Of a DNA stretch of 64,000 nucleotides, positions 1-64,000 are shown piece by piece. The first letter of the stretch is position 1; the number at the start of each line of letters is the position of its first letter. Under the pieces are notes generated by a model. It did no database searches and was not told the origin of the DNA. It saw only the letters and a program-made list of their open reading frames with translations. Both the position numbers and the translations under genes were made by a program. Source of the stretch: an uncultured Gemmiger sp. (GTDB taxonomy: Bacteria; Bacillota; Clostridia; Oscillospirales; Ruminococcaceae); NCBI GenBank assembly GCA_944388135.1, contig CALXHP010000071.1, positions 1 through 64,000 on the forward strand, given 5' to 3'.

Positions 1-101
1 CACAGACAACAAGCCCTTTCGGTTGCTTGAACAATTTTTATTTGAAATTATTGTCTAACTTTTTGGGGTCACTTCAATTCCGTCGGGGACTTTTTTGTAC
101 T

Positions 102-449
102 TTACAGGGCGTAGACCAGAATGCCCACAATGATCATCGCCAGTGCCGCGATCTTTTTGGGGTTCATCTTTTCATGGAAGATGGTCACCCCGAACACCGT
201 AACATAGAGATACCCGGTGGCCTCCAGAACGGGGCCCACGTTGAGAGGGACCCCCTTATAAGCCAGCATGGTCAGCAAAGAGCAGCCCACAAAAAGGCCG
301 TATCCCAGAATGACCCGCCAGTCCGTGTACTCGGCCAGCAGGGATTTGTGTTCCCGCAGGGCCGCCTTTTTCAGCAGCACCTGGGACACCGACGCCAAAA
401 AGGTGCTGCAGAGGTAGAGCAGCACGTAGGGAAGCTGTGCCTGTGTCAT
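102..449 (-). CDS. Small EamA/SMR-type membrane protein, flippase subunit 2
   Basis: A 115-residue protein with four predicted membrane segments (about residues 5-23, 46-63, 75-92 and 97-114). This is the size and layout of half-size drug/metabolite transporters such as SMR pumps and the ArnE/ArnF undecaprenyl-phosphate-aminoarabinose flippase subunits. It is the last gene of the seven-gene operon that starts at 6465. Its ATG overlaps the stop of the preceding small transporter by four bases (ATGA), so the two are probably translated together and form a heterodimer. The gene next upstream is a GT2 lipid-glycosyltransferase, so I infer that the pair flips a lipid-linked sugar rather than exporting drugs. 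The substrate cannot be read from the sequence, and a small multidrug pump remains possible. Confidence 0.8.
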   Translation of the reverse strand: MTQAQLPYVLLYLCSTFLASVSQVLLKKAALREHKSLLAEYTDWRVILGYGLFVGCSLLTMLAYKGVPLNVGPVLEATGYLYVTVFGVTIFHEKMNPKKIAALAMIIVGILVYAL

Positions 450-805
450 GTGCGGTCCTCCCCTTCGTGGTCGGCCCGTACAAAAAGCAGGATGCCGACG
501 ATGATGATGACCGCCCCCAGGATCTGCCGGGGGGTAACCTGTTCGTCAAAAAGCAGGAACCCCAGCAGGATGCCCCACACCACCGTTACGGCCTTGTTGG
601 CGTAGGCGGTGGTCAGGGGCAGATGTTTGATCACCTGCTGCCAGCCGAAAGCATACACCACCAGCGCTGCCAGCATACCGCCGTACAGCAGGAGGAAAGG
701 CAGGCTGAGAAAAGGCTGCCGGGCCGCCAGCTTGCTGCACACCCCGCTGAAGGCGTAGATTCCCAGGAAGATGTGCAGGATCAGGAACCATTTTGCTTGT
801 TTCAC
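446..805 (-). CDS. Small EamA/SMR-type membrane protein, flippase subunit 1
   Basis: A 119-residue four-TM protein of the same half-size transporter class as its downstream partner. I chose the GTG start at 805 because it overlaps the stop codon of the upstream glycosyltransferase (GTGA at 802-805) and follows an AGGAGG-like site. The longer in-frame extension to 868 is Arg/Pro-rich and runs inside the glycosyltransferase gene. The second half carries the conserved pattern of a repeated small transporter unit (VVWGILLGFLLFDE, then a glycine-rich last helix). Together with the neighbour it resembles the ArnE-ArnF pair beside ArnC in Gram-negative lipid A modification. The role as a polyprenyl-phosphate-sugar flippase is inferred from that context. 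Confidence 0.78.
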   Translation of the reverse strand: MKQAKWFLILHIFLGIYAFSGVCSKLAARQPFLSLPFLLLYGGMLAALVVYAFGWQQVIKHLPLTTAYANKAVTVVWGILLGFLLFDEQVTPRQILGAVIIIVGILLFVRADHEGEDRT

Positions 806-1743
806 TTGGCGGCCTCCTCGTGGTGGAGATACTCCCGGACCACGTACTGGGGTGCCGCGTTGGCACACATATAGATGCGGCCCACATATTCACCGATAAG
901 CCCCAGGACGATGAGGATTGCCCCTCCCAGCAAGAGCAGCAGTGCCGTGGTGGAAGCCCAGCCCAGGGGTGCCGCATGGCTGACAAAATGGTTGATGATG
1001 ATATAGATGAGATAGAGGAACCCGGCCACCGCCGACAGCGTGCCGAAGTAGGTGGCAATGCGCAGCGGCTTGACCGAGAACGAGGTGAAGCCGTTCATCC
1101 ACAGGCCCAGCAATTTACCCAGGGTATAGCCGGAACGGCCCTCCTCCCGGGCGCGGTGATGCACCGGCACATTGCAGATATTTTTGGTGGTGCGCAGCAC
1201 CAGGCCGATGACATAGGGGTAGCAATGCTCGTACCGCAGCATTTCCTCCACCACAAAGCGGCGGGCCGCAAAGTAGCTGTTGACTACCAGTTCCGGCGGC
1301 TTGCCCAGCATGATCTCTGTCATTTTGCTGTTGACCCAGCTGCCCAGGTTCCGCCAGCCCGCCTGCTGCTTGTTGTCGTACCGGGCATAGACCACGTCAT
1401 ACCCGGCCTGGATTTTTTCCAGCAGTTTGCCTGCCTCGTCGGCGGGGGTCTGGCCGTCATCGTCCAGGCAGACCACCACATCCCCGCTGCACTGGTGGAA
1501 ACCGGCCATCAGGGCGGCATGCTGCCCGAAGTTCTTGGCCAGCGTCACCCCCTGCACATGGGCATCCTCCGCCACCAGACGGCGGATGGTGCCCAGGGTA
1601 TCGTCGGGGGAGCAGTCGTTGACCAGTACGATCTCGTAGTCATATTGGGGCATGGTTTTCATGGTGGCGGTCACTTCCGCCACCACATCCCCCAGGGTGT
1701 GCTCCGAGCGATAGCAGGGAATCACATAGGAAATTTTCTGCAT
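802..1743 (-). CDS. Family 2 glycosyltransferase, ArnC/GtrB (DPM1) type
   Basis: A 313-residue enzyme expected to transfer a sugar from a nucleotide donor to a polyprenyl phosphate on the inner face of the membrane. The N-terminal GT-A domain has YVIPCYRSE near residue 6, the NDCSPDDT segment near 43 and the acidic metal-binding CLDDDGQTP near 92. Two membrane helices follow at about 232-256 and 264-287, and the protein ends with the EYVGRIY signature typical of GtrB, ArnC and YkoT-like enzymes. It lies 17 bases downstream of the 508-residue membrane protein and overlaps the small transporter gene. Family membership is clear. The sugar is unknown, but the WecE-like transaminase in the same operon points to an amino-dideoxy sugar. 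Confidence 0.9.
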   Translation of the reverse strand: MQKISYVIPCYRSEHTLGDVVAEVTATMKTMPQYDYEIVLVNDCSPDDTLGTIRRLVAEDAHVQGVTLAKNFGQHAALMAGFHQCSGDVVVCLDDDGQTPADEAGKLLEKIQAGYDVVYARYDNKQQAGWRNLGSWVNSKMTEIMLGKPPELVVNSYFAARRFVVEEMLRYEHCYPYVIGLVLRTTKNICNVPVHHRAREEGRSGYTLGKLLGLWMNGFTSFSVKPLRIATYFGTLSAVAGFLYLIYIIINHFVSHAAPLGWASTTALLLLLGGAILIVLGLIGEYVGRIYMCANAAPQYVVREYLHHEEAAK

Positions 1744-1760
1744 TGTTTTGTTCTCTCCTT

Positions 1761-3287
1761 TTAGGCCACGGCATCCGGCCGTTCATACACCACCAGGTCC
1801 TGGGTGGAGACCACTTCCTGCCAGCCGTCCTGCAGCAGCCGGGCCTCGGCTTCCCCGCCATGGCCCACCATGGCGTAGCGGGACAGAATGGGCTTGTCCG
1901 GATCTGCCAGATAGGTATTATGGTCAAACTGGATGCCCATGCCGGCAGGGACGGCATACAGATACCCATGAAAAACATCGTCCGCATAAGAGTAGGCCAG
2001 CGTATGGTCCCAGGGGTCATCCGAATCCCGGGACTCCACCCTCTCGGTCAGTGCCTCTTCCACCGCCGTGATCTGGTCCCCCATTTCGGGGAACCAGGTG
2101 GACAGGCTGCTGCGGGTCATATTGAGGGGCAGCAGCGCAATGGCGATCACCGGCAGCCAGACCACCCCTTTTCCCGCATCCTCTATCATCCAGACCGCCA
2201 GCATCAGCACACAAAGTTCCACCAGATGCCGTGCGTTCAGATCATACAGGAACAGCAGGGCCAGGGCCACAATGCCCACACAAACCAGCAGGCAGACCTT
2301 CCACCGGATCTGCCGTCCGCGGCAGATGTCGTAGAGCAGAAGGCCGATGCTTACCAGAAACATGACCGCGAACATAACGCAGGCGGTGCCCACATATTGG
2401 GGGTCCCCCTGCAGCGTAGGCAGGATGTCCCAGGTCCATATTCTTTGCAGCAGCGCACCGGCGTCCTGGAGTTCGTACCAAATCCCGCCCAGAGGATCCC
2501 CCTGGAGAGCCATCTGAACGGCGGTGAAATCGATCCCGCCGTCACTGAAATAAGGCGCCGCCAGTTTTGCCATGGAAAACAGTGCTGTTCCGAAACTGAC
2601 CGCCGCCACGCCAAAACAGAGCCGCCGCCGGCGCACCACAGGCCACACGGCCACAACGGGGAACACAAAAAACAGCAGCGCATAAGGCCGGCATATGGTT
2701 TCCAGTGCACATGCCGCCAACGCCGCCGCAAACCAGCCGGCAGAAAAATGCCGCTGCAAAGACACCGTAGCGCCGATCAGCAGCAAGAGCAGCCCATAGT
2801 GCAGCGGTTCCGACGATCCGCCGAAAGCCGCGCTCAGGGGCCGCCAGAGGCAGACGGTTCCCAGCAGAAACACGATCTGCTGCCAGACCGAAAGGCGCGC
2901 CGCCCTTGCAAACACCGCAATGCCCGCCACGGTGAAAAAGATATTGCACCACAGCATGGTATTGACACTGCTGCCGAAGATAAATCCCGGCAGTGCATAC
3001 AGCCAGATCAGAAACGGGCCCCAGGTGCCGTAATTGCCCAGATCCGCGTGGCTTTCCTCGTACCCGAAATACCCCTGGGGGCCGCCCTTGGAAATAACGC
3101 TGACAACCTGCCGGTTGTAGAAAACCTCGTCGTTGTCCATGTTGGGGGCCAGCCAGATCTGGTTGAGGGGCGTCCGGAAAGCCAGCGTATAAAACACCAA
3201 CAAAAACAGGACTGCCCCCAAAACGCAGAGCAGCGCGTTGGGGGTCTTTTGCAGCCATTTTTTACAAAAATTCACAGGGCGATTCAC
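1761..3287 (-). CDS. Multi-membrane GT-C-like glycosyltransferase, paralogue A
   Basis: A 508-residue protein with about ten to twelve membrane helices and a soluble C-terminal tail. After the first helix (about 18-38) comes an outer loop with acidic residues (NMDNDEVFYNRQ near 51) and then GYFGYEESHAD, then more helices. This is the plan of GT-C glycosyltransferases, where acidic residues in the first outer loop bind a polyprenyl-phosphate-sugar. It shares the ESHAD block, the DSDDPWD block and the closing tail with the gene at 3852, so the two are paralogues. I chose the GTG start at 3287, seven bases after a GGAGGAG site that lies inside the end of the acetyltransferase gene. The function is inferred from topology and from the GT2/flippase neighbours; I do not recognise a named family. 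Confidence 0.7.
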   Translation of the reverse strand: MNRPVNFCKKWLQKTPNALLCVLGAVLFLLVFYTLAFRTPLNQIWLAPNMDNDEVFYNRQVVSVISKGGPQGYFGYEESHADLGNYGTWGPFLIWLYALPGFIFGSSVNTMLWCNIFFTVAGIAVFARAARLSVWQQIVFLLGTVCLWRPLSAAFGGSSEPLHYGLLLLLIGATVSLQRHFSAGWFAAALAACALETICRPYALLFFVFPVVAVWPVVRRRRLCFGVAAVSFGTALFSMAKLAAPYFSDGGIDFTAVQMALQGDPLGGIWYELQDAGALLQRIWTWDILPTLQGDPQYVGTACVMFAVMFLVSIGLLLYDICRGRQIRWKVCLLVCVGIVALALLFLYDLNARHLVELCVLMLAVWMIEDAGKGVVWLPVIAIALLPLNMTRSSLSTWFPEMGDQITAVEEALTERVESRDSDDPWDHTLAYSYADDVFHGYLYAVPAGMGIQFDHNTYLADPDKPILSRYAMVGHGGEAEARLLQDGWQEVVSTQDLVVYERPDAVA

Positions 3288-3291
3288 AGAT

Positions 3292-3837
3292 TCACTCCTC
3301 CCCCCGGGGGGCCGGGGACAGTTTGGCCATAAAAATCACATCACGGTACCGGCCATCCAGAAATACCATATCCCGGAAGACACCTTCCTGCACAAATCCC
3401 GCTTTTTCATAGCTGCGGCGGGCGGGCAGATTTTCCGCCAGCAGCCGCAGGCTGATGCGATGCAGACCCAGCTGTTCAAAGCCAAACCGGGTAAACAACT
3501 GGGCTGTCTCGGTGCCGAAGCCTTTGCCCCGGGCATCCTCTTCCCCGATAAAAATGCCGTACTCGGCACTGCGGTTGTCAGGGTCCACATCCCGGTAATA
3601 GACAGACCCCACCGGCCGGTCCTCTGCCTTATCCACAATGATATACTGCACCACCTGCCCGGTGGCCACCTTTGTGGCCAGCCAGTTGCGGTGCATTTCG
3701 GGGGTAAACCGCTGCCGGAAAATAAAGTTCTGCATGACAGACGGTGTGTTGCGCCAGGTCACAATATGGTCCGTATCCCCATCGGTGATGGGACGGAGTA
3801 CTACGCGCTCACCGGTAATGCACGGAAGTTTTTCCAT
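3292..3837 (-). CDS. GNAT N-acetyltransferase, RimJ/RimL-like
   Basis: A 181-residue acetyl-CoA-dependent acetyltransferase. It begins with the beta strand ITGERVVLRPITDGD typical of RimJ/RimL-type proteins. The acetyl-CoA pyrophosphate-binding segment (GEEDARGKGFGTET, a variant of Q/RxxGxG/A) lies near residue 100, and the family's closing motif (LRLLAENLPARRSYEKAGF) near 135. The ATG at 3837 is preceded by AGAGGGG. A GTG at 3855 overlaps the upstream stop but has no ribosome site of its own. It sits between two GT-C-like paralogues in an operon led by a WecE-like transaminase, so the likely substrate is the 4-amino group of a nucleotide amino sugar (compare WecD). That substrate is inference, and a protein or amino-acid target is possible. 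Confidence 0.82.
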   Translation of the reverse strand: MEKLPCITGERVVLRPITDGDTDHIVTWRNTPSVMQNFIFRQRFTPEMHRNWLATKVATGQVVQYIIVDKAEDRPVGSVYYRDVDPDNRSAEYGIFIGEEDARGKGFGTETAQLFTRFGFEQLGLHRISLRLLAENLPARRSYEKAGFVQEGVFRDMVFLDGRYRDVIFMAKLSPAPRGEE

Positions 3838-3851
3838 AAAAAATTCCCCTC

Positions 3852-5360
3852 TCACGAACGTTCATAGACGGTACAATAGTGCCCCTGATACAACAGCGTC
3901 CAGCCTTCGTTCTGCAGCCGCTGTTCCACGGCACTTCCGGAAGCGGTCATCACATACCGGGAACAGATCCCGTGGTCGGGGTCCTCCAGATAGTCCGCTT
4001 CATCGAACTGCAAGCCCATACCATCGGGCGCGGCGTAGAGCATTCCCACATGGGCGGCATCCCCGAAGGAATAGGCGATGGTGCGGTCCCACGGGTCGTC
4101 ACTGTCCACCGCCGCCTGGCTTTCCGTCAGCGCCGCCTCCAGGCCGGCGCTTTCCTCGGCCACCGCTTCGTGCCAGCCAGGCATCCCGAATCCGCCGGAA
4201 GCGGTCAGCCCCACGATGCCCACCGCCGTCAGCAGGGCAACCCCCGCCGCCGTTCCCGCGGCAGGCCGGGGACTTTCCATCACCAGGGCCGCCAGCAGCA
4301 GAATATCCAATACCAGCGTATGGCGGGAAGCTTCCGCCGTGCGGTACATCAGCATCAACGCAAAGAAAACCACCACGGCCGCCGCCACGGCACAGCCTTT
4401 CCAGCGTGCCGGCCGTCTGTGGCGCAGATCCCACACCAGGCACCCCGCCGTCACCGCCAGCAGCAGCAAAAACACGAGATAGTATCCCCCGCCGTTTCCC
4501 TGCAGGGCCCCGGCGATCTCCTGCCCTACCTGGGCAAAGGCCGTGCACAGCTTTCCCACCGTATAGCGGGCTGCGGAAAGAACCTGCAGATGGGCCAGCA
4601 TCTGCAAGGGGGTGGTATCCACATTGGTAAAGAAATAGGGCGCGTAAAATTTGGACATCAGCACCAGGGTGGACGCCAAAGACAGGGCCGCCCCCGCCAG
4701 ACAGCCCAGCAGTGCCCGCCGGCGGGGCCATGCCAGCACCAAGGGGTACAGCCAGTATACCGCGTTATACGGGCGGGCCAACGTGGCGGCGGCACACAAC
4801 AGGCACAACGCCGCCCAGGCCGTCTTGCGGCCGCTGCGGTGTACCAGCACCGCCGTGCCGGTAATGGCCAGGACCAATGCATAGTGCAGCGGCTCCTGCA
4901 TGGCAGAAAAAACATACCGGACAGGGGCATTCAGGCAAGCCAGCACCAGGGCAAAGGCCGCCTGCTGCCAGGCTTTGAGACGAGTCGCCCGGGCAAAGAC
5001 CATCCAGCCGGCCGCCACAAAAAACAGGTTGCACCACAGGAATGCATTCTGGCCCCGGAACACAAACCCCGGAATGGCATACATCCAGAAGATGGCCGGT
5101 CCCCAGGCGGCAAAGGTGCCGATGTCGGCATGGGACTCATTGAATCCGAAATAGCCCTGGGGAGCGCCGTACCGGACCACCGCCGCCAGCTGTTTGCTGT
5201 AGACCACTTCATCGCTCCAGGAGCTGGCGGGCAGATAGATCTGCGTCACCGGCACCCGGTAGACCAGCCATTCATACAGCAACAAAAAGGCCAGCGCGGC
5301 AGCCAGGGTGGCCACCGTGCCGAGCCAGAAAGATTTACTGCGCATAGAACGCCAGAACAT
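3852..5360 (-). CDS. Multi-membrane GT-C-like glycosyltransferase, paralogue B
   Basis: A 502-residue paralogue of the protein at 1761-3287, with the same order of parts. There is an N-terminal helix (about 12-32), an outer loop with SWSDEVVYSKQ near 48 and GYFGFNESHADIG near 73, many membrane helices, and a soluble tail with SDDPWDRTIAYSFGD and a final CTVYERS. The start overlaps the end of the transaminase gene by 26 bases; an internal ATG at 5345 is an alternative. Its stop overlaps a possible GTG of the acetyltransferase. Two related GT-C-like proteins in one operon suggest two successive sugar transfers, or one acceptor-specific copy each. No experimentally known relative is recognised by eye. 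Confidence 0.7.
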   Translation of the reverse strand: MFWRSMRSKSFWLGTVATLAAALAFLLLYEWLVYRVPVTQIYLPASSWSDEVVYSKQLAAVVRYGAPQGYFGFNESHADIGTFAAWGPAIFWMYAIPGFVFRGQNAFLWCNLFFVAAGWMVFARATRLKAWQQAAFALVLACLNAPVRYVFSAMQEPLHYALVLAITGTAVLVHRSGRKTAWAALCLLCAAATLARPYNAVYWLYPLVLAWPRRRALLGCLAGAALSLASTLVLMSKFYAPYFFTNVDTTPLQMLAHLQVLSAARYTVGKLCTAFAQVGQEIAGALQGNGGGYYLVFLLLLAVTAGCLVWDLRHRRPARWKGCAVAAAVVVFFALMLMYRTAEASRHTLVLDILLLAALVMESPRPAAGTAAGVALLTAVGIVGLTASGGFGMPGWHEAVAEESAGLEAALTESQAAVDSDDPWDRTIAYSFGDAAHVGMLYAAPDGMGLQFDEADYLEDPDHGICSRYVMTASGSAVEQRLQNEGWTLLYQGHYCTVYERS

Positions 5361-6465
5361 GGTCGATCACCCGGCTGCGGTCCGCTTCGGTCAGGCCGTA
5401 GTAGAGCGGCAGACGCACCAGACGTTCGCTCTCCTTGGTGGTATAGCGGTCCTCGCCGTCAAAGCGTCCGAATTTGAGGCCCGCCGGGGCGGAATGCAGC
5501 GGAATGTAATGGAATACCGCCAGAATGTCGTTTTCTTTCAGGTAGCGGATCAGCGCAGTGCGCTCCTCCAGGTCCTTGCATTTGAGATAGAACATATGGG
5601 CGTTATGAACGCAGTCCGCCGGAATGGTCTGCACTTCCACCTTGCCGGCCTCCACCAGGGGCCGGAAGGCTTCCCGGTAGGCCTTCCATGTCGCCATGCG
5701 GTTGTCGTTGATCTCGTCCGCATGGAGCAGCTGGGCCCACAGGTAAGCAGCATTCAGCTCGCTGGGCAGGTAGCTGTCGCCGAAATCCACCCAGGTGTAC
5801 TTGTCCACCTGGCCGCGGAAGAACTTGGCCCGGTTGGTGCCTTTTTCCCGCAGGATCTCAGCCCGTTCATTGTAATCGGGGTTGTTGATGACCAGGGCGC
5901 CGCCCTCGCCCATGGAGTAGTTTTTGGTCTCGTGGAAGGAATAACAGCCGAAGTCACCGATGGTTCCCAGTGCCTTGCCCTTGTAGCTGCTCATGACACC
6001 CTGGGCGGCGTCTTCCACCACCATCAGGTGATGGCGGTGGGCAATGTCCATGATGGTGTCCATCTCGCAGGCCACGCCCGCGTAGTGCATGACGATGATG
6101 ACCTTGGTCTTTTCGGTGATCGCCGCCTCGATCTTGGTCTCGTCGATGTTCATCGTATCGGGACGGATGTCCACAAACACCAGCCTGGCCCCCGCCAGTA
6201 CCGCCGCCGTGGCCGTGCTGGAAAAGGTATAGCTGGGCAGAATGACCTCATCCCCGGGCTGCAGGCCGCACAGCAGCATGGCCATATCCAGGGCTGTGGT
6301 GCCGCTGGTGGTCAGCAGGACCTTCTGGGCATGGAAGCGCTCTTCCAGCCAGGCATTGCACTTTTTGGTAAAGGCACCGTCGCCGCAGATCTTATGGGAA
6401 TCGATGGCCTCTTTTACATATTGAATCTCATCCCCGACGCAGGGGGGCACATTAAAAGGAATCAT
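5335..6465 (-). CDS. wecE: TDP-4-oxo-6-deoxy-sugar transaminase, WecE/RffA-like
   Basis: A 376-residue PLP enzyme of the DegT/DnrJ/EryC1 family, closest by eye to WecE (RffA), which makes TDP-4-amino-4,6-dideoxygalactose from TDP-4-oxo-6-deoxyglucose and glutamate. Visible marks are the start MIPFNVPP, LTTSGTTALDMA near 51, PSYTFSSTA near 77, the cofactor segment VVEDAAQG near 149, and the Schiff-base lysine in SFHETKNYSMGEGG (about Lys181). The ATG at 6465 has an AGAAGG site eight bases upstream; the 12-residue extension to 6501 is unsupported. It is the first gene of the operon and has a good promoter at 6510-6538. The enzymes that make the TDP-sugar are not in the window. Confidence 0.88.
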   Translation of the reverse strand: MIPFNVPPCVGDEIQYVKEAIDSHKICGDGAFTKKCNAWLEERFHAQKVLLTTSGTTALDMAMLLCGLQPGDEVILPSYTFSSTATAAVLAGARLVFVDIRPDTMNIDETKIEAAITEKTKVIIVMHYAGVACEMDTIMDIAHRHHLMVVEDAAQGVMSSYKGKALGTIGDFGCYSFHETKNYSMGEGGALVINNPDYNERAEILREKGTNRAKFFRGQVDKYTWVDFGDSYLPSELNAAYLWAQLLHADEINDNRMATWKAYREAFRPLVEAGKVEVQTIPADCVHNAHMFYLKCKDLEERTALIRYLKENDILAVFHYIPLHSAPAGLKFGRFDGEDRYTTKESERLVRLPLYYGLTEADRSRVIDHVLAFYAQ

Positions 6466-6509
6466 ACAAAAAGCCTTCTTTCTTGGGCTGTTATCCGACA
6501 ATTATAAAC

Positions 6510-6538
6510 AGTATACCATATTCATAACGGTTCTACAA
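6510..6538 (-). promoter_or_regulatory. SigA promoter of the amino-sugar operon
   Basis: Read on the minus strand, TTGTAG (6533-6538) and TATACT (6510-6515) are separated by exactly 17 bases, about 40 bases upstream of the wecE ATG. No terminator is visible between here and 102, so one transcript could cover all seven genes. Confidence 0.7.
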
Positions 6539-6563
6539 CCGGAAAGCACCGCAAAATTCCCGG

Positions 6564-7058
6564 TCACTTCTTGACCCGGGCCGCGTTGTAGGCCCGGATC
6601 ATCAATACGGCATACCACAGCAGCACCACACTGAATACCACAAAGGATACCGCTGCCACCATCACCGCCCGGGGCAGAAAATGGGCCACGGTATACACTG
6701 CCAGGGGTACGGCCGCCACCGCCGGCATGACCCGGCCCGGCTGCCCCGCCTGGCGCAGCATCAGTACCACCGTCAGCAGCAGCAGCCAAAGATCCGCCAC
6801 CCGCAAAGCAGGCATGAGCCAGGTCCAGACTCCTCCCGTCTGGCTGCCGCACAGGATCAGTTCCAGCACCAGCTGCACCGCCCCGCATACAAAAGGCAGC
6901 ACCGTGTTCCGGCAAAGCAGCAGATACCCCACCACCGCCAGCACCGTCAGGGACAATTCCTGCAGCTGGGTATTTTCCGGCACCGCCAGCAAAGCACGCC
7001 CGGCCGCCGAAATTCCTGCCAGCAAATAGGCCAGAGCCAAACGATTGCGTTTATCCAT
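6564..7058 (-). CDS. Hypothetical membrane protein, about five TM segments
   Basis: A 164-residue, very hydrophobic protein with about five membrane helices and a short basic ending (AARVKK). I chose the ATG at 7058 because it follows an AGGAG site at seven bases. A much longer reading frame continues upstream to 8462, but it runs antisense through the aminotransferase gene and is rejected. No catalytic motif is visible and I do not recognise the family. It is transcribed divergently from the aminotransferase at 7182 and lies in front of the amino-sugar operon, which has its own promoter, so no functional link is implied. Confidence 0.6.
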   Translation of the reverse strand: MDKRNRLALAYLLAGISAAGRALLAVPENTQLQELSLTVLAVVGYLLLCRNTVLPFVCGAVQLVLELILCGSQTGGVWTWLMPALRVADLWLLLLTVVLMLRQAGQPGRVMPAVAAVPLAVYTVAHFLPRAVMVAAVSFVVFSVVLLWYAVLMIRAYNAARVKK

Positions 7059-7116
7059 AGTGTTCTCCTGTACAAATTTTGTCGATTTTCCTAATGATAA
7101 CACGAACCGACAGGGC

Positions 7117-7145
7117 TTGCAAGGCAGCCGCAGGGGGGGTATAAT
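7117..7145 (+). promoter_or_regulatory. SigA promoter of the aminotransferase gene
   Basis: TTGCAA (7117-7122) and a perfect TATAAT (7140-7145) with a 17-base spacer lie 37 bases before the ATG at 7182. Confidence 0.8.
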
Positions 7146-7181
7146 GGTTTTTATTCCCATTTTGGAAACGAGGTTTTTGGC

Positions 7182-8357
7182 ATGGAATTTTCCCATCGGT
7201 TGGAATTGTTCGGTCCCGAGATCTTTGCCGCGCTCAACGACAAGAAAGTCGCCCTGGAGGCCGAGGGCCGTCATCTGTACAATCTCAGCGTGGGCACGCC
7301 GGATTTTGCCCCCGCGCCCCACATCAAGCAGGCGCTCATCGACGCCGCCCAGGACAACGAAAACTGGAAATACAGTCTGCGTGACCTGCCGGAGCTGCTG
7401 AACGCCGTATGCGGGTATTACAAGCGCCGCTTTAATGTGGACACCATCACCCCGGACAAAGTCATGAGCTTTTCCGGCAGCCAGGACGGCATCGGCCACC
7501 TGGGCCTGGCCCTGTGCAACGACGGGGATGTGGTGCTGCTGCCCGACCCCTGCTACCCCGTCTTTATGACCGGCTGCATGCTGGGCGGCGCCAAACCCTG
7601 GTACTATCACCTGACCCAGGAAAACCATTTCCTGCCCGATGTATCCTCCATCCCCGAGGAGGTGGCCCGGGCTGCCAAGCTGATGTTGGTCAGCCTGCCC
7701 GCCAACCCGGTGGGCAGCATCGGCACGCCGGAACTGTACGCCGAGATCGTGGCTTTCTGCCGCAAGTACGACATTCTTCTTGTACATGACAACGCCTACA
7801 GCGATATCATCTTCGACGGTGCCCACGGCGGCAGCATCTTCAATACCCCGGGCGCCGAGGAATGTGCGGTGGAGTTTTTCAGCCTGAGCAAAAGCTTCAA
7901 CGTAACGGGCGCCCGCATCAGCTTCCTGGTGGGCCGTCCCGACGTGGTGGCCGCCTGCAAGAAACTGCGCACCCAGATCGATTTCGGCATGTTCCTGCCC
8001 ATTCAGAAAGCCGCCATCGCCGCCATGACCGGTCCTTTGGACGGAGTACAGCGTCAGTGCGCCGAATACCAGCGCCGCCGGGATGCCTTGTGCGGCGGAT
8101 TGCGCAGCATCGGCTGGAATGTTCCCGACAGCCATGGCAGCATGTTTGTCTGGGCCCCCATTCCCGAAGGCTTTGACAACAGCATGGACTTCTGCCTGAA
8201 ACTGATCGAGAAGGCCAACGTCATCTGCACCCCGGGTTCCAGCTTCGGGCCCAGCGGGGAGGGGTATGTCCGTTTTGCCCTGACCATGCCGGTGGAACAG
8301 ATCCAGCAAGCCGTGGCCGCCATCGCCGCCAGCGGCATGATCCGCCGGAAAGACTGA
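7182..8357 (+). CDS. Class I/II PLP-dependent aminotransferase
   Basis: A 391-residue fold-type I aminotransferase. Visible signatures are NLSVGTPDFAP near residue 33, GSQDGIGHLG near 98, LPDPCYPVF near 118, SLPANPVGSIG near 163, HDNAYSDIIFDG near 195 and the PLP lysine in SLSKSFNVTGAR near 230. Length and motif pattern match the subgroup that includes LL-diaminopimelate aminotransferase and various aspartate/aromatic transaminases. Substrate choice cannot be settled by eye. It is a single-gene unit with its own promoter and a strong terminator, and its neighbours give no pathway hint. Confidence 0.88.
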   Translation: MEFSHRLELFGPEIFAALNDKKVALEAEGRHLYNLSVGTPDFAPAPHIKQALIDAAQDNENWKYSLRDLPELLNAVCGYYKRRFNVDTITPDKVMSFSGSQDGIGHLGLALCNDGDVVLLPDPCYPVFMTGCMLGGAKPWYYHLTQENHFLPDVSSIPEEVARAAKLMLVSLPANPVGSIGTPELYAEIVAFCRKYDILLVHDNAYSDIIFDGAHGGSIFNTPGAEECAVEFFSLSKSFNVTGARISFLVGRPDVVAACKKLRTQIDFGMFLPIQKAAIAAMTGPLDGVQRQCAEYQRRRDALCGGLRSIGWNVPDSHGSMFVWAPIPEGFDNSMDFCLKLIEKANVICTPGSSFGPSGEGYVRFALTMPVEQIQQAVAAIAASGMIRRKD

Positions 8358-8373
8358 GATTTCTGCACAAAAA

Positions 8374-8408
8374 ACAGCCCGCCGTTGCCGCACGGCGGGC
8401 TGTTTTTT
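8374..8408. terminator. Bidirectional rho-independent terminator
   Basis: A ten-base-pair GC-rich stem (CAGCCCGCCG at 8375-8384 with CGGCGGGCTG at 8393-8402) is flanked by A-rich sequence on the left and six T residues on the right. It can end the aminotransferase transcript on the plus strand and the BlaI-family gene on the minus strand. Confidence 0.85.
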
Positions 8409-8424
8409 CATTGGTAAGGCCGGA

Positions 8425-8802
8425 TCACTGGATTTGCTGGGCGCTTTCCCGCACAGCAGCACGCAGTTCTTTCTGCACCGTGGGGGTGGTTTCCACCTTC
8501 CGCAGCAAAGCCGACATCAGGTCGGGGAGCTGGGCGGCGGGCAGCTGCTCTGCCACCACTTCCGCCAGATACTCCGCATGGGACATGGCCGGTTCAAAGG
8601 TCCGGGCGTACGTTTTGCCGCTGCGTACAAAACCCACTTCCTTTAAAACGCCCTTATCCATCAGGCTGTTCAACATCGAAAAGATGGAACGTTCCTTCCA
8701 TTTTCGATCCACGCAGGTCGAAACCACCTCGGTCTGTGCCATAGGATGGTCGGCCTGCCAGAAGATTTCCATAATCTGCTGTTCACTTTTTGTCAGATGC
8801 AC
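8425..8802 (-). CDS. BlaI/MecI/CopY-family transcriptional repressor
   Basis: A 125-residue winged-helix repressor of the penicillinase-repressor family. It has the usual N-terminal winged helix (LTKSEQQIMEIFWQ, then VDRKWKERSIFSMLNSL as recognition region and GFVRSGKTYART as wing) and a C-terminal dimerisation region. In typical systems a membrane BlaR1/MecR1 protease sits next to BlaI. None is found here, nor any beta-lactamase or copper ATPase gene, so this is an orphan repressor. The start is a GTG at 8802 with GGAGAG nine bases upstream. A palindrome overlaps its own -10 element, which strongly suggests autoregulation. Other targets would lie elsewhere in the genome. Confidence 0.88.
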   Translation of the reverse strand: MHLTKSEQQIMEIFWQADHPMAQTEVVSTCVDRKWKERSIFSMLNSLMDKGVLKEVGFVRSGKTYARTFEPAMSHAEYLAEVVAEQLPAAQLPDLMSALLRKVETTPTVQKELRAAVRESAQQIQ

Positions 8803-8827
8803 GACAGTCTACTCTCCCTCGCTATAT

Positions 8828-8865
8828 GATACTTAGATAGTATCTGCTTTTGGTTGAAATGTCAA
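8828..8865 (-). promoter_or_regulatory. Promoter and palindromic operator of the BlaI-family gene
   Basis: On the minus strand a consensus TTGACA (8860-8865) and TACTAT (8837-8842) are 17 bases apart. A perfect palindrome with six-base arms, GATACT-tagat-AGTATC (8828-8844), lies across the -10 element. This is where a BlaI dimer would block RNA polymerase. Confidence 0.78.
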
Positions 8866-8985
8866 TGTATTTTAAGCAAATTATATTGCCCTTTTTTGTT
8901 ATTTAATAATTTTTTCATAAATCTTCACAATTCCGACATATGCATATAACATCCTTGTATTTTATCGTTGTAACGAATGTTTCAA
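8866..8985. other. AT-rich intergenic stretch
   Basis: About 120 bases, very AT-rich compared with the surroundings, between the BlaI-family promoter and the sigK terminator. I see no gene, promoter pair or repeat in it. Confidence 0.5.
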
Positions 8986-9021
8986 AAATGGCCACCCGCC
9001 CCTTTTTTCCTTGCGGGGTGG
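8986..9021 (-). terminator. Terminator of sigK
   Basis: Read on the minus strand, a stem pairs 8992-8999 with 9014-9021 (CCACCCCG/CGGGTGG core), followed by a short T run. It lies about 90 bases beyond the sigK stop. Confidence 0.6.
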
Positions 9022-9109
9022 ATGGTCTTTTTCGCTTTTGCAGTCGACAGAATTCCATATTATACCGATTTTGTCGGCGCAGGATATGGATTTTCAGCTC
9101 ATTCCTGAA

Positions 9110-9814
9110 TCAGGTACGAGTTTCTTTTTTCCAACGGCTGGAAAGACGCTCCATCGCACGTTTCTCAATGCGGGAAATGTAGCTTCTGCTGATCCCCAGT
9201 TGTGCCGCCACCTCCTGCTGGGTCTGGGGCGGCCTGCCGTTCAATCCATAGCGGCAGGTCAGGACTTCCGCTTCCCGCGGGGGCAGCGTCTGCAACAGCC
9301 GGCGCAGCCTGGCCGCATCGGCACGGCGTTCGCAATCATCTTCCATGACCGTCGGGTCTGGCAGGGTATCCGCCAGGGTCAGCTGGCCCTCGCTGCCCTC
9401 CAGCGGTTCCTGCAGCGATATCTGTACCCCCTCCCGCCGGGTCCGCCGCAGTTCCATCCGCAGTTCATTTTCAATACACCGGCTGGCATAACTGGAAAAT
9501 TTGCTTGCCCTGCCCGGGTCAAAGGTATCCACCGCCTTGATCAGGCCAATGGTACCTATGGAGATCAGATCATCCTGGGCAGTTGTTGCCGCGTAGTATT
9601 TTTTGGTCACATGGGCCACCAGACGCAAATTGTGCCGGATCAGCAGATCCCGTGCCTCGGCCGCATCCGCGCCTCCTGCGCGCAGCCGGGCAAAGGTCTC
9701 TTTTTCCTTGGCCGGGGAAAGCGGACGCGGAAAAGAACCACTCTCCAGATGCAGCATCAAATACAGTACATGCCCGGCGGCAGCCTGCAGAAAAACGCCT
9801 AAAAATTCCAACAT
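9110..9814 (-). CDS. sigK: RNA polymerase sigma-K precursor (pro-SigK), late mother-cell sporulation
   Basis: A 234-residue sigma-70-family factor that matches SigK along its whole length. It begins with a hydrophobic pro-sequence (MLEFLGVFLQAAAGHVLYLM) like the one removed by SpoIVFB. Region 2 follows (IRHNLRLVAHVTKKYY near 60, DLISIGTIGLIKAVDTFDP near 80, ASRCIENELRMELRR near 109), then region 4 (LPPREAEVLTCRYGLNG near 177, and the DNA-binding LGISRSYISRIEKRAMERL near 209). The ATG at 9814 follows a GGGGGTGGGG site. The gene is continuous, with no skin-type insertion. An intact gene argues that the organism sporulates or did so recently. Confidence 0.88.
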   Translation of the reverse strand: MLEFLGVFLQAAAGHVLYLMLHLESGSFPRPLSPAKEKETFARLRAGGADAAEARDLLIRHNLRLVAHVTKKYYAATTAQDDLISIGTIGLIKAVDTFDPGRASKFSSYASRCIENELRMELRRTRREGVQISLQEPLEGSEGQLTLADTLPDPTVMEDDCERRADAARLRRLLQTLPPREAEVLTCRYGLNGRPPQTQQEVAAQLGISRSYISRIEKRAMERLSSRWKKETRT

Positions 9815-9880
9815 GTGCCCCACCCCCTGGCACACCATATGCGAAACATCCCGGAAAAATACGGGTCCCTGACAACAGCA

Positions 9881-9914
9881 CGGCGGCGCAGACCCCATGG
9901 GGTCTGCGCCGCCG
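9881..9914. terminator. Perfect 34-bp palindrome, probable terminator of the AmmeMemoRadiSam genes
   Basis: Seventeen bases (9881-9897) are followed directly by their exact reverse complement (9898-9914). It lies 12 bases beyond the stop of the radical SAM gene. There is no T run on the minus-strand side, so it may be an attenuating hairpin or cruciform rather than a classic terminator. Confidence 0.5.
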
Positions 9915-9926
9915 AACCATTTTCTT

Positions 9927-10751
9927 TCAGCAATTGCCTGTATACACATAGTGCAGCCGTTCCCGGGCCACTTCAGCCAGACGGCAGACCGTCTCCACCG
10001 GCGTGGGCGGGCGGTCCTGCATCCGGTGCCGCGGAAAAAAACGGGAAACATGGAGGGGGATATCCGGGCTGACCGAAGCCAGCCAGGCCGACAGAGCTGC
10101 CATCTCCTCCTCGCTGTCGTTTTCCCCGGGGACGATCAGGGTCGTGACTTCCAGATGGCACTGCCCCGCTGCCAGGGCGATGGACCGCTTGACCGTTTCC
10201 AGATCGCCGCCCAGCCGCCTGTACCAGTCGTCGGTAAAGCCTTTCAGGTCGATGTTCACCCCATCCAGCAACGGCAGCAGCTCCCGCCAGGGCGCTTCCT
10301 CCAGGGTGCCGTTGGTCACCAGCACATTGACCATACCCGCTTGGCGGACCAGTCGGGCACAGTCCCGCAGATACTCGTACCCAACCAGCGGTTCATTATA
10401 GGTGTAGGCCACCCCCATATTCCCTTGTGGCCGCAGCCTCAGGGCTTCCTGCACCAGCTGCCGGGGAGAACAGTCCCGGGTGGGAATTTCCACCCCCGCG
10501 GCAGCGATCCCGGCATTCTGGCAGAACGGGCAGTGCAGGTTGCAGCCGAAGCTGCCCGCCGACAGAATCAGGCTGCCGGGATAAAACCGCCGCAGCGGCT
10601 TTTTCTCGATCGGGTCCAGGGCCAACGCGGTGAGTTTGCCGTAGTTCAGCGGCACGATGGCGCCATCCCGGTTGGCCCGGGCCCGGCAGGCACCGGTCTG
10701 GCCTTCCTCCAGGGCGCAATGGTGAAAACACAAGGTACAAGTCGCCTTCAT
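9927..10751 (-). CDS. amrS: AmmeMemoRadiSam system radical SAM enzyme
   Basis: A 274-residue radical SAM protein. The cluster-binding CX3CX2C motif is at Cys70, Cys74 and Cys77 (GCNLHCPFCQN), with an N-terminal set of further cysteines (Cys5, Cys8, Cys12, Cys22) typical of this family and of PflA-like relatives. GVAYTYNEPLVGYEYLRD near 113 and NIDLKGFTDDWYR near 165 are family blocks. The start codon overlaps the stop of the MEMO-AMMECR1 fusion gene (10748-10751), so the two are co-translated. The three families are named for always occurring together; their joint reaction is not established as far as I know. Confidence 0.9.
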   Translation of the reverse strand: MKATCTLCFHHCALEEGQTGACRARANRDGAIVPLNYGKLTALALDPIEKKPLRRFYPGSLILSAGSFGCNLHCPFCQNAGIAAAGVEIPTRDCSPRQLVQEALRLRPQGNMGVAYTYNEPLVGYEYLRDCARLVRQAGMVNVLVTNGTLEEAPWRELLPLLDGVNIDLKGFTDDWYRRLGGDLETVKRSIALAAGQCHLEVTTLIVPGENDSEEEMAALSAWLASVSPDIPLHVSRFFPRHRMQDRPPTPVETVCRLAEVARERLHYVYTGNC

Positions 10752-12136
10752 AGATGCCGCACCACCTTGAAACGCTGGAGGGTATAGGGGTCCTCCTCCC
10801 GGATGCCCCCCTTGCGGCGGGCAATGGCCACCTGTTCCTCCACGGTGTCCACGCCGTCCAGGTCGGGCAGCAGCAGCCCCCGTTTGCGCCCATAACTGAC
10901 AATAACACCGTACTGTCTCGGGTCCAGCAGGGCGGGCGAATCCACCGGTTCAGGGCAGCCCAGCACATCCACGCTGTATTCCAGCCGGTCCAGTTCCCCG
11001 GCCCGCACCGGCGGGAACCGGGGGTCCCGGGTACCGGCCGATACGGCGTTGTGTACGATCTCTTTGGCCACATTTTCTTCTGTGGGGGCAATGGTGCCGA
11101 TACAGCCCCGCAGACGGCCCTCCTTATGCAGCGATACAAAGACACCGGCTGCCCGGTCGGTCAGTTCGGCGGGCAGATTTTCCGGCAAGGTTTGCAGCGT
11201 ATGACCCTGGCGGAGATAGGTTTCCAGGGACAGCCGCGCCAGCCGTACCCAGGGGTCCTCCCGGGCACGACGGACTGCCAGCCGCTCTTTACGGATCTGT
11301 TCCCCGGCAGCGGCATACCGGCGGGTATCGTCCCGCCCGGTGACCGGGAACAGCGCCACGCCGTAGCCTACCCCGAAGGTACCTTCGTGGCTGAGCAACC
11401 GGGGCTGCACCGCCAGTCCGTCCAGGGCGCCCGCCATGATCTGGAAGGAGCGCAGGCCGCACTCTGCCGCCCGCTCACAGAGAGCAGGGTCCAGGGTGAG
11501 AAATTCCAGAAAGTTGCCGGATTCCATGGTTTGGGTCACTGCCTCATCAAAGCGGGGGCCTTCCGGTGCAAAACCGTAGGGGCCGTCGGCCTTGAGTTTA
11601 TGGGAGAGGTCTCCGCTGGCCACAAAGACCGCCCGGCGGCCCAGAGCTTCCACCGCTTCGGCCACGCACTGTCCCAGCCGGTAGTGGTCCAGCGCCGAAA
11701 AACCGGAAAGTCCCATCCGCACAATGGGGCAGTTCACCCCCGCCTTACGCAGAAAATACAGCGGGATCACCACCCCGTGGTCGAGATCCGGGTCCCGCTG
11801 CCCCAGCGTACCAGCCCGCAGACCCGCGTTTTGGGCACGGCGGAGAATCTCCTCCCGCAGGGGAGCGTCATACGCCACCTCCAGACGCACCTGGGGCGCC
11901 CCGAAAGCTGCCATGGAGCCCGCCGCGCCGCGGCCCGGGGCTATATGAAAGTAATCCCCGTACAGGATGGTGTGGGGCGAGGAGACAATCAGCACCTCGG
12001 GGTACCAGCGGGCCACCTCCCGGGCGGCTTCCTCCATGGCGCGGCCCGTGGCGGAGATTTCCCGCTCCCTGCCTTTGCCCACTTCGGGCAGCAGTATGGG
12101 CGGATGTGGGGTCAAAAAGGCACCAAGCATCGGCAT
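10748..12136 (-). CDS. MEMO-like (LigB) plus AMMECR1 fusion protein of the AmmeMemoRadiSam system
   Basis: A 462-residue fusion. Residues 1 to about 265 form a MEMO1/class III extradiol dioxygenase-like domain, with histidines in LTPHPPILLP (His11), SSPHTILYG (His55), LDHGVVIPL (His120) and ASGDLSHKL (His179). Residues about 280-462 form an AMMECR1 domain with the hallmark LRGCIGT (about 342-348) and SAGTRDPRF. I chose the ATG at 12136 after GGAGT rather than the ORF limit at 12163. The reaction is unknown in bacteria. Human MEMO1 binds metal, and the histidine set here would allow that. The partner radical SAM enzyme is encoded directly downstream. Confidence 0.88.
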   Translation of the reverse strand: MPMLGAFLTPHPPILLPEVGKGREREISATGRAMEEAAREVARWYPEVLIVSSPHTILYGDYFHIAPGRGAAGSMAAFGAPQVRLEVAYDAPLREEILRRAQNAGLRAGTLGQRDPDLDHGVVIPLYFLRKAGVNCPIVRMGLSGFSALDHYRLGQCVAEAVEALGRRAVFVASGDLSHKLKADGPYGFAPEGPRFDEAVTQTMESGNFLEFLTLDPALCERAAECGLRSFQIMAGALDGLAVQPRLLSHEGTFGVGYGVALFPVTGRDDTRRYAAAGEQIRKERLAVRRAREDPWVRLARLSLETYLRQGHTLQTLPENLPAELTDRAAGVFVSLHKEGRLRGCIGTIAPTEENVAKEIVHNAVSAGTRDPRFPPVRAGELDRLEYSVDVLGCPEPVDSPALLDPRQYGVIVSYGRKRGLLLPDLDGVDTVEEQVAIARRKGGIREEDPYTLQRFKVVRHL

Positions 12137-12177
12137 AGCGTTCACTCCTTTCCGGCGATACAACGGGTTTTATGGCG

Positions 12178-12669
12178 TCAATCCAGCTCCACGATATCCA
12201 CCGTGGTCCCGTGCTCCCGCAGCAGCGCCACCAGGTCCCCGGCTTGCAGCCAGACGGTGGCGGTGTTGTCGTTGGGGTGCACACCGATGATACCGGATCC
12301 CTGCCAGAAGTCCCCGTCAATATAAAAATGTACCTTACATTCGGCGTCATTGAGCAGGCCGAAGGGCGTCACGGCGCCGGGGATCAGCCCCAGCAGCTGC
12401 TGCAATTCCTCCGGCGAGGCAAAGGTCAGTGGTTTGGTCCCCTGCCTGCGGCGAAACTCCTTCAGGTTTACCCGCTTGTCTCCCCGCACAGTGATCAGGT
12501 AGTAGTTGCGCCGCTTGTCGTCCCGCACAAAGAGATTTTTGGCGTCCCGGTCGGGATAGGGCAATTCCACCCGGGCCAGTTCCTCCATATTATAGACGGC
12601 GGCGTGCTCGGTGATTTCGTGCGGGATCTGTTTTTCCTCCAGAAAATCGCATACTTCCTGTTTGTCCAT
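12178..12669 (-). CDS. YbaK/ProRS-editing-domain aminoacyl-tRNA deacylase
   Basis: A 163-residue stand-alone editing domain (YbaK/ProX/PrdX type) that hydrolyses mischarged tRNA, for example Ala- or Cys-tRNA(Pro). Visible marks are YPDRDAKNLFVRDDKRRNYYL near residue 38, the conserved Lys in KEFRRRQG, FASPEEL, GLIPGAVTPFGLLND near 95 and GVHPNDNTATVWL near 130. The ATG at 12669 (or an adjacent TTG at 12672) follows GGGAGGAATC. It is separated by 41 bases from the MEMO-AMMECR1 gene and may be co-transcribed with it. A promoter far upstream (12868-12896) gives it an unusually long leader. Confidence 0.88.
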   Translation of the reverse strand: MDKQEVCDFLEEKQIPHEITEHAAVYNMEELARVELPYPDRDAKNLFVRDDKRRNYYLITVRGDKRVNLKEFRRRQGTKPLTFASPEELQQLLGLIPGAVTPFGLLNDAECKVHFYIDGDFWQGSGIIGVHPNDNTATVWLQAGDLVALLREHGTTVDIVELD

Positions 12670-12862
12670 CAATGATTCCTCCCTGTTGGAACGGTTCTGT
12701 CAAAGTTTTCCTCCACGGTTCCCTGCCCGGCGCAGGCGATCGCTCTGGCCCGGCGGGAAAGGAACCTTTCCCAAAAGATGTTGTTCCCCATCCGCTTCCT
12801 GCCGGAGCCCTTGTCTGTCAGTCACAACCGGCAGGTCCGGACCTCTTTGCCCGAAGCCGTTT
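12670..12862 (-). promoter_or_regulatory. Long, structured 5' leader of the YbaK gene
   Basis: The predicted transcript starts about 190 bases before the gene. Its leader holds two clear hairpins: an eight-base stem pairing 12798-12805 with 12828-12835, and an 18-base perfect palindrome at 12755-12772. No T-box signature or known riboswitch core was recognised. Confidence 0.4.
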
Positions 12863-12867
12863 TTTTC

Positions 12868-12896
12868 AGTATATAGCAGCCGGACCGAATGCACAA
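12868..12896 (-). promoter_or_regulatory. Promoter upstream of the YbaK gene
   Basis: On the minus strand TTGTGC (12891-12896) and TATACT (12868-12873) are 17 bases apart. The rest of this gap, to 13026, shows no gene. Confidence 0.6.
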
Positions 12897-13026
12897 GAAT
12901 CCCCCGGGAAGAAAGAAGGTTTTCCCGCCGCATTTTGTGTCGGGCGCTATCGTTTCCATTGGCTTTCGCCCGGGTTTTCTTCTTTTTGCGTCATGCGATT
13001 TTTTATCGTGTCATCGTTAAAAAATC

Positions 13027-13079
13027 TTGACATCAGCAGATGATTCCAGTATTCTTTTCTTAGAAATAGAATGATTCTA
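13027..13079 (+). promoter_or_regulatory. Promoter and PerR/Fur-type box of the Fur-family operon
   Basis: TTGACA (13027-13032) and TATTCT (13050-13055) are 17 bases apart. Just downstream is TAGAAT-G-ATTCTA (13067-13079), a perfect 6-1-6 dyad. With one flanking base on each side it matches the PerR box consensus TTATAATNATTATAA at 12 of 14 positions. This predicts autorepression of the operon by its own first gene. Confidence 0.75.
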
Positions 13080-13095
13080 ATCATTGGGGGACCCC

Positions 13096-13491
13096 ATGCG
13101 CTACGAAAGCCGTATCCTGGAAATCATCGGTACCAGCCGGACCCATATGACCGCAGAGCAGGTCTTTCTGACCCTGAAGCAAAGCTGCCCTTCTGTGGTG
13201 CTGGCCACCGTTTACAACAACCTGAACAACCTGTATCGGCAAGGAAAAATCCGGAAAATCAGCGTGGAAAGCCATCCTGACCGGTATGACAAAAATACCC
13301 GGCACGATCATCTGGTCTGCCGCCGGTGCGGCAGCCTGGCGGACATCCACCTGGCAGACCTGACCCGGACGCTGGAACAGCAGACCGGTTTTTCCATCGA
13401 AGGGTATGACCTGAAAATTCAGTATCTCTGTCCCCGATGCCGCGCAGCACAAGCCGCGGCCCCCACCAAGAACAAATCTTCGGATTTGTAA
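13096..13491 (+). CDS. Fur-family metalloregulator, PerR-like
   Basis: A 131-residue Fur/PerR/Zur-family repressor. The winged helix spans about residues 15-75 (HMTAEQVFLTLKQ, then SVVLATVYNNLNNLYRQGKI as the recognition helix). The dimer/metal domain has the HDHLVCRRCG block near 73 and a second CPRC near 115, giving the two CxxC pairs of a structural zinc site. The ATG at 13096 follows GGGGG; a TTG at 13084 is less likely. The PerR-type box beside its promoter and the DRYDKNTRHDH segment favour PerR over Fur or Zur. It is followed after 24 bases by a QueD-like gene in the same transcript. Confidence 0.88.
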   Translation: MRYESRILEIIGTSRTHMTAEQVFLTLKQSCPSVVLATVYNNLNNLYRQGKIRKISVESHPDRYDKNTRHDHLVCRRCGSLADIHLADLTRTLEQQTGFSIEGYDLKIQYLCPRCRAAQAAAPTKNKSSDL

Positions 13492-13515
13492 ATAGAGCAT
13501 AAGGAGGTTTTTTCT

Positions 13516-14082
13516 ATGAGAAGCATTACAAAGTTGGATCTGCAGTACGCCCACCGTTTTTACGGGTTCAAAGGGGAGGCCCAGTATCTCCATGGACATA
13601 CCGGCGTTCTGACCCTGGAGGTGGAGGATACCATTGAACCCGGTGTGAACATGGTATTTCCCTGCAACGAAATTCAGAAAACCGCCTGGTCCCTGTTGCA
13701 GAATTTTGATCACGCCCTGATTCTGCGGGAAGATGATCCCCTGCTGCCTGCCATTCTGAAGGTATATGAAGAGCAGGGCATCAAGGACGGTGCACCCCAG
13801 AACCGGATGAAAGGCCCCGCCTTCCAGACCGAACTGGCCACCGCGTATCCCGACTGCCGTCTGGTGGTCACCAAAGAGACCCTGACTGTGGAAGGGATGA
13901 TCAAGATCGTCTACGATCTGCTGAAAGACAAACTGAACATCGCCAAGATTACCTTTACCAGCGGTGTGAATGCCGCTTCGGCAGAGTTTACCACCCACAA
14001 CCAGATCGACCGCTGCCCGCTGTGCGGCATTGCCCTGAATGAGCAGGGTATCTGCCCCAAGTGCGGCTACCACAAGGAATAA
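13516..14082 (+). CDS. 6-pyruvoyl-tetrahydropterin synthase/QueD-family protein with C-terminal zinc ribbon
   Basis: A 188-residue protein. The start has the AHRF and LHGHTG motifs (about residues 12-32) that place two of the zinc-binding histidines of QueD/PTPS enzymes; FDHALIL near 71 is also a family mark. The C-terminal 25 residues carry CPLCG and CPKCG, a zinc ribbon that ordinary QueD (about 120-140 residues) lacks. A strong AAGGAGG precedes the ATG. It is the second gene of the Fur-family operon. No other queuosine or folate genes are nearby, so a standard 6-carboxytetrahydropterin synthase role is uncertain, and a specialised zinc- or peroxide-linked role is possible. Confidence 0.75.
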   Translation: MRSITKLDLQYAHRFYGFKGEAQYLHGHTGVLTLEVEDTIEPGVNMVFPCNEIQKTAWSLLQNFDHALILREDDPLLPAILKVYEEQGIKDGAPQNRMKGPAFQTELATAYPDCRLVVTKETLTVEGMIKIVYDLLKDKLNIAKITFTSGVNAASAEFTTHNQIDRCPLCGIALNEQGICPKCGYHKE

Positions 14083-14133
14083 GCGCTTTTAAACCACCGG
14101 GTCCTGCACCCGGACCGCTCCCCCTACAAACAG

Positions 14134-14172
14134 CAGAGGCGTGAACCCGTCAGGTTCACGCCTCTGTTTTTT
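14134..14172 (+). terminator. Terminator of the Fur-family/QueD-like operon
   Basis: A 14-bp perfect stem (14134-14147 with 14153-14166), a five-base loop and six T residues. Confidence 0.9.
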
Positions 14173-14190
14173 GTGGTTTATCGTCCCGGT

Positions 14191-15069
14191 TCAGACCCTC
14201 TGCCAGAGCATTCGGTTGTCCGTAAACTGCACCGCCAGTTTTCCCGTATCCTTCAGCCAGGAAAGATAGGATTTCACCGTGCTGCCCACCAGCACATACT
14301 GTTCAAAGGTCATGGTCAGGCCATAGACCGAAAAAAGTTTCTGAAGAAGTGCCTCAAATCCCACCGGCTCCCGGCACAGTTCCAGGATCTTGTCAGCAAT
14401 CTCCCATACCTTGTCAATGTTATACTGGGCCAGCGGGGCGATATCCTCGGTAGCAGCAGCATGAGCCGGAACAAACATGCCGGCCTGCATGGTCTTGACC
14501 TTTTCCAGTGTGTCCAGATAGGCCGCCACATCATACAGGAAGCCGATCTGATATTTGTCCAACGTCTCTTTGCTGGACAGGCAGTCTGCCAGATACACCA
14601 CGTCGTCCGGCGTGCGGAACCCTGCCATGGAGAAAAAATGTCCCGGCAGCGGGATGAGCTCAAACCCATCGGGCAGGGTCTCCCGGGTCAGGGGTTCCGC
14701 CTCGCTCTCCTGGGCCATCAGAAACTTATGGCGCAGATCCTTGCAGGGGTAGCCGCCGTAGAGAAACGCCGGTTCCAGCACCGGATGGCGGGTGAAATCG
14801 CACTCAATGCCCGGGGCGTAGACCTTGCAACCGGTCTGCGTCTGCAGATACTTGTTGCCCCCGATATGGTCGGCGTTGGAATGGGTGTTGTAGATGGCCG
14901 TGAGGTGCCACCCTTGGGCATCCAACAGTTTGCGCACCTTCCGGCCGGCCTCCTTGTCGTTGCCGCTGTCGATCAGGCAGACATCGGTATCGCTGAGCCT
15001 GTACAGCCCGATTTTGGCCGGACTCTGGATGTAATAGCTGTTTCCACAAACCTGCTGTAATTCATACAT
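14191..15069 (-). CDS. MBL-fold metallo-hydrolase
   Basis: A 292-residue metallo-beta-lactamase-fold hydrolase. The metal motif HXHXDH appears as THSNADHIGG (about residues 62-71; note Asn in place of the second His). LPGHFFSMAG near 139 and the aspartate in VYLADCLSSKETL near 157 are further ligand regions, and MFVPAHAAAT near 198 gives the last histidine. The C-terminal third is a helical extension of about 80 residues. The ATG follows AGGGGGAAG. It is a single-gene unit with its own promoter; the substrate is unknown. Confidence 0.85.
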   Translation of the reverse strand: MYELQQVCGNSYYIQSPAKIGLYRLSDTDVCLIDSGNDKEAGRKVRKLLDAQGWHLTAIYNTHSNADHIGGNKYLQTQTGCKVYAPGIECDFTRHPVLEPAFLYGGYPCKDLRHKFLMAQESEAEPLTRETLPDGFELIPLPGHFFSMAGFRTPDDVVYLADCLSSKETLDKYQIGFLYDVAAYLDTLEKVKTMQAGMFVPAHAAATEDIAPLAQYNIDKVWEIADKILELCREPVGFEALLQKLFSVYGLTMTFEQYVLVGSTVKSYLSWLKDTGKLAVQFTDNRMLWQRV

Positions 15070-15126
15070 GGTACTTCCCCCTCTATCCGTTTACCGGTAA
15101 AGATCCATTCCGCAGAATGTATGTTT

Positions 15127-15155
15127 ATTGTAGCGCATCCGTTCCCCTTGTACAA
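15127..15155 (-). promoter_or_regulatory. Promoter of the MBL-fold gene
   Basis: On the minus strand TTGTAC (15150-15155) and TACAAT (15127-15132) have a 17-base spacer, about 60 bases before the ATG. Confidence 0.7.
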
Positions 15156-15241
15156 GCAGGAAACAGCAGGAAATGTTCCTGTGACTTCCGGGGATGGTTG
15201 GTTGGGGGCCGGTTTTTCTGACCGGCGGTCAGGTATCTCCC

Positions 15242-15271
15242 TTGACGGGAAAAGGGCTGCTGCCGTATAAT
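15242..15271 (+). promoter_or_regulatory. Promoter of the PadR-flavoprotein operon
   Basis: TTGACG (15242-15247) and a perfect TATAAT (15266-15271) are 18 bases apart. A short dyad CTAT-tcg-ATAG lies at the likely start point and may be an operator for the PadR-type product. Confidence 0.7.
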
Positions 15272-15300
15272 ATCTCTATTCGATAGATAGGGAGGCAGCC

Positions 15301-15852
15301 ATGGAATATCTGATTCTGGGATTGTTGATCCTTACCCCCATGACGGGGTACGATTTGCAGCAATTCATCCGGCAGAACCTGGCCCTGATCTGCTCCCACA
15401 GTGCGGGCAGCGTACAGACCGCCCTGGCCAAGCTGGAGCGGGAAGGCCGCATCACCGCGGCGGAAAGCCGTGAAGGCAGGCGCCGCAAAAAGACCTTTTC
15501 CATCACCGAAGCCGGGCGGACCGTCTTTGCCGCCTGGATTGCCCGGCCCATGCAGGCGGACAAAGTAAAAAACATGGAGCTTTCCCGGTTGTTTTTTCTG
15601 GGCCTGGCCCGGCCGGAAGAACGCATCGCCGCCATCCGGGACTATATCCGCCAGATGGAGGAGATGCAGACGGTCCTTTCCGCCATTCAGGCAAGATTCC
15701 GGGAAGCCCAAAAAGGGTCCCTGCCCGCCGGGCGGGACTGGGACGCCGTGTTCCGTTTTCAGGGCTACACCCTCGAATACGGCATTGCCGCCGCCCGCTT
15801 TGAGCAGGACTGGTACAGCCGCCTGCTTTGTGAAATGGAGGAATCCTCATGA
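15301..15852 (+). CDS. PadR-family transcriptional regulator
   Basis: A 183-residue PadR-type repressor. It starts with ILGLLILTPMTGYDLQQFI, the signature first helices. Its winged helix includes SVQTALAKLEREGRI and the wing EGRRRKKTFSITEAGR (about residues 40-75), followed by the long dimerising C-terminal helices of the Vir_act_alpha_C type. It is the first gene of a three-gene unit and its stop overlaps the next start (ATGA at 15849-15852). It presumably senses a compound handled by the two flavoproteins it controls. Confidence 0.9.
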   Translation: MEYLILGLLILTPMTGYDLQQFIRQNLALICSHSAGSVQTALAKLEREGRITAAESREGRRRKKTFSITEAGRTVFAAWIARPMQADKVKNMELSRLFFLGLARPEERIAAIRDYIRQMEEMQTVLSAIQARFREAQKGSLPAGRDWDAVFRFQGYTLEYGIAAARFEQDWYSRLLCEMEESS

Positions 15853-17210
15853 AAATTCTTGTTCTCAACGCCAGCCCCAAAGGGGCAAACTCCACCACGG
15901 TGCATACCGCCCTCTACCTGCAGGCACTCCACCCGGAACATCAGTTCACCTTTCTGCCGGTGGGCCAACGCATCAAAAGTTACGAAAAGGACTTTGCCCC
16001 GGTGCGGGCCGCCTTGGTGGAGGCAGAGCTGGTGCTGTTCTGTTACCCGGTCTACACCTTTATTGCCCCCTACCAGCTGCACCGGCTGATGGAACTGATC
16101 AAGGCAGACGGCGTGGACCTGACCGGCAAATTTGCCAGCCAGATCACCACCTCCAAGCACTTTTACGATGTGACCGCCCACCGCTATGTGGAGGAAAACT
16201 GCTGTGACCTTGGCATGAAGGTCATCCGGGGACTTTCCGCCGATATGGAGGACCTGCTCACCCAGCAGGGGCAGAAAGACGCCCGGATGTTTTTTGACCA
16301 GTTGATTTTTTCCTGCGCCCACGGGCCCTTTGTCACGCCGCCTGTAAAGGCCCCCGCGGTGGAGAAGCCCTCCTACCGTCCGTCCCTGCCGGACAGCCCC
16401 AAGACCCAGGGCAAAGACGTGGTCATTGTGACCAACTGCGCCCGGGAGGACGAGAATCTGGCCGCCATGATCGCCGATTTCCGGGCGGCCCTGCCCTGCA
16501 AGAGCCGGGTGGTCAATCTGCGGGAATTTGCCTTTGACGGCGGCTGCCTGGGCTGCTTCGGCTGCGCCATCACCGGCAAGTGCGTCTATAAGGATGGCTT
16601 TGACGATTTTCTGCGCAACACCATCCAGACCGCCGACGGTTTTGTCTATGCCTTCACCATCTCCGATCATTACACCCATTCCAGCTTCAAATGCTTTGAT
16701 GACCGGCAGTTCTGCAACGGCCACCGCACCGTCACCCACGGCAAGCCCATCGCCTATCTGATCAGCGGCCCCTACCGGTACGAAAGCAATCTGCGGATGA
16801 TCGTGGAAGGACGGGCGGAAGTGGGCGGCAATTATCTGTGCGGCGTAGCCACCGATGAAGCCGACACCCGGGCGGAGCTCCGCTCCCTGGCGGATAACCT
16901 GTCCTTTGCCATGGAACACAGCCTTACCCGCCCCGCCAACTTTTACGGCGTGGGCGGCATGAAGATTTTCCGGGATCTGATCTATGTGATGCAGGGCCTG
17001 ATGAAAGCCGACCACAAATTCTACAAAGCCCACGGCATCTACGACTTCCCCCAGAAACAGCACGCCCGCATCTGGCAGATGCGGCTGGCGGGCGCCTTGC
17101 TGGCGGTGCCCTCCCTTCAGCGCAAGGCCAAGGGCAAGATGACGGAAGCGATGATCGGGCCCTACCAAAAGGTGGTAGACAGCGCCCGGGAAAGGAGGGA
17201 GAAGGTATGA
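15849..17210 (+). CDS. Fused double flavodoxin-like NAD(P)H oxidoreductase
   Basis: A 453-residue protein made of two flavodoxin-like units. Residues 1 to about 170 start with the FMN-binding ILVLNASPKGANSTT and include LVLFCYPVYTFIAPYQLH. A second unit starts near 192 with VVIVTNCAREDENLAAM and carries GGCLGCFGCAITGKC near 230, a cysteine set like that of iron-sulfur flavoproteins and NADPH-dependent FMN reductases. The second unit's phosphate loop is degenerate (NCAREDEN). The C-terminal region (about 340-453) is helical. The ATG overlaps the PadR stop and the end overlaps the next gene. It likely passes electrons with the EFR1-type ferredoxin; the substrate is unknown. Confidence 0.78.
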   Translation: MKILVLNASPKGANSTTVHTALYLQALHPEHQFTFLPVGQRIKSYEKDFAPVRAALVEAELVLFCYPVYTFIAPYQLHRLMELIKADGVDLTGKFASQITTSKHFYDVTAHRYVEENCCDLGMKVIRGLSADMEDLLTQQGQKDARMFFDQLIFSCAHGPFVTPPVKAPAVEKPSYRPSLPDSPKTQGKDVVIVTNCAREDENLAAMIADFRAALPCKSRVVNLREFAFDGGCLGCFGCAITGKCVYKDGFDDFLRNTIQTADGFVYAFTISDHYTHSSFKCFDDRQFCNGHRTVTHGKPIAYLISGPYRYESNLRMIVEGRAEVGGNYLCGVATDEADTRAELRSLADNLSFAMEHSLTRPANFYGVGGMKIFRDLIYVMQGLMKADHKFYKAHGIYDFPQKQHARIWQMRLAGALLAVPSLQRKAKGKMTEAMIGPYQKVVDSARERREKV

Positions 17211-17938
17211 TCTTTTATTTTTCCGGCACCGGCAATTCCCGGTGGGCGGCCCTGCGTCTGGCGGCGCTCACCGGCGACCGGGCCCAGGACATCACAGGTC
17301 TGGACAAAGCACCCGACTGTTCCCGGGAAGCTCAGCTGGGGCTGGTGTTTCCCATCTATGCCTGGGGCGTACCGGAGCCGATGGAGGACTTTGCCCGCAC
17401 GCTGAAAACAGGCAGCGCCTTTACCTTTGGGGTGGCCACCTGTGGTTCAGAGACCGGTCACGCCCTGAAAAATCTGGCAAAGACAGTTCCCCTTTCCAGC
17501 AGTTACAGCCTGGTGATGCCCAACAACTATATTCTGGGGGCCGACCTGGACGACGAAGCCACCGCCCGGGCCAAGATCGACGCGGCGGGCCGGGAACTGG
17601 CCCGGATGGCTGCGGAGATCACCGCCCGTCAACCGGTTTGCCGCGTGCACGAAGGTTCCCTGGCCGGGCTGAAATCCAGCCTGGTGCAATACGGCTTCCG
17701 GCACTACGCCCGCAGTACCAAACCCTTTTACGTCACCGATGCCTGCAACGGCTGCGGGTTGTGTGCCCGGGACTGCCCGGCCGGAACCATCCGGCTGGAA
17801 GAGGGAAAGCCCGTGTGGGGGACCCGCTGCTACCAATGCCTGCGCTGCCTGCATGCATGCCCCCGGCAGGCGATCCAGTACGGCAAGCAGACCGAACAAA
17901 AAGGGCGCTACAACATCGAAGACTATATAACGGACTGA
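17207..17938 (+). CDS. EFR1-type flavodoxin-ferredoxin fusion
   Basis: A 243-residue protein. The N-terminal flavodoxin-like domain opens with the FMN phosphate loop FYFSGTGNSRWAA (about residues 3-15). The C-terminal domain has two 4Fe-4S motifs, CNGCGLCARDCP near 180 and CYQCLRCLHACP near 208. This is the plan of EFR1-family ferrodoxins, which feed electrons to partner redox enzymes in anaerobes. The start overlaps the preceding oxidoreductase stop (17207-17210), so both are made together. A terminator follows at 17981. Confidence 0.9.
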   Translation: MIFYFSGTGNSRWAALRLAALTGDRAQDITGLDKAPDCSREAQLGLVFPIYAWGVPEPMEDFARTLKTGSAFTFGVATCGSETGHALKNLAKTVPLSSSYSLVMPNNYILGADLDDEATARAKIDAAGRELARMAAEITARQPVCRVHEGSLAGLKSSLVQYGFRHYARSTKPFYVTDACNGCGLCARDCPAGTIRLEEGKPVWGTRCYQCLRCLHACPRQAIQYGKQTEQKGRYNIEDYITD

Positions 17939-17980
17939 GACTTTTCCGGCTTTCACTCTGCCGGGCGGGCCTGACATCCA

Positions 17981-18016
17981 AAACACCCGGAACCTCAAGG
18001 GGTCCGGGTGTTTTTT
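17981..18016 (+). terminator. Terminator of the PadR operon
   Basis: ACACCCGGA (17983-17991) pairs with TCCGGGTGT (18003-18011), followed by T residues to 18016. Confidence 0.88.
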
Positions 18017-18051
18017 ACACTGTTTTCTCTCAGCGGGCGTCGGGGATTCCG

Positions 18052-18201
18052 TCACCGCTCCCGGGCAGATTTTTCGCAGGATTTTTCCCCTCCGGTCCGG
18101 AGTTTTTCAGCCGTAAAGGAATGCCACCACCAGTCGCAGCCTTTCCGGGCCAGGAGGCCCTGCAGCATACAGTCATCCCGGGTAATGTCGCCCTTGTTCA
18201 T
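18052..18201 (-). pseudogene. Truncated 49-codon remnant with a CDWWWHSFT motif
   Basis: A 49-codon frame starts at an ATG (18201) with an AGAGGA site, 15 bases after the stop of the membrane-protein gene, and ends at a TGA at 18052. It reads as the beginning of a much larger protein. The block CMLQGLLARKGCDWWWHSFT followed by TGGEKS matches, from memory, the N-terminus of a large clostridial family annotated as tocopherol-cyclase/hydroxyneurosporene-dehydrogenase-like. After that block the homology stops, and neither other frame continues it within the 100 bases before the next terminator. I infer a 3' deletion that left only the start. A functional micro-protein cannot be excluded. Confidence 0.5.
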
Positions 18202-18216
18202 CGGGTTTTTCCTCTT

Positions 18217-18996
18217 TCATTCCCCGCGGCGCTGCCGCACAAGGAAATAGACATCCGCGCAGAAGGCCGCAAAGGCAACGGCCAGGCAGGGAAAATAGAT
18301 TTGCGGGGGCAGTTTGGCCACTGCCGGGTGGCTGCAAAGGCACAGGGCCCCGGAAGCCGCCATCACACCGGTACTGATCAGGACCCCCGGCAGATTGTTG
18401 GCGGCCTTCGGTTCCAGATCATTGCGCCAGTTCCAGCGGCGTTCCAGTTCCCGCAGCAGCAGGTCCTCATCGGCCATTCCCTTTGCCAGGATGTAGCTGC
18501 GCAGCACCAGACGCCCGTTGGGATGGCGCACCCGGCAGCGGACGGCATAGCTGCCGCTGTTTTCCCGGATGGATTCCACCTGAAGGATCTCCTCCGCCCC
18601 CTGGGGCACAAAGGGGTTGCGGGCCAGTTCCTCCAGAAACCGCTGGGTATCCAGCACCCCGGCGACCACCCCGGCGGGACCGCCCCCATGATAGGAAAAA
18701 TCCCTGGCCTGCAAATGGAAGAGGCGATCCTCCTCCGTGAGCAAAAGGACCGTATCCTCCCGCACGGTGCGCCGCGCCAGAGAAAGGGCAAACCAGATTC
18801 CCAGGACCGTTACCCCGAGCCAGAGGGCCGTGATGGCCAGGACCTGGGACCATCCCTGGCTCAGGATCAGCACAACGCCCCCCACCGTCACCAGCAAGAT
18901 TCCGGCAACGATGCCCAGAATGCCGCCCAGGGTGTGGAAGGCATAGCCGCTTTTTTTGCCGGTGAATGCCGCCATCCATACTTTTTTCAGTTTCAT
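18217..18996 (-). CDS. Hypothetical membrane protein with four TM segments
   Basis: A 259-residue protein. Two membrane helices lie near residues 20-72 (GILGIVAGILLVTVGGVVLI and VLAITALWLGVTVLGIWFAL). A soluble middle of about 130 residues follows (rich in charged residues, RTVREDTVLLLTEEDRLFHL), and two further helices lie near 205-250. I chose the ATG at 18996; the ORF limit at 19104 has no support. It may be co-transcribed with the truncated remnant just downstream. No known family is recognised. The plan, two TM pairs around a cytoplasmic domain, resembles bacterial DUF-type membrane regulators, but that is not evidence of function. Confidence 0.65.
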   Translation of the reverse strand: MKLKKVWMAAFTGKKSGYAFHTLGGILGIVAGILLVTVGGVVLILSQGWSQVLAITALWLGVTVLGIWFALSLARRTVREDTVLLLTEEDRLFHLQARDFSYHGGGPAGVVAGVLDTQRFLEELARNPFVPQGAEEILQVESIRENSGSYAVRCRVRHPNGRLVLRSYILAKGMADEDLLLRELERRWNWRNDLEPKAANNLPGVLISTGVMAASGALCLCSHPAVAKLPPQIYFPCLAVAFAAFCADVYFLVRQRRGE

Positions 18997-19069
18997 CTGT
19001 TTTCGCCTTTCGCGGTAAATTTCCAATCTGTCCCCAGCCGGTACACGGGGAAATTTTTCCCAAAACAAG

Positions 19070-19101
19070 AAGTGCCCTGGCACAGGGGTCCCGGAGCACT
19101 T
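19070..19101 (-). terminator. Probable terminator of the flavin reductase gene
   Basis: On the minus strand a hairpin closed by AAGTGC/GCACTT (19096-19101 and 19070-19075) with inner GC pairs lies 17 bases past the stop, followed by a moderate T-rich run. Confidence 0.5.
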
Positions 19102-19117
19102 CATTACCGGCGGATGA

Positions 19118-19678
19118 TTATTTCAGCGCGGCGCCGTCATGGAAAGCGTCGCCCACCTTGGCCCCCAGTTTGCGGTAGGCGTTGTGGATGGGGTCAAAGG
19201 TGATGGGTTCCAGTTTGTCGGGGTCGATCCTGCCGTCCCGGTCCAGCACCGATTCGTCGGCGCTTACATTGACGATCTCCCCCACCAGACGGCAGCTTTC
19301 GGGGTCGTAGCTGACCAGACGGCATTCCACCGCCATGGGCAGTTCCGCAATGACCGGGGCATCCACAAACGCCGACTTGGTAAGATGCCACCCTGTTTTT
19401 GCCAGCTTGTCGGCCACCGTGTTGCCCGACACGATCCCCACGTAATCGCAGGCTTTCAGCTGGGCCACCGTGGCCATACTGACGGTGAATGCCTTGCGTG
19501 CCAGGATGTTGGCGGTGGTCTTATGCCCCGCGCTGATGCAGAGGGACAACTGGGTGTCGTCGCTGATACCGCCCCAGGCGGCATTCATGGCATCGGGGGT
19601 GCTGTCCTCCCCATATGCGGCCAGGATAAACACCGGCTGCGGATACGTCCAGGGTTTTGCACCAAAATTCTTGCGCAT
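19118..19678 (-). CDS. Flavin reductase-like FMN-binding protein
   Basis: A 186-residue protein of the flavin reductase/FMN-binding split-barrel family. Visible marks are PVFILAAYGEDSTPDAMNAAWGG (about residues 15-37), ISAGHKTTANILARKAFTVS near 47, and VDAPVIAELPMAVEC near 106, where flavin and nicotinamide usually bind. The ATG at 19678 follows a perfect AGGAGG at seven bases; the ORF limit at 19882 is rejected. It may supply reduced flavin or bind FMN in an oxidoreductase. It is a single-gene unit and its neighbours give no pathway. Confidence 0.85.
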   Translation of the reverse strand: MRKNFGAKPWTYPQPVFILAAYGEDSTPDAMNAAWGGISDDTQLSLCISAGHKTTANILARKAFTVSMATVAQLKACDYVGIVSGNTVADKLAKTGWHLTKSAFVDAPVIAELPMAVECRLVSYDPESCRLVGEIVNVSADESVLDRDGRIDPDKLEPITFDPIHNAYRKLGAKVGDAFHDGAALK

Positions 19679-19863
19679 ACCAAAAACCTCCTGCTGATCT
19701 GTCTGTGGTTTTGAGGCAGTGTTGTGCAAATGCTTGCACGCCCCACTGCCCTTTGCCACCATTTTACCACATCCCGGCCCGGATGGAGCAAAAATTTTCC
19801 GTCTTTTTCTCCCCCCCGGGTGCCGGATTCGGGAACCGGCCCGATCACCGCCGCAGGCAGGGC

Positions 19864-19893
19864 TTGCGGAAGCCCTTGCCACCTTTGTATAAT
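19864..19893 (+). promoter_or_regulatory. Promoter of the RmlD-like gene
   Basis: TTGCGG (19864-19869) and a perfect TATAAT (19888-19893) with an 18-base spacer, 45 bases before the ATG. Confidence 0.7.
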
Positions 19894-19938
19894 AGGAAAA
19901 AAGACGTCCCCCGCCGGGGGCTGAACAGGAGACCTACC

Positions 19939-20844
19939 ATGAAACGTGTTTTGGTGACAGGCGCCGGGGGCTTTGTGGGTTCCCGCATCATGCAGCAGTT
20001 GGCGGACCGGATGACGCTGCTGCCTTTTCCCCAGGGCGCCCTGGCCCACGCCACCCGGTCAGACGTGGAACGCCTGGTGGAGCGGCTGCATCCCGATGCC
20101 ATTCTGCACACGGCAGCTATCTCTGACACCGGTTACTGTGAAGCCCACCCGGACGAATCCTTCCGGGCCAATGTGGAGGTCCCTCTCTGGTTTGCCCAGG
20201 CAGCCCGGTCTGTGGGCGCCCGGCTGGTGGCCTTCAGTTCGGACCAGGTCTACGCCGGGCTGAAAGACCGGGGCCCCTTTGATGAGACCACACCGCTCTC
20301 CCCCTCCAACGTGTACGGACGCCAGAAACGGGAGGCCGAGCAGCGCATTCTGGATGTGCTGCCCCGGGCTGTCCTGCTGCGGGCCACCTGGCTGTACGAT
20401 CTGCCGGGGTACCGCCTGCCCATCCGGGGCAATCTGCCTTTGAATCTGCTGCGGGCCGCCCGCCTGGGGGAGCCGCTGCGGTTTTCCTGCCGGGATTATC
20501 GCGGCGTGACCTATGTGCGCCAGGCGGTGGAAAACCTGCTGCCTGCCCTGGCCTTACCCGGCGGGGTATACAACTTCGGCAGCGAAAATGATGCCGACAC
20601 CTACGCCACCGCCCTGCATTTCTGTACAGTACTGGGCATCCATCCCACCCTGGAACAGACCTCCTGGTCCCGCAGCCTCTTGATGGATACCCGCAAAGCC
20701 CGGGCCGGCGGGATCCTCTTCGACACCACGGCCGAGGGTACGGTACACCGCGCCAAGAGCTTTCCTATAGTAGCGCAAAATGCAAAAAAATGCAATGGCG
20801 AAGGGGCAAATATTTACAAACCGCCAGCAAAAACGGTATACTGA
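19939..20844 (+). CDS. NAD(P)-dependent sugar reductase/epimerase, RmlD-like SDR
   Basis: A 301-residue extended short-chain dehydrogenase. The nucleotide motif TGAGGFVGS is at about residues 7-15, HTAAISDTGYCEAHP near 56, the catalytic serine region FSSDQVYAG near 94, and the YxxxK pair in VYGRQKREAE near 123. The pattern and length fit the RmlD substrate-binding family (dTDP-4-dehydrorhamnose reductase and relatives such as MAT2B). AGGAGA precedes the ATG. The other rhamnose genes are absent, so dTDP-rhamnose synthesis is only one option. The last 20 residues carry the promoter of the next gene. Confidence 0.82.
   Translation: MKRVLVTGAGGFVGSRIMQQLADRMTLLPFPQGALAHATRSDVERLVERLHPDAILHTAAISDTGYCEAHPDESFRANVEVPLWFAQAARSVGARLVAFSSDQVYAGLKDRGPFDETTPLSPSNVYGRQKREAEQRILDVLPRAVLLRATWLYDLPGYRLPIRGNLPLNLLRAARLGEPLRFSCRDYRGVTYVRQAVENLLPALALPGGVYNFGSENDADTYATALHFCTVLGIHPTLEQTSWSRSLLMDTRKARAGGILFDTTAEGTVHRAKSFPIVAQNAKKCNGEGANIYKPPAKTVY
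20813..20842 (+). promoter_or_regulatory. Promoter of the dipeptidase gene, inside the end of the RmlD-like gene
   Basis: TTTACA (20813-20818) and TATACT (20837-20842) with an 18-base spacer lie within the last codons of the upstream gene, 50 bases before the ATG at 20892. Confidence 0.65.
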
Positions 20845-20891
20845 TGCTGTCTGTACGTTCTGGTACAACTATTCACCACAGGAGTCCAAGT

Positions 20892-22214
20892 ATGATGATG
20901 AGCAATTACCGGGCCGAGATCATCGCCGCCATCAGCCGGTTGGTGGCGATTCCTTCGGTCTTTTCCGAAAGCACGGAATATCCGTTTGGTCCCGCCGTGG
21001 ACCACTGTCTGGACGTCACCCTGGCCATGATGGCGGGGCTGGGGTTCCGCACCTTCAAAGCCCCCGACGGCATGTACGGCTATGCCGAAATCGGGGAAGG
21101 GGAACTGTTCGGGGTGTTGTGCCACCTGGATGTGGTGCAGGCCCGCCAGGAGGATGGCTGGGACCATGACCCCTTCCGACCGGTGGTCCGGGGGGACTGG
21201 CTCTGCGGCCGGGGCACCCAGGACGACAAGGGCCCCAGCGTGGCGGCCGTCTACGCCCTGAAATCCCTGCTGGATGAGGGACACACCCTGAACAAGCGGG
21301 TGCGGTTCATCTTCGGCATCGATGAGGAAACCCTGTGGCATTCCATCCACGCCTACTGTGACCGGGAGGAACTGCCTGTCAGCGGCTTTGTGCCGGACTC
21401 CACCTTTCCCCTGACCTATGCGGAAAAGGGCCTTTTGCAGCTCAAACTGCACAGCCAGGTTCCCTTTTCCCTTTCCTGCCGGGGCGGCGACAGCATGAAC
21501 GCCGTTTCCTCCCACGCCGAATGTCCCCGGGATGCCGCCGTGGAACGTGCCCTGCGGGAACTGGAGCTGCCTTTTCACCTCACGGAGGAGCAGCTCTGTG
21601 CCGAGGGTCTGACGGCCCACGCCAAAAATCCCTGGAAGGGGGTCAGCGCCAATCTGAATCTGCTGCGGGCCCTGGGCAAAGCAGGCTACACCCACGACGC
21701 CATCGCCTTTGCCTGCGATGTGCTGGACGGCAAGTTCCGGTTCGAGGGATTCACCCAGGAGGATCTGTCGGACTTTTCGGGACCGGTGACCGTCAATCTG
21801 GGCCAGTTCACCCTGAACGAGGAGGGAGCCGTCCTGGGGCTGGACCTCCGCCTGCCCGTCACCCGGGAGAAGGAGGAGATCCTCTCCATCATCCGGGAGA
21901 AAGCCGCCGCTTACCATCTGACGGTGGAAGAGTTTGACTGGCTGCGTCCCATTCACGTCCCCCAGGACAGCCCGCTGGTGACCAGGCTGCTCCAGGCTTA
22001 CCGGGAAGTGACCGGTGACGCCGCCACCGAGCCTTATATTTCGGCGGGTGCCACCTTCGCCCGGGCGTTTGACAACTGTGTGGCCTTTGGCGCCAATATG
22101 CCCCACAGCCCCACCACCGAGCACCAACCCAATGAACGGGTCTCCATCATCAAGCTGCTGCAGGCCGCCGAAGTCTACCGCCGGGCCTTCTCCTATCTGG
22201 TGCTGGCCGACTGA
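20892..22214 (+). CDS. pepV: M20-family Xaa-dipeptidase, PepV/Sapep-like
   Basis: A 440-residue metallopeptidase of family M20. Metal and catalytic residues are visible in LCHLDVV near residue 78, GRGTQDDKGPSVAAVYAL near 109 (bridging Asp) and FGIDEETLWHSI near 145 (catalytic Glu-Glu with the Trp of the Sapep group). A lid domain follows, and the closing metal histidine lies in HSPTTEHQPNERV near 413. It should cut dipeptides in the cytoplasm using Zn or Mn. The first of three consecutive ATGs was taken because the GGAGT site is seven bases upstream. It has its own promoter and terminator. Confidence 0.9.
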   Translation: MMMSNYRAEIIAAISRLVAIPSVFSESTEYPFGPAVDHCLDVTLAMMAGLGFRTFKAPDGMYGYAEIGEGELFGVLCHLDVVQARQEDGWDHDPFRPVVRGDWLCGRGTQDDKGPSVAAVYALKSLLDEGHTLNKRVRFIFGIDEETLWHSIHAYCDREELPVSGFVPDSTFPLTYAEKGLLQLKLHSQVPFSLSCRGGDSMNAVSSHAECPRDAAVERALRELELPFHLTEEQLCAEGLTAHAKNPWKGVSANLNLLRALGKAGYTHDAIAFACDVLDGKFRFEGFTQEDLSDFSGPVTVNLGQFTLNEEGAVLGLDLRLPVTREKEEILSIIREKAAAYHLTVEEFDWLRPIHVPQDSPLVTRLLQAYREVTGDAATEPYISAGATFARAFDNCVAFGANMPHSPTTEHQPNERVSIIKLLQAAEVYRRAFSYLVLAD

Positions 22215-22311
22215 TTTTTCCGTACAAAACCGCCCCCGGGGGGACAGCGCCTGACCGTGTGGCCATGGAATCCCTCCTGCCCCGGGTGATCTCCAACAGG
22301 ACAGAAGAAAA

Positions 22312-22351
22312 CGCCGGAATTTGTGTGACATGCACAAATTCCGGCGTTTTT
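22312..22351 (+). terminator. Terminator of the dipeptidase gene
   Basis: A 14-bp stem (22312-22325 with 22333-22346) followed by five T residues. Confidence 0.88.
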
Positions 22352-22388
22352 GGTAAGGCAGCCCCCATACACCCGACCAGGCAAACCG

Positions 22389-22754
22389 TTACCGTTCCTG
22401 TACGGGGAGCTTCCCGTCGGAAAGCGGTCTGTTTTTATCGCCCCATTCACACATTCCATCCAGAATGGGCATCAGGGATTTTCCTCGCTCCGTCAGGCTG
22501 TATTCCACCTTGGGCGGAATCTGCGGGTATTCTTCCCGATGGACGAGCTGATCGGCTTCCAGTTCCTTCAGGGTGGCGCTCAAGGTCTTATAGGAGATCC
22601 CGCCGATATATTTTTTCATCTCATTGAACCGCACCACGCCAAATTCCATAAGCGTATACAGAATGGTCATCTTGTATTTTCCGTTGATCAGCGAAAGCGT
22701 ATAGCTGAATCCCGTTGTGCCCAGACATTCATCGGCGATGCATCGGTTTCCCAT
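22389..22754 (-). CDS. HxlR-family transcriptional regulator (flavoprotein locus)
   Basis: A 121-residue MarR-like winged-helix protein of the HxlR family. Its signatures are LINGKYKMTILYTLMEFGVVRFNEMKKYIGGISYKTLS as the DNA-binding core (about residues 22-60), LKELEADQLVHREEYPQIPPKVEYSLTERG as the wing, and an N-terminal cysteine (Cys10) as in redox- or electrophile-sensing members. It is divergent from two flavodoxin-like genes that it probably controls. The ATG follows AGGAGAGT. Confidence 0.88.
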   Translation of the reverse strand: MGNRCIADECLGTTGFSYTLSLINGKYKMTILYTLMEFGVVRFNEMKKYIGGISYKTLSATLKELEADQLVHREEYPQIPPKVEYSLTERGKSLMPILDGMCEWGDKNRPLSDGKLPVQER

Positions 22755-22774
22755 GGGTACACTCTCCTTCAGGT

Positions 22775-22801
22775 AAGTATCGCACCTGAATGTGCGTACT
22801 T
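22775..22801. promoter_or_regulatory. Candidate HxlR operator
   Basis: An imperfect dyad, AAGTAtCGCAC...GTGCGTACTT, lies between the divergent HxlR and flavoprotein genes, close to the HxlR start. It is a likely operator, but this rests on symmetry and position only. Confidence 0.45.
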
Positions 22802-22881
22802 GTTATTTCTCTTGTTCTTGCTAAAATTGTAGTATCCGATATGGAAAAAGTCAATCCCACGCAACAAGGAGGAATGTATCC

Positions 22882-23427
22882 ATGAGTAAGAAAATTGTTG
22901 TGATCACCGGCAGTCCCCGCAAAAACGGCAACAGCTTTGCCATGACCGACGCTTTCATCCAGGCAGCCCAGGCCAAGGGCCACACCGTCACCCGGTTTGA
23001 CGCCGCCATGATGAAGATCGGCGGCTGCCATGCCTGCGAAACCTGCTTCAAGACCGGCAAAGCATGCTCCTTTGACGATGACTTCAACCTCATTGCACCG
23101 GCCATCCTGGAGGCGGACGCCCTGGTGTTCACCATGCCGGTGTACTGGTACTCCATTCCCTCGCAGATCAAAGGCGTGATCGACCGCATCTACTCCCTGG
23201 TAGTAGGCGGCAAGGACATTGCCGGCAAGGAGTGCGCCCTGATCGCCTGCTGTGAGGAAGACGACCTCTCTGTACTGGATGGCGTCCGCATTCCCATGGA
23301 GCGCACCGCTGCCCTGAACAAGTGGAAGATGGTGGGTGAAGTGCTGGTGCCCGGCGTTCTGAATGTGGGCGATATCACCAAGACCGATGGCTGCGCCCAG
23401 GCCGCGGCACTGGCCGAAAAGATCTGA
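22882..23427 (+). CDS. Flavodoxin-like NAD(P)H-dependent FMN reductase, copy 1
   Basis: A 181-residue flavoprotein with the FMN phosphate loop VITGSPRKNGNSFAM (about residues 7-21), the cysteine block GGCHACETCFKTGKACSFDDD near 47 and MPVYWYSIPSQIKGVIDRIY near 84. It matches the iron-sulfur-flavoprotein/NADPH-dependent FMN reductase group in which a compact cysteine motif sits after the first beta-alpha unit. It is divergent from an HxlR regulator and followed after 18 bases by a paralogue. The substrate is unknown; quinone or electrophile reduction is typical for HxlR-controlled enzymes. Confidence 0.88.
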   Translation: MSKKIVVITGSPRKNGNSFAMTDAFIQAAQAKGHTVTRFDAAMMKIGGCHACETCFKTGKACSFDDDFNLIAPAILEADALVFTMPVYWYSIPSQIKGVIDRIYSLVVGGKDIAGKECALIACCEEDDLSVLDGVRIPMERTAALNKWKMVGEVLVPGVLNVGDITKTDGCAQAAALAEKI

Positions 23428-23445
23428 TCCGCCCGGAGGAGCTCT

Positions 23446-23994
23446 ATGTGTAAAAAAATCGTGATCCTGAACGGCAGCCCCCGCCCAAAGGGCAATACCT
23501 CTGCGCTGGCAAAAGCCTTCAAAGAAGGGGTGGAAAGCGCCGGTCATACCGTCACCGAGTTTTTTCTGGGCGCCATGGACATCCACGGCTGCAAGGGCTG
23601 CTTTGGCGGGCATAGCAGTCGGGACTGTCCCTGCGTCCAGCAGGACGACATGATGCAGATCTATCCCGCTGTCAAAGCCTGCGATGTGGTGGTGCTGGCC
23701 AGCCCGCTGTACTATTGGACGATAAGCGGGCCACTCAAAACAGCCCTGGACCGCCTGTTTGCCCTGGAAGAAGGCGATGGCAACCTGCTGCGGGGGAACG
23801 GAAAATCCGCCGCCCTGCTGATGGCGGCGGAAGGCCACGGGTTCGGGGACGCGGTGGCCTACTATGACCATCTGCTGGAGCACCTGCGTTGGAAAAACCT
23901 GGGGCATGTGCTGGCAGGCGGCAATATGGATGCGGGGGACATTCAGGGTAAGGTGGAACTGCAGCAAGCCTATGACCTGGGCAAGTCCCTTTGA
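23446..23994 (+). CDS. Flavodoxin-like NAD(P)H-dependent FMN reductase, copy 2
   Basis: A 182-residue paralogue of the preceding protein. It has LNGSPRPKGNTSALAKAF near residue 7, HGCKGCFGGHSSRDCPCVQQDD near 46 with a looser cysteine pattern than copy 1, and ASPLYYWTISGPLKTALDRLF near 84. AGGAGC precedes the ATG. The two copies probably form a co-transcribed pair under the divergent HxlR regulator. The different cysteine spacing suggests that they are not interchangeable. No terminator lies between them. Confidence 0.87.
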   Translation: MCKKIVILNGSPRPKGNTSALAKAFKEGVESAGHTVTEFFLGAMDIHGCKGCFGGHSSRDCPCVQQDDMMQIYPAVKACDVVVLASPLYYWTISGPLKTALDRLFALEEGDGNLLRGNGKSAALLMAAEGHGFGDAVAYYDHLLEHLRWKNLGHVLAGGNMDAGDIQGKVELQQAYDLGKSL

Positions 23995-24192
23995 CCTTTT
24001 GCCGGGACGGAGTAAAACAGGAAGATTTTCCCCGCCGGCAAGGCGGTGGGCGGGATATACTCCCCCCCGCACGCCGGAGAACGCAAACCATCGTCCCTCA
24101 CTTTTCCGGAGGGGGTACCCGCCGGTGAAACACATCCATGCGGAGACCCTGCAATTTTCCCGCACTTGTCCCCGGATCAAGAAATATATAGG

Positions 24193-24235
24193 AAAAAAGC
24201 TGTACCGCCGATTTTTTCAGCGGTACAGCTTTTTT
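24193..24235. terminator. Bidirectional terminator
   Basis: A 16-bp perfect stem (24193-24208 with 24220-24235) bounded by six A residues and six T residues. It serves the flavoprotein pair on the plus strand and the radical SAM gene on the minus strand. Between 23995 and 24192 I see no gene. Confidence 0.9.
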
Positions 24236-24242
24236 GATGCCG

Positions 24243-25145
24243 TCAAATCTTTGCTGCTTTGTTCTGCCTTTTCTTGGCCGAGGGGATGATCTCCTCGTGG
24301 AAGAAATAGTTCACCACAATGGGTGGCGCGTCAAAGGGCCGCCGGATGGAATCGTCGTCCCGGACGTACAAAAGGCCTTCCTCCTCACAGAACTGCCGCA
24401 TCTGGGCATCCAGCTCCGCCCAGTAGCGACGGTCCTTTTTATGGTAGATGGCATCATACAGCGGCACCAGGTCGGGATGTTTTTCGGCGATGTAATCCAG
24501 GATGACCTGCTTGTAGCCGCCCCGCAGGTTGAGGTTTTCCAGCCAGATGAGGTTGCACTGGTCCTTGGCCCGCCGGATGATGGCCGGCAGGTCGGTGATG
24601 CCCGGGAAGATGGGCGAGATAAAGCAGGTGGTGCGCACCCCCGCGTCGTGGAAGGCCTTCATGGCGGCCAGCCGCCGCTCGATGCTCACGGCACAGTCCA
24701 TATCGTTCTTGAAGTCCTCGTCCAGGGTGTTGATGGACCAGGACACCCGGGCGCCCGGAAAGGTCTTGATGAGGTCCAGGTCCCGCAGCACCAGGTCACT
24801 CTTGGTGGCAATGCTGATGGTGCAGCCGCTGCCCTGCATCTGTTCCAGCAGGGCCCGGGTCCGGCAGGCAGTTTCTTCCAGCGGCTGGTAGGGGTCGCAC
24901 ACCGAGCCGAGGAAGAGCTCTTTGCCCGCGCACCGTCCCGGATTTTTGATCTCCGGCCAGTGCTTCACATCCACAAAGCTGCCCCAGGGTTCGGGGTGGT
25001 TGGTGAACCGCTTCATAAAGGAGGCATAGCAATAGCGGCAGGCGTGTTCGCAGCCTACATAGGGGTTGACCGAGTAATCAGCCACCGGCAGGTTGGATTT
25101 GGTGAGCACACTTTTGACGTCGATCTCTTTCACAATGGGTTCCAT
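24243..25145 (-). CDS. Radical SAM protein of the SPL/Rv2578c type
   Basis: A 300-residue radical SAM protein. The 4Fe-4S motif is Cys32, Cys36, Cys39 (GCEHACRYCYASFM). Downstream are GSVCDPYQPLEE near 82, SIATKSDLVLRDLDLI near 107, SINTLDED near 134 and CFISPIFPGITDLP near 173. This is the pattern of the group often annotated as spore-photolyase-like or DNA repair photolyase. The group lacks an established reaction and true SPL activity should not be assumed. It lies seven bases downstream of the GNAT gene and so may belong to the adenylation-enzyme operon. Confidence 0.85.
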   Translation of the reverse strand: MEPIVKEIDVKSVLTKSNLPVADYSVNPYVGCEHACRYCYASFMKRFTNHPEPWGSFVDVKHWPEIKNPGRCAGKELFLGSVCDPYQPLEETACRTRALLEQMQGSGCTISIATKSDLVLRDLDLIKTFPGARVSWSINTLDEDFKNDMDCAVSIERRLAAMKAFHDAGVRTTCFISPIFPGITDLPAIIRRAKDQCNLIWLENLNLRGGYKQVILDYIAEKHPDLVPLYDAIYHKKDRRYWAELDAQMRQFCEEEGLLYVRDDDSIRRPFDAPPIVVNYFFHEEIIPSAKKRQNKAAKI

Positions 25146-25152
25146 GGCAGCT

Positions 25153-25623
25153 TTACTCCTTTTTCAGTTTCATCATGTCGGGCATCTTGGTAAATCCGAT
25201 CTCCCGGTAGAGAGGCCGGCCTTTTTCCGACGTTTCCAGATAGATTTTCGTAATGCCCCGCTCCTTCGCCTGCCCGATGAGCCAGCGGACGATCTTATCG
25301 CCGATCCCCTGCCGGCGGAACCGTGGTCTGGCATAAATGTTCATCAGGTAGGCGCATGTTCCGCCGGGATTGTCCGGGGAGGGCATCTCGTGGTAGAGGC
25401 AGACCCCGCCGCAGCCGACGATCTCCTCTCCCCTATACGCGAAGCAGGCAATGTGTCCGCCCCGGGGCAGTTCCCGCTGATAGTAGCGGCGGTTTTCCCC
25501 TTCCAGCTCTGTTACGGATTGCGCCGGAGGGATGGAAAACACTTCCCGCAGGACTTCCATCCGCCATTGCATCAGCAGGTCCAGGTCCTGAAGGGTGGCC
25601 TGCCGGATCTGAATTTCCATCAC
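25153..25623 (-). CDS. GNAT N-acetyltransferase linked to the adenylation enzyme
   Basis: A 156-residue acetyltransferase. It starts with EIQIRQATLQDLDLLMQWRM. The acetyl-CoA loop is RPRFRRQGIGDKIVRWL (about residues 104-120), and it ends with the usual YLETSEKGRPLYREIGF (about 129-145). The ATG overlaps the stop of the adenylation-domain gene (25620-25623), so the two are translationally coupled. I infer that it acetylates a product or precursor handled by that enzyme. It is distinct from the acetyltransferase of the amino-sugar operon. Confidence 0.85.
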   Translation of the reverse strand: MMEIQIRQATLQDLDLLMQWRMEVLREVFSIPPAQSVTELEGENRRYYQRELPRGGHIACFAYRGEEIVGCGGVCLYHEMPSPDNPGGTCAYLMNIYARPRFRRQGIGDKIVRWLIGQAKERGITKIYLETSEKGRPLYREIGFTKMPDMMKLKKE

Positions 25624-27095
25624 AACGTCCCCGCTTTCATTACCACCGGCAGCCGGGTGACATCCGGCTTGCCGTTGACGTTCAGGGGAATCTGCTTCAT
25701 CAGCACAAAGAACTCCGGGATCATGAAGGAGGTCAGATTCTCGGAAAGTTCCTTCCTCACTTCGGAGACCTTCAGCTTGTTGTCTGCGGGCACCACATAG
25801 GCGGTCATGTAGGAAAGTCCTTCCTCATCGGTGAAGGCACGGACCACCGCCTGCTGCACGTCCTTGCACTGATACAGCCGGGATTCCACCTCGGCCACCT
25901 CCACCCGCTTGCCGTAGATCATGATCTGGTTGTCCTTGCGGTGCAGGAAGGCAATGTTGCTGTCGGGCAGGAGATAGCCCAGGTCGCCGCTGCGGTAGAA
26001 CACGCTGCCGTCCGGCCGGGTCTCAAAGGCCTTGTTCTCCTCGGCATGGTCGCCGATGTACCCCATGGATACCCCGCCGCCATAGATGCAGATCTCTCCT
26101 GTCTGTCCTTTCGGGAGCTCGTGGCCGTCAGAGTCCAGAATCCGGATCTGTGCCCCCGGCACGGGATGGCCGATAGGATAGGTGCCGTCCTCCAGCACCG
26201 TGCCGTCGTTGCAGCGGTAGTAGGAGGCGCAGACCGTGGTTTCGGAGGGGCCGTAGGTATTGTACACCTCCGCTTTGTCCAGCAGATGGTCCACATAGAC
26301 GCCCCGCAGCACGTCGCCGCCGCTGATGAGCAGCCGCAGGGAGGACGGGATGGAAGCCAGATGGTTCATATCCGCCAGCAGATAGGGGAAGCCGCTGAGC
26401 ATCGTCACATGGTGGCGCTCCACGAAGGCCATGAGGGTGTGGATATCGGCCTTGTCCTCCTCCGAGGGGATGGCCAGAGCCGCACCGTTCAACAGGCTGG
26501 TGAACACTTCCTCCACGAAGATGTCAAAGGAACAGACCGAGTACTGCAGCATAATGTCGCCGGGGCCGGGATGGAATTCCTTGGCAAAGGCCCGGACATA
26601 GTGGCAGACATTGCGGTTCCGGACGCAGACCCCCTTGGGCCGGCCGGTGGTGCCGGAAGTGTACAGCACATAGGCGGGACGCTCCGGGTCCGCCACCGCG
26701 TTGCGCTTCCAGGAAGGAGTTTCCACCCCGCAGATCTCGCAGTCTGTGTAGCGGATAGGGAATCCTTCCAGCTTGGGGGCGAAGGCGTGTTCGGTCAGGA
26801 CGAAATCCACCTCTGCTTCTTTCATCATATCATGGATTCGCCCGGTGGGGAAGTCCGGCTCTGCGGGCACGTACCGTCCCCCGCATTTGAGCACCGCCAG
26901 AATGGAGGCGATCATCTCGGCCCGGTGGCGCATGACGATACCCACGCTGTGAATTTCCTGGGGGAAGCTGCAGGCGATCCGGTCCACCAGATCGGACAGT
27001 TCCCCGAAGGTCAGGGTGCGGTTGTTTTCCAGAATGGCAGGCTCCTCTTTGTGAGCTTCCACAACCTCTTGAAAAAGTGCATATACGGTATCCAT
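25620..27095 (-). CDS. Stand-alone amino-acid adenylation (AMP-binding) enzyme
   Basis: A 491-residue ANL-superfamily adenylate-forming enzyme of the amino-acid-activating type. Core motifs are LYTSGTTGRPKGV (A3, near residue 146), YNTYGPSETTVCASYY (A5, near 293), GEICIYGGGVSMGYIG (near 343), YRSGDLGYL (A7, near 378) and the C-terminal catalytic lysine in NVNGKPDVTRLP (A10, near 475). It has no carrier-protein, condensation or thioesterase domain. The nearest separate carrier is DltC 15 kb away. The operon continues into a GNAT and perhaps a radical SAM gene, and a divergent HxlR regulator sits upstream. It may activate an amino acid for ligation or amide formation; the amino acid cannot be read by eye. 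Confidence 0.82.
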   Translation of the reverse strand: MDTVYALFQEVVEAHKEEPAILENNRTLTFGELSDLVDRIACSFPQEIHSVGIVMRHRAEMIASILAVLKCGGRYVPAEPDFPTGRIHDMMKEAEVDFVLTEHAFAPKLEGFPIRYTDCEICGVETPSWKRNAVADPERPAYVLYTSGTTGRPKGVCVRNRNVCHYVRAFAKEFHPGPGDIMLQYSVCSFDIFVEEVFTSLLNGAALAIPSEEDKADIHTLMAFVERHHVTMLSGFPYLLADMNHLASIPSSLRLLISGGDVLRGVYVDHLLDKAEVYNTYGPSETTVCASYYRCNDGTVLEDGTYPIGHPVPGAQIRILDSDGHELPKGQTGEICIYGGGVSMGYIGDHAEENKAFETRPDGSVFYRSGDLGYLLPDSNIAFLHRKDNQIMIYGKRVEVAEVESRLYQCKDVQQAVVRAFTDEEGLSYMTAYVVPADNKLKVSEVRKELSENLTSFMIPEFFVLMKQIPLNVNGKPDVTRLPVVMKAGTL

Positions 27096-27163
27096 CGCAG
27101 GTTCCTCCCATAATGAACAAAGTGATTCTGCTCTTTGCTCCCTTGACGTTTCTTTGTACAGAT

Positions 27164-27191
27164 ATTATACTGTATCCAGAAACAAAAGCAA
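27164..27191 (-). promoter_or_regulatory. Promoter of the adenylation-enzyme operon
   Basis: On the minus strand TTGCTT (27186-27191) and a perfect TATAAT (27164-27169) are 16 bases apart. GTAC-type half-sites next to it (near 27192 and 27208) may be bound by the divergent HxlR protein. Confidence 0.65.
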
Positions 27192-27255
27192 GTACGCAGA
27201 AATACAGTACATAGTATCAAACAACTGACTAAGGCTGAAATCGGGAGGAATCAGG

Positions 27256-27648
27256 ATGGATCATATGATGACCTATGAAGAATATCTGCGGGATGTAAAG
27301 AAGGGCATCGTCACCGATCTGGGCAACTGCCCGGTGACGCCCCTGCTGCTGATGCTGCAGGGCAAGTGGAAGACCCAGATCCTGTATGAACTGTGCATCC
27401 ACGATACGGTCCGCTTCGGCACCTTGAAAAAGGAGCTGCCCGGCATCACCAACACGATGCTGACCAATTCTCTGCGGGAGCTGGAGCGGGACGGGTTCAT
27501 CCACCGGGAGCAGTTCAATGAGATCCCGCCCCATGTGGAGTATTCCTTCACCGAGCGGGGAAGGGACCTGATGCCGATTTTTTATCAGATCATGCTGTGG
27601 GGGTTCAAACATGAAAAAGACAACCTTCCCAAACGCGACGAGCAGTGA
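27256..27648 (+). CDS. HxlR-family transcriptional regulator (adenylation locus)
   Basis: A 130-residue HxlR-type winged-helix regulator. Its core is LMLQGKWKTQILYELCIHDTVRFGTLKKELPGITNTML (about residues 33-70), then LRELERDGFIHREQFNEIPPHVEYSFTERG. A cysteine precedes the core (Cys25). It is divergent from the adenylation-enzyme operon, the standard position for HxlR control of a neighbouring gene. Its last 38 bases overlap the next gene in another frame. Confidence 0.88.
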   Translation: MDHMMTYEEYLRDVKKGIVTDLGNCPVTPLLLMLQGKWKTQILYELCIHDTVRFGTLKKELPGITNTMLTNSLRELERDGFIHREQFNEIPPHVEYSFTERGRDLMPIFYQIMLWGFKHEKDNLPKRDEQ

Positions 27649-28396
27649 CCGGGCCGGGGTGCTGGCCTACGCAGCCCAACGCTACGGCACCACAGCTGAC
27701 TACCCCTGGCAGGCACTGCCGGGCTATGCGGTGCTTCGCCACCGGGACAGCGGCAAATGGTACGGGCTGATCATGGACGTGCCCCGGGACAAACTGGGTC
27801 TGCCCGGTCCCGGTCGGGTGGATGTGCTGGAGGTCAAGGCAGACCCTGCTTCGGGCGGTTCGGTGATGGGGTTGCCGGGTATTCTGCCCTCCTATCATAT
27901 GGCCCGGGGAAGCTGGATTTCGGTGTTGCTGGACGGAACGGTCCCTCCTGCGCTGGTCTTTGCTCTGCTGGACGGCAGTTACACCGCCACAGCCCCCACC
28001 CGGCGCCGGGCGGAGCCCCGGGATCGGGAGGTCTGGATCATGCCCGCCAATCCCCGTTACTTTGATCTGGAGGCGGCGTTCGCCCAGGACCCCACGGTGC
28101 GGTGGCAGCAGCGGGTCAAAGCCGCTGTGGGGGACATCGTCTATCTGTATGTGACGGCACCGGTCTGCGCAGTGCTGTACCGCTGCAAGGTGGTCCAGGC
28201 GGACATTCCCTGGCACTACGACGATGGCCGCATCCGCACTGAGTGCGGGATGGATCTGGAACTGCAGCGTCGATATGTCCCCGACTTTCTGCCGCGGGAA
28301 AAACTGCTGACCTACGGCGTCCGGTCGGTACGGGGGCCCCGGCATCTGCCCCACCGGCTGGCCTGCCTGCTGGAGGAAGAATATCCCGGACCATGA
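27611..28396 (+). CDS. MmcQ/YjbR-type plus EVE/PUA-like two-domain protein
   Basis: A 261-residue protein. Residues about 12-125 match the MmcQ/YjbR fold, with VLAYAAQRYGTTADYPW, then YAVLRHRDSGKWYGLIMDVP and YHMARGSWISVLLDG. Residues about 140-225 look like an EVE/PUA-type domain, with VWIMPANPRYFDLEAAF, VGDIVYLYVTAPVCAVLYRC and the Trp-His near 206. EVE domains often bind modified bases, so a nucleic-acid-related role is possible. The start lies inside the HxlR gene (38-base overlap) with only a weak GGGG site, which suggests translational coupling. A terminator follows at 28446. Confidence 0.75.
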   Translation: MKKTTFPNATSSDRAGVLAYAAQRYGTTADYPWQALPGYAVLRHRDSGKWYGLIMDVPRDKLGLPGPGRVDVLEVKADPASGGSVMGLPGILPSYHMARGSWISVLLDGTVPPALVFALLDGSYTATAPTRRRAEPRDREVWIMPANPRYFDLEAAFAQDPTVRWQQRVKAAVGDIVYLYVTAPVCAVLYRCKVVQADIPWHYDDGRIRTECGMDLELQRRYVPDFLPREKLLTYGVRSVRGPRHLPHRLACLLEEEYPGP

Positions 28397-28445
28397 CCGC
28401 AGAGCGGCCTGCCCCTCCGCCGGATTCCCCGCCAGACACAGCAAA

Positions 28446-28483
28446 AGACAGCCCCTCCAGCTAAGCCGGAGGGGCTGTCTTTT
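28446..28483 (+). terminator. Terminator of the HxlR-YjbR unit
   Basis: A 13-bp stem (28446-28458 with 28468-28480) followed by T residues. Confidence 0.88.
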
Positions 28484-28703
28484 CCCGATCAAAACGCGGC
28501 ATACAAGTTTTTTCCACAGGATGCAGCGTGGGGCGCACCGCCAAACCACGGATCTAGCGGGCCATTTCCGAAATTTTCCGGATACTGCCGCAGCAGACGG
28601 GATTCAGCCATCCCGTAAAATTTCCTTTGGGGGTGTATTTGGGGTATACATACCCGGATATTTCCCCTTCCTGTGCTTTTCCGGTACATGATCGCGATGC
28701 CAT
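28484..28703. other. Intergenic stretch without a supported gene
   Basis: A 72-codon frame on the minus strand here has no ribosome site and no recognisable content. The only structure seen is a short dyad (GGTAT/ATACC near 28642-28658). Confidence 0.4.
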
Positions 28704-29903
28704 TCACTCCTGAGGAACGCGGTGCCGGTCCTTTCCTTTTAAGATCATCAGTCCCAACACCAATACAACCGGGAAAAACACGGCCACAAGAAATCCTCTT
28801 CGCAGATCGCTGTTCGCCAGCCCGGAAACAAAGCCCACAGACATGGGACCTATGGTTCCGCCCAAATCACCGGCCAACGCCAAAAAGGCGAACATGGCGG
28901 TGCCTCCCCTGGGGCAGGTCTGGGCAGAAAGGCTGAGGGTGCCCGGCCACATAACCCCCACGGAAAATCCGCAGAGGGCACAACCGGCCAATCCCAGAAC
29001 CGGCAATACCGACAGGGATGCCAGCAGGTAGCAGCCTATACATAGAATACCACATACCAGCATAATTTTTGTGAGATTGACTTTGTTGCTCATTCTGGCG
29101 CACAGTACGCGGGATACCCCCATAAACACCGCGAACAGACAGGGCCCCGCAAGGTCCCCCACCGTTTTGGGGACCCCGATCGCCGCTTCCGCAAAGGCAG
29201 ATGCCCACTGCGTCATGGCGTTTTCTGCAGCGCCGGAACAAGCCATCAGGAGGATCAGGACCCAGAACAGGGGCAGGCGAAGTAAGTTGCCTACGCCCAT
29301 GCCCTCCCCGTTTTCCACCAGCCTTTCTATGGGGCAGGTGAGGAAGTTGAACACATTATAAAACGGAACCAGTGCCCACAGCAGGGTAAGGATCCGCCAG
29401 TTTTCCAGACCAAACAGGGCAAAAAACAGCGTGGAGCCCAAAACGACCCCTACCATGCCCCAACAGTAAAAGGAATGGAGCAAGCTCATCCGGCTTGCTT
29501 TGTTTTCAAAGGGGCAGGCCTCCACAATGGGGCTGATCAGCACCTCGATCAGACCACTGCTGACGGCATAAAACACAACAGAAATCAGGATCCCCAGAAA
29601 GGGGTCCGGCAGCAGGTCCGGCAGAAATGCCAGCATCACCAAGCCCGCCGTTGACAAAAGATGGGATACGACCACACAGGTCCGGTAACCGATCCGGTCC
29701 ACGAACCCTGTGGCGGCAAAGTCGATCACCAGCTGCGTCAGGAAAAACACCGTGGGGATCAGTGCGATTTTCCCCAGTGAAATGCCATAGGTCTTTTGAA
29801 AGGTCAAAAAAAGAAGCGGCGCAAAGTTCGCGCAGATCGCCTGCGTTATGTAACCGAGATAACAGGCACGCAGTGTCTTTTGATAGTTGGGTGTAACGGT
29901 CAT
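28704..29903 (-). CDS. Major facilitator superfamily transporter
   Basis: A 399-residue protein with twelve predicted helices in two sets of six. The A-loop motif between helices 2 and 3 is DFAATGFVDRIGYRT (about residues 61-75), and the central loop carries CPIERLVENGEGM. The second half holds GTLSLSAQTCPRGGTAMFAFLALAGDLGGTIGP, a pattern seen in FucP-like and sugar-type MFS members. The substrate is unknown. It is preceded on the same strand by an AraC-type regulator gene 120 bases upstream, which suggests regulation by a sugar or similar ligand. Confidence 0.85.
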   Translation of the reverse strand: MTVTPNYQKTLRACYLGYITQAICANFAPLLFLTFQKTYGISLGKIALIPTVFFLTQLVIDFAATGFVDRIGYRTCVVVSHLLSTAGLVMLAFLPDLLPDPFLGILISVVFYAVSSGLIEVLISPIVEACPFENKASRMSLLHSFYCWGMVGVVLGSTLFFALFGLENWRILTLLWALVPFYNVFNFLTCPIERLVENGEGMGVGNLLRLPLFWVLILLMACSGAAENAMTQWASAFAEAAIGVPKTVGDLAGPCLFAVFMGVSRVLCARMSNKVNLTKIMLVCGILCIGCYLLASLSVLPVLGLAGCALCGFSVGVMWPGTLSLSAQTCPRGGTAMFAFLALAGDLGGTIGPMSVGFVSGLANSDLRRGFLVAVFFPVVLVLGLMILKGKDRHRVPQE

Positions 29904-30023
29904 AGCAGTTCCCTTTCCGATTCACTGTTCAGATTTCAGCACGATATCTTGCCGGCCGTGCTGTAGGGCATTATAACAGCAAAATCGGAATCATATAAGG
30001 GATAATCCCGCCAAAAGATAGCA

Positions 30024-30914
30024 CTATTTACCCAAATTGCGGGCATGGCCCGGCGTATAGCCGTAGGTTTTGCGGAACTGCCGGGTAAAATAGTTGGTGG
30101 AACGGAACCCGCAGGCCAGGCTGATCTCCTGCACAGTCAGGGACGTATCGTGCAGCAGTCTGTGGGCGGTCTGCAGCCGGTAGCGAATCAACGCATTCAC
30201 CGGGGAGCAATCCATATATTCCTGAAAGCAGCGCGCCGCCTCGCTTCGGCTGACGCTGGCCGCTTGGGCAATATCCGCAAAAGTGATGGGTTCCCCGTAA
30301 TGGGCATAGATAAAGGCCAGCATTTTTTGCACGCGTACCTGGGTGCGTAGCTGTATGCCGGTGGACTGTGTCTTCGGCAGCGCCTCGAAGCGGCAGAACA
30401 GGGATTCAAACAGGCGGCTCAGGTCCCGCTGCACCACCATCTCATAGCAGCCCTGCCGCTGCTTCAGATTCGTAAAAATCTCATCCACCAGCCCACGGAT
30501 CTCTTCGCACCAATCCTCCTGCCGCCGGAACACCACAAAGGGCAGGGATTCACAGTCCGCAATGGGGGCAATATATTTTTGGTAGATGGCGCTGGTTTCC
30601 GGCGCGATCAGTGTACCGGAAAAAGCCATGACGGGCATGGGGTCCGGCAGTTCGCCGGCAACCTGCCGCACGCTGTGCAGCAGATTCCGGTTGACAAACA
30701 GACTGTCCCCCGCTTTCAGGAGGATGTGGCTTTGCCCCACCCGGTAGTCCAGATCCCCTGTCTCTGCTCTGGCAATTTCAAAATCCGGGTGCCAGTGCAG
30801 CGGCCCTTTCCGGTCGGGAAGATCGGAAAGTTCATTTTCAAAAAAGGAAATGGGGAAAAGGTCTCCCTCATGGGTGATCCGCTCACGCATAGACTGATCT
30901 ACGACGACAGGCAC
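30024..30914 (-). CDS. AraC-family regulator with cupin sensor domain
   Basis: A 296-residue regulator. The N-terminal cupin-like ligand domain has PLHWHPDFEIARAETGDLDY near residue 38 and NRNLLHSVRQV near 75. The C-terminal double helix-turn-helix spans about 190-292 (ITFADIAQAASVSRSEAARCFQE, then LTVQEISLACGFRSTNYFTR and a final RKTYGYTPGHAR). The start is a GTG at 30914. It probably activates the MFS gene downstream on the same strand in response to a carbohydrate; this is inferred from position. Confidence 0.88.
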   Translation of the reverse strand: MPVVVDQSMRERITHEGDLFPISFFENELSDLPDRKGPLHWHPDFEIARAETGDLDYRVGQSHILLKAGDSLFVNRNLLHSVRQVAGELPDPMPVMAFSGTLIAPETSAIYQKYIAPIADCESLPFVVFRRQEDWCEEIRGLVDEIFTNLKQRQGCYEMVVQRDLSRLFESLFCRFEALPKTQSTGIQLRTQVRVQKMLAFIYAHYGEPITFADIAQAASVSRSEAARCFQEYMDCSPVNALIRYRLQTAHRLLHDTSLTVQEISLACGFRSTNYFTRQFRKTYGYTPGHARNLGK

Positions 30915-30958
30915 AGAAATCTACTCTCTTTCAGCTTCACAACAGGGCAACGGTCGGT

Positions 30959-31579
30959 TCAGAATCCATACAGCCATTGGGCCAGGGCGATCTCATCAAA
31001 AAGCAGGAATCTTCCCGCAAAGGGGAGCAGAAAGCTCATCCACAGCAGCGGCAGAGGCAGCGGCCGGGTCGTGTGAGGCAGATGCCGACGCAAGACCCGG
31101 TACAGCACCCAGCCCGCCAGAGCGCCCAGGGTATTGAGGATAAGATCATCCACATCGGTGCTGCGGATGTTGAGCAATTGGCTGACCTCGATGAGCAGGG
31201 AAAGGGCAAATCCGCCCGCCAGTACCTTTTTCCAGTCGGCCATCCGGTCACAGAACCAGGGGGACAGCAGGCCAAAGGGAAGAAAGAGCACAACGTTCAG
31301 CCCATAGGCCGTACCGTCGATGGTACGGGAAAAAGGTAACAGATTGATCTGTTCGGGCCGGATCTCTCCGCCATAGGTAAACAGGTCATACACCGTGCCC
31401 GCACCGGTGAAATAGTAGATGCCCACAGCGTATACCGCCAGGACCAGCGCCATGCACCAGATGCCGCCGGTCAGAGGCCGCCCGCAGCTTTTTTGCCGGG
31501 TCCCCCACAGCAGGGTCACCACCACAAAGGGAAGCATCGCCGACAGTCCTTCATACCCCCAAAAAAGCAACGTTTCCAA
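30959..31579 (-). CDS. VanZ-family membrane protein
   Basis: A protein of about 206 residues with five to six membrane helices. The VanZ-like marks are INLLPFSRTID near residue 80, the loop LNVVLFLPFGLLSPW, and LLIEVSQLLNIRSTDVDDLILNTLGALAGW (about 128-157), the family hallmark. I prefer the TTG at 31579 because AAGGGGAG stands seven bases before it. The ATG at 31621 adds 14 hydrophilic residues and has its GGGGG directly abutting. VanZ-family proteins affect teicoplanin sensitivity in some hosts, but most are uncharacterised and no van cluster is present. Confidence 0.8.
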   Translation of the reverse strand: METLLFWGYEGLSAMLPFVVVTLLWGTRQKSCGRPLTGGIWCMALVLAVYAVGIYYFTGAGTVYDLFTYGGEIRPEQINLLPFSRTIDGTAYGLNVVLFLPFGLLSPWFCDRMADWKKVLAGGFALSLLIEVSQLLNIRSTDVDDLILNTLGALAGWVLYRVLRRHLPHTTRPLPLPLLWMSFLLPFAGRFLLFDEIALAQWLYGF

Positions 31580-31739
31580 AAGATATCTCCCCTTTCTCTC
31601 CGGGTCTGCCGGCAAAGCCATCCCCCTTGCAGGGCCAGCGGTGCCCGGGCCCGGCAGTTTCTTTTATCATACCATATTTCCCCCGGGGATGGTACTCTGC
31701 ACAGGAAATGTTACACTTTGCGGTACCCGGCGCCCAGAC

Positions 31740-31780
31740 AAAAAACCGCCCCCCGGGGCAGCGTGCTGCCCCGGGGGGTG
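31740..31780 (-). terminator. Terminator of the SDR-MFS operon
   Basis: On the minus strand a very GC-rich stem (CCCCCCGGGGCAGC type, about 14 bp around a two-base loop at 31763-31764) is followed by a T run. It lies about 50 bases beyond the MFS stop. Confidence 0.85.
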
Positions 31781-31832
31781 GAACGGTTTATTGAGTCTTT
31801 TTGTGTAGCAAGACTCCGGAGGTTAGCAAAAA

Positions 31833-33050
31833 TCAGTCGGCCATCTTTTTCGCCATTTTCTGGGCGATGACGATGAGTACGATGGCAGCCACCGCCAGGA
31901 TGGCGGAGCCGATGTAGCCCAGGGTGTACTGACCGGTGGTATCGTAGAAATAGCCGCTGAGCTTGGGGCCCACAAAGGCGCCCACGCCGTAGCCGATGAA
32001 GATCAGGCCGTAGTTGCGGTTATAGTACTTGGAGCCGAAGATCATACGCACCATGGGGGCGAAAACCACCAGCAGGCCGCCGAAGGAGAAGCCCACCAGC
32101 ACGATGCAGAAAATGAAGAAGGGCAGGGTGGTGGCCTGGGTCAAGAGCAGCATCGACACGCCGTTGATGACCATCAGCAGGATGAGGCTCTTCCAGCCCT
32201 TAAGGATGTCGTAGATGAAGCCGAAGCCGATACGGCCGCACATGTTGGACAGGGTCATGATGGAGACGCAGAGGGCCGCCGTCATGGCATCCTGGCCGAC
32301 CTGGCGCTGGGCGATGGGGCTGGTAAAGGAGACCATCATGGTGCCGGCGGCATTGGCAAAGATGAACATGACCAGCAGCACCCAGAACACCGGGGTCCTG
32401 ACCATCTCGGCGATGGTGTAGTTGCGGGTGTTGAGGGCTTTGGCCTGCCCGGCGGAGGGTTTCCAGCCTTCCGGCAGCCAGCCTTCGGGGCAGGGCACGA
32501 TCATCCAGGCCACAACACCTACGCCGATGAGGAATACGATGCCCAAAATCCGACAGGTCATCTGGGCGCCGTAAGCGTTGATGAGTGCCTGGGCGATGGG
32601 GCTCATGAGGAAGGGCCCGCAGGAGGCACCGGCCTGGACCAGACCGGAGATGGAGCCGGAGCGGTCAGGGAACCACTTCAGGGCCGTGGGCAGGCAGGCG
32701 GGATAGATCATGCCGCCGCCCGCACCGGCCAGCAAGCCGTAAAAGATGTACAGCTGGGGGATGGTGGTGGCAAATCCGGTAAGGAACCAGCCGCCGGCAA
32801 AGAGGCACAACCCCATGTAGATGGTGATGCGGGGGCTGAGTTTTTCGGCCAGAGAACCGCCGATAAAGCCCACCGCGCAGTATACGAACATATAGATGGT
32901 ATACGCCAGGGCAAAATCCGAATCACTCCAGCCGAACTGGGTGGTGAGGGGGATGCAGAACAGACTGAAATAAGCCGTGGCGGAGGTGAACAGGCTCTGC
33001 AGCCAGACACCGGCAAAGACCCGCCAGCGGGTCGCTTTGGTAACGGTCAT
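31833..33050 (-). CDS. MFS transporter of the OxlT/monocarboxylate type
   Basis: A 405-residue, twelve-helix transporter. FGWSDSDFALAYTIYMFVYC (about 41-60), GGSLAEKLSPRITIYMGLCL (65-84), GLLAGAGGGMIYPACLPTALKWFPD and the second-half GRIGFGFIYDILKGWKSL match the oxalate:formate/L-lactate-like MFS branch. I chose the ATG at 33050; the ORF continues to 33242 only as an artefact overlapping the SDR gene. It is co-transcribed with the SDR upstream under a MerR-type promoter. The pair may import and oxidise a hydroxylated small molecule, but the substrate is unknown. Confidence 0.87.
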   Translation of the reverse strand: MTVTKATRWRVFAGVWLQSLFTSATAYFSLFCIPLTTQFGWSDSDFALAYTIYMFVYCAVGFIGGSLAEKLSPRITIYMGLCLFAGGWFLTGFATTIPQLYIFYGLLAGAGGGMIYPACLPTALKWFPDRSGSISGLVQAGASCGPFLMSPIAQALINAYGAQMTCRILGIVFLIGVGVVAWMIVPCPEGWLPEGWKPSAGQAKALNTRNYTIAEMVRTPVFWVLLVMFIFANAAGTMMVSFTSPIAQRQVGQDAMTAALCVSIMTLSNMCGRIGFGFIYDILKGWKSLILLMVINGVSMLLLTQATTLPFFIFCIVLVGFSFGGLLVVFAPMVRMIFGSKYYNRNYGLIFIGYGVGAFVGPKLSGYFYDTTGQYTLGYIGSAILAVAAIVLIVIAQKMAKKMAD

Positions 33051-33093
33051 TGAATGGAAAACTCCTCTCGGTGTAGAAAATGGTGGGCCAAAC

Positions 33094-33873
33094 TCAGCAC
33101 TGCAGCGTGCCCAGATCCAACGCCACATCGCGGCCGTTGAACTTGCCCGCGGCGCGGCTGGTGCCCAGCCAGTACACCATGTCGGAGATATCCTCCACTT
33201 CCAGGAAGGGAACCCCGGCGTACATCTCTTTGTAGTCGGCAAAGTTCTTGCCGGTGAGCTCGTTGATGAACTTCACATAGTCCTGGGTCTCGCACATGGG
33301 GGTCTTGACCTTGGTGGGGCACAGGGCATTGACGATGATGCCCTTGCTGCCCACTTCCTTGGCCAGCGTCTTGGTCAGACCCAGAACACCCCACTTGGCC
33401 ATGCAGTAGGTGGCCAGCTTGGGGGTGCCGTAGAGGCCGCTGGTGGAGGAGATGTTGATGATCCGTCCGAATCCCTGCTTGAGCATATACTGTGCCGCAT
33501 ACTTATCGGTGCGCCAGGTGCCGATCAGGTCAATATTGATGACCTTTTCCACCTGGGCGTCGGTGAGTTCCCAGGTATTGCCGAAGTTGATGACGCCTGC
33601 GTTGGCAATGACCACATCCAGGCGACCGAACTTTTCCCAGGCATCGGCAAACAGCTTTTCCATGTCGGGGGTGCTGCAGACGTTGGCTTTCTCGGCCAGC
33701 ACCTCTGCGCCCAGGTCGTTGAGCTCTTTGACGGTCTCCTGGTAGCGCGGGTCATCCACATCCAGCATATCCGCCAGCACTACATTGAACCCGTTCTGGG
33801 CATACTTCACCGCATGGGCCCGGCCCTGCCCCATGGCAGCACCGGTGATCAAAACAACTTTCTTTTCACTCAT
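33094..33873 (-). CDS. Short-chain dehydrogenase/reductase
   Basis: A 259-residue classical SDR. The NAD-binding glycine motif is TGAAMGQGRAHAVKYA (about residues 10-25), NAGVINFGNTWE near 87, the catalytic Ser in IINISSTSGLYG near 140, and YxxxK in YCMAKWGVLGLTKTLAKEVG near 156. The AxGQGRxHAV loop recalls the carveol-dehydrogenase/mycofactocin-type SDR branch, although no mycofactocin genes are present. The ATG at 33873 follows AGGAGA. It heads the SDR-MFS operon and is presumably induced by the ligand of the MerR-type regulator. Confidence 0.87.
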   Translation of the reverse strand: MSEKKVVLITGAAMGQGRAHAVKYAQNGFNVVLADMLDVDDPRYQETVKELNDLGAEVLAEKANVCSTPDMEKLFADAWEKFGRLDVVIANAGVINFGNTWELTDAQVEKVINIDLIGTWRTDKYAAQYMLKQGFGRIINISSTSGLYGTPKLATYCMAKWGVLGLTKTLAKEVGSKGIIVNALCPTKVKTPMCETQDYVKFINELTGKNFADYKEMYAGVPFLEVEDISDMVYWLGTSRAAGKFNGRDVALDLGTLQC

Positions 33874-33992
33874 GGCTGATCTCTCCTTACCACGCAGCTT
33901 CCCAGGGCTGCGCATTGTATGATCTTTTCAGAATAAAGAACTCCCCTGCCCGGGGGCCCACCGGACAGAGGAGTTTGTCATTCCCGCCATAC

Positions 33993-34023
33993 AGTATAGT
34001 GATTCAAATGGTTTGAGGGTCAA
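33993..34023 (-). promoter_or_regulatory. MerR-type promoter with 19-bp spacer and central dyad
   Basis: On the minus strand TTGACC (34018-34023) and TATACT (33993-33998) are separated by 19 bases, two more than optimal. The spacer holds the dyad TCAAA-tgg-TTTGA (34004-34016). This is the classic layout of promoters that MerR proteins twist into an active form. It drives the SDR-MFS operon. Confidence 0.78.
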
Positions 34024-34080
34024 GCCGACAAATTGTACGAAGAATCCCCTTTGATTTTTGTCAAAATGTACAAGATCAGA

Positions 34081-34902
34081 TCAAACCGTCCCGGTGTCCA
34101 CCGGGAACCAGACGATGTGCCAGTTGAAATATTCATCCTCCGGCTTGGTCATGCAGACCACCTGGGTGACCACATCCCCCGCCAGGGTCAACCCCTGCTG
34201 CCGCAGATACTGCAGCCCGTCCCGCAGCTGCTCCAGGGTCAGATATTGCCCCGACCGGGAGGGCACACAGGTATGTACGCAGAGACAGGGCGGATAATAC
34301 TGCACCTCCGGCCCCCGGTGCACCTGCAGGAAACCGGCATATTCCTCATCCAGCCCCATGCCGAAGTCGAAGCGGGAAGTTCCCGCCCGGATATCGTCGG
34401 CATAGAACACCGCGCAGGAGTAGACGAAGGGTTCCTTTTCCACCCAGTCGGCGATCAGGTCCAGGTGGGTCTTATCCTTGTACAGCGTGTAGTTTTTCTG
34501 CGTATTGATGCGGTAAATTCCCGGGCGGCGGGCCAGACGATACTGCCCCACACTCCGCTCGGCATCCGCCAGCAGCTCCTGGCTCTGGCGCACCCGCTTG
34601 AGCAGATTCATCTGGTAGATGATCTCCCGCTGGATGGCATCCTCCTGGTCGTGAAGGCTGGCACCGATCTTTCCCAGGTCCCGGCTGCGGAACAGCGCGC
34701 TGATCTCTTCCAGGGAAAAACCGCATTTCTGGTAATACCGCGCCCGCAGCAGCATATGAAAATCCCAGGTGCTGTAATAGCGGTAGCCGGTGTCCGGGTC
34801 CCGGATGGGCCGGATGATCTCCTTGCTCTCGTAATAGCGGATGGCTTCGGCGGAGATGCCCAGCAGCGACGCCATCTTGCCTATGCTGTACTTTTGATAC
34901 AT
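34081..34902 (-). CDS. MerR-family regulator with effector-binding domain
   Basis: A 273-residue regulator. The N-terminal MerR helix-turn-helix and wing run from YSIGKMASLLGISAEAIRYYESKEII to RYYSTWDFHML (about residues 5-52). A coiled-coil dimer helix spans about 75-115, and a GyrI-like effector domain of about 150 residues follows (ADDIRAGTSRFDFGMGLDEEYAG, then the C-terminal DEYFNWHIVWFPVD). It belongs to the BmrR/TipA-like group that binds organic ligands. It lies directly upstream of the SDR-MFS operon, whose promoter has the matching 19-bp spacer. Confidence 0.87.
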   Translation of the reverse strand: MYQKYSIGKMASLLGISAEAIRYYESKEIIRPIRDPDTGYRYYSTWDFHMLLRARYYQKCGFSLEEISALFRSRDLGKIGASLHDQEDAIQREIIYQMNLLKRVRQSQELLADAERSVGQYRLARRPGIYRINTQKNYTLYKDKTHLDLIADWVEKEPFVYSCAVFYADDIRAGTSRFDFGMGLDEEYAGFLQVHRGPEVQYYPPCLCVHTCVPSRSGQYLTLEQLRDGLQYLRQQGLTLAGDVVTQVVCMTKPEDEYFNWHIVWFPVDTGTV

Positions 34903-35045
34903 AGAACGACTCCAACTCTCAAGCCGGTTGAGGCTTTTTTCCGCCCGGCGGACGCCTTCCCGGCCATATAGTACCAGTATAGCATAAATTACAAATTCTC
35001 TCCATACCGGTACTCCGGTACACCGAATTTCTTTTCCTTCCGGCG

Positions 35046-35087
35046 CAAAAATAGCCCCGGGCGTGGGGATATTCCCCCGCCCGGGGC
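35046..35087 (-). terminator. Terminator of the AGCS symporter gene
   Basis: On the minus strand a stem of GCCCCGGGCG with its complement (35054-35063 and 35078-35087), extended by GGGG/CCCC, is followed by a five-T run. Confidence 0.85.
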
Positions 35088-35100
35088 GGCGACAACACAG

Positions 35101-36489
35101 TCAGGATCTGTGCATATGCTGTTGTTCATAGTCCCGCAGGCTGGCCAGCGCTTTGGGGGCCAAGGGAAAAAGAGCAATCATATTGAATACCGTCATCAGG
35201 CCGACGCCCACATCCCCCAGGTCCCAGACGAACTGGTAGGCCGCCAGACCGCCCACAAACAGCATGACCAGGGCCAGGATCTTGTAGGCCAGCTGGGCCC
35301 CCCAGCGGTCGCCGAAGAGATAGGCCACATTGGACCGGGCATAGAACAGGATGCCCAGGAAGGTGGACAGGCTGAACAGCCAGAGGATCACCGCGATAAA
35401 GATCACGCCGAACGCCCCCAGATGGTAGCCCATGGCGGTCTGCAGCAGGTCCATGCCCTCCAGACCGGTGGTGAGTTCTTCCGGGGTGAGCAGCATGATC
35501 ATGGCCGAGCAGCTGCAGATGACCAGCGTGTCGATAAAAACGCCCAGGGCCTGCAAAAGCCCTGCCTTGGCCGGATGGTCGATGTGGGAGGCTGCCGCCG
35601 CACAGGGGGCCGAGCCGGAGCCCGCCTCGTTGGAGAAAAGCCCCCGTTTGGTGCCGTTCATGATAACGGCACCGATGCCGCCGCCCACCACCTGCCGCAG
35701 GCCGAAGGCTTCGGCAAAGATACGACCGAACACACCGGGCAGCAGCGGGGCATTTTTGACGATGATGAAGAGGGTGATACAGAAATAGCAGGCAGCCATC
35801 ACCGGGACCATGATGTCCAGCACCCGGACGGTGGCATTCTTGCGCAGTACAATGACAGCCGCCACAAGGACCAGCGCCAAGGTAGAATAGAGCGGCGGAA
35901 TGTGGAAAGCGTTTTCAAAGGAAGCGGAGATGGAATTGCTGGTGACCTGACTGATGCCGCACCAGCAGACCAGCCCCGACAGGGCAAACAGCGCTGCCAC
36001 CACCGAATGCCTGCGGCGGCTGCCCTTGGGTACAAACAGAGCGTGGAGATAGTAGGCCGGGCCACCCCGGTAACCGCCGTAGAGCGGGTCTTTTTCCTTG
36101 TACAGCTGGGCCAGGGTAGCCTCGATGAAAGCGGTGGAGGACCCCAGCAGGGCCATGATCCACATCCAGAAAACCGCCCCGGCGCCGCCGGCGGAGATGG
36201 CTGCCACCACCCCCACCAGGTTGCCCATCCCCACCCGGCAGGCGGTGGAAACGATGAGTGCCTGTACGCCGGAAAGGCCGTGTTCGGTCTTTTTGTTGTT
36301 GGTCATGGTAACGCGGACCATCTCGGGGAAAAGGCGGAAGGGCAGGAACCGGGTACGCACCGTAAAACAGACGCCCGCCGGCACCAGGATCATCACCAGC
36401 AGGGAGAGGCCCAGGGTACTGCCCCCCGGCAGCGGGATTTTTACCAGATCCCCCCAGAGAAGGTTATAGACGGCTTGAAAGAGGGCCAT
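35101..36489 (-). CDS. Alanine/glycine:cation symporter (AGCS family)
   Basis: A 462-residue protein with about eleven membrane helices. Family blocks are VSTACRVGMGNLVGVVAAISAGGAGAVFWMW (about residues 80-110), GGYRGGPAYYL near 138, and the strongly conserved NGTKRGLFSNEAGSGSAPCAAAA (about 273-295). It imports alanine or glycine with Na+ or H+. The ATG at 36489 was accepted as the family N-terminus is present. It is a single-gene unit with a strong terminator. Confidence 0.92.
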   Translation of the reverse strand: MALFQAVYNLLWGDLVKIPLPGGSTLGLSLLVMILVPAGVCFTVRTRFLPFRLFPEMVRVTMTNNKKTEHGLSGVQALIVSTACRVGMGNLVGVVAAISAGGAGAVFWMWIMALLGSSTAFIEATLAQLYKEKDPLYGGYRGGPAYYLHALFVPKGSRRRHSVVAALFALSGLVCWCGISQVTSNSISASFENAFHIPPLYSTLALVLVAAVIVLRKNATVRVLDIMVPVMAACYFCITLFIIVKNAPLLPGVFGRIFAEAFGLRQVVGGGIGAVIMNGTKRGLFSNEAGSGSAPCAAAASHIDHPAKAGLLQALGVFIDTLVICSCSAMIMLLTPEELTTGLEGMDLLQTAMGYHLGAFGVIFIAVILWLFSLSTFLGILFYARSNVAYLFGDRWGAQLAYKILALVMLFVGGLAAYQFVWDLGDVGVGLMTVFNMIALFPLAPKALASLRDYEQQHMHRS

Positions 36490-36578
36490 GACAAAATTCC
36501 TTTCGGTGTGCAGACTGCTGTTTTACAGCGTGTTCAAACAGTGTACCACAAACAGCCCGGTTTGGGAAACTCTTTTTG

Positions 36579-37232
36579 TCATGCCCGGTGGCAATCCGCC
36601 GGTATGCCGATGTCCGCCAGCAGCACCTCACCGCAGAACGCCTTTGCCTGCGGTGCCTCATGGGCGGGTTTGCGGCTGTCGAAACAGACGGTAAGGTCGG
36701 CCGGGGCTGCGCCCTCCGCCGCTTCCCCCGTATCGGCACAGACACCGCTGGGCAGGTCCACCGCCAGCAGGAAGGCCCCGGCCTCCCGGCATTGGTTCAG
36801 CAGCTCGCAGGCGGCCCGGCCCGCCGGGCGCAGCGCCCCATGGAATCCGGTGCCGTACAGCGCATCCACCGCGGCCGACCATCCCCGGGCAGCGGGCCGT
36901 TCTTCGGCAGGCAGCACCGTCACCGGCAGTTCCGCCAGCAGCCGACGATTGGTGATGGCATCCGGCGTCCGGGGCTCCCCTTCCGCCAGCCAGACACAGA
37001 CCTGCCAGCCCGCTTTGGCCGCCACCCGGGCCATCACAAAGCCGTCGCCGCCGTTGTTGCCCTTGCCGGCCACCACCAGCAGCGTTCCCGGCACGGGAAA
37101 CCGTGCCGCCATCTCCTTCCAGGCAGCCCGGCCGGCGTTCTCCATCATCTGGATATACAACAGCCCGGCCTCGTTGGCGGCACGCTCGATGGCCTTCATT
37201 TCGGCAGCGGTAACGATCGTTTCATTTTTCAT
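36579..37232 (-). CDS. nnrE: NAD(P)H-hydrate epimerase
   Basis: A 217-residue YjeF_N-domain protein. Marks are VTAAEMKAIERAANEAGL (about residues 6-23), MENAGRAAWKEM, VVAGKGNNGGDGFVMARVAAKAG (about 52-74), VDALYGTGFHG near 124 and VDLPSGVCADTGE near 156. It interconverts the R and S forms of damaged NAD(P)H hydrate. The partner dehydratase domain (NnrD), often fused at the C-terminus, is missing here and must be elsewhere. The ATG at 37232 follows GGAGG. Confidence 0.92.
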   Translation of the reverse strand: MKNETIVTAAEMKAIERAANEAGLLYIQMMENAGRAAWKEMAARFPVPGTLLVVAGKGNNGGDGFVMARVAAKAGWQVCVWLAEGEPRTPDAITNRRLLAELPVTVLPAEERPAARGWSAAVDALYGTGFHGALRPAGRAACELLNQCREAGAFLLAVDLPSGVCADTGEAAEGAAPADLTVCFDSRKPAHEAPQAKAFCGEVLLADIGIPADCHRA

Positions 37233-37325
37233 AGGGCGGTCCCTCCTTTTTTGTATGGTATCACAGCAGAGCCCCAAAATCCACAAAAAAAGTTCCAGGC
37301 CCGAAAGCCCGGAACGGAAAAAGTA

Positions 37326-37937
37326 TCAGTTCAGTTTGAGGAATTTGCGCACCGGCACGGTGACAGCCCCCGCCACCAGGCAGCAGATGATCCACTCGCC
37401 GATGGCCTGTACCCCCACAAACAGCACAACGAACATCAGAACGTTGGTGGCACCCATATTCTGTGCCAGATCCTGCACATAGGGGAGGTTATAAAACAGC
37501 AGTACCAGCGTTCCCATAAAGAACACCGTGTTCAGCACGGCTGCCAGCAGCGCGCCTGCAAAGCAGCAGAATTTTTCCTGCTTGGGCAGCAGCTTGCACA
37601 GGGCCTTGAACAGCAGGGCGGTGCACAGGCCCATCAGCACGCGGGAGACCACGCAGACCACAAAGGTTGCCACAGGGCTTGCACCAAACATGGCGGCGCT
37701 GAGAGCACTTTTGCCCTCCATCGCCTGCAGAAAGCTGGTCAGCCCGAACACCGCCCCCAGGATGGTCCCGGCCATGGGGCCCATGGTCATGGCGCCGATG
37801 GCTACCGGCAGGGTGAGCAGCGATGCCGACAGCGGCCCGACCTGAAGATACCCCAACGGCGTGTAGTTCATCACAAGCAAGATGGCCACCAGCAGCGCAA
37901 GCTGGGTGAGCCAACGGACATTGGTACGCTTTTTCAT
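37326..37937 (-). CDS. ECF transporter S component, PanT-like
   Basis: A 203-residue, five- to six-helix substrate-capture subunit for an energy-coupling-factor importer. LALLVAILLVMNYTPLGYLQVGPLSASLLTLPVAIGA (about residues 14-50) is the opening seen in the group linked to pantothenate (PanT, COG4684). The basic end KKRT before helix 1 and the final VPVRKFLKLN are cytoplasmic. It is an orphan S unit; the shared ATPase/T subunits are not nearby. Its promoter overlaps the terminator hairpin of the HAD gene. Substrate assignment is by resemblance only. Confidence 0.75.
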   Translation of the reverse strand: MKKRTNVRWLTQLALLVAILLVMNYTPLGYLQVGPLSASLLTLPVAIGAMTMGPMAGTILGAVFGLTSFLQAMEGKSALSAAMFGASPVATFVVCVVSRVLMGLCTALLFKALCKLLPKQEKFCCFAGALLAAVLNTVFFMGTLVLLFYNLPYVQDLAQNMGATNVLMFVVLFVGVQAIGEWIICCLVAGAVTVPVRKFLKLN

Positions 37938-38017
37938 ATTCAATTTTCCTCCTGCTGCCGTCTCCTACATCTCGGGAGTACAGCGCAAATGTACAGCCCG
38001 GCGGGCTGCCAACCCAC

Positions 38018-38055
38018 AGTATAACGCAAAACCGGCCGCGTTACAAGCGGCCGGT
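38018..38055 (-). promoter_or_regulatory. Overlapping HAD terminator and ECF promoter
   Basis: A nine-bp stem (38031-38039 with 38047-38055) followed by TTTTG on the minus strand ends the HAD transcript. Its loop is TTGTAAC, so the -35 element TTGTAA (38041-38046) sits in the loop, with TATACT (38018-38023) 17 bases further on. Confidence 0.6.
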
Positions 38056-38073
38056 GAAAAATTCTTCTCTGCC

Positions 38074-38733
38074 TTACAATTTTCCCTGCAGCAGCATCTG
38101 CCGCACCTCGTACAGGTCATGGCAGCAGTAGTCGTACAGGCGGCGGATCTCCTCGTCGGGCTGGGCCAGGTCGGGCACCATCACGGTCACCGCCCCCGCC
38201 GCATGGCCGGCGCGCACCCCGTTGAAGCTGTCCTCCAGCACCAGGCAGTCGTGGATGTCCAGCTTCAGGCGGCGGGCCGCCTCCAGGAAGATGTCCGGTG
38301 CCGGTTTGCTGTGCTGTACATCGGCGCCGCAGACGATGTCGTGGAAATACCGCGCCGTGCCGGTGGTCTGCAGGTTCTGCTCGATCATATTCCGGGGGCT
38401 GGAGCTGGCTACGATGCGCGGCAGGCCCCGCACTTCCAGCAATTCCAGCAGTTCCATCAGCCCCGGTTTGCAGGGCACCCCCCGGGCAAACCGTTCATTG
38501 CCCACCTGCCAGACCTTGTCCAGCATCTTTTGGGGATCCACACCGGGGAAATACTTCTGCACATGTTGGATGAGATACTGCCCCGCCAGACCGCGGCCGC
38601 TGGCATAAAACCCGGGCCGGTCCTCCGGCATGGGGACCCCCAGCGCTTCGCAGGCAGGCTCCCAGAAGGTATCCCACAGACGCTCAGTGTCAAACATCAG
38701 ACCGTCCATATCAAAAATTACGCCTTTTACCAT
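38074..38733 (-). CDS. HAD-superfamily phosphatase, beta-phosphoglucomutase-like subfamily
   Basis: A 219-residue HAD hydrolase. Motif I is VIFDMDGLMFDTE (about residues 5-17), motif II ASSSPRNMI near 109, motif III lysine in HSKPAPDIFLEAA near 142, and motif IV VLEDSFNGVRAG near 165. The helical cap between motifs I and II places it with PGMB/DOG-type phosphatases. The ATG at 38733 is preferred over a GTG nine bases upstream that is too close to the AGGA site. The substrate is unknown. Confidence 0.88.
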   Translation of the reverse strand: MVKGVIFDMDGLMFDTERLWDTFWEPACEALGVPMPEDRPGFYASGRGLAGQYLIQHVQKYFPGVDPQKMLDKVWQVGNERFARGVPCKPGLMELLELLEVRGLPRIVASSSPRNMIEQNLQTTGTARYFHDIVCGADVQHSKPAPDIFLEAARRLKLDIHDCLVLEDSFNGVRAGHAAGAVTVMVPDLAQPDEEIRRLYDYCCHDLYEVRQMLLQGKL

Positions 38734-38834
38734 ACCAGGCACCGTCCTTTCCCACGGGAACCGTCTTTTGCACGCCCATTGTACCGCATTTTTTCCCCTG
38801 CGGCAAGAGAATTTTCCCCCGGGAAAATTGGGGC

Positions 38835-38863
38835 TTGTATTTACCGCTTTAGAGCGCTATAAT
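38835..38863 (+). promoter_or_regulatory. Promoter of ilvE
   Basis: TTGTAT (38835-38840) and a perfect TATAAT (38858-38863) with a 17-base spacer, 75 bases before the ATG. No T-box or attenuator is seen in the leader. Confidence 0.75.
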
Positions 38864-38937
38864 TGGTTAAACTGCTTCCGGGTTGCTGTGCGGCGGCCCG
38901 CCTGGCGGCATTGTGATAAACAGGGAGAGTGTAAATC

Positions 38938-40014
38938 ATGTTGGACATCAAAATCACCAGAACGACTGCGCCCAAGGCGAAGCCGCAGGACGAAAGCAAA
39001 CTTGGTTTCGGTCAGATCTTCAGTGACCATATGTTCCTGATGGATTATACCGAAGGGGAAGGCTGGCACGACGCCCGCATCGTTCCCTATGGCCCGTGGG
39101 AGATGGACCCCGCCACCACGGTGTTCCACTACGCCCAGGAGATCTTTGAGGGCATGAAGGCCTATCGCACCGCCGAGGGCAAGATCCAGCTGTTCCGCCC
39201 CGACTGCAACGCCAACCGTTACAATGATTCTGCCGACCGTCTGGGCATGCCCCCCATTCCGCCGGAGGACTTCGTCCAGGCCGTCAAGGCCATCGTGGAT
39301 GTGGACCGTGACTGGGTACCCCATTCCGACGGCGCTTCGCTGTACATCCGTCCCTTCTGCATCGCCACCGATGTGGGCCTGGGCGTCCATGCAGCCAAGC
39401 ATTACCGCTTTGCCATCATCTGCTCGCCCTCCGGTGCCTACTACGCCGAGGGTCTGGACCCCGTCCGCATCTACGTGGAAGATGAGTACATCCGTGCCGC
39501 CCCGGGCCTGACCGGCTTCACCAAGTGCGGCGGCAACTACGCCGCTTCCATCAAGGCCGGCGAACTGGCCGAGGAGCGGGGCTTCAGCCAGGTGCTGTGG
39601 CTGGACGGCGTGGAGAAGAAGTACGTGGAGGAAGTAGGCTCCATGAACATCATGTTCAAGATCGACGGCAAGATCTACACCGCCGCCTGCACCGGCACCG
39701 TGCTGCCCGGTGTTACCCGCCGCTCCATCATCGAGTTGCTGAAGGACTGGGGCTACGAGGTCATCGAGGGCAAGCTGGCCATCGCCGACGTCATGAAGGC
39801 TGCCGACGAGGGCAAGCTGGAAGAAGTCTTTGGCACCGGCACCGCCGCCGTGGTCTCCCCCGTCAAGGAGCTGGACTGGGAAGGCAAGGTCGCCCACATC
39901 AGCGGCGGCAAGATCGGCGAACTGACCCAGAAGCTCTACGATACCCTCACCGGCATCCAGTGGGGCAAGCTGCCTGACACCAAGGGCTGGATCGTTCCCG
40001 TGGAAGAACAGTAA
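38938..40014 (+). CDS. ilvE: Branched-chain amino acid aminotransferase
   Basis: A 358-residue fold-type IV PLP enzyme that makes Leu, Ile and Val from their keto acids and glutamate. Signatures are FHYAQEIFEGMKAYR near residue 65 (substrate loop), RPFCIATD near 139, the Schiff-base lysine in GGNYAASIKAGELAEERG (about Lys204) and SMNIMFKIDGKIYT, then GTGTAAVVSPVKEL near 300 for the phosphate pocket. Length fits the longer, eukaryote-like IlvE branch common in Firmicutes. It is a single-gene unit with strong promoter and terminator; other BCAA genes are elsewhere. Confidence 0.94.
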   Translation: MLDIKITRTTAPKAKPQDESKLGFGQIFSDHMFLMDYTEGEGWHDARIVPYGPWEMDPATTVFHYAQEIFEGMKAYRTAEGKIQLFRPDCNANRYNDSADRLGMPPIPPEDFVQAVKAIVDVDRDWVPHSDGASLYIRPFCIATDVGLGVHAAKHYRFAIICSPSGAYYAEGLDPVRIYVEDEYIRAAPGLTGFTKCGGNYAASIKAGELAEERGFSQVLWLDGVEKKYVEEVGSMNIMFKIDGKIYTAACTGTVLPGVTRRSIIELLKDWGYEVIEGKLAIADVMKAADEGKLEEVFGTGTAAVVSPVKELDWEGKVAHISGGKIGELTQKLYDTLTGIQWGKLPDTKGWIVPVEEQ

Positions 40015-40038
40015 ACCGAATTTGTAAAACTATAACGC

Positions 40039-40085
40039 AAAAAAGCGCGCAGGAAAGAGAAAAAACCTTTTCTGTGCGCTTTTTC
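40039..40085 (+). terminator. Terminator of ilvE
   Basis: A long imperfect stem closed by AAAAAGCGC and GCGCTTTTT arms (about 40040-40048 and 40077-40085) with an A-rich loop. Confidence 0.75.
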
Positions 40086-40204
40086 TTGATTTCTTTACAT
40101 CTTTTTAACAGGAAGTATGGTATACTGTTGGAAACCCGGGGTCTGCGGCGGAAGCCCCGCCCGGGTATTTTCCGTTATTGTACCGTATGCCGTAAGGAAA
40201 TACC

Positions 40205-41716
40205 ATGAAACATATTCTTGCACTGTTGGACCGTACCGTCCGCCGCTGGGGGGAACGCCCGGCTTTCGGCGATGAGCACGGCACCCTGACCTGGAACCAG
40301 GTGGGGCAGGCAGTCCAAAGCCTGGGCACCGCCCTGGCACACGCGGGCGTACAGCGCCGCCCGGTGGCCCTCTATCTGGACCATGAAGTTCCCTGTCTGC
40401 TGGCCATGCTGGGCACCCTGGCCGCCGGCGGCTTTTACACCGTGCTGGACACCGCCCAGCCCCCGGAGCGGGTGCGGCGGATCACCAACCAGCTGGAACC
40501 GGTCCTGCTGGTCACCGACGCCGCCCACCGGCAGGCCGCCGATGCCCTGGACCTGACCTGTCCCCTGCTGGAGATCGACGATGCCCTGACCTGTTCCCCC
40601 GATCCCTTCCTGTTGCAGAAGCTGCGGGAAGAGGCCATTGACACCGACCTGGCCTATGTGCTCTTCACTTCCGGCTCCACCGGCACCCCCAAGGGGGTGG
40701 CTGTACAGCACCGGGCGGTCCTGGCCTACAGCGCCTGGACCGCCGGGACCTTTGCCATCGACGAGACCACCGTGTTCGGCAACCAGACCCCCTTCTACTT
40801 TTCCATGTCGGTGACCGACCTGTACACCGCCCTGCGTACCGGCGCCCAGGTTCAGATCCTGCCCAAGCGGCTGTTTTCCTTTCCGGTGCAGCTGCTGGAC
40901 TACCTGACCACCCACGAGGTGAACACCCTCTACTGGGTGCCTTCCGCCCTGGGGGGCGTGGTCCGCTGGAAAGCCCTGGACTACACCGCCCTGCCGCCCC
41001 TGCGCACCATTCTGTTTGCGGGGGAAACCATGCCTACCCCCTACCTGAACTACTGGCGGGCCCACTATCCGGCAGCCCTTTTTGCCAACCTCTTTGGCCC
41101 TACCGAGACCACCGACATCTGCGCTTACTACATTGTAGACCGGGAATTTGCCGACGACGAGCCCCTGCCCATCGGCCGGGCCTGCGACAACTGCGGTTTG
41201 CTGGTGCTGACGGAGGACGGCCGGGAGGCTGCCCCCGGCCAGGTGGGCGAGCTCTGTGCCCGGGGCAGTTTTCTGGCGGCGGGCTACTACAACATGCCCG
41301 ACAAAACCGCCGAACGGTTCTGCCCCAACCCGCTGCAGCCCCACTATCCCGAGATCATCTACCGCACCGGGGACCTGGTACGGTACGACGACCAGGGGCT
41401 GCTGCAGTACATGGGCCGGGCGGACAACCAGATCAAACATATGGGCTACCGCATTGAGCTGGGGGAGATCGAGACCGCCGCCTTCGGGCAGGAAGGGCTG
41501 CAAAGCTGCGCCTGCCTCTATGACGCCCCCCGGGACCGGCTGGTGCTTTTCTACACCGGCAAAAAGGGCCTGGAGGAAGCGCTTCGCCCCCGGCTGGCCG
41601 CACGGCTGCCCGCCTATATGCAGCCCGGTGCCTACCGCCGTTTGCAGGCCATGCCCCAGAACCAGAACGGAAAAATCGACCGTGCCGCACTGCGCGCCTT
41701 GTGCAAGGAGGACTAA
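40205..41716 (+). CDS. dltA: D-alanine:carrier protein ligase
   Basis: A 503-residue adenylation enzyme. Core motifs are YVLFTSGSTGTPKGVAVQHRAV (about residues 149-170), the DltA-type NQTPFYFSMSVTDLYTAL near 195, NLFGPTETTDICAYY near 295, YRTGDLVRYDDQGLLQYMGRADNQIK (about 382-407) and the A10 lysine in NQNGKIDRAAL near 487. It activates D-alanine as AMP ester and loads the carrier encoded two bases downstream. It is the first gene of a four-gene operon in the order dltA-dltC-dltB-dltD-like, a reordering of the textbook ABCD. Confidence 0.9.
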   Translation: MKHILALLDRTVRRWGERPAFGDEHGTLTWNQVGQAVQSLGTALAHAGVQRRPVALYLDHEVPCLLAMLGTLAAGGFYTVLDTAQPPERVRRITNQLEPVLLVTDAAHRQAADALDLTCPLLEIDDALTCSPDPFLLQKLREEAIDTDLAYVLFTSGSTGTPKGVAVQHRAVLAYSAWTAGTFAIDETTVFGNQTPFYFSMSVTDLYTALRTGAQVQILPKRLFSFPVQLLDYLTTHEVNTLYWVPSALGGVVRWKALDYTALPPLRTILFAGETMPTPYLNYWRAHYPAALFANLFGPTETTDICAYYIVDREFADDEPLPIGRACDNCGLLVLTEDGREAAPGQVGELCARGSFLAAGYYNMPDKTAERFCPNPLQPHYPEIIYRTGDLVRYDDQGLLQYMGRADNQIKHMGYRIELGEIETAAFGQEGLQSCACLYDAPRDRLVLFYTGKKGLEEALRPRLAARLPAYMQPGAYRRLQAMPQNQNGKIDRAALRALCKED

Positions 41717-41718
41717 CC

Positions 41719-41952
41719 ATGCATACCATTGAAGAGATCATGAACATTCTTTCCGAAGTGAAACCGGACCTGACCGTCGCCCCCGACGAGGAACTGGTGC
41801 GCACCGGCGTACTGGACTCGGTGGACATCATGTCGGTGGTCATGGCCCTGGCCGAGGAGTTTGATCTGGAGATCAGCCCCCTGGACCTGAAAGAGGAAAA
41901 CTTCCACACCGCCAACGCCATTCTGGCGCTGGTGAACCGGCTGGATGACTGA
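41719..41952 (+). CDS. dltC: D-alanyl carrier protein
   Basis: A 77-residue acyl-carrier-type protein. The phosphopantetheine serine is in GVLDSVDIMSVVMAL (about Ser36). Acidic composition, four-helix layout and length match DltC. AAGGAGG lies in the last codons of dltA, two bases separating stop and start codon. It carries D-alanine thioester to DltB. Confidence 0.92.
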   Translation: MHTIEEIMNILSEVKPDLTVAPDEELVRTGVLDSVDIMSVVMALAEEFDLEISPLDLKEENFHTANAILALVNRLDD

Positions 41953-41984
41953 GCCGGAACCTGCCATGTGAGGAGCCGCGATCT

Positions 41985-43553
41985 ATGGCCTACAACTCCT
42001 TCCCCTACTTATGTATCTTTCTGCCCCTGTGCTGGGCGGCCTGGGCCCTGTTGCCTCAGCGGTACCGCCCGGCTGCGCTGCTGGGCGGCAGCCTGCTCTT
42101 TTACTGGCTGATGGCCGGTGGTTACACCGTATGGCTGCTGCTGGCCGCCGCCCTGACCTGGGCGTTGGGCCTGGCCCTGGGCCGGCTGCAGGACCTGCAG
42201 GCGGCCACCGTCCCCGGGTTGGAAAAAACCGCCCGGAAGGCGGCCAAGCAGCAGTTCACCGCCCTGCAAAAAGGCATGGTGGCGGTGGGGGTGGCCGGGC
42301 TGCTGGGACTGCTGGTGGGGCTGAAATATCTGCCCTTTCTGGCACGGTTCCTCAACGCCCTGCTGACCCGCCTGCCCCTGGGCTGGCAGGTGACTGTCCC
42401 CAGCTTTGTGCAGCCGGTGGGGCTGAGCTTCTTCACCCTGATGGCCATGAGCTACCTGTTCGATGTGCGCCGGGGCACCACCCGGCCCGCCGCCCACTAC
42501 TGGCAGGTGCTGCTCTACCTGAGTTTCTGGCCCCATGTGGTGGAGGGCCCCTTCGACCGCTGGGCACAGGTATCCCCCACCCTGCTGGACCCGCCCAAGC
42601 CCGACTACCGGGCCTTTACCTTCGGGGTGCAGCGCATCCTGTGGGGCATGATGAAAAAACTCATCATCGCCGACCGGGCCAATATGTACGTCAAGGCTGT
42701 CTTTGACGACTGGACGAAATATTCCGGCGGCGCCGTGGTGGTGGCCACCCTGCTGTACACTTTGCAGCTCTATGCGGAGTTTTCCGGCTGCATGGATATG
42801 GTCCTGGGTGCCGCCCAGTGCTTCGGCGTGCCCCTGGCGGAAAATTTCCGGCAGCCCTTCTTTGCCCGCAGCGTCAGCGACTTCTGGCGCCGGTGGCATA
42901 TCACCCTGGGCGCCTGGCTGCGGGAGTACCTCTTCCAGCCGGTCATCGTCAGCAAGCCCATGATGCAGTTCGGCAAATGGTGCCGCACCCGGTTCGGTGC
43001 TGCCCTGGGCCGCAGCCTGCCCGTCTGGGCGGGTCTGCTCCTCACCTGGCTGGCCATCGGCATCTGGCACGGGGCGGGCTGGCTCTACGTAGTCTACGGC
43101 CTCTACTATTTCCTGCTGCAGTGGCTGGGGGAGGTCACCGAACCCGCCCTGCTCCGCCTTTGCCCCGCTTTGCCCCAATGGCGTACCCGCCGGTGGTACC
43201 GGCTGTGGCAGATGGCCCGCACCTTTGTGCTGGTAAACCTGGGCATGCTGATCTTCCGCTCCAACGGCGCCCGTGCCGCCCTGGAGATGCTGGCCAGCCT
43301 GCGCCGCCCCTATGCGGGCAGCCTGCTCATCAAGCTGGACGTCCAGGACCTGTGGGTGCTGGGCATCGGCGCCCTGGTGCTGCTGGGGGTGGACCTGCTC
43401 CACGAACGGGGCATCTCCATCCGGGAAAGCCTGGCCCGCAAACCGCTGCCCCTGCGCTGGGCCGTCTATTGCGGCGGCATGCTGGCCGTGATGATCTTTG
43501 GCGCCTACGGCGACAACTATGACCCTGCTGCCTTCATCTATGCGCAGTTCTGA
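41985..43553 (+). CDS. dltB: D-alanyl transfer membrane protein, MBOAT family
   Basis: A 522-residue MBOAT with about eleven helices. Marks are VQPVGLSFFTLMAMSYLFDV (about residues 141-160), WPHVVEGPFDRW near 180, the conserved block DFWRRWHITLGAWLREYLF near 301 and the catalytic-histidine stretch GIWHGAGWLYVVYGLYYF near 360. It is longer than many DltB proteins (about 400 residues) and nearer in size to AlgI/PatA-type O-acyltransferases. Position behind dltC still favours D-alanyl transfer to teichoic acid or another surface polymer. The ATG follows AGGAG at ten bases. Confidence 0.88.
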   Translation: MAYNSFPYLCIFLPLCWAAWALLPQRYRPAALLGGSLLFYWLMAGGYTVWLLLAAALTWALGLALGRLQDLQAATVPGLEKTARKAAKQQFTALQKGMVAVGVAGLLGLLVGLKYLPFLARFLNALLTRLPLGWQVTVPSFVQPVGLSFFTLMAMSYLFDVRRGTTRPAAHYWQVLLYLSFWPHVVEGPFDRWAQVSPTLLDPPKPDYRAFTFGVQRILWGMMKKLIIADRANMYVKAVFDDWTKYSGGAVVVATLLYTLQLYAEFSGCMDMVLGAAQCFGVPLAENFRQPFFARSVSDFWRRWHITLGAWLREYLFQPVIVSKPMMQFGKWCRTRFGAALGRSLPVWAGLLLTWLAIGIWHGAGWLYVVYGLYYFLLQWLGEVTEPALLRLCPALPQWRTRRWYRLWQMARTFVLVNLGMLIFRSNGARAALEMLASLRRPYAGSLLIKLDVQDLWVLGIGALVLLGVDLLHERGISIRESLARKPLPLRWAVYCGGMLAVMIFGAYGDNYDPAAFIYAQF

Positions 43554-43584
43554 GGGGTCCACAAACCGAACGGGAGTATCCTGT

Positions 43585-44598
43585 ATGTCTTTACGAACCT
43601 GGCAAAAAAATGCGCTGCGCATCGTGGCCTTTCTGCTGGTACTGCTGATGCTGGTACTGGCCGCCGGTCACTATCTGATGCCCCAGTCCAACCGCTATCT
43701 GGAAGGTTACACGGCGGGCGGCATCCTGGGGGAAGATTTCGACACCATCGACGTGCTGGTACTGGGAGATTCCAACGCCGCCCAGGGCATTGCCCCCATG
43801 CATTGGTATGATGCCTACGGCATCACCGGCTATACCTACGCGGCCGGCTGGCTTTCCATGTACAACATCTACTATCGGCTGCAGCAGATCTACGAGGAGC
43901 AGAATCCCAAGGTGGTGGTCCTCTGCACCGCCCCCGCCTACACCAAAAAAAGCAGCGAAAGCTATATGCAGAGCGCTCTGGGCGATATTGCCGACGAACT
44001 GCTGCCGCTGCTGCGCTTCCACGACAACTGGAAATACCTGACGCCGGAAAATCTTTTTACCCAGAAGGACTACAGCTGGCGGGATGTGAACAAGGGCTAC
44101 ACCCCCATCACCGATGTGGCAGGCCGCCCCAATCTGGATTACATGTATGACACCGGCGCCAGCGAATCTATCCCCTTTTTGGTGAAGTTTTACATGCAGC
44201 GCATCCTGCAGCTCTGTGCGGACCATGACAGTGAAGTACTGCTGGTCACGGTACCGGCGGCGGTGGGCTGGAACCTGGCCCGCCACAACGGCATCGCCGC
44301 CTTTGCCGAGGAAAACGGGGTGCCCTACCTGGACTTCAACATGGCCGACACCAACCCCGGCATCGACTGGACCACCGACACCGCCGACGGCGGCACCCAC
44401 CTGAACTGGCTGGGCGCCCGGAAGGTCAGCGATGCCCTGGGGGACTATCTCCAGGAGCACTACGACCTGGCGGATCACCGGGGGCAGGCCGGTTATGAGA
44501 CCTGGGACAGCGATGCCCAGAGCTACCGGGATATGCTGCCGGAGATCACCCAGCGCGTCCAGGAAAACGCCGGAATTGTGCAAGATGCACAATCATAG
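43585..44598 (+). CDS. SGNH-hydrolase-like membrane-anchored protein in DltD position
   Basis: A 337-residue protein. A signal-anchor helix (about residues 11-27) is followed by an outside domain with VLGDSNAAQGIAP near 59, the GDS(N) nucleophile block of SGNH/GDSL hydrolases, and VVLCTAPAYTKKSSE near 111. The closing catalytic pair may be DGGTHLNWLGARKVSD near 271 (Asp/His as DxxH-like). It occupies the place of DltD but lacks overall DltD resemblance by eye and is shorter (DltD about 400). It could move or remove acyl or alanyl groups on the outer surface. The ATG at 43585 follows GGGAG. Confidence 0.78.
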   Translation: MSLRTWQKNALRIVAFLLVLLMLVLAAGHYLMPQSNRYLEGYTAGGILGEDFDTIDVLVLGDSNAAQGIAPMHWYDAYGITGYTYAAGWLSMYNIYYRLQQIYEEQNPKVVVLCTAPAYTKKSSESYMQSALGDIADELLPLLRFHDNWKYLTPENLFTQKDYSWRDVNKGYTPITDVAGRPNLDYMYDTGASESIPFLVKFYMQRILQLCADHDSEVLLVTVPAAVGWNLARHNGIAAFAEENGVPYLDFNMADTNPGIDWTTDTADGGTHLNWLGARKVSDALGDYLQEHYDLADHRGQAGYETWDSDAQSYRDMLPEITQRVQENAGIVQDAQS

Positions 44599-44660
44599 GC
44601 TATGAATATACAGCACATTGTACACTTCTTCCTCTTGCAAAGAACGTTGAAATGTTGTAC

Positions 44661-44666
44661 TATAAT
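44661..44666 (+). promoter_or_regulatory. -10 element before the candidate noncoding RNA
   Basis: A perfect TATAAT stands at 44661-44666. The best -35 is TTGCAA at 44636-44641 with a 19-base spacer. There is no ATG-plus-ribosome-site reading frame behind it. Confidence 0.5.
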
Positions 44667-44669
44667 GGC

Positions 44670-44901
44670 ATAGAAAGCAATGACGCTTTGGAACGGTTGG
44701 TACGCACCGCCGCACCAAAGCGCTTTTTTGTGGATAGCTTTCTGGCAAGAGGAAGAATACCAGAGCGCCCTGCCGGTCAACCTGGAAGGGCATCCACTTG
44801 TAGAGGGGTGGGTTCCGTTCGATAGACGAGCGGCAAGACGTTCTGTTTTTCTCCTTCTTTTTTGAAACGGGACGGGGCAGTGGCCGTCCCGTTTTATTTT
44901 T
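44670..44901 (+). ncRNA. Candidate structured noncoding RNA, about 230 nt
   Basis: The gap after the dlt operon holds a dense set of perfect helices and no supported gene. AGAAAGC (44672-44678) can pair with GCTTTCT (44737-44743) around a GCTTTGG/CCAAAGC hairpin. GTGGAT (44730-44735) pairs with ATCCAC (44792-44797) and encloses two arms, TCTGG/CCAGA (44741-44745, 44760-44764) and GCCCT/AGGGC (44767-44771, 44787-44791), a three-way junction. CCGTTCG/CGAGCGG (44815-44821, 44827-44833) follows, and an 11-bp terminator stem with T run closes the unit (44865-44901). A TATAAT box precedes it. The class is not identified; a raiA-motif-type RNA is a guess I cannot verify. Confidence 0.6.
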
Positions 44902-44910
44902 GTGCATACA

Positions 44911-44940
44911 AAAGCGCCGGTCCGTGGGGACCGGCGCTTT
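44911..44940. terminator. Bidirectional terminator before the PTS IIC-like gene
   Basis: A 13-bp stem (44911-44923 with 44928-44940), AAAGCGCCGGTCC and its complement. It lies nine bases past the stop of the minus-strand permease gene. Confidence 0.75.
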
Positions 44941-44948
44941 GTCGTTTG

Positions 44949-45992
44949 TTATGCCAGTTTCAGGTCGTTTTCCTTGATCCAGCCCTTTTTGCGCAGCAAC
45001 TCACAGAACAGTGTACTGAGCACCGCGGGCAACACAAAGCAGATCAGCACCAGCCCCGCCCAGTCAAAGGCGGTGATGGTCTTGCCCATCTCCACCCAGC
45101 CGGTGTAGACGCCGATCTGCCCCACCAGGCCGCAGGTACCCATACCGCTGGACACCGCGGGGCCGTTCATCTCCAGGTGGAACAGGCAGGTGGCCAGGGG
45201 ACCGGTGATGGCCGAGGCCAGCGTAGGAGGAATCCATATGCGGGGATTGCGCAGGATGTTGGGCATCTGCAGCATGCTGGTTCCAAGCCCCTGGCTCACC
45301 AAGCCGCCCACACCGTTTTCTTTAAAGCTCATCACCGCAAAGCCCACCATCTGGGCACAGCAGCCGGCCACTGCCGCACCGCCCGCCAGGCCGGTGAGGC
45401 CCAGCGCCGCACAGATGGCCGCACTGGAGATGGGCAGCGTCAGCGCCACACCCACCAGGACCGATACGATGATGCCCATGAGCAGGGGCTGCAGCTCGGT
45501 GGCCCACATGATGACGGTGCCCACCGCACTGGCTGCCGCGCCGATGGCCGGGGCGAACAGTACGCTGAGCCCCACCCCCATGAGGATGGTCACCGCCGGG
45601 GTGACCAGAATATCAATGCGGGTCTCCTTGCTGACCAGCTTGCCGCACTCCGCCGCAATGATGGCGATGAAGTAGACGGCCAGCGGGCCGCCGGCGCCGC
45701 CCAGCTCGTTGGCCGCGCCGCCCACCGCGATCAGGCTGAAGAGCACCAGCTGGGGGGCATGCAGCGCATACCCGATGGACGCCGCCATGGCAGGGCCTGC
45801 CACCGCCGTGGCGTAGCCGCCCGCCGCCACCAGAATGGCCAGGCCCAGCTGCTCCCCCAAGGTCTTGATGATGGTGCCGATGAGCAGGCTGGCAAAAAGC
45901 CCCTGGGCCATGGCCCCCATGGCGTCGATGCCGTACCGGTGGGCCGAGATGATCACATCTTTCCGCCGAAAAAACGTTTGAACCGCTTCCAT
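44949..45992 (-). CDS. PTS IIC-like membrane protein (PTS_EIIC_2 type)
   Basis: A 347-residue protein with about nine to ten helices. It is glycine/alanine-rich, with ISAHRYGIDAMGAMAQGLFASLLIGTI (about residues 15-41), KLVSKETRIDILVTPAVTI near 121, and the block NPRIWIPPTLASAITGPLATCLF (about 255-277) followed by MNGPAVSSGMGTCGLVGQIG. These match the stand-alone IIC family PF13303, which lacks IIA/IIB domains and whose cargo is unknown. No PTS partners are nearby, so sugar phosphotransfer is doubtful. Confidence 0.85.
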   Translation of the reverse strand: MEAVQTFFRRKDVIISAHRYGIDAMGAMAQGLFASLLIGTIIKTLGEQLGLAILVAAGGYATAVAGPAMAASIGYALHAPQLVLFSLIAVGGAANELGGAGGPLAVYFIAIIAAECGKLVSKETRIDILVTPAVTILMGVGLSVLFAPAIGAAASAVGTVIMWATELQPLLMGIIVSVLVGVALTLPISSAAICAALGLTGLAGGAAVAGCCAQMVGFAVMSFKENGVGGLVSQGLGTSMLQMPNILRNPRIWIPPTLASAITGPLATCLFHLEMNGPAVSSGMGTCGLVGQIGVYTGWVEMGKTITAFDWAGLVLICFVLPAVLSTLFCELLRKKGWIKENDLKLA

Positions 45993-46059
45993 ACATTCAC
46001 ACCCTTTTCAAAAATTAACGGTATTTTAGCACTGTGCCCGGCAAAATGCAACCTGACGA

Positions 46060-46088
46060 TTGAAAAAACTTGCCGGAGGGGGTACAAT
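46060..46088 (+). promoter_or_regulatory. Promoter of the esterase/DJ-1 unit
   Basis: TTGAAA (46060-46065) and TACAAT (46083-46088) with a 17-base spacer, 41 bases before the ATG. Confidence 0.7.
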
Positions 46089-46129
46089 AAAACAAACTTA
46101 TAGATTTTGTTAAAAGGAGCGCGGACCTT

Positions 46130-46882
46130 ATGGTGGAAACCTTTACCACCCATATCACCCCTTACGGCCTGTACCGCAAGGTCTTTCTCTACCTGCCCGA
46201 CGGCTGGCAGACTTCGGGGCGGCGGTATCCGGTGGTCTATATGTTCGACGGCCACAATCTCTTTTTTGATTCCACCGCCACCTACGGCACCTGCTGGGGC
46301 CTGAAAGAGTATCTGGATGCCCACCCGGAAGCCATTGTGGTGGCGCCGGAGTGCAACCACGAGGGCAACAAACGGCTGGAAGAGTACTGCCCTTACAACT
46401 CCGACTGGTTTGACGGCATCCACGGCACCGGCAAAGCCTATATGGACTGGCTGGTGAAAGAGCTCAAACCCTGCATTGACAAGAACTATCCCACTCTGCC
46501 CGGCCGGGCCCACACCGCCATCGGCGGGTCCAGCATGGGCGGCCTGATGAGCCTGTATGCCATTGCCTGCTACAATGACCTGTTCAGCAAGGCGGCCTGC
46601 CTGTCGCCGTCGGTACGGCTCTGCATGGAGCCCCTGACCGCCGATCTGGGCACTGCCAGCCTGCGCAAGGACACCCGCGTCTACCTGAGCTGGGGCGAAC
46701 TGGAAGCCCGCGACCAGCATCAGCTGGCCCAGTACACCGACAACGCCCTGACCGTAGCCCATCTGCTCAGCGAGCGGGGCGCGGCGGTCTACCCCTATTT
46801 CCAGATGAACGGACGGCACTGCGAGGCCGACTGGCGTCTCCAGCTGGACCGCTGCTTCCGTTTTCTGTTCGGCTGGGAATGA
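46130..46882 (+). CDS. Esterase-D-type alpha/beta hydrolase
   Basis: A 250-residue serine hydrolase of the esterase D/Fes-like family. YPVVYMFDGHNLFFD (about residues 33-47) is the opening strand with an oxyanion region, IGGSSMGGLMSLYAI near 124 the nucleophile elbow, and the histidine MNGRHCEADWR near 224 the likely catalytic base. No signal peptide is present. AAAGGAGC precedes the ATG. It is followed after 42 bases by a DJ-1-type gene, probably in one transcript. The substrate is unknown. Confidence 0.87.
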   Translation: MVETFTTHITPYGLYRKVFLYLPDGWQTSGRRYPVVYMFDGHNLFFDSTATYGTCWGLKEYLDAHPEAIVVAPECNHEGNKRLEEYCPYNSDWFDGIHGTGKAYMDWLVKELKPCIDKNYPTLPGRAHTAIGGSSMGGLMSLYAIACYNDLFSKAACLSPSVRLCMEPLTADLGTASLRKDTRVYLSWGELEARDQHQLAQYTDNALTVAHLLSERGAAVYPYFQMNGRHCEADWRLQLDRCFRFLFGWE

Positions 46883-46924
46883 CCCGGCCGGAACCTACAA
46901 CCGAACCTGAAGGAGGTATTTTCC

Positions 46925-47479
46925 ATGTCGAAAGCCGTTATCTTTTTTGCACCGGGCCTGGAGGAATGCGAGGGCCTGCTCTGTGTGGACATCCTGCGCC
47001 GTGCCGGTGTGGAGGTGACCATCGCCGCCGTGGGCGGCAACCAGACCGTGACCAGCGCCCGCCAGGTCAACGTGGTGGCCGATGCCATCGCCGAAGAGGT
47101 AGACTACAGCGCCTATGATGCCTGCATCCTGCCGGGCGGCATTCCCGGTGTGAACAACCTGAAAGCTGACGCCACCGTGCGCAAGGTCTGCCAGGACTAC
47201 TCCGCAGCCGGCAAGATCGTGGCCGCCATCTGCGCCGGCCCCACCGTGCTGGCGGATTTCGGGGTGCTGAAGGGCAAGAAGGCCACCGTCTACCCCGGCA
47301 TGGACGCCCCGCTCACCCAGGCCGGTGCCGAGTACACCGGTCTGCCCCTGACCATCGACGGCAACATCGTCACCGGCGAGGCTTTGGGCGCCGCCATCCC
47401 CTTCGCCCTGGCCCTGGCCCGTCTGCTGGGCAGTGCCGAGGCATCCGACCGGGTGAAGAAAGCCATCGTCTACCAATAA
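46925..47479 (+). CDS. DJ-1/PfpI-family protein
   Basis: A 184-residue class I glutamine-amidotransferase-like protein. Marks are the conserved glutamate in APGLEECEGLLCVDILRRAG (about Glu13-Glu16), LPGGIPGVNNL near 69 and the nucleophile elbow AAICAGPTVLADFG (about Cys102). This matches the DJ-1 branch, cysteine-based protectors against reactive carbonyls. Its nearest neighbour on the other strand is methylglyoxal synthase, with which it shares only a bidirectional terminator; the theme of methylglyoxal is suggestive. Confidence 0.9.
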   Translation: MSKAVIFFAPGLEECEGLLCVDILRRAGVEVTIAAVGGNQTVTSARQVNVVADAIAEEVDYSAYDACILPGGIPGVNNLKADATVRKVCQDYSAAGKIVAAICAGPTVLADFGVLKGKKATVYPGMDAPLTQAGAEYTGLPLTIDGNIVTGEALGAAIPFALALARLLGSAEASDRVKKAIVYQ

Positions 47480-47489
47480 TTCCAACGCA

Positions 47490-47525
47490 AAAGAGCCTGT
47501 TTCCCCCACCGGAAACAGGCTCTTT
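47490..47525. terminator. Bidirectional terminator between DJ-1 and mgsA
   Basis: A perfect 15-bp stem (47490-47504 with 47511-47525), with AAA and TTT at its ends, between convergent genes. Confidence 0.9.
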
Positions 47526-47536
47526 CTGTTACAGGA

Positions 47537-47941
47537 TTATTTGCGGCCCCGCTGCAGCTCGATCCAGGCCAGGTCTCCCCGCTCCAGACCATGGATCAGT
47601 ACCTCGGCCGTGGCAATGTTGGTGGCCACCGGAATGGTGTGCATATCACACAGGCGCAGCAGCGTCACATCGTTGGGTTCCCCGGGTTTGGCCCCCACCG
47701 GATCCCGGAAAAACAACAGCATATCCACTTCCCCGCAGCCGATCATGGCCGCCACCTGCTCGGCGCCGCCCCGTCTGCCCGGATACAGGCAGCGCACCGG
47801 CAGCCCTGTGGCGTCGTGCACGATCTTGCCGGTGACACCGGTAGCGATCAGGTCGTTTTCCGACAGGATGCGGACATAGGCCGTACAGAATTGTGCCATC
47901 AGTTCCTTGCGGGAATCATGTGCGATCAAGGCAATTCTCAT
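47537..47941 (-). CDS. mgsA: Methylglyoxal synthase
   Basis: A 134-residue MgsA that converts dihydroxyacetone phosphate into methylglyoxal and phosphate. MRIALIAHDSRKELMAQF opens it (catalytic His8/Asp9 region). ATGVTGKIVHDATGLPV near 33 binds phosphate, PGRRGGAEQVAAMI near 54 and the catalytic aspartate in LLFFRDP near 76 follow, and PVATNIATAEVLI closes the fold. The ATG at 47941 follows GAGGGAGAG; the ORF limit at 48223 is rejected. Single-gene unit. Confidence 0.93.
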   Translation of the reverse strand: MRIALIAHDSRKELMAQFCTAYVRILSENDLIATGVTGKIVHDATGLPVRCLYPGRRGGAEQVAAMIGCGEVDMLLFFRDPVGAKPGEPNDVTLLRLCDMHTIPVATNIATAEVLIHGLERGDLAWIELQRGRK

Positions 47942-48138
47942 GACAAATACTCTCTCCCTCTGGGGGCCCGCCATGGCCCCGAAACAATGGTATCTTTTAT
48001 ATGATACGGCAATTTTTCTAAAATTGCAAGTGCGCCGCACACAAACACACAAAAAAGCTCTGTTTTTTTCGTTATAACTTGACATTTTGCCCAAAAGCCC
48101 CCGGCAAAGTTTGGCAAAACGGCGCGGTGTGTTCATGT

Positions 48139-48144
48139 TATAAT
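48139..48144 (+). promoter_or_regulatory. -10 element before the RICIN-type gene
   Basis: TATAAT at 48139-48144, 54 bases before the ATG. No convincing -35 at 16-18 bases was found. Confidence 0.4.
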
Positions 48145-48197
48145 AAAGAAAATCACAGGGGGCATCATCCGGGTGCCCTGCTAAAGGAGGATCTACC

Positions 48198-48803
48198 ATG
48201 AGGAAATCTGCCCAGACGATCATTCGTCCCGACGCATGCTATACCATTGCCGCTGCAAACGGCCGCGTGTTGGAGGTGGCCGATTTCAACACCGAGAACG
48301 GCGCTTCGGTGCGCCTGTGGAGCTACGAGGGCCAGCCCTGGCAGCAGTGGCGCTTTGAGGAAGCCGGCGAAGGGGAATACCGCATCAAGAACCGGTTCAC
48401 CGGCAAGGTGATGGACCTGGCCATGTCCGGTGTAAACAACGGCACCTGGATCCACCAGTGGAGCCAGACATCCGGTGCCGGCCAGCGCTGGCAGATCGTG
48501 GAAGCCGGCGGCGGCAAGGTCAAGCTGCGCAACGTGCTGGCGGACAAGGTCATCGACCTGGTGGGCATGCGGGTGGAAAACGGCACCCAGGCCCAGATCT
48601 GGCAGGATGTTTCGGGCGAGAATCAGCTCTGGAAGCTGGAACCGGTACCGGACCGCCTGATGGAAAAGCCCATGGAAGCACCGCCCGCCAAGGCGCCGGC
48701 CAAAGCCTCCAAGGCTGCCAAGGCGACCAAATCCACCCGGACCCAGACCACCGGCAAAAAGACCGGCGGCAAATCTGCCCGCCGGGCCAGCAAGAACAAA
48801 TAA
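48198..48803 (+). CDS. RICIN-type beta-trefoil protein with basic histone-like tail
   Basis: A 201-residue protein. Residues about 10-150 form a ricin B-type lectin fold with three repeats, each ending in a QxW-type signature: PWQQWRF near 48, GQRWQIV near 97 and NQLWKLE near 145. Residues about 155-201 are a low-complexity tail of Pro, Ala, Lys, Thr and Arg (APAKASKAAKATKSTR, then GKKTGGKSARRASKNK) like bacterial histone-H1-type tails. There is no signal peptide or membrane anchor. Lectin plus nucleic-acid-binding-like tail is unusual. AAAGGAGG precedes the ATG. Function unknown. Confidence 0.8.
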   Translation: MRKSAQTIIRPDACYTIAAANGRVLEVADFNTENGASVRLWSYEGQPWQQWRFEEAGEGEYRIKNRFTGKVMDLAMSGVNNGTWIHQWSQTSGAGQRWQIVEAGGGKVKLRNVLADKVIDLVGMRVENGTQAQIWQDVSGENQLWKLEPVPDRLMEKPMEAPPAKAPAKASKAAKATKSTRTQTTGKKTGGKSARRASKNK

Positions 48804-48815
48804 ACACCCCTTTCC

Positions 48816-48846
48816 GGAAGGGCCTCGCCGCGGGCGGGGCCCTTCC
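48816..48846 (+). terminator. Terminator of the RICIN-type gene
   Basis: A long GC-rich stem (GGAAGGGC...GCCCTTCC arms, 48816-48846) just after the stop, with only a weak T-rich end. Confidence 0.7.
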
Positions 48847-48851
48847 TCATC

Positions 48852-48880
48852 TTGCAGGGCAGTCCAAAGCCTGTTATAAT
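48852..48880 (+). promoter_or_regulatory. Promoter of the DEAD-box helicase gene
   Basis: TTGCAG (48852-48857) and a perfect TATAAT (48875-48880) with a 17-base spacer. Confidence 0.75.
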
Positions 48881-48922
48881 AAAAAGAAACCGTAAAACGT
48901 CATGAAAGGCAGTACAAACGCT

Positions 48923-50110
48923 ATGCAGTTTTCCCAGCTTACCAACGTTGCGCCCGAGATCATCCGGGCCACCCAGGCCATGGGCTTTACCGAAATGACC
49001 GAGATCCAGGAAAAAGCCATCCCCCTGATGATGGACGGCCACGATATGATTGCCAAAGCCCCCACCGGTACCGGCAAGACGGTGGCTTTCGGCATTCCCA
49101 TCCTCTCCAAGGTGGACCCGGCCCGGCTGAAGCCCCAGGCCGTGGTGCTGAGCCCCACCCGGGAGCTGGCCCAGCAGATCGCCCAGGACCTGCGGAACCT
49201 GGCCCAGTTTTTGCCCGACATCAAGATCGTCTGTGTCTACGGCGGTGCCGGGCTGGACAAACAGCAGCGCCAGCTGAAAGCAGGCTGCCAGATCGTGGTG
49301 GCCACCCCCGGCCGTCTGATGGACCATTACCGTCACCGCGCCATCGACGTTTCCCAGGTGGAAACGGTGGTGCTGGACGAGGCCGACGAGATGCTGAACA
49401 TGGGCTTCTACAAGGATGTGCGGCACATCATCGACCTGATGAAACACCGCAAGAGCCTGTCCATGTTCTCGGCCACCATCAGCCGTGAGGTGCTGGACAT
49501 CGGCTGGCTCTACCAGCACAACGCCGCCGAGGTCAGCGTGCAGCCGGTGGAGGATTCCAGCCCCAAGATTGCCCAGTACAAGCTGCTGACCACCGGCCGG
49601 GACAAGCTGGCCGATGCCGCCCAGATCATCATTTCCGAAGGGTACAAGCGGGTGATGATCTTCTGCAACACCAAGTACAACACCGGCATGCTGGCCAACC
49701 AGCTGGCCCGGCTGAATTTCAATGTGGACTGCCTCCACGGGGATCTGTCCCAGGCGGAGCGCAACCGGATCATGACCCGCTTCAAGGCCGGTGAGATCGC
49801 CGTGCTGGTGGCCACCGACGTGGCCGCCCGGGGCATCGATGTCTCCGACGTGGATGCCGTCATCAACTACGACGTGCCCGAGGAGAATGAGCACTACACC
49901 CACCGCATCGGCCGCACCGGCCGGGCCCGCAAGGAGGGCGCCAGCTACCTGTTCTACACCAAGGAGGAACAGAAGCGGGTGGACCAGCTGCTGCGGCTGA
50001 CCCGCAACCTGGACGACTGCAAGGCCGTGAAGTTTGACTTCAACCACGAGAAGCTCATCGTGGAGGAGAACAAGCCCCAGGACCGGTTCCAGATCAAAGC
50101 CTACTTTTAA
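48923..50110 (+). CDS. DEAD-box RNA helicase
   Basis: A 395-residue ATP-dependent RNA helicase consisting of just the two RecA-like domains. Motifs in order are the Q motif (GFTEMTEIQEKAIP), I (APTGTGKT, about 46-53), Ia (PTRELAQQ), Ib (ATPGRLMD), II (VLDEADEML), III (SATIS), IV (MIFCNTKYNTG), V (ATDVAARGIDV) and VI (HRIGRTGRA). It lacks the RNA-binding tail of CshA/DbpA types. I chose the ATG at 48923 with AAAGGCAG upstream; an ATG at 48902 lies within about 20 bases of the predicted transcription start and has no site. It probably acts in ribosome assembly or mRNA turnover. Confidence 0.92.
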   Translation: MQFSQLTNVAPEIIRATQAMGFTEMTEIQEKAIPLMMDGHDMIAKAPTGTGKTVAFGIPILSKVDPARLKPQAVVLSPTRELAQQIAQDLRNLAQFLPDIKIVCVYGGAGLDKQQRQLKAGCQIVVATPGRLMDHYRHRAIDVSQVETVVLDEADEMLNMGFYKDVRHIIDLMKHRKSLSMFSATISREVLDIGWLYQHNAAEVSVQPVEDSSPKIAQYKLLTTGRDKLADAAQIIISEGYKRVMIFCNTKYNTGMLANQLARLNFNVDCLHGDLSQAERNRIMTRFKAGEIAVLVATDVAARGIDVSDVDAVINYDVPEENEHYTHRIGRTGRARKEGASYLFYTKEEQKRVDQLLRLTRNLDDCKAVKFDFNHEKLIVEENKPQDRFQIKAYF

Positions 50111-50171
50111 TTGCTCAAAAGGGAGGTCCGGATTCAGCGGCTGTGCAGCCCTTTGGACACCCACCATCGCA

Positions 50172-50218
50172 AAAACCCGCGTTCTCATGCCGTTCACGGC
50201 GACTCAAACGCGGGTTTT
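50172..50218. terminator. Bidirectional terminator between helicase and histidine kinase
   Basis: AAAACCCGCGTT (50172-50183) pairs with AACGCGGGTTTT (50207-50218). A second hairpin (TCGGCATCG/CGATGCCGA, about 50230-50262) with a plus-strand T run follows closely. Confidence 0.85.
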
Positions 50219-50272
50219 ACTCTAGAAGTATCGGCATCGTCGGCACATGTCCGCCGATGCCGATTTTTATTT

Positions 50273-51706
50273 TCAGTTTCCCGCCGGCAGGGTAAAGACG
50301 AAGCGGCACCATTTGCCTTCTTCGCTCTCGGCGTGGATCTTGCCGCCCGACAGGTTGATGAGAATTTTGCAGATGTGCAGCCCCAAACCGCTGCCCCGGG
50401 TGTTCATCCCCCGGGAACGGTCCTCCTTGTAGAACCGCTCAAAGACAAAGGGCAGCGCTTCGGGGGCAATGCCGGAACCGGTATTTTCGATGCGCACCTC
50501 CACCATGTTTCCCTTCTTCTGGGCCGCAAAGGAGATGGTGCCCCCTTCCGGCGTGAACTTGATGGCGTTGTCCACAATGTTGTAGACCACCTGGTGCACA
50601 AAGTCCGGGTCGGCGTAGATGGGCAAGGGCGGTCCGCCCAGCCCCTGGATGTCGATCTTGCCGTCCTCGATGCGCTGCTCATCACTGAGCACCACGTCGG
50701 TGACGGTTTTCCACAAATCATAGTTCTGGGCTTTCACCGGTACTTCCCCGGCTTCCAGCTTGGTGATGTCCAGCATATTCTGCACCAGCCGGGCCAGGCG
50801 CCCTGTCTCCTGGGAGACGATGGTCAGGTAATGCTGGTTTTCCTCCGGCGGAATGGTGCCGTCCAGCATGCCGTCGATGAAGCCCTTGATGGTGGTCATG
50901 GGTGTGCGCAATTCGTGGGCGATGTTGCCCATGAACTGCCCTCGGGAATTGTCGATGGTCTGCAGCCGCATGGCCATATTGTTGAAGGTGGTGGCGAAAT
51001 CCGCCAGTTCCACACAGCCGTCCACCGGGGCCCGGGCGGTGAAATCCCCGCTGCCCAGCCGCCGGGCGGCCTCGCTGATATCCTCGATGGGGCCGGTGAT
51101 CCGTTTGGCCAGCACCCAGCACAGCAGGCTGCAAAGGAGCAGGATGGCAGCTGCCGAAATGCCGAACATCACCAGCATATCCATGATATAGGAGCCCAGC
51201 GCCGTCATGGGGCTGGCGGCAAAGAGGTAGCCCACGGCGCCCCCCACATCGATGCGGCGGCCCGCCGTATAATATTTATCCTTGTAGACGCCGCCCAGGG
51301 TGCCGGTGTCAAAGACATCGTTGCCCTGGTCCATCTCCTCCATCAGCTCTTCGGGAATATACTGCTGGGCAAACTCGCCGCCGTCGGTGGAGAGCAGCAC
51401 CTGCCCGTCCTCGGCAGCCACAAAGACCAGCGCCCCCGACGTGGTGTTGAACAGTTCAAAGCCGCTGCGGGCATCCTTGGCACGGTCATCCCCCAAAGGC
51501 TTGGTGACAATGTCGCCGCCTTCGGCAAACCGCTCACTGAGGGCACTGGCCCCGTTCAGAATGGCGGTGAGGGCGGTGCGCCGCTCGTTCACGAAATAGG
51601 CTGCGGACAGCGCCGTCTGGATGGCGCACATGACGCTGAGCCCCAGGATCAGCACCACCGCAATGGTGGAGAAAAACTCCCGGCTGATGGTGTTGCGGCG
51701 GCTCAT
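50273..51706 (-). CDS. Membrane sensor histidine kinase
   Basis: A 477-residue HisKA-type kinase. TM1 is at about residues 10-36, an extracytoplasmic sensor of about 130 residues follows, TM2 is at about 170-195 and a HAMP domain at about 196-248. The phosphoacceptor His is in MGNIAHELRTPMTTIKG (about His264). The ATP domain has N box VVYNIVDNAIKFTPEGG near 374, GSGIAPEALPFVFERFY near 410 and GSGLGLHICKILI near 440. The first base triplets overlap the stop of the response regulator gene (51703-51706). The signal is unknown; the sensor region has no named domain recognisable by eye. Confidence 0.92.
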   Translation of the reverse strand: MSRRNTISREFFSTIAVVLILGLSVMCAIQTALSAAYFVNERRTALTAILNGASALSERFAEGGDIVTKPLGDDRAKDARSGFELFNTTSGALVFVAAEDGQVLLSTDGGEFAQQYIPEELMEEMDQGNDVFDTGTLGGVYKDKYYTAGRRIDVGGAVGYLFAASPMTALGSYIMDMLVMFGISAAAILLLCSLLCWVLAKRITGPIEDISEAARRLGSGDFTARAPVDGCVELADFATTFNNMAMRLQTIDNSRGQFMGNIAHELRTPMTTIKGFIDGMLDGTIPPEENQHYLTIVSQETGRLARLVQNMLDITKLEAGEVPVKAQNYDLWKTVTDVVLSDEQRIEDGKIDIQGLGGPPLPIYADPDFVHQVVYNIVDNAIKFTPEGGTISFAAQKKGNMVEVRIENTGSGIAPEALPFVFERFYKEDRSRGMNTRGSGLGLHICKILINLSGGKIHAESEEGKWCRFVFTLPAGN

Positions 51707-52389
51707 TCCCGTACCTCGAACTTATAGCCCACGCCCCAGACGGTTTTCAGATTCCATTTGTCGGAGGCACCTTCCAGCTTTTCCCGCAGGCGCTTCACAT
51801 GTACGTCGATGGTGCGGGAGTCCCCGTAGTACTCAAAGCCCCACACCTCGTCCAGCAGCTGGTCCCGGGTATACACCCGGTTGGGATGCCCCGCCAGGCA
51901 GGCCAGCAGTTCCAGCTCCTTGGGCGGCGCTTCCACCACCTTGCCCTTCACCTTCAGCTCGTAGCGGTTCATATCCAGGTGAAGGTTGTCGAAGTCGTAG
52001 ACCCCCTTGTTGTCCTCCTCCTTGGTGGAGCGGCGCAGCACCGCCTTGATGCGGGCGGTGACCTCCTTGGCGTCAAAGGGCTTGACGATATAGTCGTCAG
52101 CCCCCAGTTCCAGGCCCAGCACCTTGTCGTAGGTCTCGCCTTTGGCCGTCAGCATGATGATGGGGGTGTTGTCCTTGGCGCGGATCTTGCGGCAGACCTC
52201 CCAGCCGTCCATCACCGGCATCATCACATCCAGCAGCACCAGATCGGGGTGCAGTTTCTCAAACTCGGTCAGGGCGGCGTTGCCGTCGTGGACCATCGTG
52301 ACATGGTAACCTTCTTTGACCAGGTACAAGCGCAGCAGTTCGCAGATATTCTTATCGTCATCTACTACCAGAATTTTCTCGTTCGCCAT
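51703..52389 (-). CDS. OmpR/PhoB-type response regulator
   Basis: A 228-residue regulator. The receiver domain has the acidic pair DDDK near residue 10, the phosphorylated aspartate in LVLLDVMMPVMDG (about Asp53) and the switch lysine in IVKPFDAKE near 103. A winged-helix DNA-binding domain follows, with VEAPPKELELLACLAGHPNRV (about 154-174) and DVHVKRLREKLEG near 201. The ATG at 52389 follows GGAGG; the ORF limit at 52431 is rejected. It is made with the adjacent kinase as one translationally coupled pair. Confidence 0.93.
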   Translation of the reverse strand: MANEKILVVDDDKNICELLRLYLVKEGYHVTMVHDGNAALTEFEKLHPDLVLLDVMMPVMDGWEVCRKIRAKDNTPIIMLTAKGETYDKVLGLELGADDYIVKPFDAKEVTARIKAVLRRSTKEEDNKGVYDFDNLHLDMNRYELKVKGKVVEAPPKELELLACLAGHPNRVYTRDQLLDEVWGFEYYGDSRTIDVHVKRLREKLEGASDKWNLKTVWGVGYKFEVRE

Positions 52390-52445
52390 TGTATCGTTCC
52401 TCCGTTTTGGCGGCACGCCCTTCCGGCGCACCCGCTATAGAATCT

Positions 52446-52451
52446 ATTATA
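52446..52451 (-). promoter_or_regulatory. -10 element of the two-component operon
   Basis: TATAAT on the minus strand, 57 bases before the response-regulator ATG. The -35 position is only T-rich. The gap is shared with the divergent promoter at 52505. Confidence 0.45.
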
Positions 52452-52504
52452 CTGTATAATTGTGGATAAAAAAAGAACGAAGGGCCGGTTTTGCCGCATT
52501 TTTC

Positions 52505-52533
52505 TTGCGTGCGGCCGTCCTTGTGTGTATAAT
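52505..52533 (+). promoter_or_regulatory. Promoter of the interrupted host gene
   Basis: TTGCGT (52505-52510) and a perfect TATAAT (52528-52533) with a 17-base spacer, followed by AAAGGAG (52554-52560) and the ATG at 52570. It is a fully formed expression signal leading into only 24 codons. Confidence 0.75.
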
Positions 52534-52569
52534 AAGGGTTGGAAAAAACGCCAAAAGGAGCGAAACAAT

Positions 52570-52644
52570 ATGAAATTAGGAATCGGAGGGGACCGGCCTG
52601 ATTTTATAGCTTCTTATATCTCTCCAAAAGCCGATAAAGCCTGA
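52570..52644 (+). pseudogene. 5' fragment of a host gene cut by the mobile element
   Basis: A strong promoter and ribosome site lead into a frame of 24 codons that begins MKLGIGGD and then turns into AT-rich sequence with a stop at 52644. The opening resembles the N-terminus of RpiB-type ribose-5-phosphate isomerases (MKIxIGxDHxG), but eight residues are too few for proof. GC content falls sharply from about 52595 on, and recombination genes follow. I infer that the element integrated just after codon eight and that the rest of the gene lies beyond its right end, outside the window. Confidence 0.55.
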
Positions 52645-52712
52645 TATTACAAGCATTTTCAGAAAAATCAGCCGCATATAAGTCCATGTCTTTCCACGCA
52701 CTTCCACACGGA

Positions 52713-52734
52713 AATGGCGTAAAAATGGCGTAAA
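52713..52734 (+). repeat. Tandem 11-bp direct repeat near the element end
   Basis: AATGGCGTAAA occurs twice without a gap (52713-52723 and 52724-52734). Such repeats near element ends are often arm-type integrase or excisionase binding sites. Confidence 0.6.
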
Positions 52735-52828
52735 GCATATGCGACAACGATCAGGAAAGCACACTGCTACAAGGGTACGCATTAAACCCTATATCTCCAT
52801 ATCGATCCCGAGAATTTTTGAACGAAAA

Positions 52829-52860
52829 CGGCCACCGCTGGACATATCCTGCGGTGGCCG
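52829..52860. terminator. Hairpin near the element end
   Basis: CGGCCACCGC (52829-52838) pairs with GCGGTGGCCG (52851-52860), followed by CATTTTATT on the plus strand. It may insulate the element from host transcription. Confidence 0.6.
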
Positions 52861-52971
52861 CATTTTATTGTTTGGCTTTAGTAGGAAGAATCGTTTTTCC
52901 GCACTGCATACCTAAATTCAAAAGAGCGGTCGGGTAATCCTTCCAATGCATTGGGGCAGACTTGCTATGCA

Positions 52972-53403
52972 TTATTTTTCTTCGGTATCAGACGCGACAG
53001 GCCGGAAATCTTCCTGCACACCTTCGTTCAAGTCAAAGCACATGGTCTTTGCATCAGCAACCCAGAACCCGCGCACGCGGTACCGCTTTCCCGGAATCCA
53101 GCTTTCTCCCGTAACCGCACGCAGAGGCTCCAACAGGTTTTTATTGGCGATGGTCACAACGCCTTTCTGCTCACCCTTGGGCTTGGAAAATTTGAAGCCC
53201 TTCGGCTCGTTGCTCTTGCACATACGGATCGCGAACACCTTCGCCTTGGCATCCAGCAAACACAGAACGTAGGCCGGATACCCCAAATCCTCCAGTACCT
53301 TTTTCGTGAAAGTCACGCCATTCTGGTTCAGGAACATATCGGGATATGCGTTAATATTGGAATCAATCGTTTCAAAATTCAAAGCGGAAAAATCAAAATT
53401 CAT
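52972..53403 (-). CDS. Hypothetical protein of the mobile element
   Basis: A 143-residue soluble protein with MNFDFSALNFETIDSNINAY at its start and no signal or membrane segment. The middle has YVLCLLDAKAKVFAIRMCKS and the C-terminal part SWIPGKRYRVRGFWVADAKTM. I do not recognise a family. The ATG at 53403 follows AAAGGATG. It lies 14 bases downstream of the serine recombinase gene and so is probably co-expressed with it; a helper in recombination or an accessory factor is possible but unproven. Confidence 0.65.
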   Translation of the reverse strand: MNFDFSALNFETIDSNINAYPDMFLNQNGVTFTKKVLEDLGYPAYVLCLLDAKAKVFAIRMCKSNEPKGFKFSKPKGEQKGVVTIANKNLLEPLRAVTGESWIPGKRYRVRGFWVADAKTMCFDLNEGVQEDFRPVASDTEEK

Positions 53404-53417
53404 AATAGAACATCCTT

Positions 53418-54620
53418 TCACTTCTGCATATTTTGCGGTTCTTGTATCATTTTTACAAATTCCTGTCGCTCTGCAAACGACCAACGGGAATCCACAATCA
53501 GATACCCTTTGAACAAACCGTCTTTCAAACGGTTCACAATGAATCGGGTACCCAGCAATCTCAGTTTTGCTTTGGGGGGCGTACCACGTTTCTCTGTCAG
53601 CAGCTTTTGTACCTTTAGCCAATCTTCTTTTTTAACAATCGCTGTGTGATGGTTTTCCTTGAAGTACATATTCAAATCCGTATTTTTTACAGATCTATGT
53701 GTGCGAAAATCCTTGGTATAGGTTTTCTGCATCAAGGCATCTCCACAGTATTTTTCATTTCTTAGAATACTTCGAACGGTACCGGGAGACCAGCTATCAT
53801 TCCCCATCGGAGATTTGATCCCCTGCTCTGTCAATGCCGCTGCTATTTCTGCGGGTGCCGCTCCTTCCAAGCAGCTTTCATAGATATACTCGACAATTCG
53901 GGCCTCTGTAGGTTCAATCACAAGCCGTCCGAAGTGATCGCGATAGAATCCAAGCGTATTATGCACCGAGAATTTATAGATACCCTCAGCCATACGCCAG
54001 CGGATGCCAGCTTTGATTGCTTCACTCTTCTGCTGGGATTCCATTTCAGCCAGTGCGGATAGAAGCGCAATCAGCAGATTATTTTTGCCGTCACCAGTAT
54101 AGGTGATTCCTTCCGTCTCAAACTCGACGGATACCGGTGGATTCAGCGCAGACAGCGTCCGAAGATTATTCAGAATATCCACAATATTTCTTCCAAAACG
54201 ACTGATGCTTTTGGTTAATATCAGGTCAATTTTGCCATCCACAGCATCTGCAATCATTTTCTGAAAGCCGAGACGTTTTTCGATGGTGGTAGCGCTAATG
54301 CCTTCATCCTGATAAATCTCCACCATTTCCCATTCGGGATTAGCCTCTATGCGCTTTGTGAAATGATGCACCTGCATCGCAAAGCTGCCGACCTGCTGTT
54401 CCTCCTGTGTGCTGACGCGGCAGTACGCTGCTACTCGTAATTTTTTGAACGGAGCAGGAGCCTCCGCGCTTTTCTGCGGTGGAATCACAATAACGCCATT
54501 GCCGGACTGGTTGCGTGCAATCTCTTCCCGCATCTGGTTGCGCTTTTGATTTCTGCGTTCTGCCCTTGCGCTGGATCGCCGCATCGCCTCTATTTTTTGG
54601 GGATCAAGCGGTTTTGCCAT
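53418..54620 (-). CDS. Serine recombinase, resolvase plus recombinase domain
   Basis: A 400-residue serine recombinase. After a basic N-terminal tail of about 60 residues comes the resolvase domain with the catalytic serine in AAYCRVSTQEEQ (about Ser71). EIYQDEGISATTIEKRLGFQKMI follows near 102 and LILTKSISRFGRNIVDIL near 134, where the conserved arginine lies. The recombinase domain includes GFYRDHFGRLVIEP near 225, SPMGNDSWSPGTVRSILRNEKYCGD (about 271-295). It ends without the zinc-ribbon and coiled-coil found in full-length (about 500-600 residues) large serine integrases, so it is a short form or is C-terminally truncated. It could act as integrase or resolvase of the element. Confidence 0.87.
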   Translation of the reverse strand: MAKPLDPQKIEAMRRSSARAERRNQKRNQMREEIARNQSGNGVIVIPPQKSAEAPAPFKKLRVAAYCRVSTQEEQQVGSFAMQVHHFTKRIEANPEWEMVEIYQDEGISATTIEKRLGFQKMIADAVDGKIDLILTKSISRFGRNIVDILNNLRTLSALNPPVSVEFETEGITYTGDGKNNLLIALLSALAEMESQQKSEAIKAGIRWRMAEGIYKFSVHNTLGFYRDHFGRLVIEPTEARIVEYIYESCLEGAAPAEIAAALTEQGIKSPMGNDSWSPGTVRSILRNEKYCGDALMQKTYTKDFRTHRSVKNTDLNMYFKENHHTAIVKKEDWLKVQKLLTEKRGTPPKAKLRLLGTRFIVNRLKDGLFKGYLIVDSRWSFAERQEFVKMIQEPQNMQK

Positions 54621-54769
54621 ACTATATTCCGGCGCAGATCTTTAAGGAAACACCCTTATTCTGCATCGGCGCCCATCATCTCCCTCCATTGAACTTGCAT
54701 TTTCATAGCAATCACATCCTTCTACTGTATTTATGACCATCTGAAGCACTGCACCAGAATGTCATCATG

Positions 54770-54800
54770 AAAAAAGGCAGCAGAAACACATCTGCTGCCC
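54770..54800 (-). terminator. Terminator of the defence operon
   Basis: On the minus strand GGCAGCAGA (54791-54799 complement) pairs with TCTGCTGCC (54776-54784 complement), followed by six T residues. It lies 23 bases past the last gene and ties the 4-TM gene to the operon above. The remaining gap to 54621 holds only very short frames. Confidence 0.85.
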
Positions 54801-54822
54801 CCGAATATTTCGGCATTTAGAA

Positions 54823-55263
54823 TCATTTGACTGATTTCCCAAGGGAATTCACCAAAAACAGGAGAATAAGCCAAAGGAGAAGAATATTCGATGAAAAAAG
54901 GCCGTATGATACAGCTCCTCCCGCTTTTAACAGCAACGGAGAAAAGCTGATGTTTGACGGAATCAAAAACAGACAGCTTACCACAATCAGCAGAATGCAT
55001 GAAATACCTGCATACCGAAAATATCCAGCTAAAACCCCCAGCAATGTTTTCGTTGGCTGCTCTTTGTCCGGTGTTTCTTTCAGCTCTTTGGCATATTGGC
55101 TTCCCAACAGTGCAGAAACAGCCGCAATGTATACACCCATTGCAATAGAAGCTACCGTGACAGCAATCTCTGCGATTGGTTCAAAGCTCAAATCGAACAT
55201 AAACGCCGCAGCGGTAGTAACTATTACGCAAAGCAAAATCTGGCGCTTATGGCGTTTATACAT
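54823..55263 (-). CDS. Four-TM membrane protein co-encoded with the type III restriction operon
   Basis: A 146-residue protein with four membrane helices at about residues 9-26, 32-53, 83-103 and 119-142, and a charged cytoplasmic loop (GSQYAKELKETPDKEQPTK) between helices 2 and 3. I chose the ATG at 55263: its AGGTGA site overlaps the stop of the gene upstream, so translation is coupled. It is the last gene before the operon terminator. I do not recognise a family. A small 4-TM protein paired with a soluble partner recalls the layout of Kiwa (KwaA with KwaB), but no sequence match is claimed. In a defence operon it may be a membrane-disrupting or sensing part. Confidence 0.7.
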   Translation of the reverse strand: MYKRHKRQILLCVIVTTAAAFMFDLSFEPIAEIAVTVASIAMGVYIAAVSALLGSQYAKELKETPDKEQPTKTLLGVLAGYFRYAGISCILLIVVSCLFLIPSNISFSPLLLKAGGAVSYGLFSSNILLLWLILLFLVNSLGKSVK

Positions 55264-55269
55264 GGACAA

Positions 55270-56055
55270 TCACCTCAATTCCTTTAGCAGAAGCTCCTTC
55301 ACTTCATCGGGCGTAAATTGTTCATTTTCGTCTTTGATCGGATGAATCTCGAGATGCTTCAATAAAGAGGAAAAATCAAAGGTTTGCTCTACGCCTTCGT
55401 CATCGCATCCGATTATGATGACATTGTCAAATTCTTCTTTATGATGTCTGAAAATGTCTATGATTTGCCTGCCGCCACCATGCACTGGAATATCGCCATA
55501 TGTCATTTTCAGCTGAATCTTGCTTGGCAAATCTTGTCCCCACATATTTCCGATCTGCGTAAATAAGTCGCTGTTTCGACTGAACAGATTGTCAACTTGC
55601 GTATATTGAAATCCACGGATGGTTTTTACCCGATCGCAAAATTCATCCACTGATGCGTAAACATTGTTGATTTTGAACTCTTTTTGAAGTGTATCACTCA
55701 GGTATTTTTCCAGAAAAGGCCGTCGCGTCATGTCATTAAGATACAGCATATGCGTTGCACAATCATAACAGGCAAAAAATTGCTGCTTCGGCTCTATTTG
55801 TTCTTTAGACCTCGGATTCGGCTGCCTTTCGCCAGTTTCTCTGTTGATTACAAAATCGCGGAATCTTTTTGCATCATCATAGTCACAGGACATCCAGAAA
55901 AATCTTTCCTCTACAATCTCCATCTCGATTGAGTACAGATATTTCTGGCGCACGGGTCTATATGTACGCAATCCTTTCTCGATCACTGCCTCAAAATCGT
56001 CTATTGCCGCTTCCCGTATTCCATCCACACGCAAGAGAAAATTACAAAACTTCAA
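55270..56055 (-). CDS. Unrecognised 261-aa protein co-encoded with the type III restriction operon
   Basis: A soluble protein with no signal or TM segment. It is rich in charged and aromatic residues. Visible blocks are YLYSIEMEIVEERFFWMSCD near 38, FFACYDCATHMLYLNDMTRR (about 93-112), DEFCDRVKTIRGFQYTQ near 137, and the acidic end IIIGCDDEGVEQTFDF near 216. The start is a TTG at 56055 with a strong GGAGGAGG site; a GTG at 56085 would add ten residues. It lies 37 bases after the Res gene and overlaps translational signals with the 4-TM gene downstream. No family is recognised. Its place suggests a defence-related role with the membrane protein. Confidence 0.7.
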   Translation of the reverse strand: MKFCNFLLRVDGIREAAIDDFEAVIEKGLRTYRPVRQKYLYSIEMEIVEERFFWMSCDYDDAKRFRDFVINRETGERQPNPRSKEQIEPKQQFFACYDCATHMLYLNDMTRRPFLEKYLSDTLQKEFKINNVYASVDEFCDRVKTIRGFQYTQVDNLFSRNSDLFTQIGNMWGQDLPSKIQLKMTYGDIPVHGGGRQIIDIFRHHKEEFDNVIIIGCDDEGVEQTFDFSSLLKHLEIHPIKDENEQFTPDEVKELLLKELR

Positions 56056-56091
56056 GAAATATCCCTCCTCCAATCTGATTAGCACAAAGAA

Positions 56092-58710
56092 TCACAACGC
56101 GCGAAGCAACTCCAAAAACTGACTCATGCTGACTGCGCCACTGGGCAGATTATCCCCGTCCCGGAACACCATGTAGTAGCGATACTGATTTCCGGTTGCA
56201 TTGCGCCATGCACGGCCCACTTCGATTTTGTCACGGCTGTCATCGTTTTTCAGGTGATCGCCCTTTGTTTCTACCAAAATAACCTTCCCGCTGTTGGTCA
56301 TGAGCATAATATCCGGGTAATGATTGATAAAGCCGTTGATTGCAAACCCCTGCCGCACAATATTCCGATGCCACCAGCGGATATTGGGCAGCGCAGTCAG
56401 TTCCATAACCAGATCCTGCTCCAACTGGTTCATATCTTCCTCGGCCTGATAGAGCGATCCGCCAAACATATCTGTGCTGCTGACAGGATGAATTACGCTG
56501 GGCAGCTGGTAAGACGGCCTGCATACGATCCGTTCCGTTTCCAGCCATTGGGTAAAGGTCTCTTTGTAGTGCTGCGTCAGAAGCTGCTCAATCTTTCTGC
56601 GGATTTTTTCAGCGTAACCCAGCGGCGCTTTTTCCATCGCCGCAAGCTGCGCCTTATCCATATCATCCACAATGCGCTCAACATAGGCGGAAAGTTCCCC
56701 GGCACCCACCATGTTCAGTTTGTTGAGCTGCCGCAGCATCATTGCCTTGCACTGGCGTACCCGGCCTTCCGGCGGCAGGTTATTGAAATACTCTTTGAAA
56801 TACCGCTGATCCGCACTGGACATTTTGAATACTTTGGGCAATCCGCCTTCATTCTGGCGCACATCCACTTTGACAATTTCATCATCAGCGGCAGCAAAGT
56901 CAATATCGTAGGGTTTGCCTTTCAGGGTAAACCCTTCGGCCAGCTGCTCTTTTTCCAGCAGTTCAAAATCCCCATCGGTAAACAGCGTCTGGGGGATCAC
57001 CTGAAAGAACTGCGGAATCATCAGCGCGGCAATGTCCTCCTGAAACTGCGGCTGCACATGGAATGTCGTCACCTGTTCCCGCACCTCCCAGGGAAGATTT
57101 TGTGTCTGCGGGTCACTCCCGCCCTGACGGATTGCATCATTGTAGGCGTTGCCCGCCTTTTCTGCTTCGTCCAGCATAGTGTCGGCTTTGGGGGTGATTT
57201 CGGGCTGTTCCTGCTGCTGTCTGCGGCGTTCCAGCTCTTCGCCAATAATTTTACCGTCCAGCTGGGAAAAATCGTCCTGTGCCTCTGCCGGTTCTGCGGA
57301 CACTTCGGGAATGACCATCTGCACCGGGTCGGGAGACACCGGCTGCTGTGGGGCAGGCTCGAACAGGCGGCAATCCCGCTCGCTGAAACCAGCATTGTTC
57401 AAACCCTTTACAATGCGCTGCACCGTATCGTTAAAATTGGCGGAAGATGTGAGCACATAGGACATATTCAGCGCAGGCTGGGTGTGCTGGCAGGTATGGG
57501 GCAGGCGGAGAATCCGTCCCAGAATCTGCTCCACATCTACCTGACTGGTCTTGTTGGCAAGAGAGGCCAGAATATAGGCAAAGGGGCAGTCCCATCCCTC
57601 TTTCAGGGCATTGACGGTGATGATGTAGCGCACCGGACACTCCGGGGAAAGCAAATCCACATTTTTCAGTTCGTTCACATCGGCGGTGCGGATGGCGATA
57701 TGTTCGGCGGGGATTCCCGCATTTTTCAGCTCGTCCCGCAGTTTTTCAAAGGTGGCTGCGTCCTCCTTGCCCTTGGGCTGCGCCTGAAACAGGGCAATGG
57801 GGCGGATGTATTTCCCGGTTTTCTGATATTCCGCCTCGGCTCGTTTTTCCAGATTCCGGCGCAGATCAATGGTGTCAATGAGAACCTCTGACTGCTTATC
57901 CCGGTTATAGACGATCACCGGCAGCTTGACCATGTGCTCCGCTTTCAGCTGCACCGCATCCACATAGGAGATGATGTTGCTCTCCTTTTTGGGGGTGGCG
58001 GTCAGATCCAGCACAAAGCAGGGATTAAAATTTGTCAGCATTTCCAGACTGAGACTGGAACGGGCATGGTGGCTCTCGTCCACAATCACCAGCGGGTTGA
58101 GCTGATTGATGATCTGAAACAGGGCGGTTTCGTCAGCGTCCTGAATGGGATTTTCCGGCTTGCCCAGCACTTTGGCGAACTGCGCCAGATTGCTGTTTTC
58201 CTGATAGGCTTTCAGCCCCTCCTTGCCCCGGCCACGGAAGGAGTCGTAGGACAGCACCATGATGGAAAGCTGCTCTGTCACGGAGGTGGGATTGAAGTTC
58301 TGCCCGTTTAACAGTTCCTGCTTGGTGTATACCTCCACCCGGCTGCCGAAATCCACATCAATTTTCTGGCGGTAATCGTGATTGGAGTCTTTGAGGCTCT
58401 TGACCGTCTGGGTCAGAATTGCGTCCGAGGGTACAAGCCAGACCACCGCTTTGGTTTTGGTGACGGGCAGCGCATCGAACACCGGGCGGATGGCGTTGCA
58501 GGCAAGGAACGTCTTTCCGCCGCCGGTGGGCACCTTGAAGCAGAGATTGGGCACACCGGGCAGAATATCCTGATAGCGTCCCAACGATGGGGCGCTTTTT
58601 TCCTGCCAGAACAGGCGGAATGCCGCCGCATAGTTTTGGGTTTGGTTCAGCAGCTGCAAATAGCGGGTCAAATCCGCAATGACTGCTTTCTGATAGCTTT
58701 TCAGTTCCAT
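56092..58710 (-). CDS. res: Type III restriction endonuclease subunit Res
   Basis: An 872-residue DEAD/DEAH-type (SF2) helicase-nuclease. Walker A is KVPTGGGKTFLA (about 59-70), the DExH box VIVDESHHARSSLS near 222, LDLTATPKKESN near 248, and the arginine-finger motif QILGRILRLPHTCQ near 401. The C-terminal PD-(D/E)XK nuclease has Asp800, Glu814 and Lys816 (PDIMLMTN, then VILVETKG). It needs the Mod partner, encoded 13 bases upstream, to cut DNA after ATP-driven movement between two sites. The ATG at 58710 follows AAGGAGGG. All key residues are present, so it should be active. Confidence 0.92.
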   Translation of the reverse strand: MELKSYQKAVIADLTRYLQLLNQTQNYAAAFRLFWQEKSAPSLGRYQDILPGVPNLCFKVPTGGGKTFLACNAIRPVFDALPVTKTKAVVWLVPSDAILTQTVKSLKDSNHDYRQKIDVDFGSRVEVYTKQELLNGQNFNPTSVTEQLSIMVLSYDSFRGRGKEGLKAYQENSNLAQFAKVLGKPENPIQDADETALFQIINQLNPLVIVDESHHARSSLSLEMLTNFNPCFVLDLTATPKKESNIISYVDAVQLKAEHMVKLPVIVYNRDKQSEVLIDTIDLRRNLEKRAEAEYQKTGKYIRPIALFQAQPKGKEDAATFEKLRDELKNAGIPAEHIAIRTADVNELKNVDLLSPECPVRYIITVNALKEGWDCPFAYILASLANKTSQVDVEQILGRILRLPHTCQHTQPALNMSYVLTSSANFNDTVQRIVKGLNNAGFSERDCRLFEPAPQQPVSPDPVQMVIPEVSAEPAEAQDDFSQLDGKIIGEELERRRQQQEQPEITPKADTMLDEAEKAGNAYNDAIRQGGSDPQTQNLPWEVREQVTTFHVQPQFQEDIAALMIPQFFQVIPQTLFTDGDFELLEKEQLAEGFTLKGKPYDIDFAAADDEIVKVDVRQNEGGLPKVFKMSSADQRYFKEYFNNLPPEGRVRQCKAMMLRQLNKLNMVGAGELSAYVERIVDDMDKAQLAAMEKAPLGYAEKIRRKIEQLLTQHYKETFTQWLETERIVCRPSYQLPSVIHPVSSTDMFGGSLYQAEEDMNQLEQDLVMELTALPNIRWWHRNIVRQGFAINGFINHYPDIMLMTNSGKVILVETKGDHLKNDDSRDKIEVGRAWRNATGNQYRYYMVFRDGDNLPSGAVSMSQFLELLRAL

Positions 58711-58723
58711 GCTGTGACCCTCC

Positions 58724-60313
58724 TTACAGTCTGGTAATGTCGCGAGGTATTTTCTTGAACACAATGCCCATCTGGGCCAGCTTTTCTTCCCCGATGGCGC
58801 AGCGGTCGGCGTAGATCACCGTACACTCTCCCTTTTGGGTGAGTGTGGCAAGAAAAGCATAATCCAGCACCGTAATGCGCTGGGGTTCGTAGTAAAAATA
58901 ATATGCGGTGTGGTTATGGCTGCCCAGATAGTAGGCGTTTTCCCCAGCAGGCGGAGCATAGGGAGCTTTGGTCTCCATAAACCAGATGTATTCCCGGATT
59001 TTCTCCGGGGCTACTTCCTCATTCAGATTTTCGCCAATGAGCAGGGGCTGGCCCAGATCGTAAAAGCTGAAACTGCCGCCGGTGCCCTCCACGGCATTTT
59101 TGCCCTCGCCATAGCCCTGAATGACCCGCTTGACACGCTCGGCGGTGATGCTGTCGGCGTAGTCCATCATTTCCACCAGAATGAATTTGCGGTTGCCGCC
59201 GTCTGCCTTGTTCATGTTCAGCACCGCATGGGCGGTGGTGCCGGAACCGGCAAAAGAGTCGAGGATAATGGAATCTGGGTCTGAGGCAATCTGAAAAATT
59301 CTCTCAAGTAAGCGAGTTGGTTTTGGCGTATCAAACGAATCAGCATCGCCAAGGATTGAAATGATTTGCTTTTTAGCTTCATCTGTGTGTCCCACTTCTT
59401 CATGTGGCCACCATGTCCAAGGCACCATCCCTTCTACTTCCGACAGATAGCGAATGATACTTGGTTGAGAATCGCCATTCTTACCAAAATAAATACGTCC
59501 AGTTGCAAGTAGCTTTTTGTATTCTGATTCTACGGTACTCCAACACCGGCCTTGAGGCGGATAACAAATCTTCCCACTTGGTGTGGTAATTGGATACATT
59601 TGATTGGGTCGATACCCTTGTGCAGTCATTGGAACGGCACGCCAGCGCCCTTTGGGATCATTGTTAGGATTTTTGTATATTTTAGCTGATTTTTCGTCAA
59701 ATCCAACACGGTGTCGAATTGCTTTGAAATTTTCTACATCAGAAGCATAAACTAAAATATATTCGTGTGCATCTCCAATAGCACCCCTATTTTCTCTTGA
59801 ATAGCGTTTCTGCCAGGTAATAGTTGCGACATGACGATTGCTGCCGAATATTTCGTTGCAAACCAATTTCAAATTGGCCATCTCATTTTCATCAATGGAA
59901 ATAAATATGGAGCCATCAGTTGGGTGTAATAGCCGCTGCAATAACTTCAAACGGGGATACATCATACACAGCCACTTGTCATGCCGGGAAAGGTCCTCGC
60001 CTTCTTTTCCCACCACTTCGCCCAGCCACTTTTTGATCTTGGGGTCATTGACATTATCGTTATACACCCAGCCCTCGTTGCCGGTGTTGTAGGGCGGATC
60101 GATATAGATGCACTTCACCCGTCCCTCATACCGGGGCAGCAGGGCTTTCAAGGCCTCCAGATTGTCACCCCGGATGGCCATATTCTCGCTGCCGTTGTCG
60201 GCCTCCGTCTGGCCGTTTTCATCAAAGCTGTACCGGCGCTCCAACACCCGGAACGGCACCTCCTGATGGTGGTTGATCACTTTCTCTTTTCCAATCCATT
60301 CCAGTGTCGGCAT
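58724..60313 (-). CDS. mod: Type III DNA methyltransferase subunit Mod
   Basis: A 529-residue beta-class N6-adenine methyltransferase. Motif IV DPPYNTGNE is at residues 72-80 and precedes the AdoMet motif I DSFAGSGTTAHAV (about 352-364), the beta order. The target-recognition domain lies between them (about 165-335). The coding sequence for that middle part (roughly 59275-59965) is visibly more AT-rich than the flanking conserved parts, a sign of domain replacement. TAGGAGG precedes the ATG. It methylates the host site and gives Res its specificity. The recognised sequence cannot be predicted by eye. Confidence 0.93.
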   Translation of the reverse strand: MPTLEWIGKEKVINHHQEVPFRVLERRYSFDENGQTEADNGSENMAIRGDNLEALKALLPRYEGRVKCIYIDPPYNTGNEGWVYNDNVNDPKIKKWLGEVVGKEGEDLSRHDKWLCMMYPRLKLLQRLLHPTDGSIFISIDENEMANLKLVCNEIFGSNRHVATITWQKRYSRENRGAIGDAHEYILVYASDVENFKAIRHRVGFDEKSAKIYKNPNNDPKGRWRAVPMTAQGYRPNQMYPITTPSGKICYPPQGRCWSTVESEYKKLLATGRIYFGKNGDSQPSIIRYLSEVEGMVPWTWWPHEEVGHTDEAKKQIISILGDADSFDTPKPTRLLERIFQIASDPDSIILDSFAGSGTTAHAVLNMNKADGGNRKFILVEMMDYADSITAERVKRVIQGYGEGKNAVEGTGGSFSFYDLGQPLLIGENLNEEVAPEKIREYIWFMETKAPYAPPAGENAYYLGSHNHTAYYFYYEPQRITVLDYAFLATLTQKGECTVIYADRCAIGEEKLAQMGIVFKKIPRDITRL

Positions 60314-60422
60314 GGTGAAATCCTCCTAAAACTATGTGCGTGAAAGACCTGTCCCGTCTCGGTAGGACTAAATCTTTCCCCGTATTGTTCATCGTCATCC
60401 GCCGGATATGCACGATTGCTTT

Positions 60423-61247
60423 TTATGCAATCAGTTTTCGGACTGCATCCAGAATCTGCTCATAGGTAATGTCCTGCGCATAGGCGAATTGCTTGCGGTA
60501 TTTTTCCCACATGGCCCGCAACTGGGGGCTTTCCTCAATGTTGCGCAGGATTCCCGGCACATCGGCGATCTGTTCTGTGGTACCGCGGTGGGCCGCTGTT
60601 GCCCGCAGTGCCTGAGCGAATACGTCCTTGTCAAATTTCTGGGTGGAAGCCAGTATGTAGGCATCATAGAAATCTCTGGGGCGAGTATTGAACACGCTGC
60701 GCCTCAGAATGGTTTCTACCTTCTCGGCCATAACGGTCTCGATGTTGTAGGCCCACAGTTCGTAAGACTTTTCCTCGTCAAAAATCTCGGCAAACTGATA
60801 GGGCACCGCATGGGGCGTGATGGCATCTCCGGTGGACACATCGATGCTCAGCGGCGTAAGCAGCGTTTCAAATTTCGCGGTCAGGGCGACCCGATAGCCG
60901 CCGTAAATATCGTCCTCCCGGATGGGAGAAATCGTACCGAACTCAAAAGTCACTTCATCGTCAGAGGGCATGGCACAAATTTCTTCCAGCGCGGAGCGAA
61001 TTGCCTCCGGCGTTAAAGGCAGATTTTTCAGGGTGGTGTCCAGATCCATCGTTGCCCGGTTATCCAGACCCACAATGGCCGCCACCAGCATACCGCCTTT
61101 CAGAACAAACTTCTCTTTGTAGGCAGAGGCGGCAAGACGCACCAGCAGCCGTTCAAACATATAGTTCTGCAAAATCACCTGGGCGGGGATATTTTTCTGT
61201 TTGGCAATGTTTCGGATTTTCGCCTTCAAACTCATGGCTTTGCTCAC
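60423..61247 (-). CDS. abiEii: AbiEii-type nucleotidyltransferase toxin
   Basis: A 274-residue member of the AbiEii family. The nucleotidyltransferase core has FVLKGGMLVAAIVGLDNRATMDLDTTLKN (about 46-74), giving the GG and the DxD-type metal residues (Asp in MDLDTT). AEKVETILRR near 180 and RPRDFYDAYIL near 194 are the family's second signature. The start is a GTG at 61247 overlapping the antitoxin stop, with GGAGG at seven bases. AbiEii toxins block growth by adding nucleotides to targets such as tRNA, giving phage exclusion when the type IV antitoxin fails. Confidence 0.92.
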   Translation of the reverse strand: MSKAMSLKAKIRNIAKQKNIPAQVILQNYMFERLLVRLAASAYKEKFVLKGGMLVAAIVGLDNRATMDLDTTLKNLPLTPEAIRSALEEICAMPSDDEVTFEFGTISPIREDDIYGGYRVALTAKFETLLTPLSIDVSTGDAITPHAVPYQFAEIFDEEKSYELWAYNIETVMAEKVETILRRSVFNTRPRDFYDAYILASTQKFDKDVFAQALRATAAHRGTTEQIADVPGILRNIEESPQLRAMWEKYRKQFAYAQDITYEQILDAVRKLIA

Positions 61248-61837
61248 AACAGCACCTCCAAATACTGGCGCAGAACATTGGCAACCCGCATCTGCTTTGC
61301 GTAGGAATTCAGCTGATTCAAATCTTTTTTCGGGCTGGCTGCATACAGCTTTAACGCCGCCAGAAAAGTTTCCGTCCCCAGCTTATTGCGGCTGCGGACA
61401 CAGTCGCAGATGGTACGTTCCAGATCATAGCAGGGCACCAGATTCCCGGCAGGTGTTTTTTTCTCTGTCCGGCCCAAGGTAAACAACTCCGGCTTGATAT
61501 AGTACACCTTGCACTCCGCCTTGATTGCCGCCGAAGGGATGCATCCGGATGGGGCGGTGATCGTGTGTTCAAAGGGAGTGCGGTCAGAAATGCCGTGGAG
61601 GAACAAGGCCGTCTCGTGGGAGAAAACAATCTGAGCCGACCGCCTGCTGATAGACAGCAGTTCATCTTCCAGTTCATCCGGCAGAATATACTGCCCTTTT
61701 ACAATGCGCTGGATCTTATTTGCTTTGCACAGCTTGTAGAGCATGGCCTTGGATATGCCGCGCTGCGCCGCAACTTTTGTTTCGATAATCCCGCCATGTT
61801 CTCTGGCAATGTCAGTAAGTTCGGCAATATAGTTCAT
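61244..61837 (-). CDS. abiEi: AbiEi-type antitoxin and transcriptional repressor
   Basis: A 197-residue antitoxin of type IV systems. The N-terminal winged helix is IAREHGGIIETKVAAQRGISKAMLYKLCKANKIQRIVKGQYILPD (about 11-54), the AbiEi_4-like DNA-binding part. The C-terminal domain has VFSHETALFLHGISDRTP (about 70-87) and DLERTICDCVR near 135, both family marks. GAGGTGA precedes the ATG. It binds its own promoter, where two similar 20-bp sites are seen (61878-61897 and 61934-61953). It is the first gene of the whole defence operon. Confidence 0.92.
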   Translation of the reverse strand: MNYIAELTDIAREHGGIIETKVAAQRGISKAMLYKLCKANKIQRIVKGQYILPDELEDELLSISRRSAQIVFSHETALFLHGISDRTPFEHTITAPSGCIPSAAIKAECKVYYIKPELFTLGRTEKKTPAGNLVPCYDLERTICDCVRSRNKLGTETFLAALKLYAASPKKDLNQLNSYAKQMRVANVLRQYLEVLL

Positions 61838-61867
61838 GCAGTCACCTCACTGTTTTAACGCAATAAT

Positions 61868-61896
61868 ATTATAGCCACTATTACGATGATAGTCAA
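61868..61896 (-). promoter_or_regulatory. Promoter of the AbiE-type III restriction operon
   Basis: On the minus strand TTGACT (61891-61896) and a perfect TATAAT (61868-61873) with a 17-base spacer. The proximal AbiEi-type operator covers the -35 and spacer. Confidence 0.85.
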
Positions 61897-61953
61897 CGGC
61901 ACGTTCAGAAACATTTTGAAAATAATGTTCTTTTAATTACGATTAAAGTCAAC
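61878..61953. promoter_or_regulatory. Two direct-repeat operators upstream of abiEi
   Basis: Two 20-base sites (61878-61897 and 61934-61953) agree at 16 of 20 positions around ATTACGAT and AGTCAAC. Start points are 56 bases apart, about five helical turns. AbiEi proteins are known to repress by binding repeated sites at their promoter. Confidence 0.65.
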
Positions 61954-62098
61954 AAAGGACACAGGGTTTGGGATGTTCCCAACAAGCCAAAATCGCCGGG
62001 TGTACGGACACCGGCTGTGCTTGCTATTCTCTCTATCCTCACGATTCCTTTTTGGCTTCTGCATAAAATCCCTGTGTTTTGAATAAGGCAGATTTTAC

Positions 62099-62169
62099 AA
62101 CCGCCGGTATGAAGTGATTACGAAGTAATTGCTTTTTACCGGCGGTTTTCACAACTCCGCAGAGTTGTG
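62099..62169 (+). terminator. Two consecutive hairpins before the mobilisation region
   Basis: ACCGCCGGTA (about 62100-62109) pairs with TACCGGCGGT (62137-62146), followed by TTTTC. CACAACTC (62150-62157) pairs with GAGTTGTG (62162-62169). They may isolate the defence operon from the mobilisation genes. Between 61954 and 62098 I see nothing. Confidence 0.55.
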
Positions 62170-62185
62170 AAACTCTCTCTTTGAA

Positions 62186-62348
62186 TACCAGATTTCCGGC
62201 AGAAGATGCCTGTTGCAGGGTGAAGAAAAATTTTTTTGGAGTCCCCCCAAAGCGGCCTAAAAATGTCCGTTGTAAAGTGAAGGGGTTCTATATTTTTTTG
62301 CCGTAGGTACCAAGTTTTCGGCATTGAATGTCCGTTGTAGGGTAAAAG
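62186..62348 (+). repeat. Three iterated ~20-bp direct repeats before mobC, candidate oriT
   Basis: Cores at 62206-62225, 62263-62282 and 62328-62348 share the pattern ATGtCcGTTGtAgGGTgAAG. The first and third are extended on the left by a further shared block (TACCA...TTTCGGCA; 62186 and 62308), giving about 40-bp degenerate copies. Iterated repeats directly before a mobC gene are typical of relaxosome/oriT sites, though replication iterons are possible. Confidence 0.55.
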
Positions 62349-62359
62349 GAGGATTCCAC

Positions 62360-62690
62360 ATGGCCAACCGCACCAGACCAATTCGCATTGAAATCTGCGT
62401 GACCGAGCAGGAGCGCCAGTTGATTCGCCACAAGATGGCACAGCTTGGCACAAAAAACATGGGGGGCATATGCAAGGAAAATGCTCATTGACGGTTACAT
62501 CATCAAGGTGGATTACACCGAACAAAAAAAGTTGGCAGCTGCCGTCAGCCGGGTTTCTGCTAACATCAACCAGATTTGTCGCCGCATCAACCAGACCGAT
62601 CACTTCTACGCCGAGGATGTAGCCGAATTAAAGGCGAAACAGAAAGAAATCTGGGAACTACTGAAACAGGCACAACAAGCTGAACTATGA
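62360..62690 (+). pseudogene. mobC: MobC-like mobilisation protein, frameshifted
   Basis: The gene starts at 62360 (AAAGGAGG upstream) and reads MANRTRPIRIEICVTEQERQ and MAQLGTKNMG. At a run of six G residues (62461-62466) it shifts frame and soon stops at 62491. The next frame continues the same protein (GAYARKMLIDGYI, then VSANINQICRRINQT and ELKAKQKEIWELLKQ) to 62690. Removing one G restores an intact 109-residue MobC, a ribbon-helix-helix relaxosome protein. It is either a true mutation, slippage-tuned expression, or a sequencing error. No relaxase gene follows. Confidence 0.75.
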
Positions 62691-62707
62691 TCTCCGCATT
62701 GGGCTTA

Positions 62708-62738
62708 TCCGTGTACGGTTTTTCCGTATACGGCTTTT
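62708..62738 (+). repeat. Tandem palindromic repeats
   Basis: Two adjacent 15-16-base copies (62708-62722 and 62723-62738) each carry a palindrome, CCGTGTACGG and CCGTATACGG, followed by a T run. They lie in the 228-base gap between mobC and the initiator gene, where I see no other gene, and could be initiator binding sites. Confidence 0.5.
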
Positions 62739-62918
62739 CAGTTCATGGATTTTGCACCCCTCAAGACCGTACCCTAACCGGATTTCTTGGCCGTGGATAT
62801 TCAGACGGTCATCATGTATGAAATTCATACCCTAATCAATAAGAAAAAATCAACTCTCAAGAAAATCATCCATCAATCCAATCAATACACAGAATGGATA
62901 GATGGGCTAGGAGGATGT

Positions 62919-63332
62919 ATGAAACCGTTATTCTACAAGTTCACCACGGAAAGTCCGGCAGCCTCATATATACCGTTTCCACGCTTTCTAATGGACGATT
63001 GCTTTACAGGTCTCGGCAACGATGCAAAGGTGCTGTATGCACTGATGTTGGATCGGGCAAGCATTTCCAAGGTCAACGGCTATATTGAAAAGGATGGCGC
63101 GATCCGGCTCTATTTTACGGTGGAGCAGGCAGAAGAAAAGCTGCATCGCAGCCGTCAAAGCGTCACACGGATCTTTCAGCAGCTGGAAAAGAGCGGTTTA
63201 ATTTGCCGCAAAAAACAGGGTCTCGGCAGACCGGCAGTGATAACACTCAATTATCCGGCCAACGCTAAGCTCATTACAAAGAAGGAGGTAGCACTGTATG
63301 TGGAGGAAAATATGTGTGCAGAAACCGATTGA
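62919..63332 (+). CDS. repA: RepA_N-type replication initiator-like protein (N-terminal domain)
   Basis: A 137-residue protein matching the N-terminal DNA-binding domain of the RepA_N initiator family. Marks are FPRFLMDDCFTGLGNDAKVLYALMLDRASIS (about 23-53), FTVEQAEEKLHRSRQSVTRIFQQLEKSGLI (helix-turn-helix, about 69-98) and RKKQGLGRPAVITL. Only the N-terminal domain is present; full RepA_N proteins are about 300 residues or more. The ATG at 62919 follows AGGAGG; the longer frame from 62787 is unsupported. It may support transient replication or maintenance of the excised element. Confidence 0.8.
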   Translation: MKPLFYKFTTESPAASYIPFPRFLMDDCFTGLGNDAKVLYALMLDRASISKVNGYIEKDGAIRLYFTVEQAEEKLHRSRQSVTRIFQQLEKSGLICRKKQGLGRPAVITLNYPANAKLITKKEVALYVEENMCAETD

Positions 63333-63705
63333 TCGGCAGCCTGATGGCACCTTACCCCGCCTTACACCCAAGCAGGCCCGCAGCGTCCGAAAGCTCGTCA
63401 AAGGATGCTGCAATTACGCAGACGGCAGCTGCCTGCTGCTGGATGACGGCGAAGAGCAGGTCTGTCCGCAGAGCATCAGTTACAGCCTGAATTGCCGGTA
63501 TTTCCGTCACGCAGTGCTGCCCAGTGACCCAAATCTTGAAAATGAGATTTTACGCCCCCGGGGAAGCAGGCGCTGTCAAATTTGCGGTTCTTATTTCATT
63601 GCCGGTTCTGGACGTGCCAAATACTGTGTCGACTGTGCAGCCAACGTACATCGGAAACAGAAAGCCGCCTATGCCCGAAAACGGCGGTCGAGAGTAGACA
63701 AATAA
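63298..63705 (+). CDS. Cysteine-rich VLP-domain protein
   Basis: A 135-residue protein of the Cys_rich_VLP family common in clostridial conjugative and mobilisable elements. Marks are LTPKQARSVRKLVKGCCNYADGSCLLLDDGEEQVCPQ (about 22-58), the AVLPSDPNLEN block from which the name derives, and a C-terminal zinc-ribbon-like pair CQICGSYF and AKYCVDCAANVHRRQ-like (CVDC near 113). It ends in a basic tail. AAGGAGG precedes the ATG, which overlaps the initiator gene by 35 bases. The molecular role is unknown. Confidence 0.88.
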   Translation: MWRKICVQKPIDRQPDGTLPRLTPKQARSVRKLVKGCCNYADGSCLLLDDGEEQVCPQSISYSLNCRYFRHAVLPSDPNLENEILRPRGSRRCQICGSYFIAGSGRAKYCVDCAANVHRKQKAAYARKRRSRVDK

Positions 63706-63822
63706 CCTCGCAAAAGCCGCTTATTTGCACGGAATTTCATAAGCAGTACAAAGGGGCCGGGGGATTTTCCCTCTATCCCCCAAAATAGCCGTTCAATCTG
63801 TCTACATAAAGGAGGATGCAGC

Positions 63823-64000
63823 ATGGATAATCGTATGGAAAAAGTACCAATCCACTTGAAGATGACCCTCACAACGAGGGAGGCCGCCGAATACAGCAAT
63901 ATTGGGATCAACAAAATTGACAGTATGCTGCGCTCACCCAACTGTCCGTTTGTTCTTTTCGTAGGCACCAAAAAGCTGGTAAAGCGAAAGGAATTTGAGG
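63823..64000 (+). CDS. xis: Tn916-type excisionase, partial (cut by window edge)
   Basis: The first 59 codons of a small DNA-binding protein. LTTREAAEYSNIGINKIDSM (about residues 16-35) and VGTKKLVKRKEFE (about 47-59) match the Tn916 Xis/excisionase helix-turn-helix family. AAAGGAGG stands eight bases before the ATG. A tyrosine integrase gene normally follows such a gene, so one is expected just right of the window. The frame is open to the last base. Confidence 0.82.
   Translation, partial: MDNRMEKVPIHLKMTLTTREAAEYSNIGINKIDSMLRSPNCPFVLFVGTKKLVKRKEFE

Follow-up and report, generated by a model that had tools for sequence, protein, structure and literature searches.

The locus raises the question of what two unnamed genes do behind a type III restriction system, and whether they belong to that system or stand apart from it. 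In the window (the whole stretch of 64,000 nucleotides from an uncultured Gemmiger sp. that was analysed), the gene for the restriction subunit Res is followed on the minus strand by mS (55270-56055), which encodes a soluble protein of 261 amino acids, and by mT (54823-55263), which encodes a protein of 146 amino acids with four hydrophobic segments (residues 9-27, 35-53, 85-103 and 120-138); mS has no such segment. The open reading frame (ORF) of mS begins with a TTG codon 36 nt past the end of Res (56092) and is preceded by a Shine-Dalgarno site (GGAGGAGG), and the codon aligned with this TTG is also the start in two relatives (TTG in L017 and ATG in L019). At the junction of the two genes (GAATTGAGGTGATTGTCCATG), the ribosome site AGGTGA covers the mS stop codon and 6 nt separate mS from mT, which starts with ATG in the window. 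An AGG-containing site recurs just upstream of mT in six other junctions (L015, L017-L020 and L022), and in both prophage loci described below the two genes overlap by 8 nt. The operon ends in an intrinsic terminator on the minus strand (54770-54803), of which the hairpin (54803-54770; -19.9 kcal/mol, z -5.16) is followed by a T run and was equalled by none of 200 shuffled sequences. Comparison of the window with L015 gave a dN of 0.125 and a dS of 3.1 for mS, and a dN of 0.13 and a dS of 1.37 for mT. For both genes, dN was far below dS in the three of seven locus pairs with measurable dS (window-L015, L015-L016 and L020-L022), dS lying outside the range of the method for both genes in the remaining four. 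The initial annotation had described a soluble and a four-transmembrane (four-TM) gene after Res, with coupled translation and a single strong terminator, and all of this is borne out: mS and mT are real genes, and purifying selection acts on both.

The two genes close a six-gene series on the minus strand in the order AbiEi, AbiEii, Mod, Res, mS and mT. AbiE is a toxin-antitoxin pair, here made up of the antitoxin and regulator AbiEi (61244-61837; PF13338, E 2e-6, above the cut-off) and the nucleotidyltransferase toxin AbiEii (60423-61247; PF08843, E 1e-46); these precede the type III methyltransferase Mod (58724-60313; PF01555; PADLOC MTase_III, E 1e-208) and Res (56092-58764, with the ORF taken from its first possible start; PF04851, E 3.5e-18; PADLOC REase_III). 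Thus the run from Res through mS to mT stands as first described, but the start of the operon does not, since AbiEi and AbiEii come before Mod and Res. Upstream of AbiEi lies a minus-strand promoter-like site (61868-61896; TTGACT-17-TATAAT), which matches the consensus at 11 of 12 positions and is a consensus match only. All other promoter-like sites on the minus strand of the window score 9/12 or less, and the number of such sites is at chance level (9 found, 8.3 expected). We infer that transcription may run from AbiEi to mT, from gene spacing and the promoter- and terminator-like sites only. Just beyond the terminator, and part of the mobile setting, is a serine recombinase gene (53418-54620, minus strand; PF00239 and PF07508), which is found at the same position in L014-L017. 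Adjoining it is an unannotated gene (52972-53622) that had no match in Pfam and has DNA-level relatives in the same place in L015-L017. On the other side, MobC and RepA_N are encoded at 62445-63705 and a tyrosine integrase just past the end of the window (contig C71 of genome G000, 64145-65338), which together place the operon on a mobile element.

To ask whether the pair belongs to a named family, we searched curated libraries with the window proteins and their relatives. The pair had been called unrecognised, and it remains so in the libraries searched: the curated thresholds of Pfam and NCBIfam were reached by neither protein of the window, neither matched PADLOC, and neither matched a PHROG at E <0.01. 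Eight mS members, searched as well, likewise gave no match above a curated threshold. Profiles of mS and of mT found none of the PDB sequences at E 10, and the Pfam, NCBIfam, PADLOC and PHROG searches found no recognised effector domain in mS. Several weak matches were set aside as chance or below the cut-off: DUF5362 (E 0.009) and DUF1275 for mT; phrog_20163 (E 0.0014) for the mT of L022; CotH, matched by three of the eight mS members (0.034 at best); a capping methyltransferase model, matched by one of the eight; and two stray PADLOC matches, Specificity_I (E 0.0003) and Csn2 (E 0.0008), in one of the eight mS members each.

Relatives of mS are rare. Within the family Ruminococcaceae, 4 of the 297 genomes searched carry one, the genome of the window itself counted, and the draws from the order, class and phylum, which overlap at least in that genome, returned it alone (1/394, 1/391 and 1/388). 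At least seven mS loci were present in a contig collection of 84,980 species and one IMG/VR contig was found by mS, with none in 72,556 plasmid records or in 50,697 phage records. After merging (L007 and L011 with L018; L009 and L013 with L020; L008, L012 and L023 with L022), there are at least nine distinct mS loci, and mT lies directly downstream of mS in all nine found. In five (the window, L014 from Gemmiger sp. An50, L015, L016 and L017) the pair is behind a type III Res or its remnant and is followed by a similar serine recombinase, the contigs of L015, L016 and L017 starting within a Res that resembles that of the window. In L018 (Faecalibacterium UBA7177) it follows a type I HsdR (PF12008 and PF04313) by 20-29 nt, which brings to six of nine the loci with the pair directly behind Res or HsdR. 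The contig of L019 (Pseudoflavonifractor MSJ-30) ends upstream of the pair and carries RhuM and an opposite-strand type I R fragment downstream, and L020 and L022 (the latter being the IMG/VR contig) are prophages with the pair shortly upstream of terminase genes, named by eye. The position in a defence locus claimed at the outset therefore holds, with seven of the nine loci found linked to restriction-modification (RM) genes, two in prophages and none elsewhere, although several loci share descent, so that independent settings number about four. The suggested co-occurrence with type III RM holds in five of nine loci, but a tie to it does not, given the type I system of L018 and the prophages without adjoining RM. 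The distances between mS proteins correlate with those between mT proteins (r 0.935, permutation P 0.0001; eight loci, to which common descent contributes).

Is the pair, then, a part of the RM system that it follows? When L018 was compared with the window, DNA identity was 72-76% on the RepA/MobC/AbiE side and 70% in mS, and no DNA was shared between the AbiE side and mS, where a type I cassette in L018 occupies the place of the type III genes of the window. The related elements thus have their AbiE genes and the mS-mT pair in common and differ in the type I or type III system between them, an RM exchange slot (L018 1091-10746 versus window 62032-55319). In L014, about 2.6 kb of the RM genes is gone (L014 8836-8851 versus window 59838 to 57251), truncating both Mod and Res, yet mS (99%) and mT are intact. 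In the prophage locus L020, three hairpins that resemble terminators (8012, 9621 and 11164; 0.4 expected) set mS-mT apart from a second soluble and four-TM pair, and promoter-like sites lie upstream of mS at 9766 and 9798; in L022 a single terminator-like site is present at 9127, against 0.8 expected, and a site resembling a promoter lies at 7789. Since promoter-like sites come in near-chance numbers in AT-rich DNA, the terminators of L020 are the stronger evidence. From the RM swapped in L018, the RM gutted in L014 and the separate unit between terminators in L020, we conclude that mS-mT is an autonomous, mobile cassette, putatively of defence type, and no part of the RM enzyme.

Our leading proposal, which we hold at a little short of an even chance, is that the two genes form a mobile abortive-infection cassette, mS-mT, acting like RexA/RexB of phage lambda. 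In this scheme, mS would be a RexA-like sensor or trigger in the cytoplasm, responding to a phage protein or to replicating phage DNA; it would then engage the cytoplasmic loop between TM2 and TM3 of mT, and mT, as a putative RexB-like membrane effector, would open or damage the membrane, so that the infected cell would stop growth and the phage would not be released. Placed behind a restriction system, the pair could add a further barrier to phages that have evaded cleavage. We infer the sensing of infection, the contact between mS and mT, the membrane effect and the defence role itself from the likeness to Rex systems set out below.

An orphan copy of mT lies on the phage-like contig L057 (IMGVR_UViG_3300003103_000043). 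Positions 4884-5446 of this contig match window 55380-54818 with 99.5% identity over 563 bp; they comprise the complete mT and, from mS, only the last 36 or so codons without a start, in the same orientation as the neighbouring genes. The orphan is flanked by a gene matching phrog_8684 and by a Lar-like restriction-alleviation gene, and the contig carries an integrase. At the left junction the shared sequence amounts to only about 5 bp, which argues against a chimera driven by repeats; coming from this single contig, the orphan could be a real capture or an assembly chimera. In lambda, according to PMC12894663, exclusion is lost when one of the two Rex proteins is in excess over the other; one reading of the orphan is a decoy against the mS-mT pair, a hint at counter-defence. 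A fuller scenario, unlikely as a whole though not fanciful, would be that a RexAB-type suicide pair left prophages to become an exchangeable back-up in RM islands that fires when restriction is evaded, and that phages of the same hosts captured mT alone, beside the Lar-like gene of L057, as a decoy that upsets stoichiometry and turns a part of the defence against it. The same orphan would also suit an inhibitor, as expected if the roles were reversed as in Butters gp30/gp31, in which case mS would have the antiviral or toxic effect and mT would hold it quiet at the membrane until infection. We regard this as rather unlikely: the Butters pair has a similar layout, and according to PMC12894663 its cytosolic protein acts and its membrane protein sequesters, but mS lacks a recognised effector domain in the searches run and the orphan comes from one, possibly chimeric, contig.

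Another reading is that mS-mT serves the mobile elements themselves, as a module for their maintenance or for the control of lysogeny, and is no phage defence. Its settings are mobile indeed (the element with RepA_N, MobC and integrase, and the prophages), and lambda RexA also tunes the switch between lysis and lysogeny (PMC11077077); however, a maintenance module would not be expected behind RM genes in six of nine loci, nor in an operon that already holds the AbiE toxin-antitoxin pair, and we consider this reading improbable.

The initial annotation had named Kiwa as the analogue, and each system does consist of one four-TM and one soluble protein. A Kiwa-like mode of action without suicide, in which mT would sense injection at the membrane and anchor mS, and mS would bind incoming phage DNA, has this design in its favour, along with the action of KwaA and KwaB at the membrane (PMC12904381). 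We rejected the analogy since domain, gene order and profile all fail. None of the eight mS members matched the KwaB domain PF16162 at E up to 10, and the four-TM KwaA gene lies upstream of kwaB, whereas mT lies downstream of mS. In hhalign comparisons, mS versus KwaB gave P 0.62, with 73 of 105 decoys scoring equally well, and mT versus one protein in the KwaA position gave P 0.36, with 30 of 65 decoys scoring equally well; the decoys are mechanical ORFs, some surely not genes, and the set of 65 derives from 18 ORFs. The acidity of mS also speaks against it, and we give a Kiwa-like action very little probability. We credit just as little an accessory role in RM, whether as regulator, as membrane tether of the nuclease or as a guard set off by inhibition of RM, since the place directly behind Res or HsdR in six of nine loci and the common expression of the first and the last gene in an operon have to be set against the type I system of L018, the gutted RM of L014 and the two prophages with none beside the pair.

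If mS-mT does act like RexA/RexB, a pair of RexAB layout behind restriction operons, kept through an RM swap, would mean that defence by membrane collapse can couple to restriction, and would raise the question of whether mS-mT acts only when restriction fails. It would also add a family unnamed in the libraries searched to a small group: in PMC12894663 the RexAB-like systems described so far number only five, and the paper states that the trigger of lambda RexAB is still unknown after 70 years. None of the titles and abstracts listed in our literature searches mentions an RM operon with a pair of RexAB type, although with incomplete coverage this does not prove absence.

Prophages hold further pairs of this general build. 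Butters gp30/gp31 is, like mS-mT, a soluble and four-TM pair, and differs in the length of gp30 (403 amino acids) and in partner roles reversed relative to the RexAB type; sequence kinship with mS-mT was not detected. A second, unnamed family (family 2) of prophage pairs has a soluble protein of 286-329 amino acids followed by a four-TM protein of 158-183 amino acids and is represented by L020 (8242-9604), L026/L027 (L026 5857-7432) and L029/L034 (L029 791-2373). The L020 pair (286 and 158 amino acids) stands in tandem just upstream of mS-mT. Other relatives adjoin an integrase in the Acetoanaerobium phage ANDSL2_ph1 and lie near repressor-like genes and a recombinase, named by eye, in G1037/L034. 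Directly ahead of the L029 pair is a gene for 338 amino acids (2391-3404), nucleoid-associated-like by eye. Among the five genome matches of the family 2 profile, L030-L032 are ABC transporters and were rejected, and L033 was left out of the reading. The mT profile showed weak similarity to the family 2 membrane proteins in TM2-TM3 (P 0.003), but 2, 5 and 8 of 65 decoys equalled or beat the single members, so that this likeness is only suggestive. Colinear hhalign stretches between mS and the soluble proteins of family 2 scored within the decoy range (16, 50 and 28 of 105 decoys equal), and kinship is therefore not claimed. Soluble and four-TM prophage pairs may form a larger unnamed class.

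The named RexAB-type pairs compared were lambda RexA/RexB, Sbash gp30/gp31, CarolAnn gp44/gp43 and Pseudomonas putida RexABpp. The fold of RexA comprises a split globular domain and a dimerisation domain (8TWQ). None of the eight mS members matched the RexA model (PF15969) at E up to 10 and none of five mT members the RexB model (PF15968) at E up to 1, while lambda RexA and RexB, as controls, matched these models. Comparison of mS and mT with four Rex-like pairs by hhalign detected no kinship (P 0.13-0.79). With the same method, however, lambda RexA, Sbash gp30, CarolAnn gp44 and Butters gp30 gave P 0.16-0.68 against one another, barring two pairings (Sbash-CarolAnn, about 1e-74; lambda-Butters, 0.022 and 0.037), and since it misses most accepted RexA-like pairs too, the absent profile match is weak evidence either way. 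By sequence, kinship with the RexAB type is unproven, the likeness being one of layout. The isoelectric point of mS is 5.0-5.5 in seven of eight members and 6.6 in the other, acidic in comparison with lambda RexA (8.6) and nearer to Sbash gp30 (6.1) and CarolAnn gp44 (5.6), and two acidic RexA-like proteins bind DNA, according to PMC11077077.

It is in layout that the likeness to RexAB lies. In lambda, which is the nearest to mS-mT in protein sizes, rexA (279 amino acids) is followed by rexB (144 amino acids), as mS (261) is here by mT (146), and the TM segments of RexB (8-26, 48-66, 84-102 and 116-134) are close in position to those of mT. A simple hydropathy cut-off found four segments in the mT of six of eight relatives and three in L015 and L016. 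Both ends of the TM protein are predicted to be cytoplasmic in RexB-type proteins and in mT; a cytoplasmic TM2-TM3 loop with invariant residues is common to mT and the RexAB-type membrane partner, and in mT its length is close to that in Sbash gp31 and CarolAnn gp43. Across eight relatives, 7 of 31 loop positions are invariant versus 10 of 115 elsewhere in mT (Fisher P 0.04); a tighter stretch (66-84) gave P 0.002, but was picked once the data had been seen. The N-terminus and TM2 of mT are also conserved, by mean entropy more strongly than the loop. In PMC6426596, two changes in the loop of Sbash gp31 abolish defence, and a model of a soluble sensor and a membrane channel is put forward for that pair. 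For P. putida, PMC12894663 describes a case built on HHpred and structure, in which excess RexA triggers the four-TM RexB to cause membrane damage and growth arrest. In setting, mS-mT shares prophage carriage with the RexAB type in two of nine loci and differs in the other seven, which are in islands beside RM; the prophage copies sit before terminase genes, a link to a repressor not being shown. Overall, RexA/RexB, which the initial annotation did not consider, fits better than Kiwa as an analogue of mS-mT, and by gene order, protein sizes, topology and loop the pair would best be described as an abortive-infection pair of the RexAB type.
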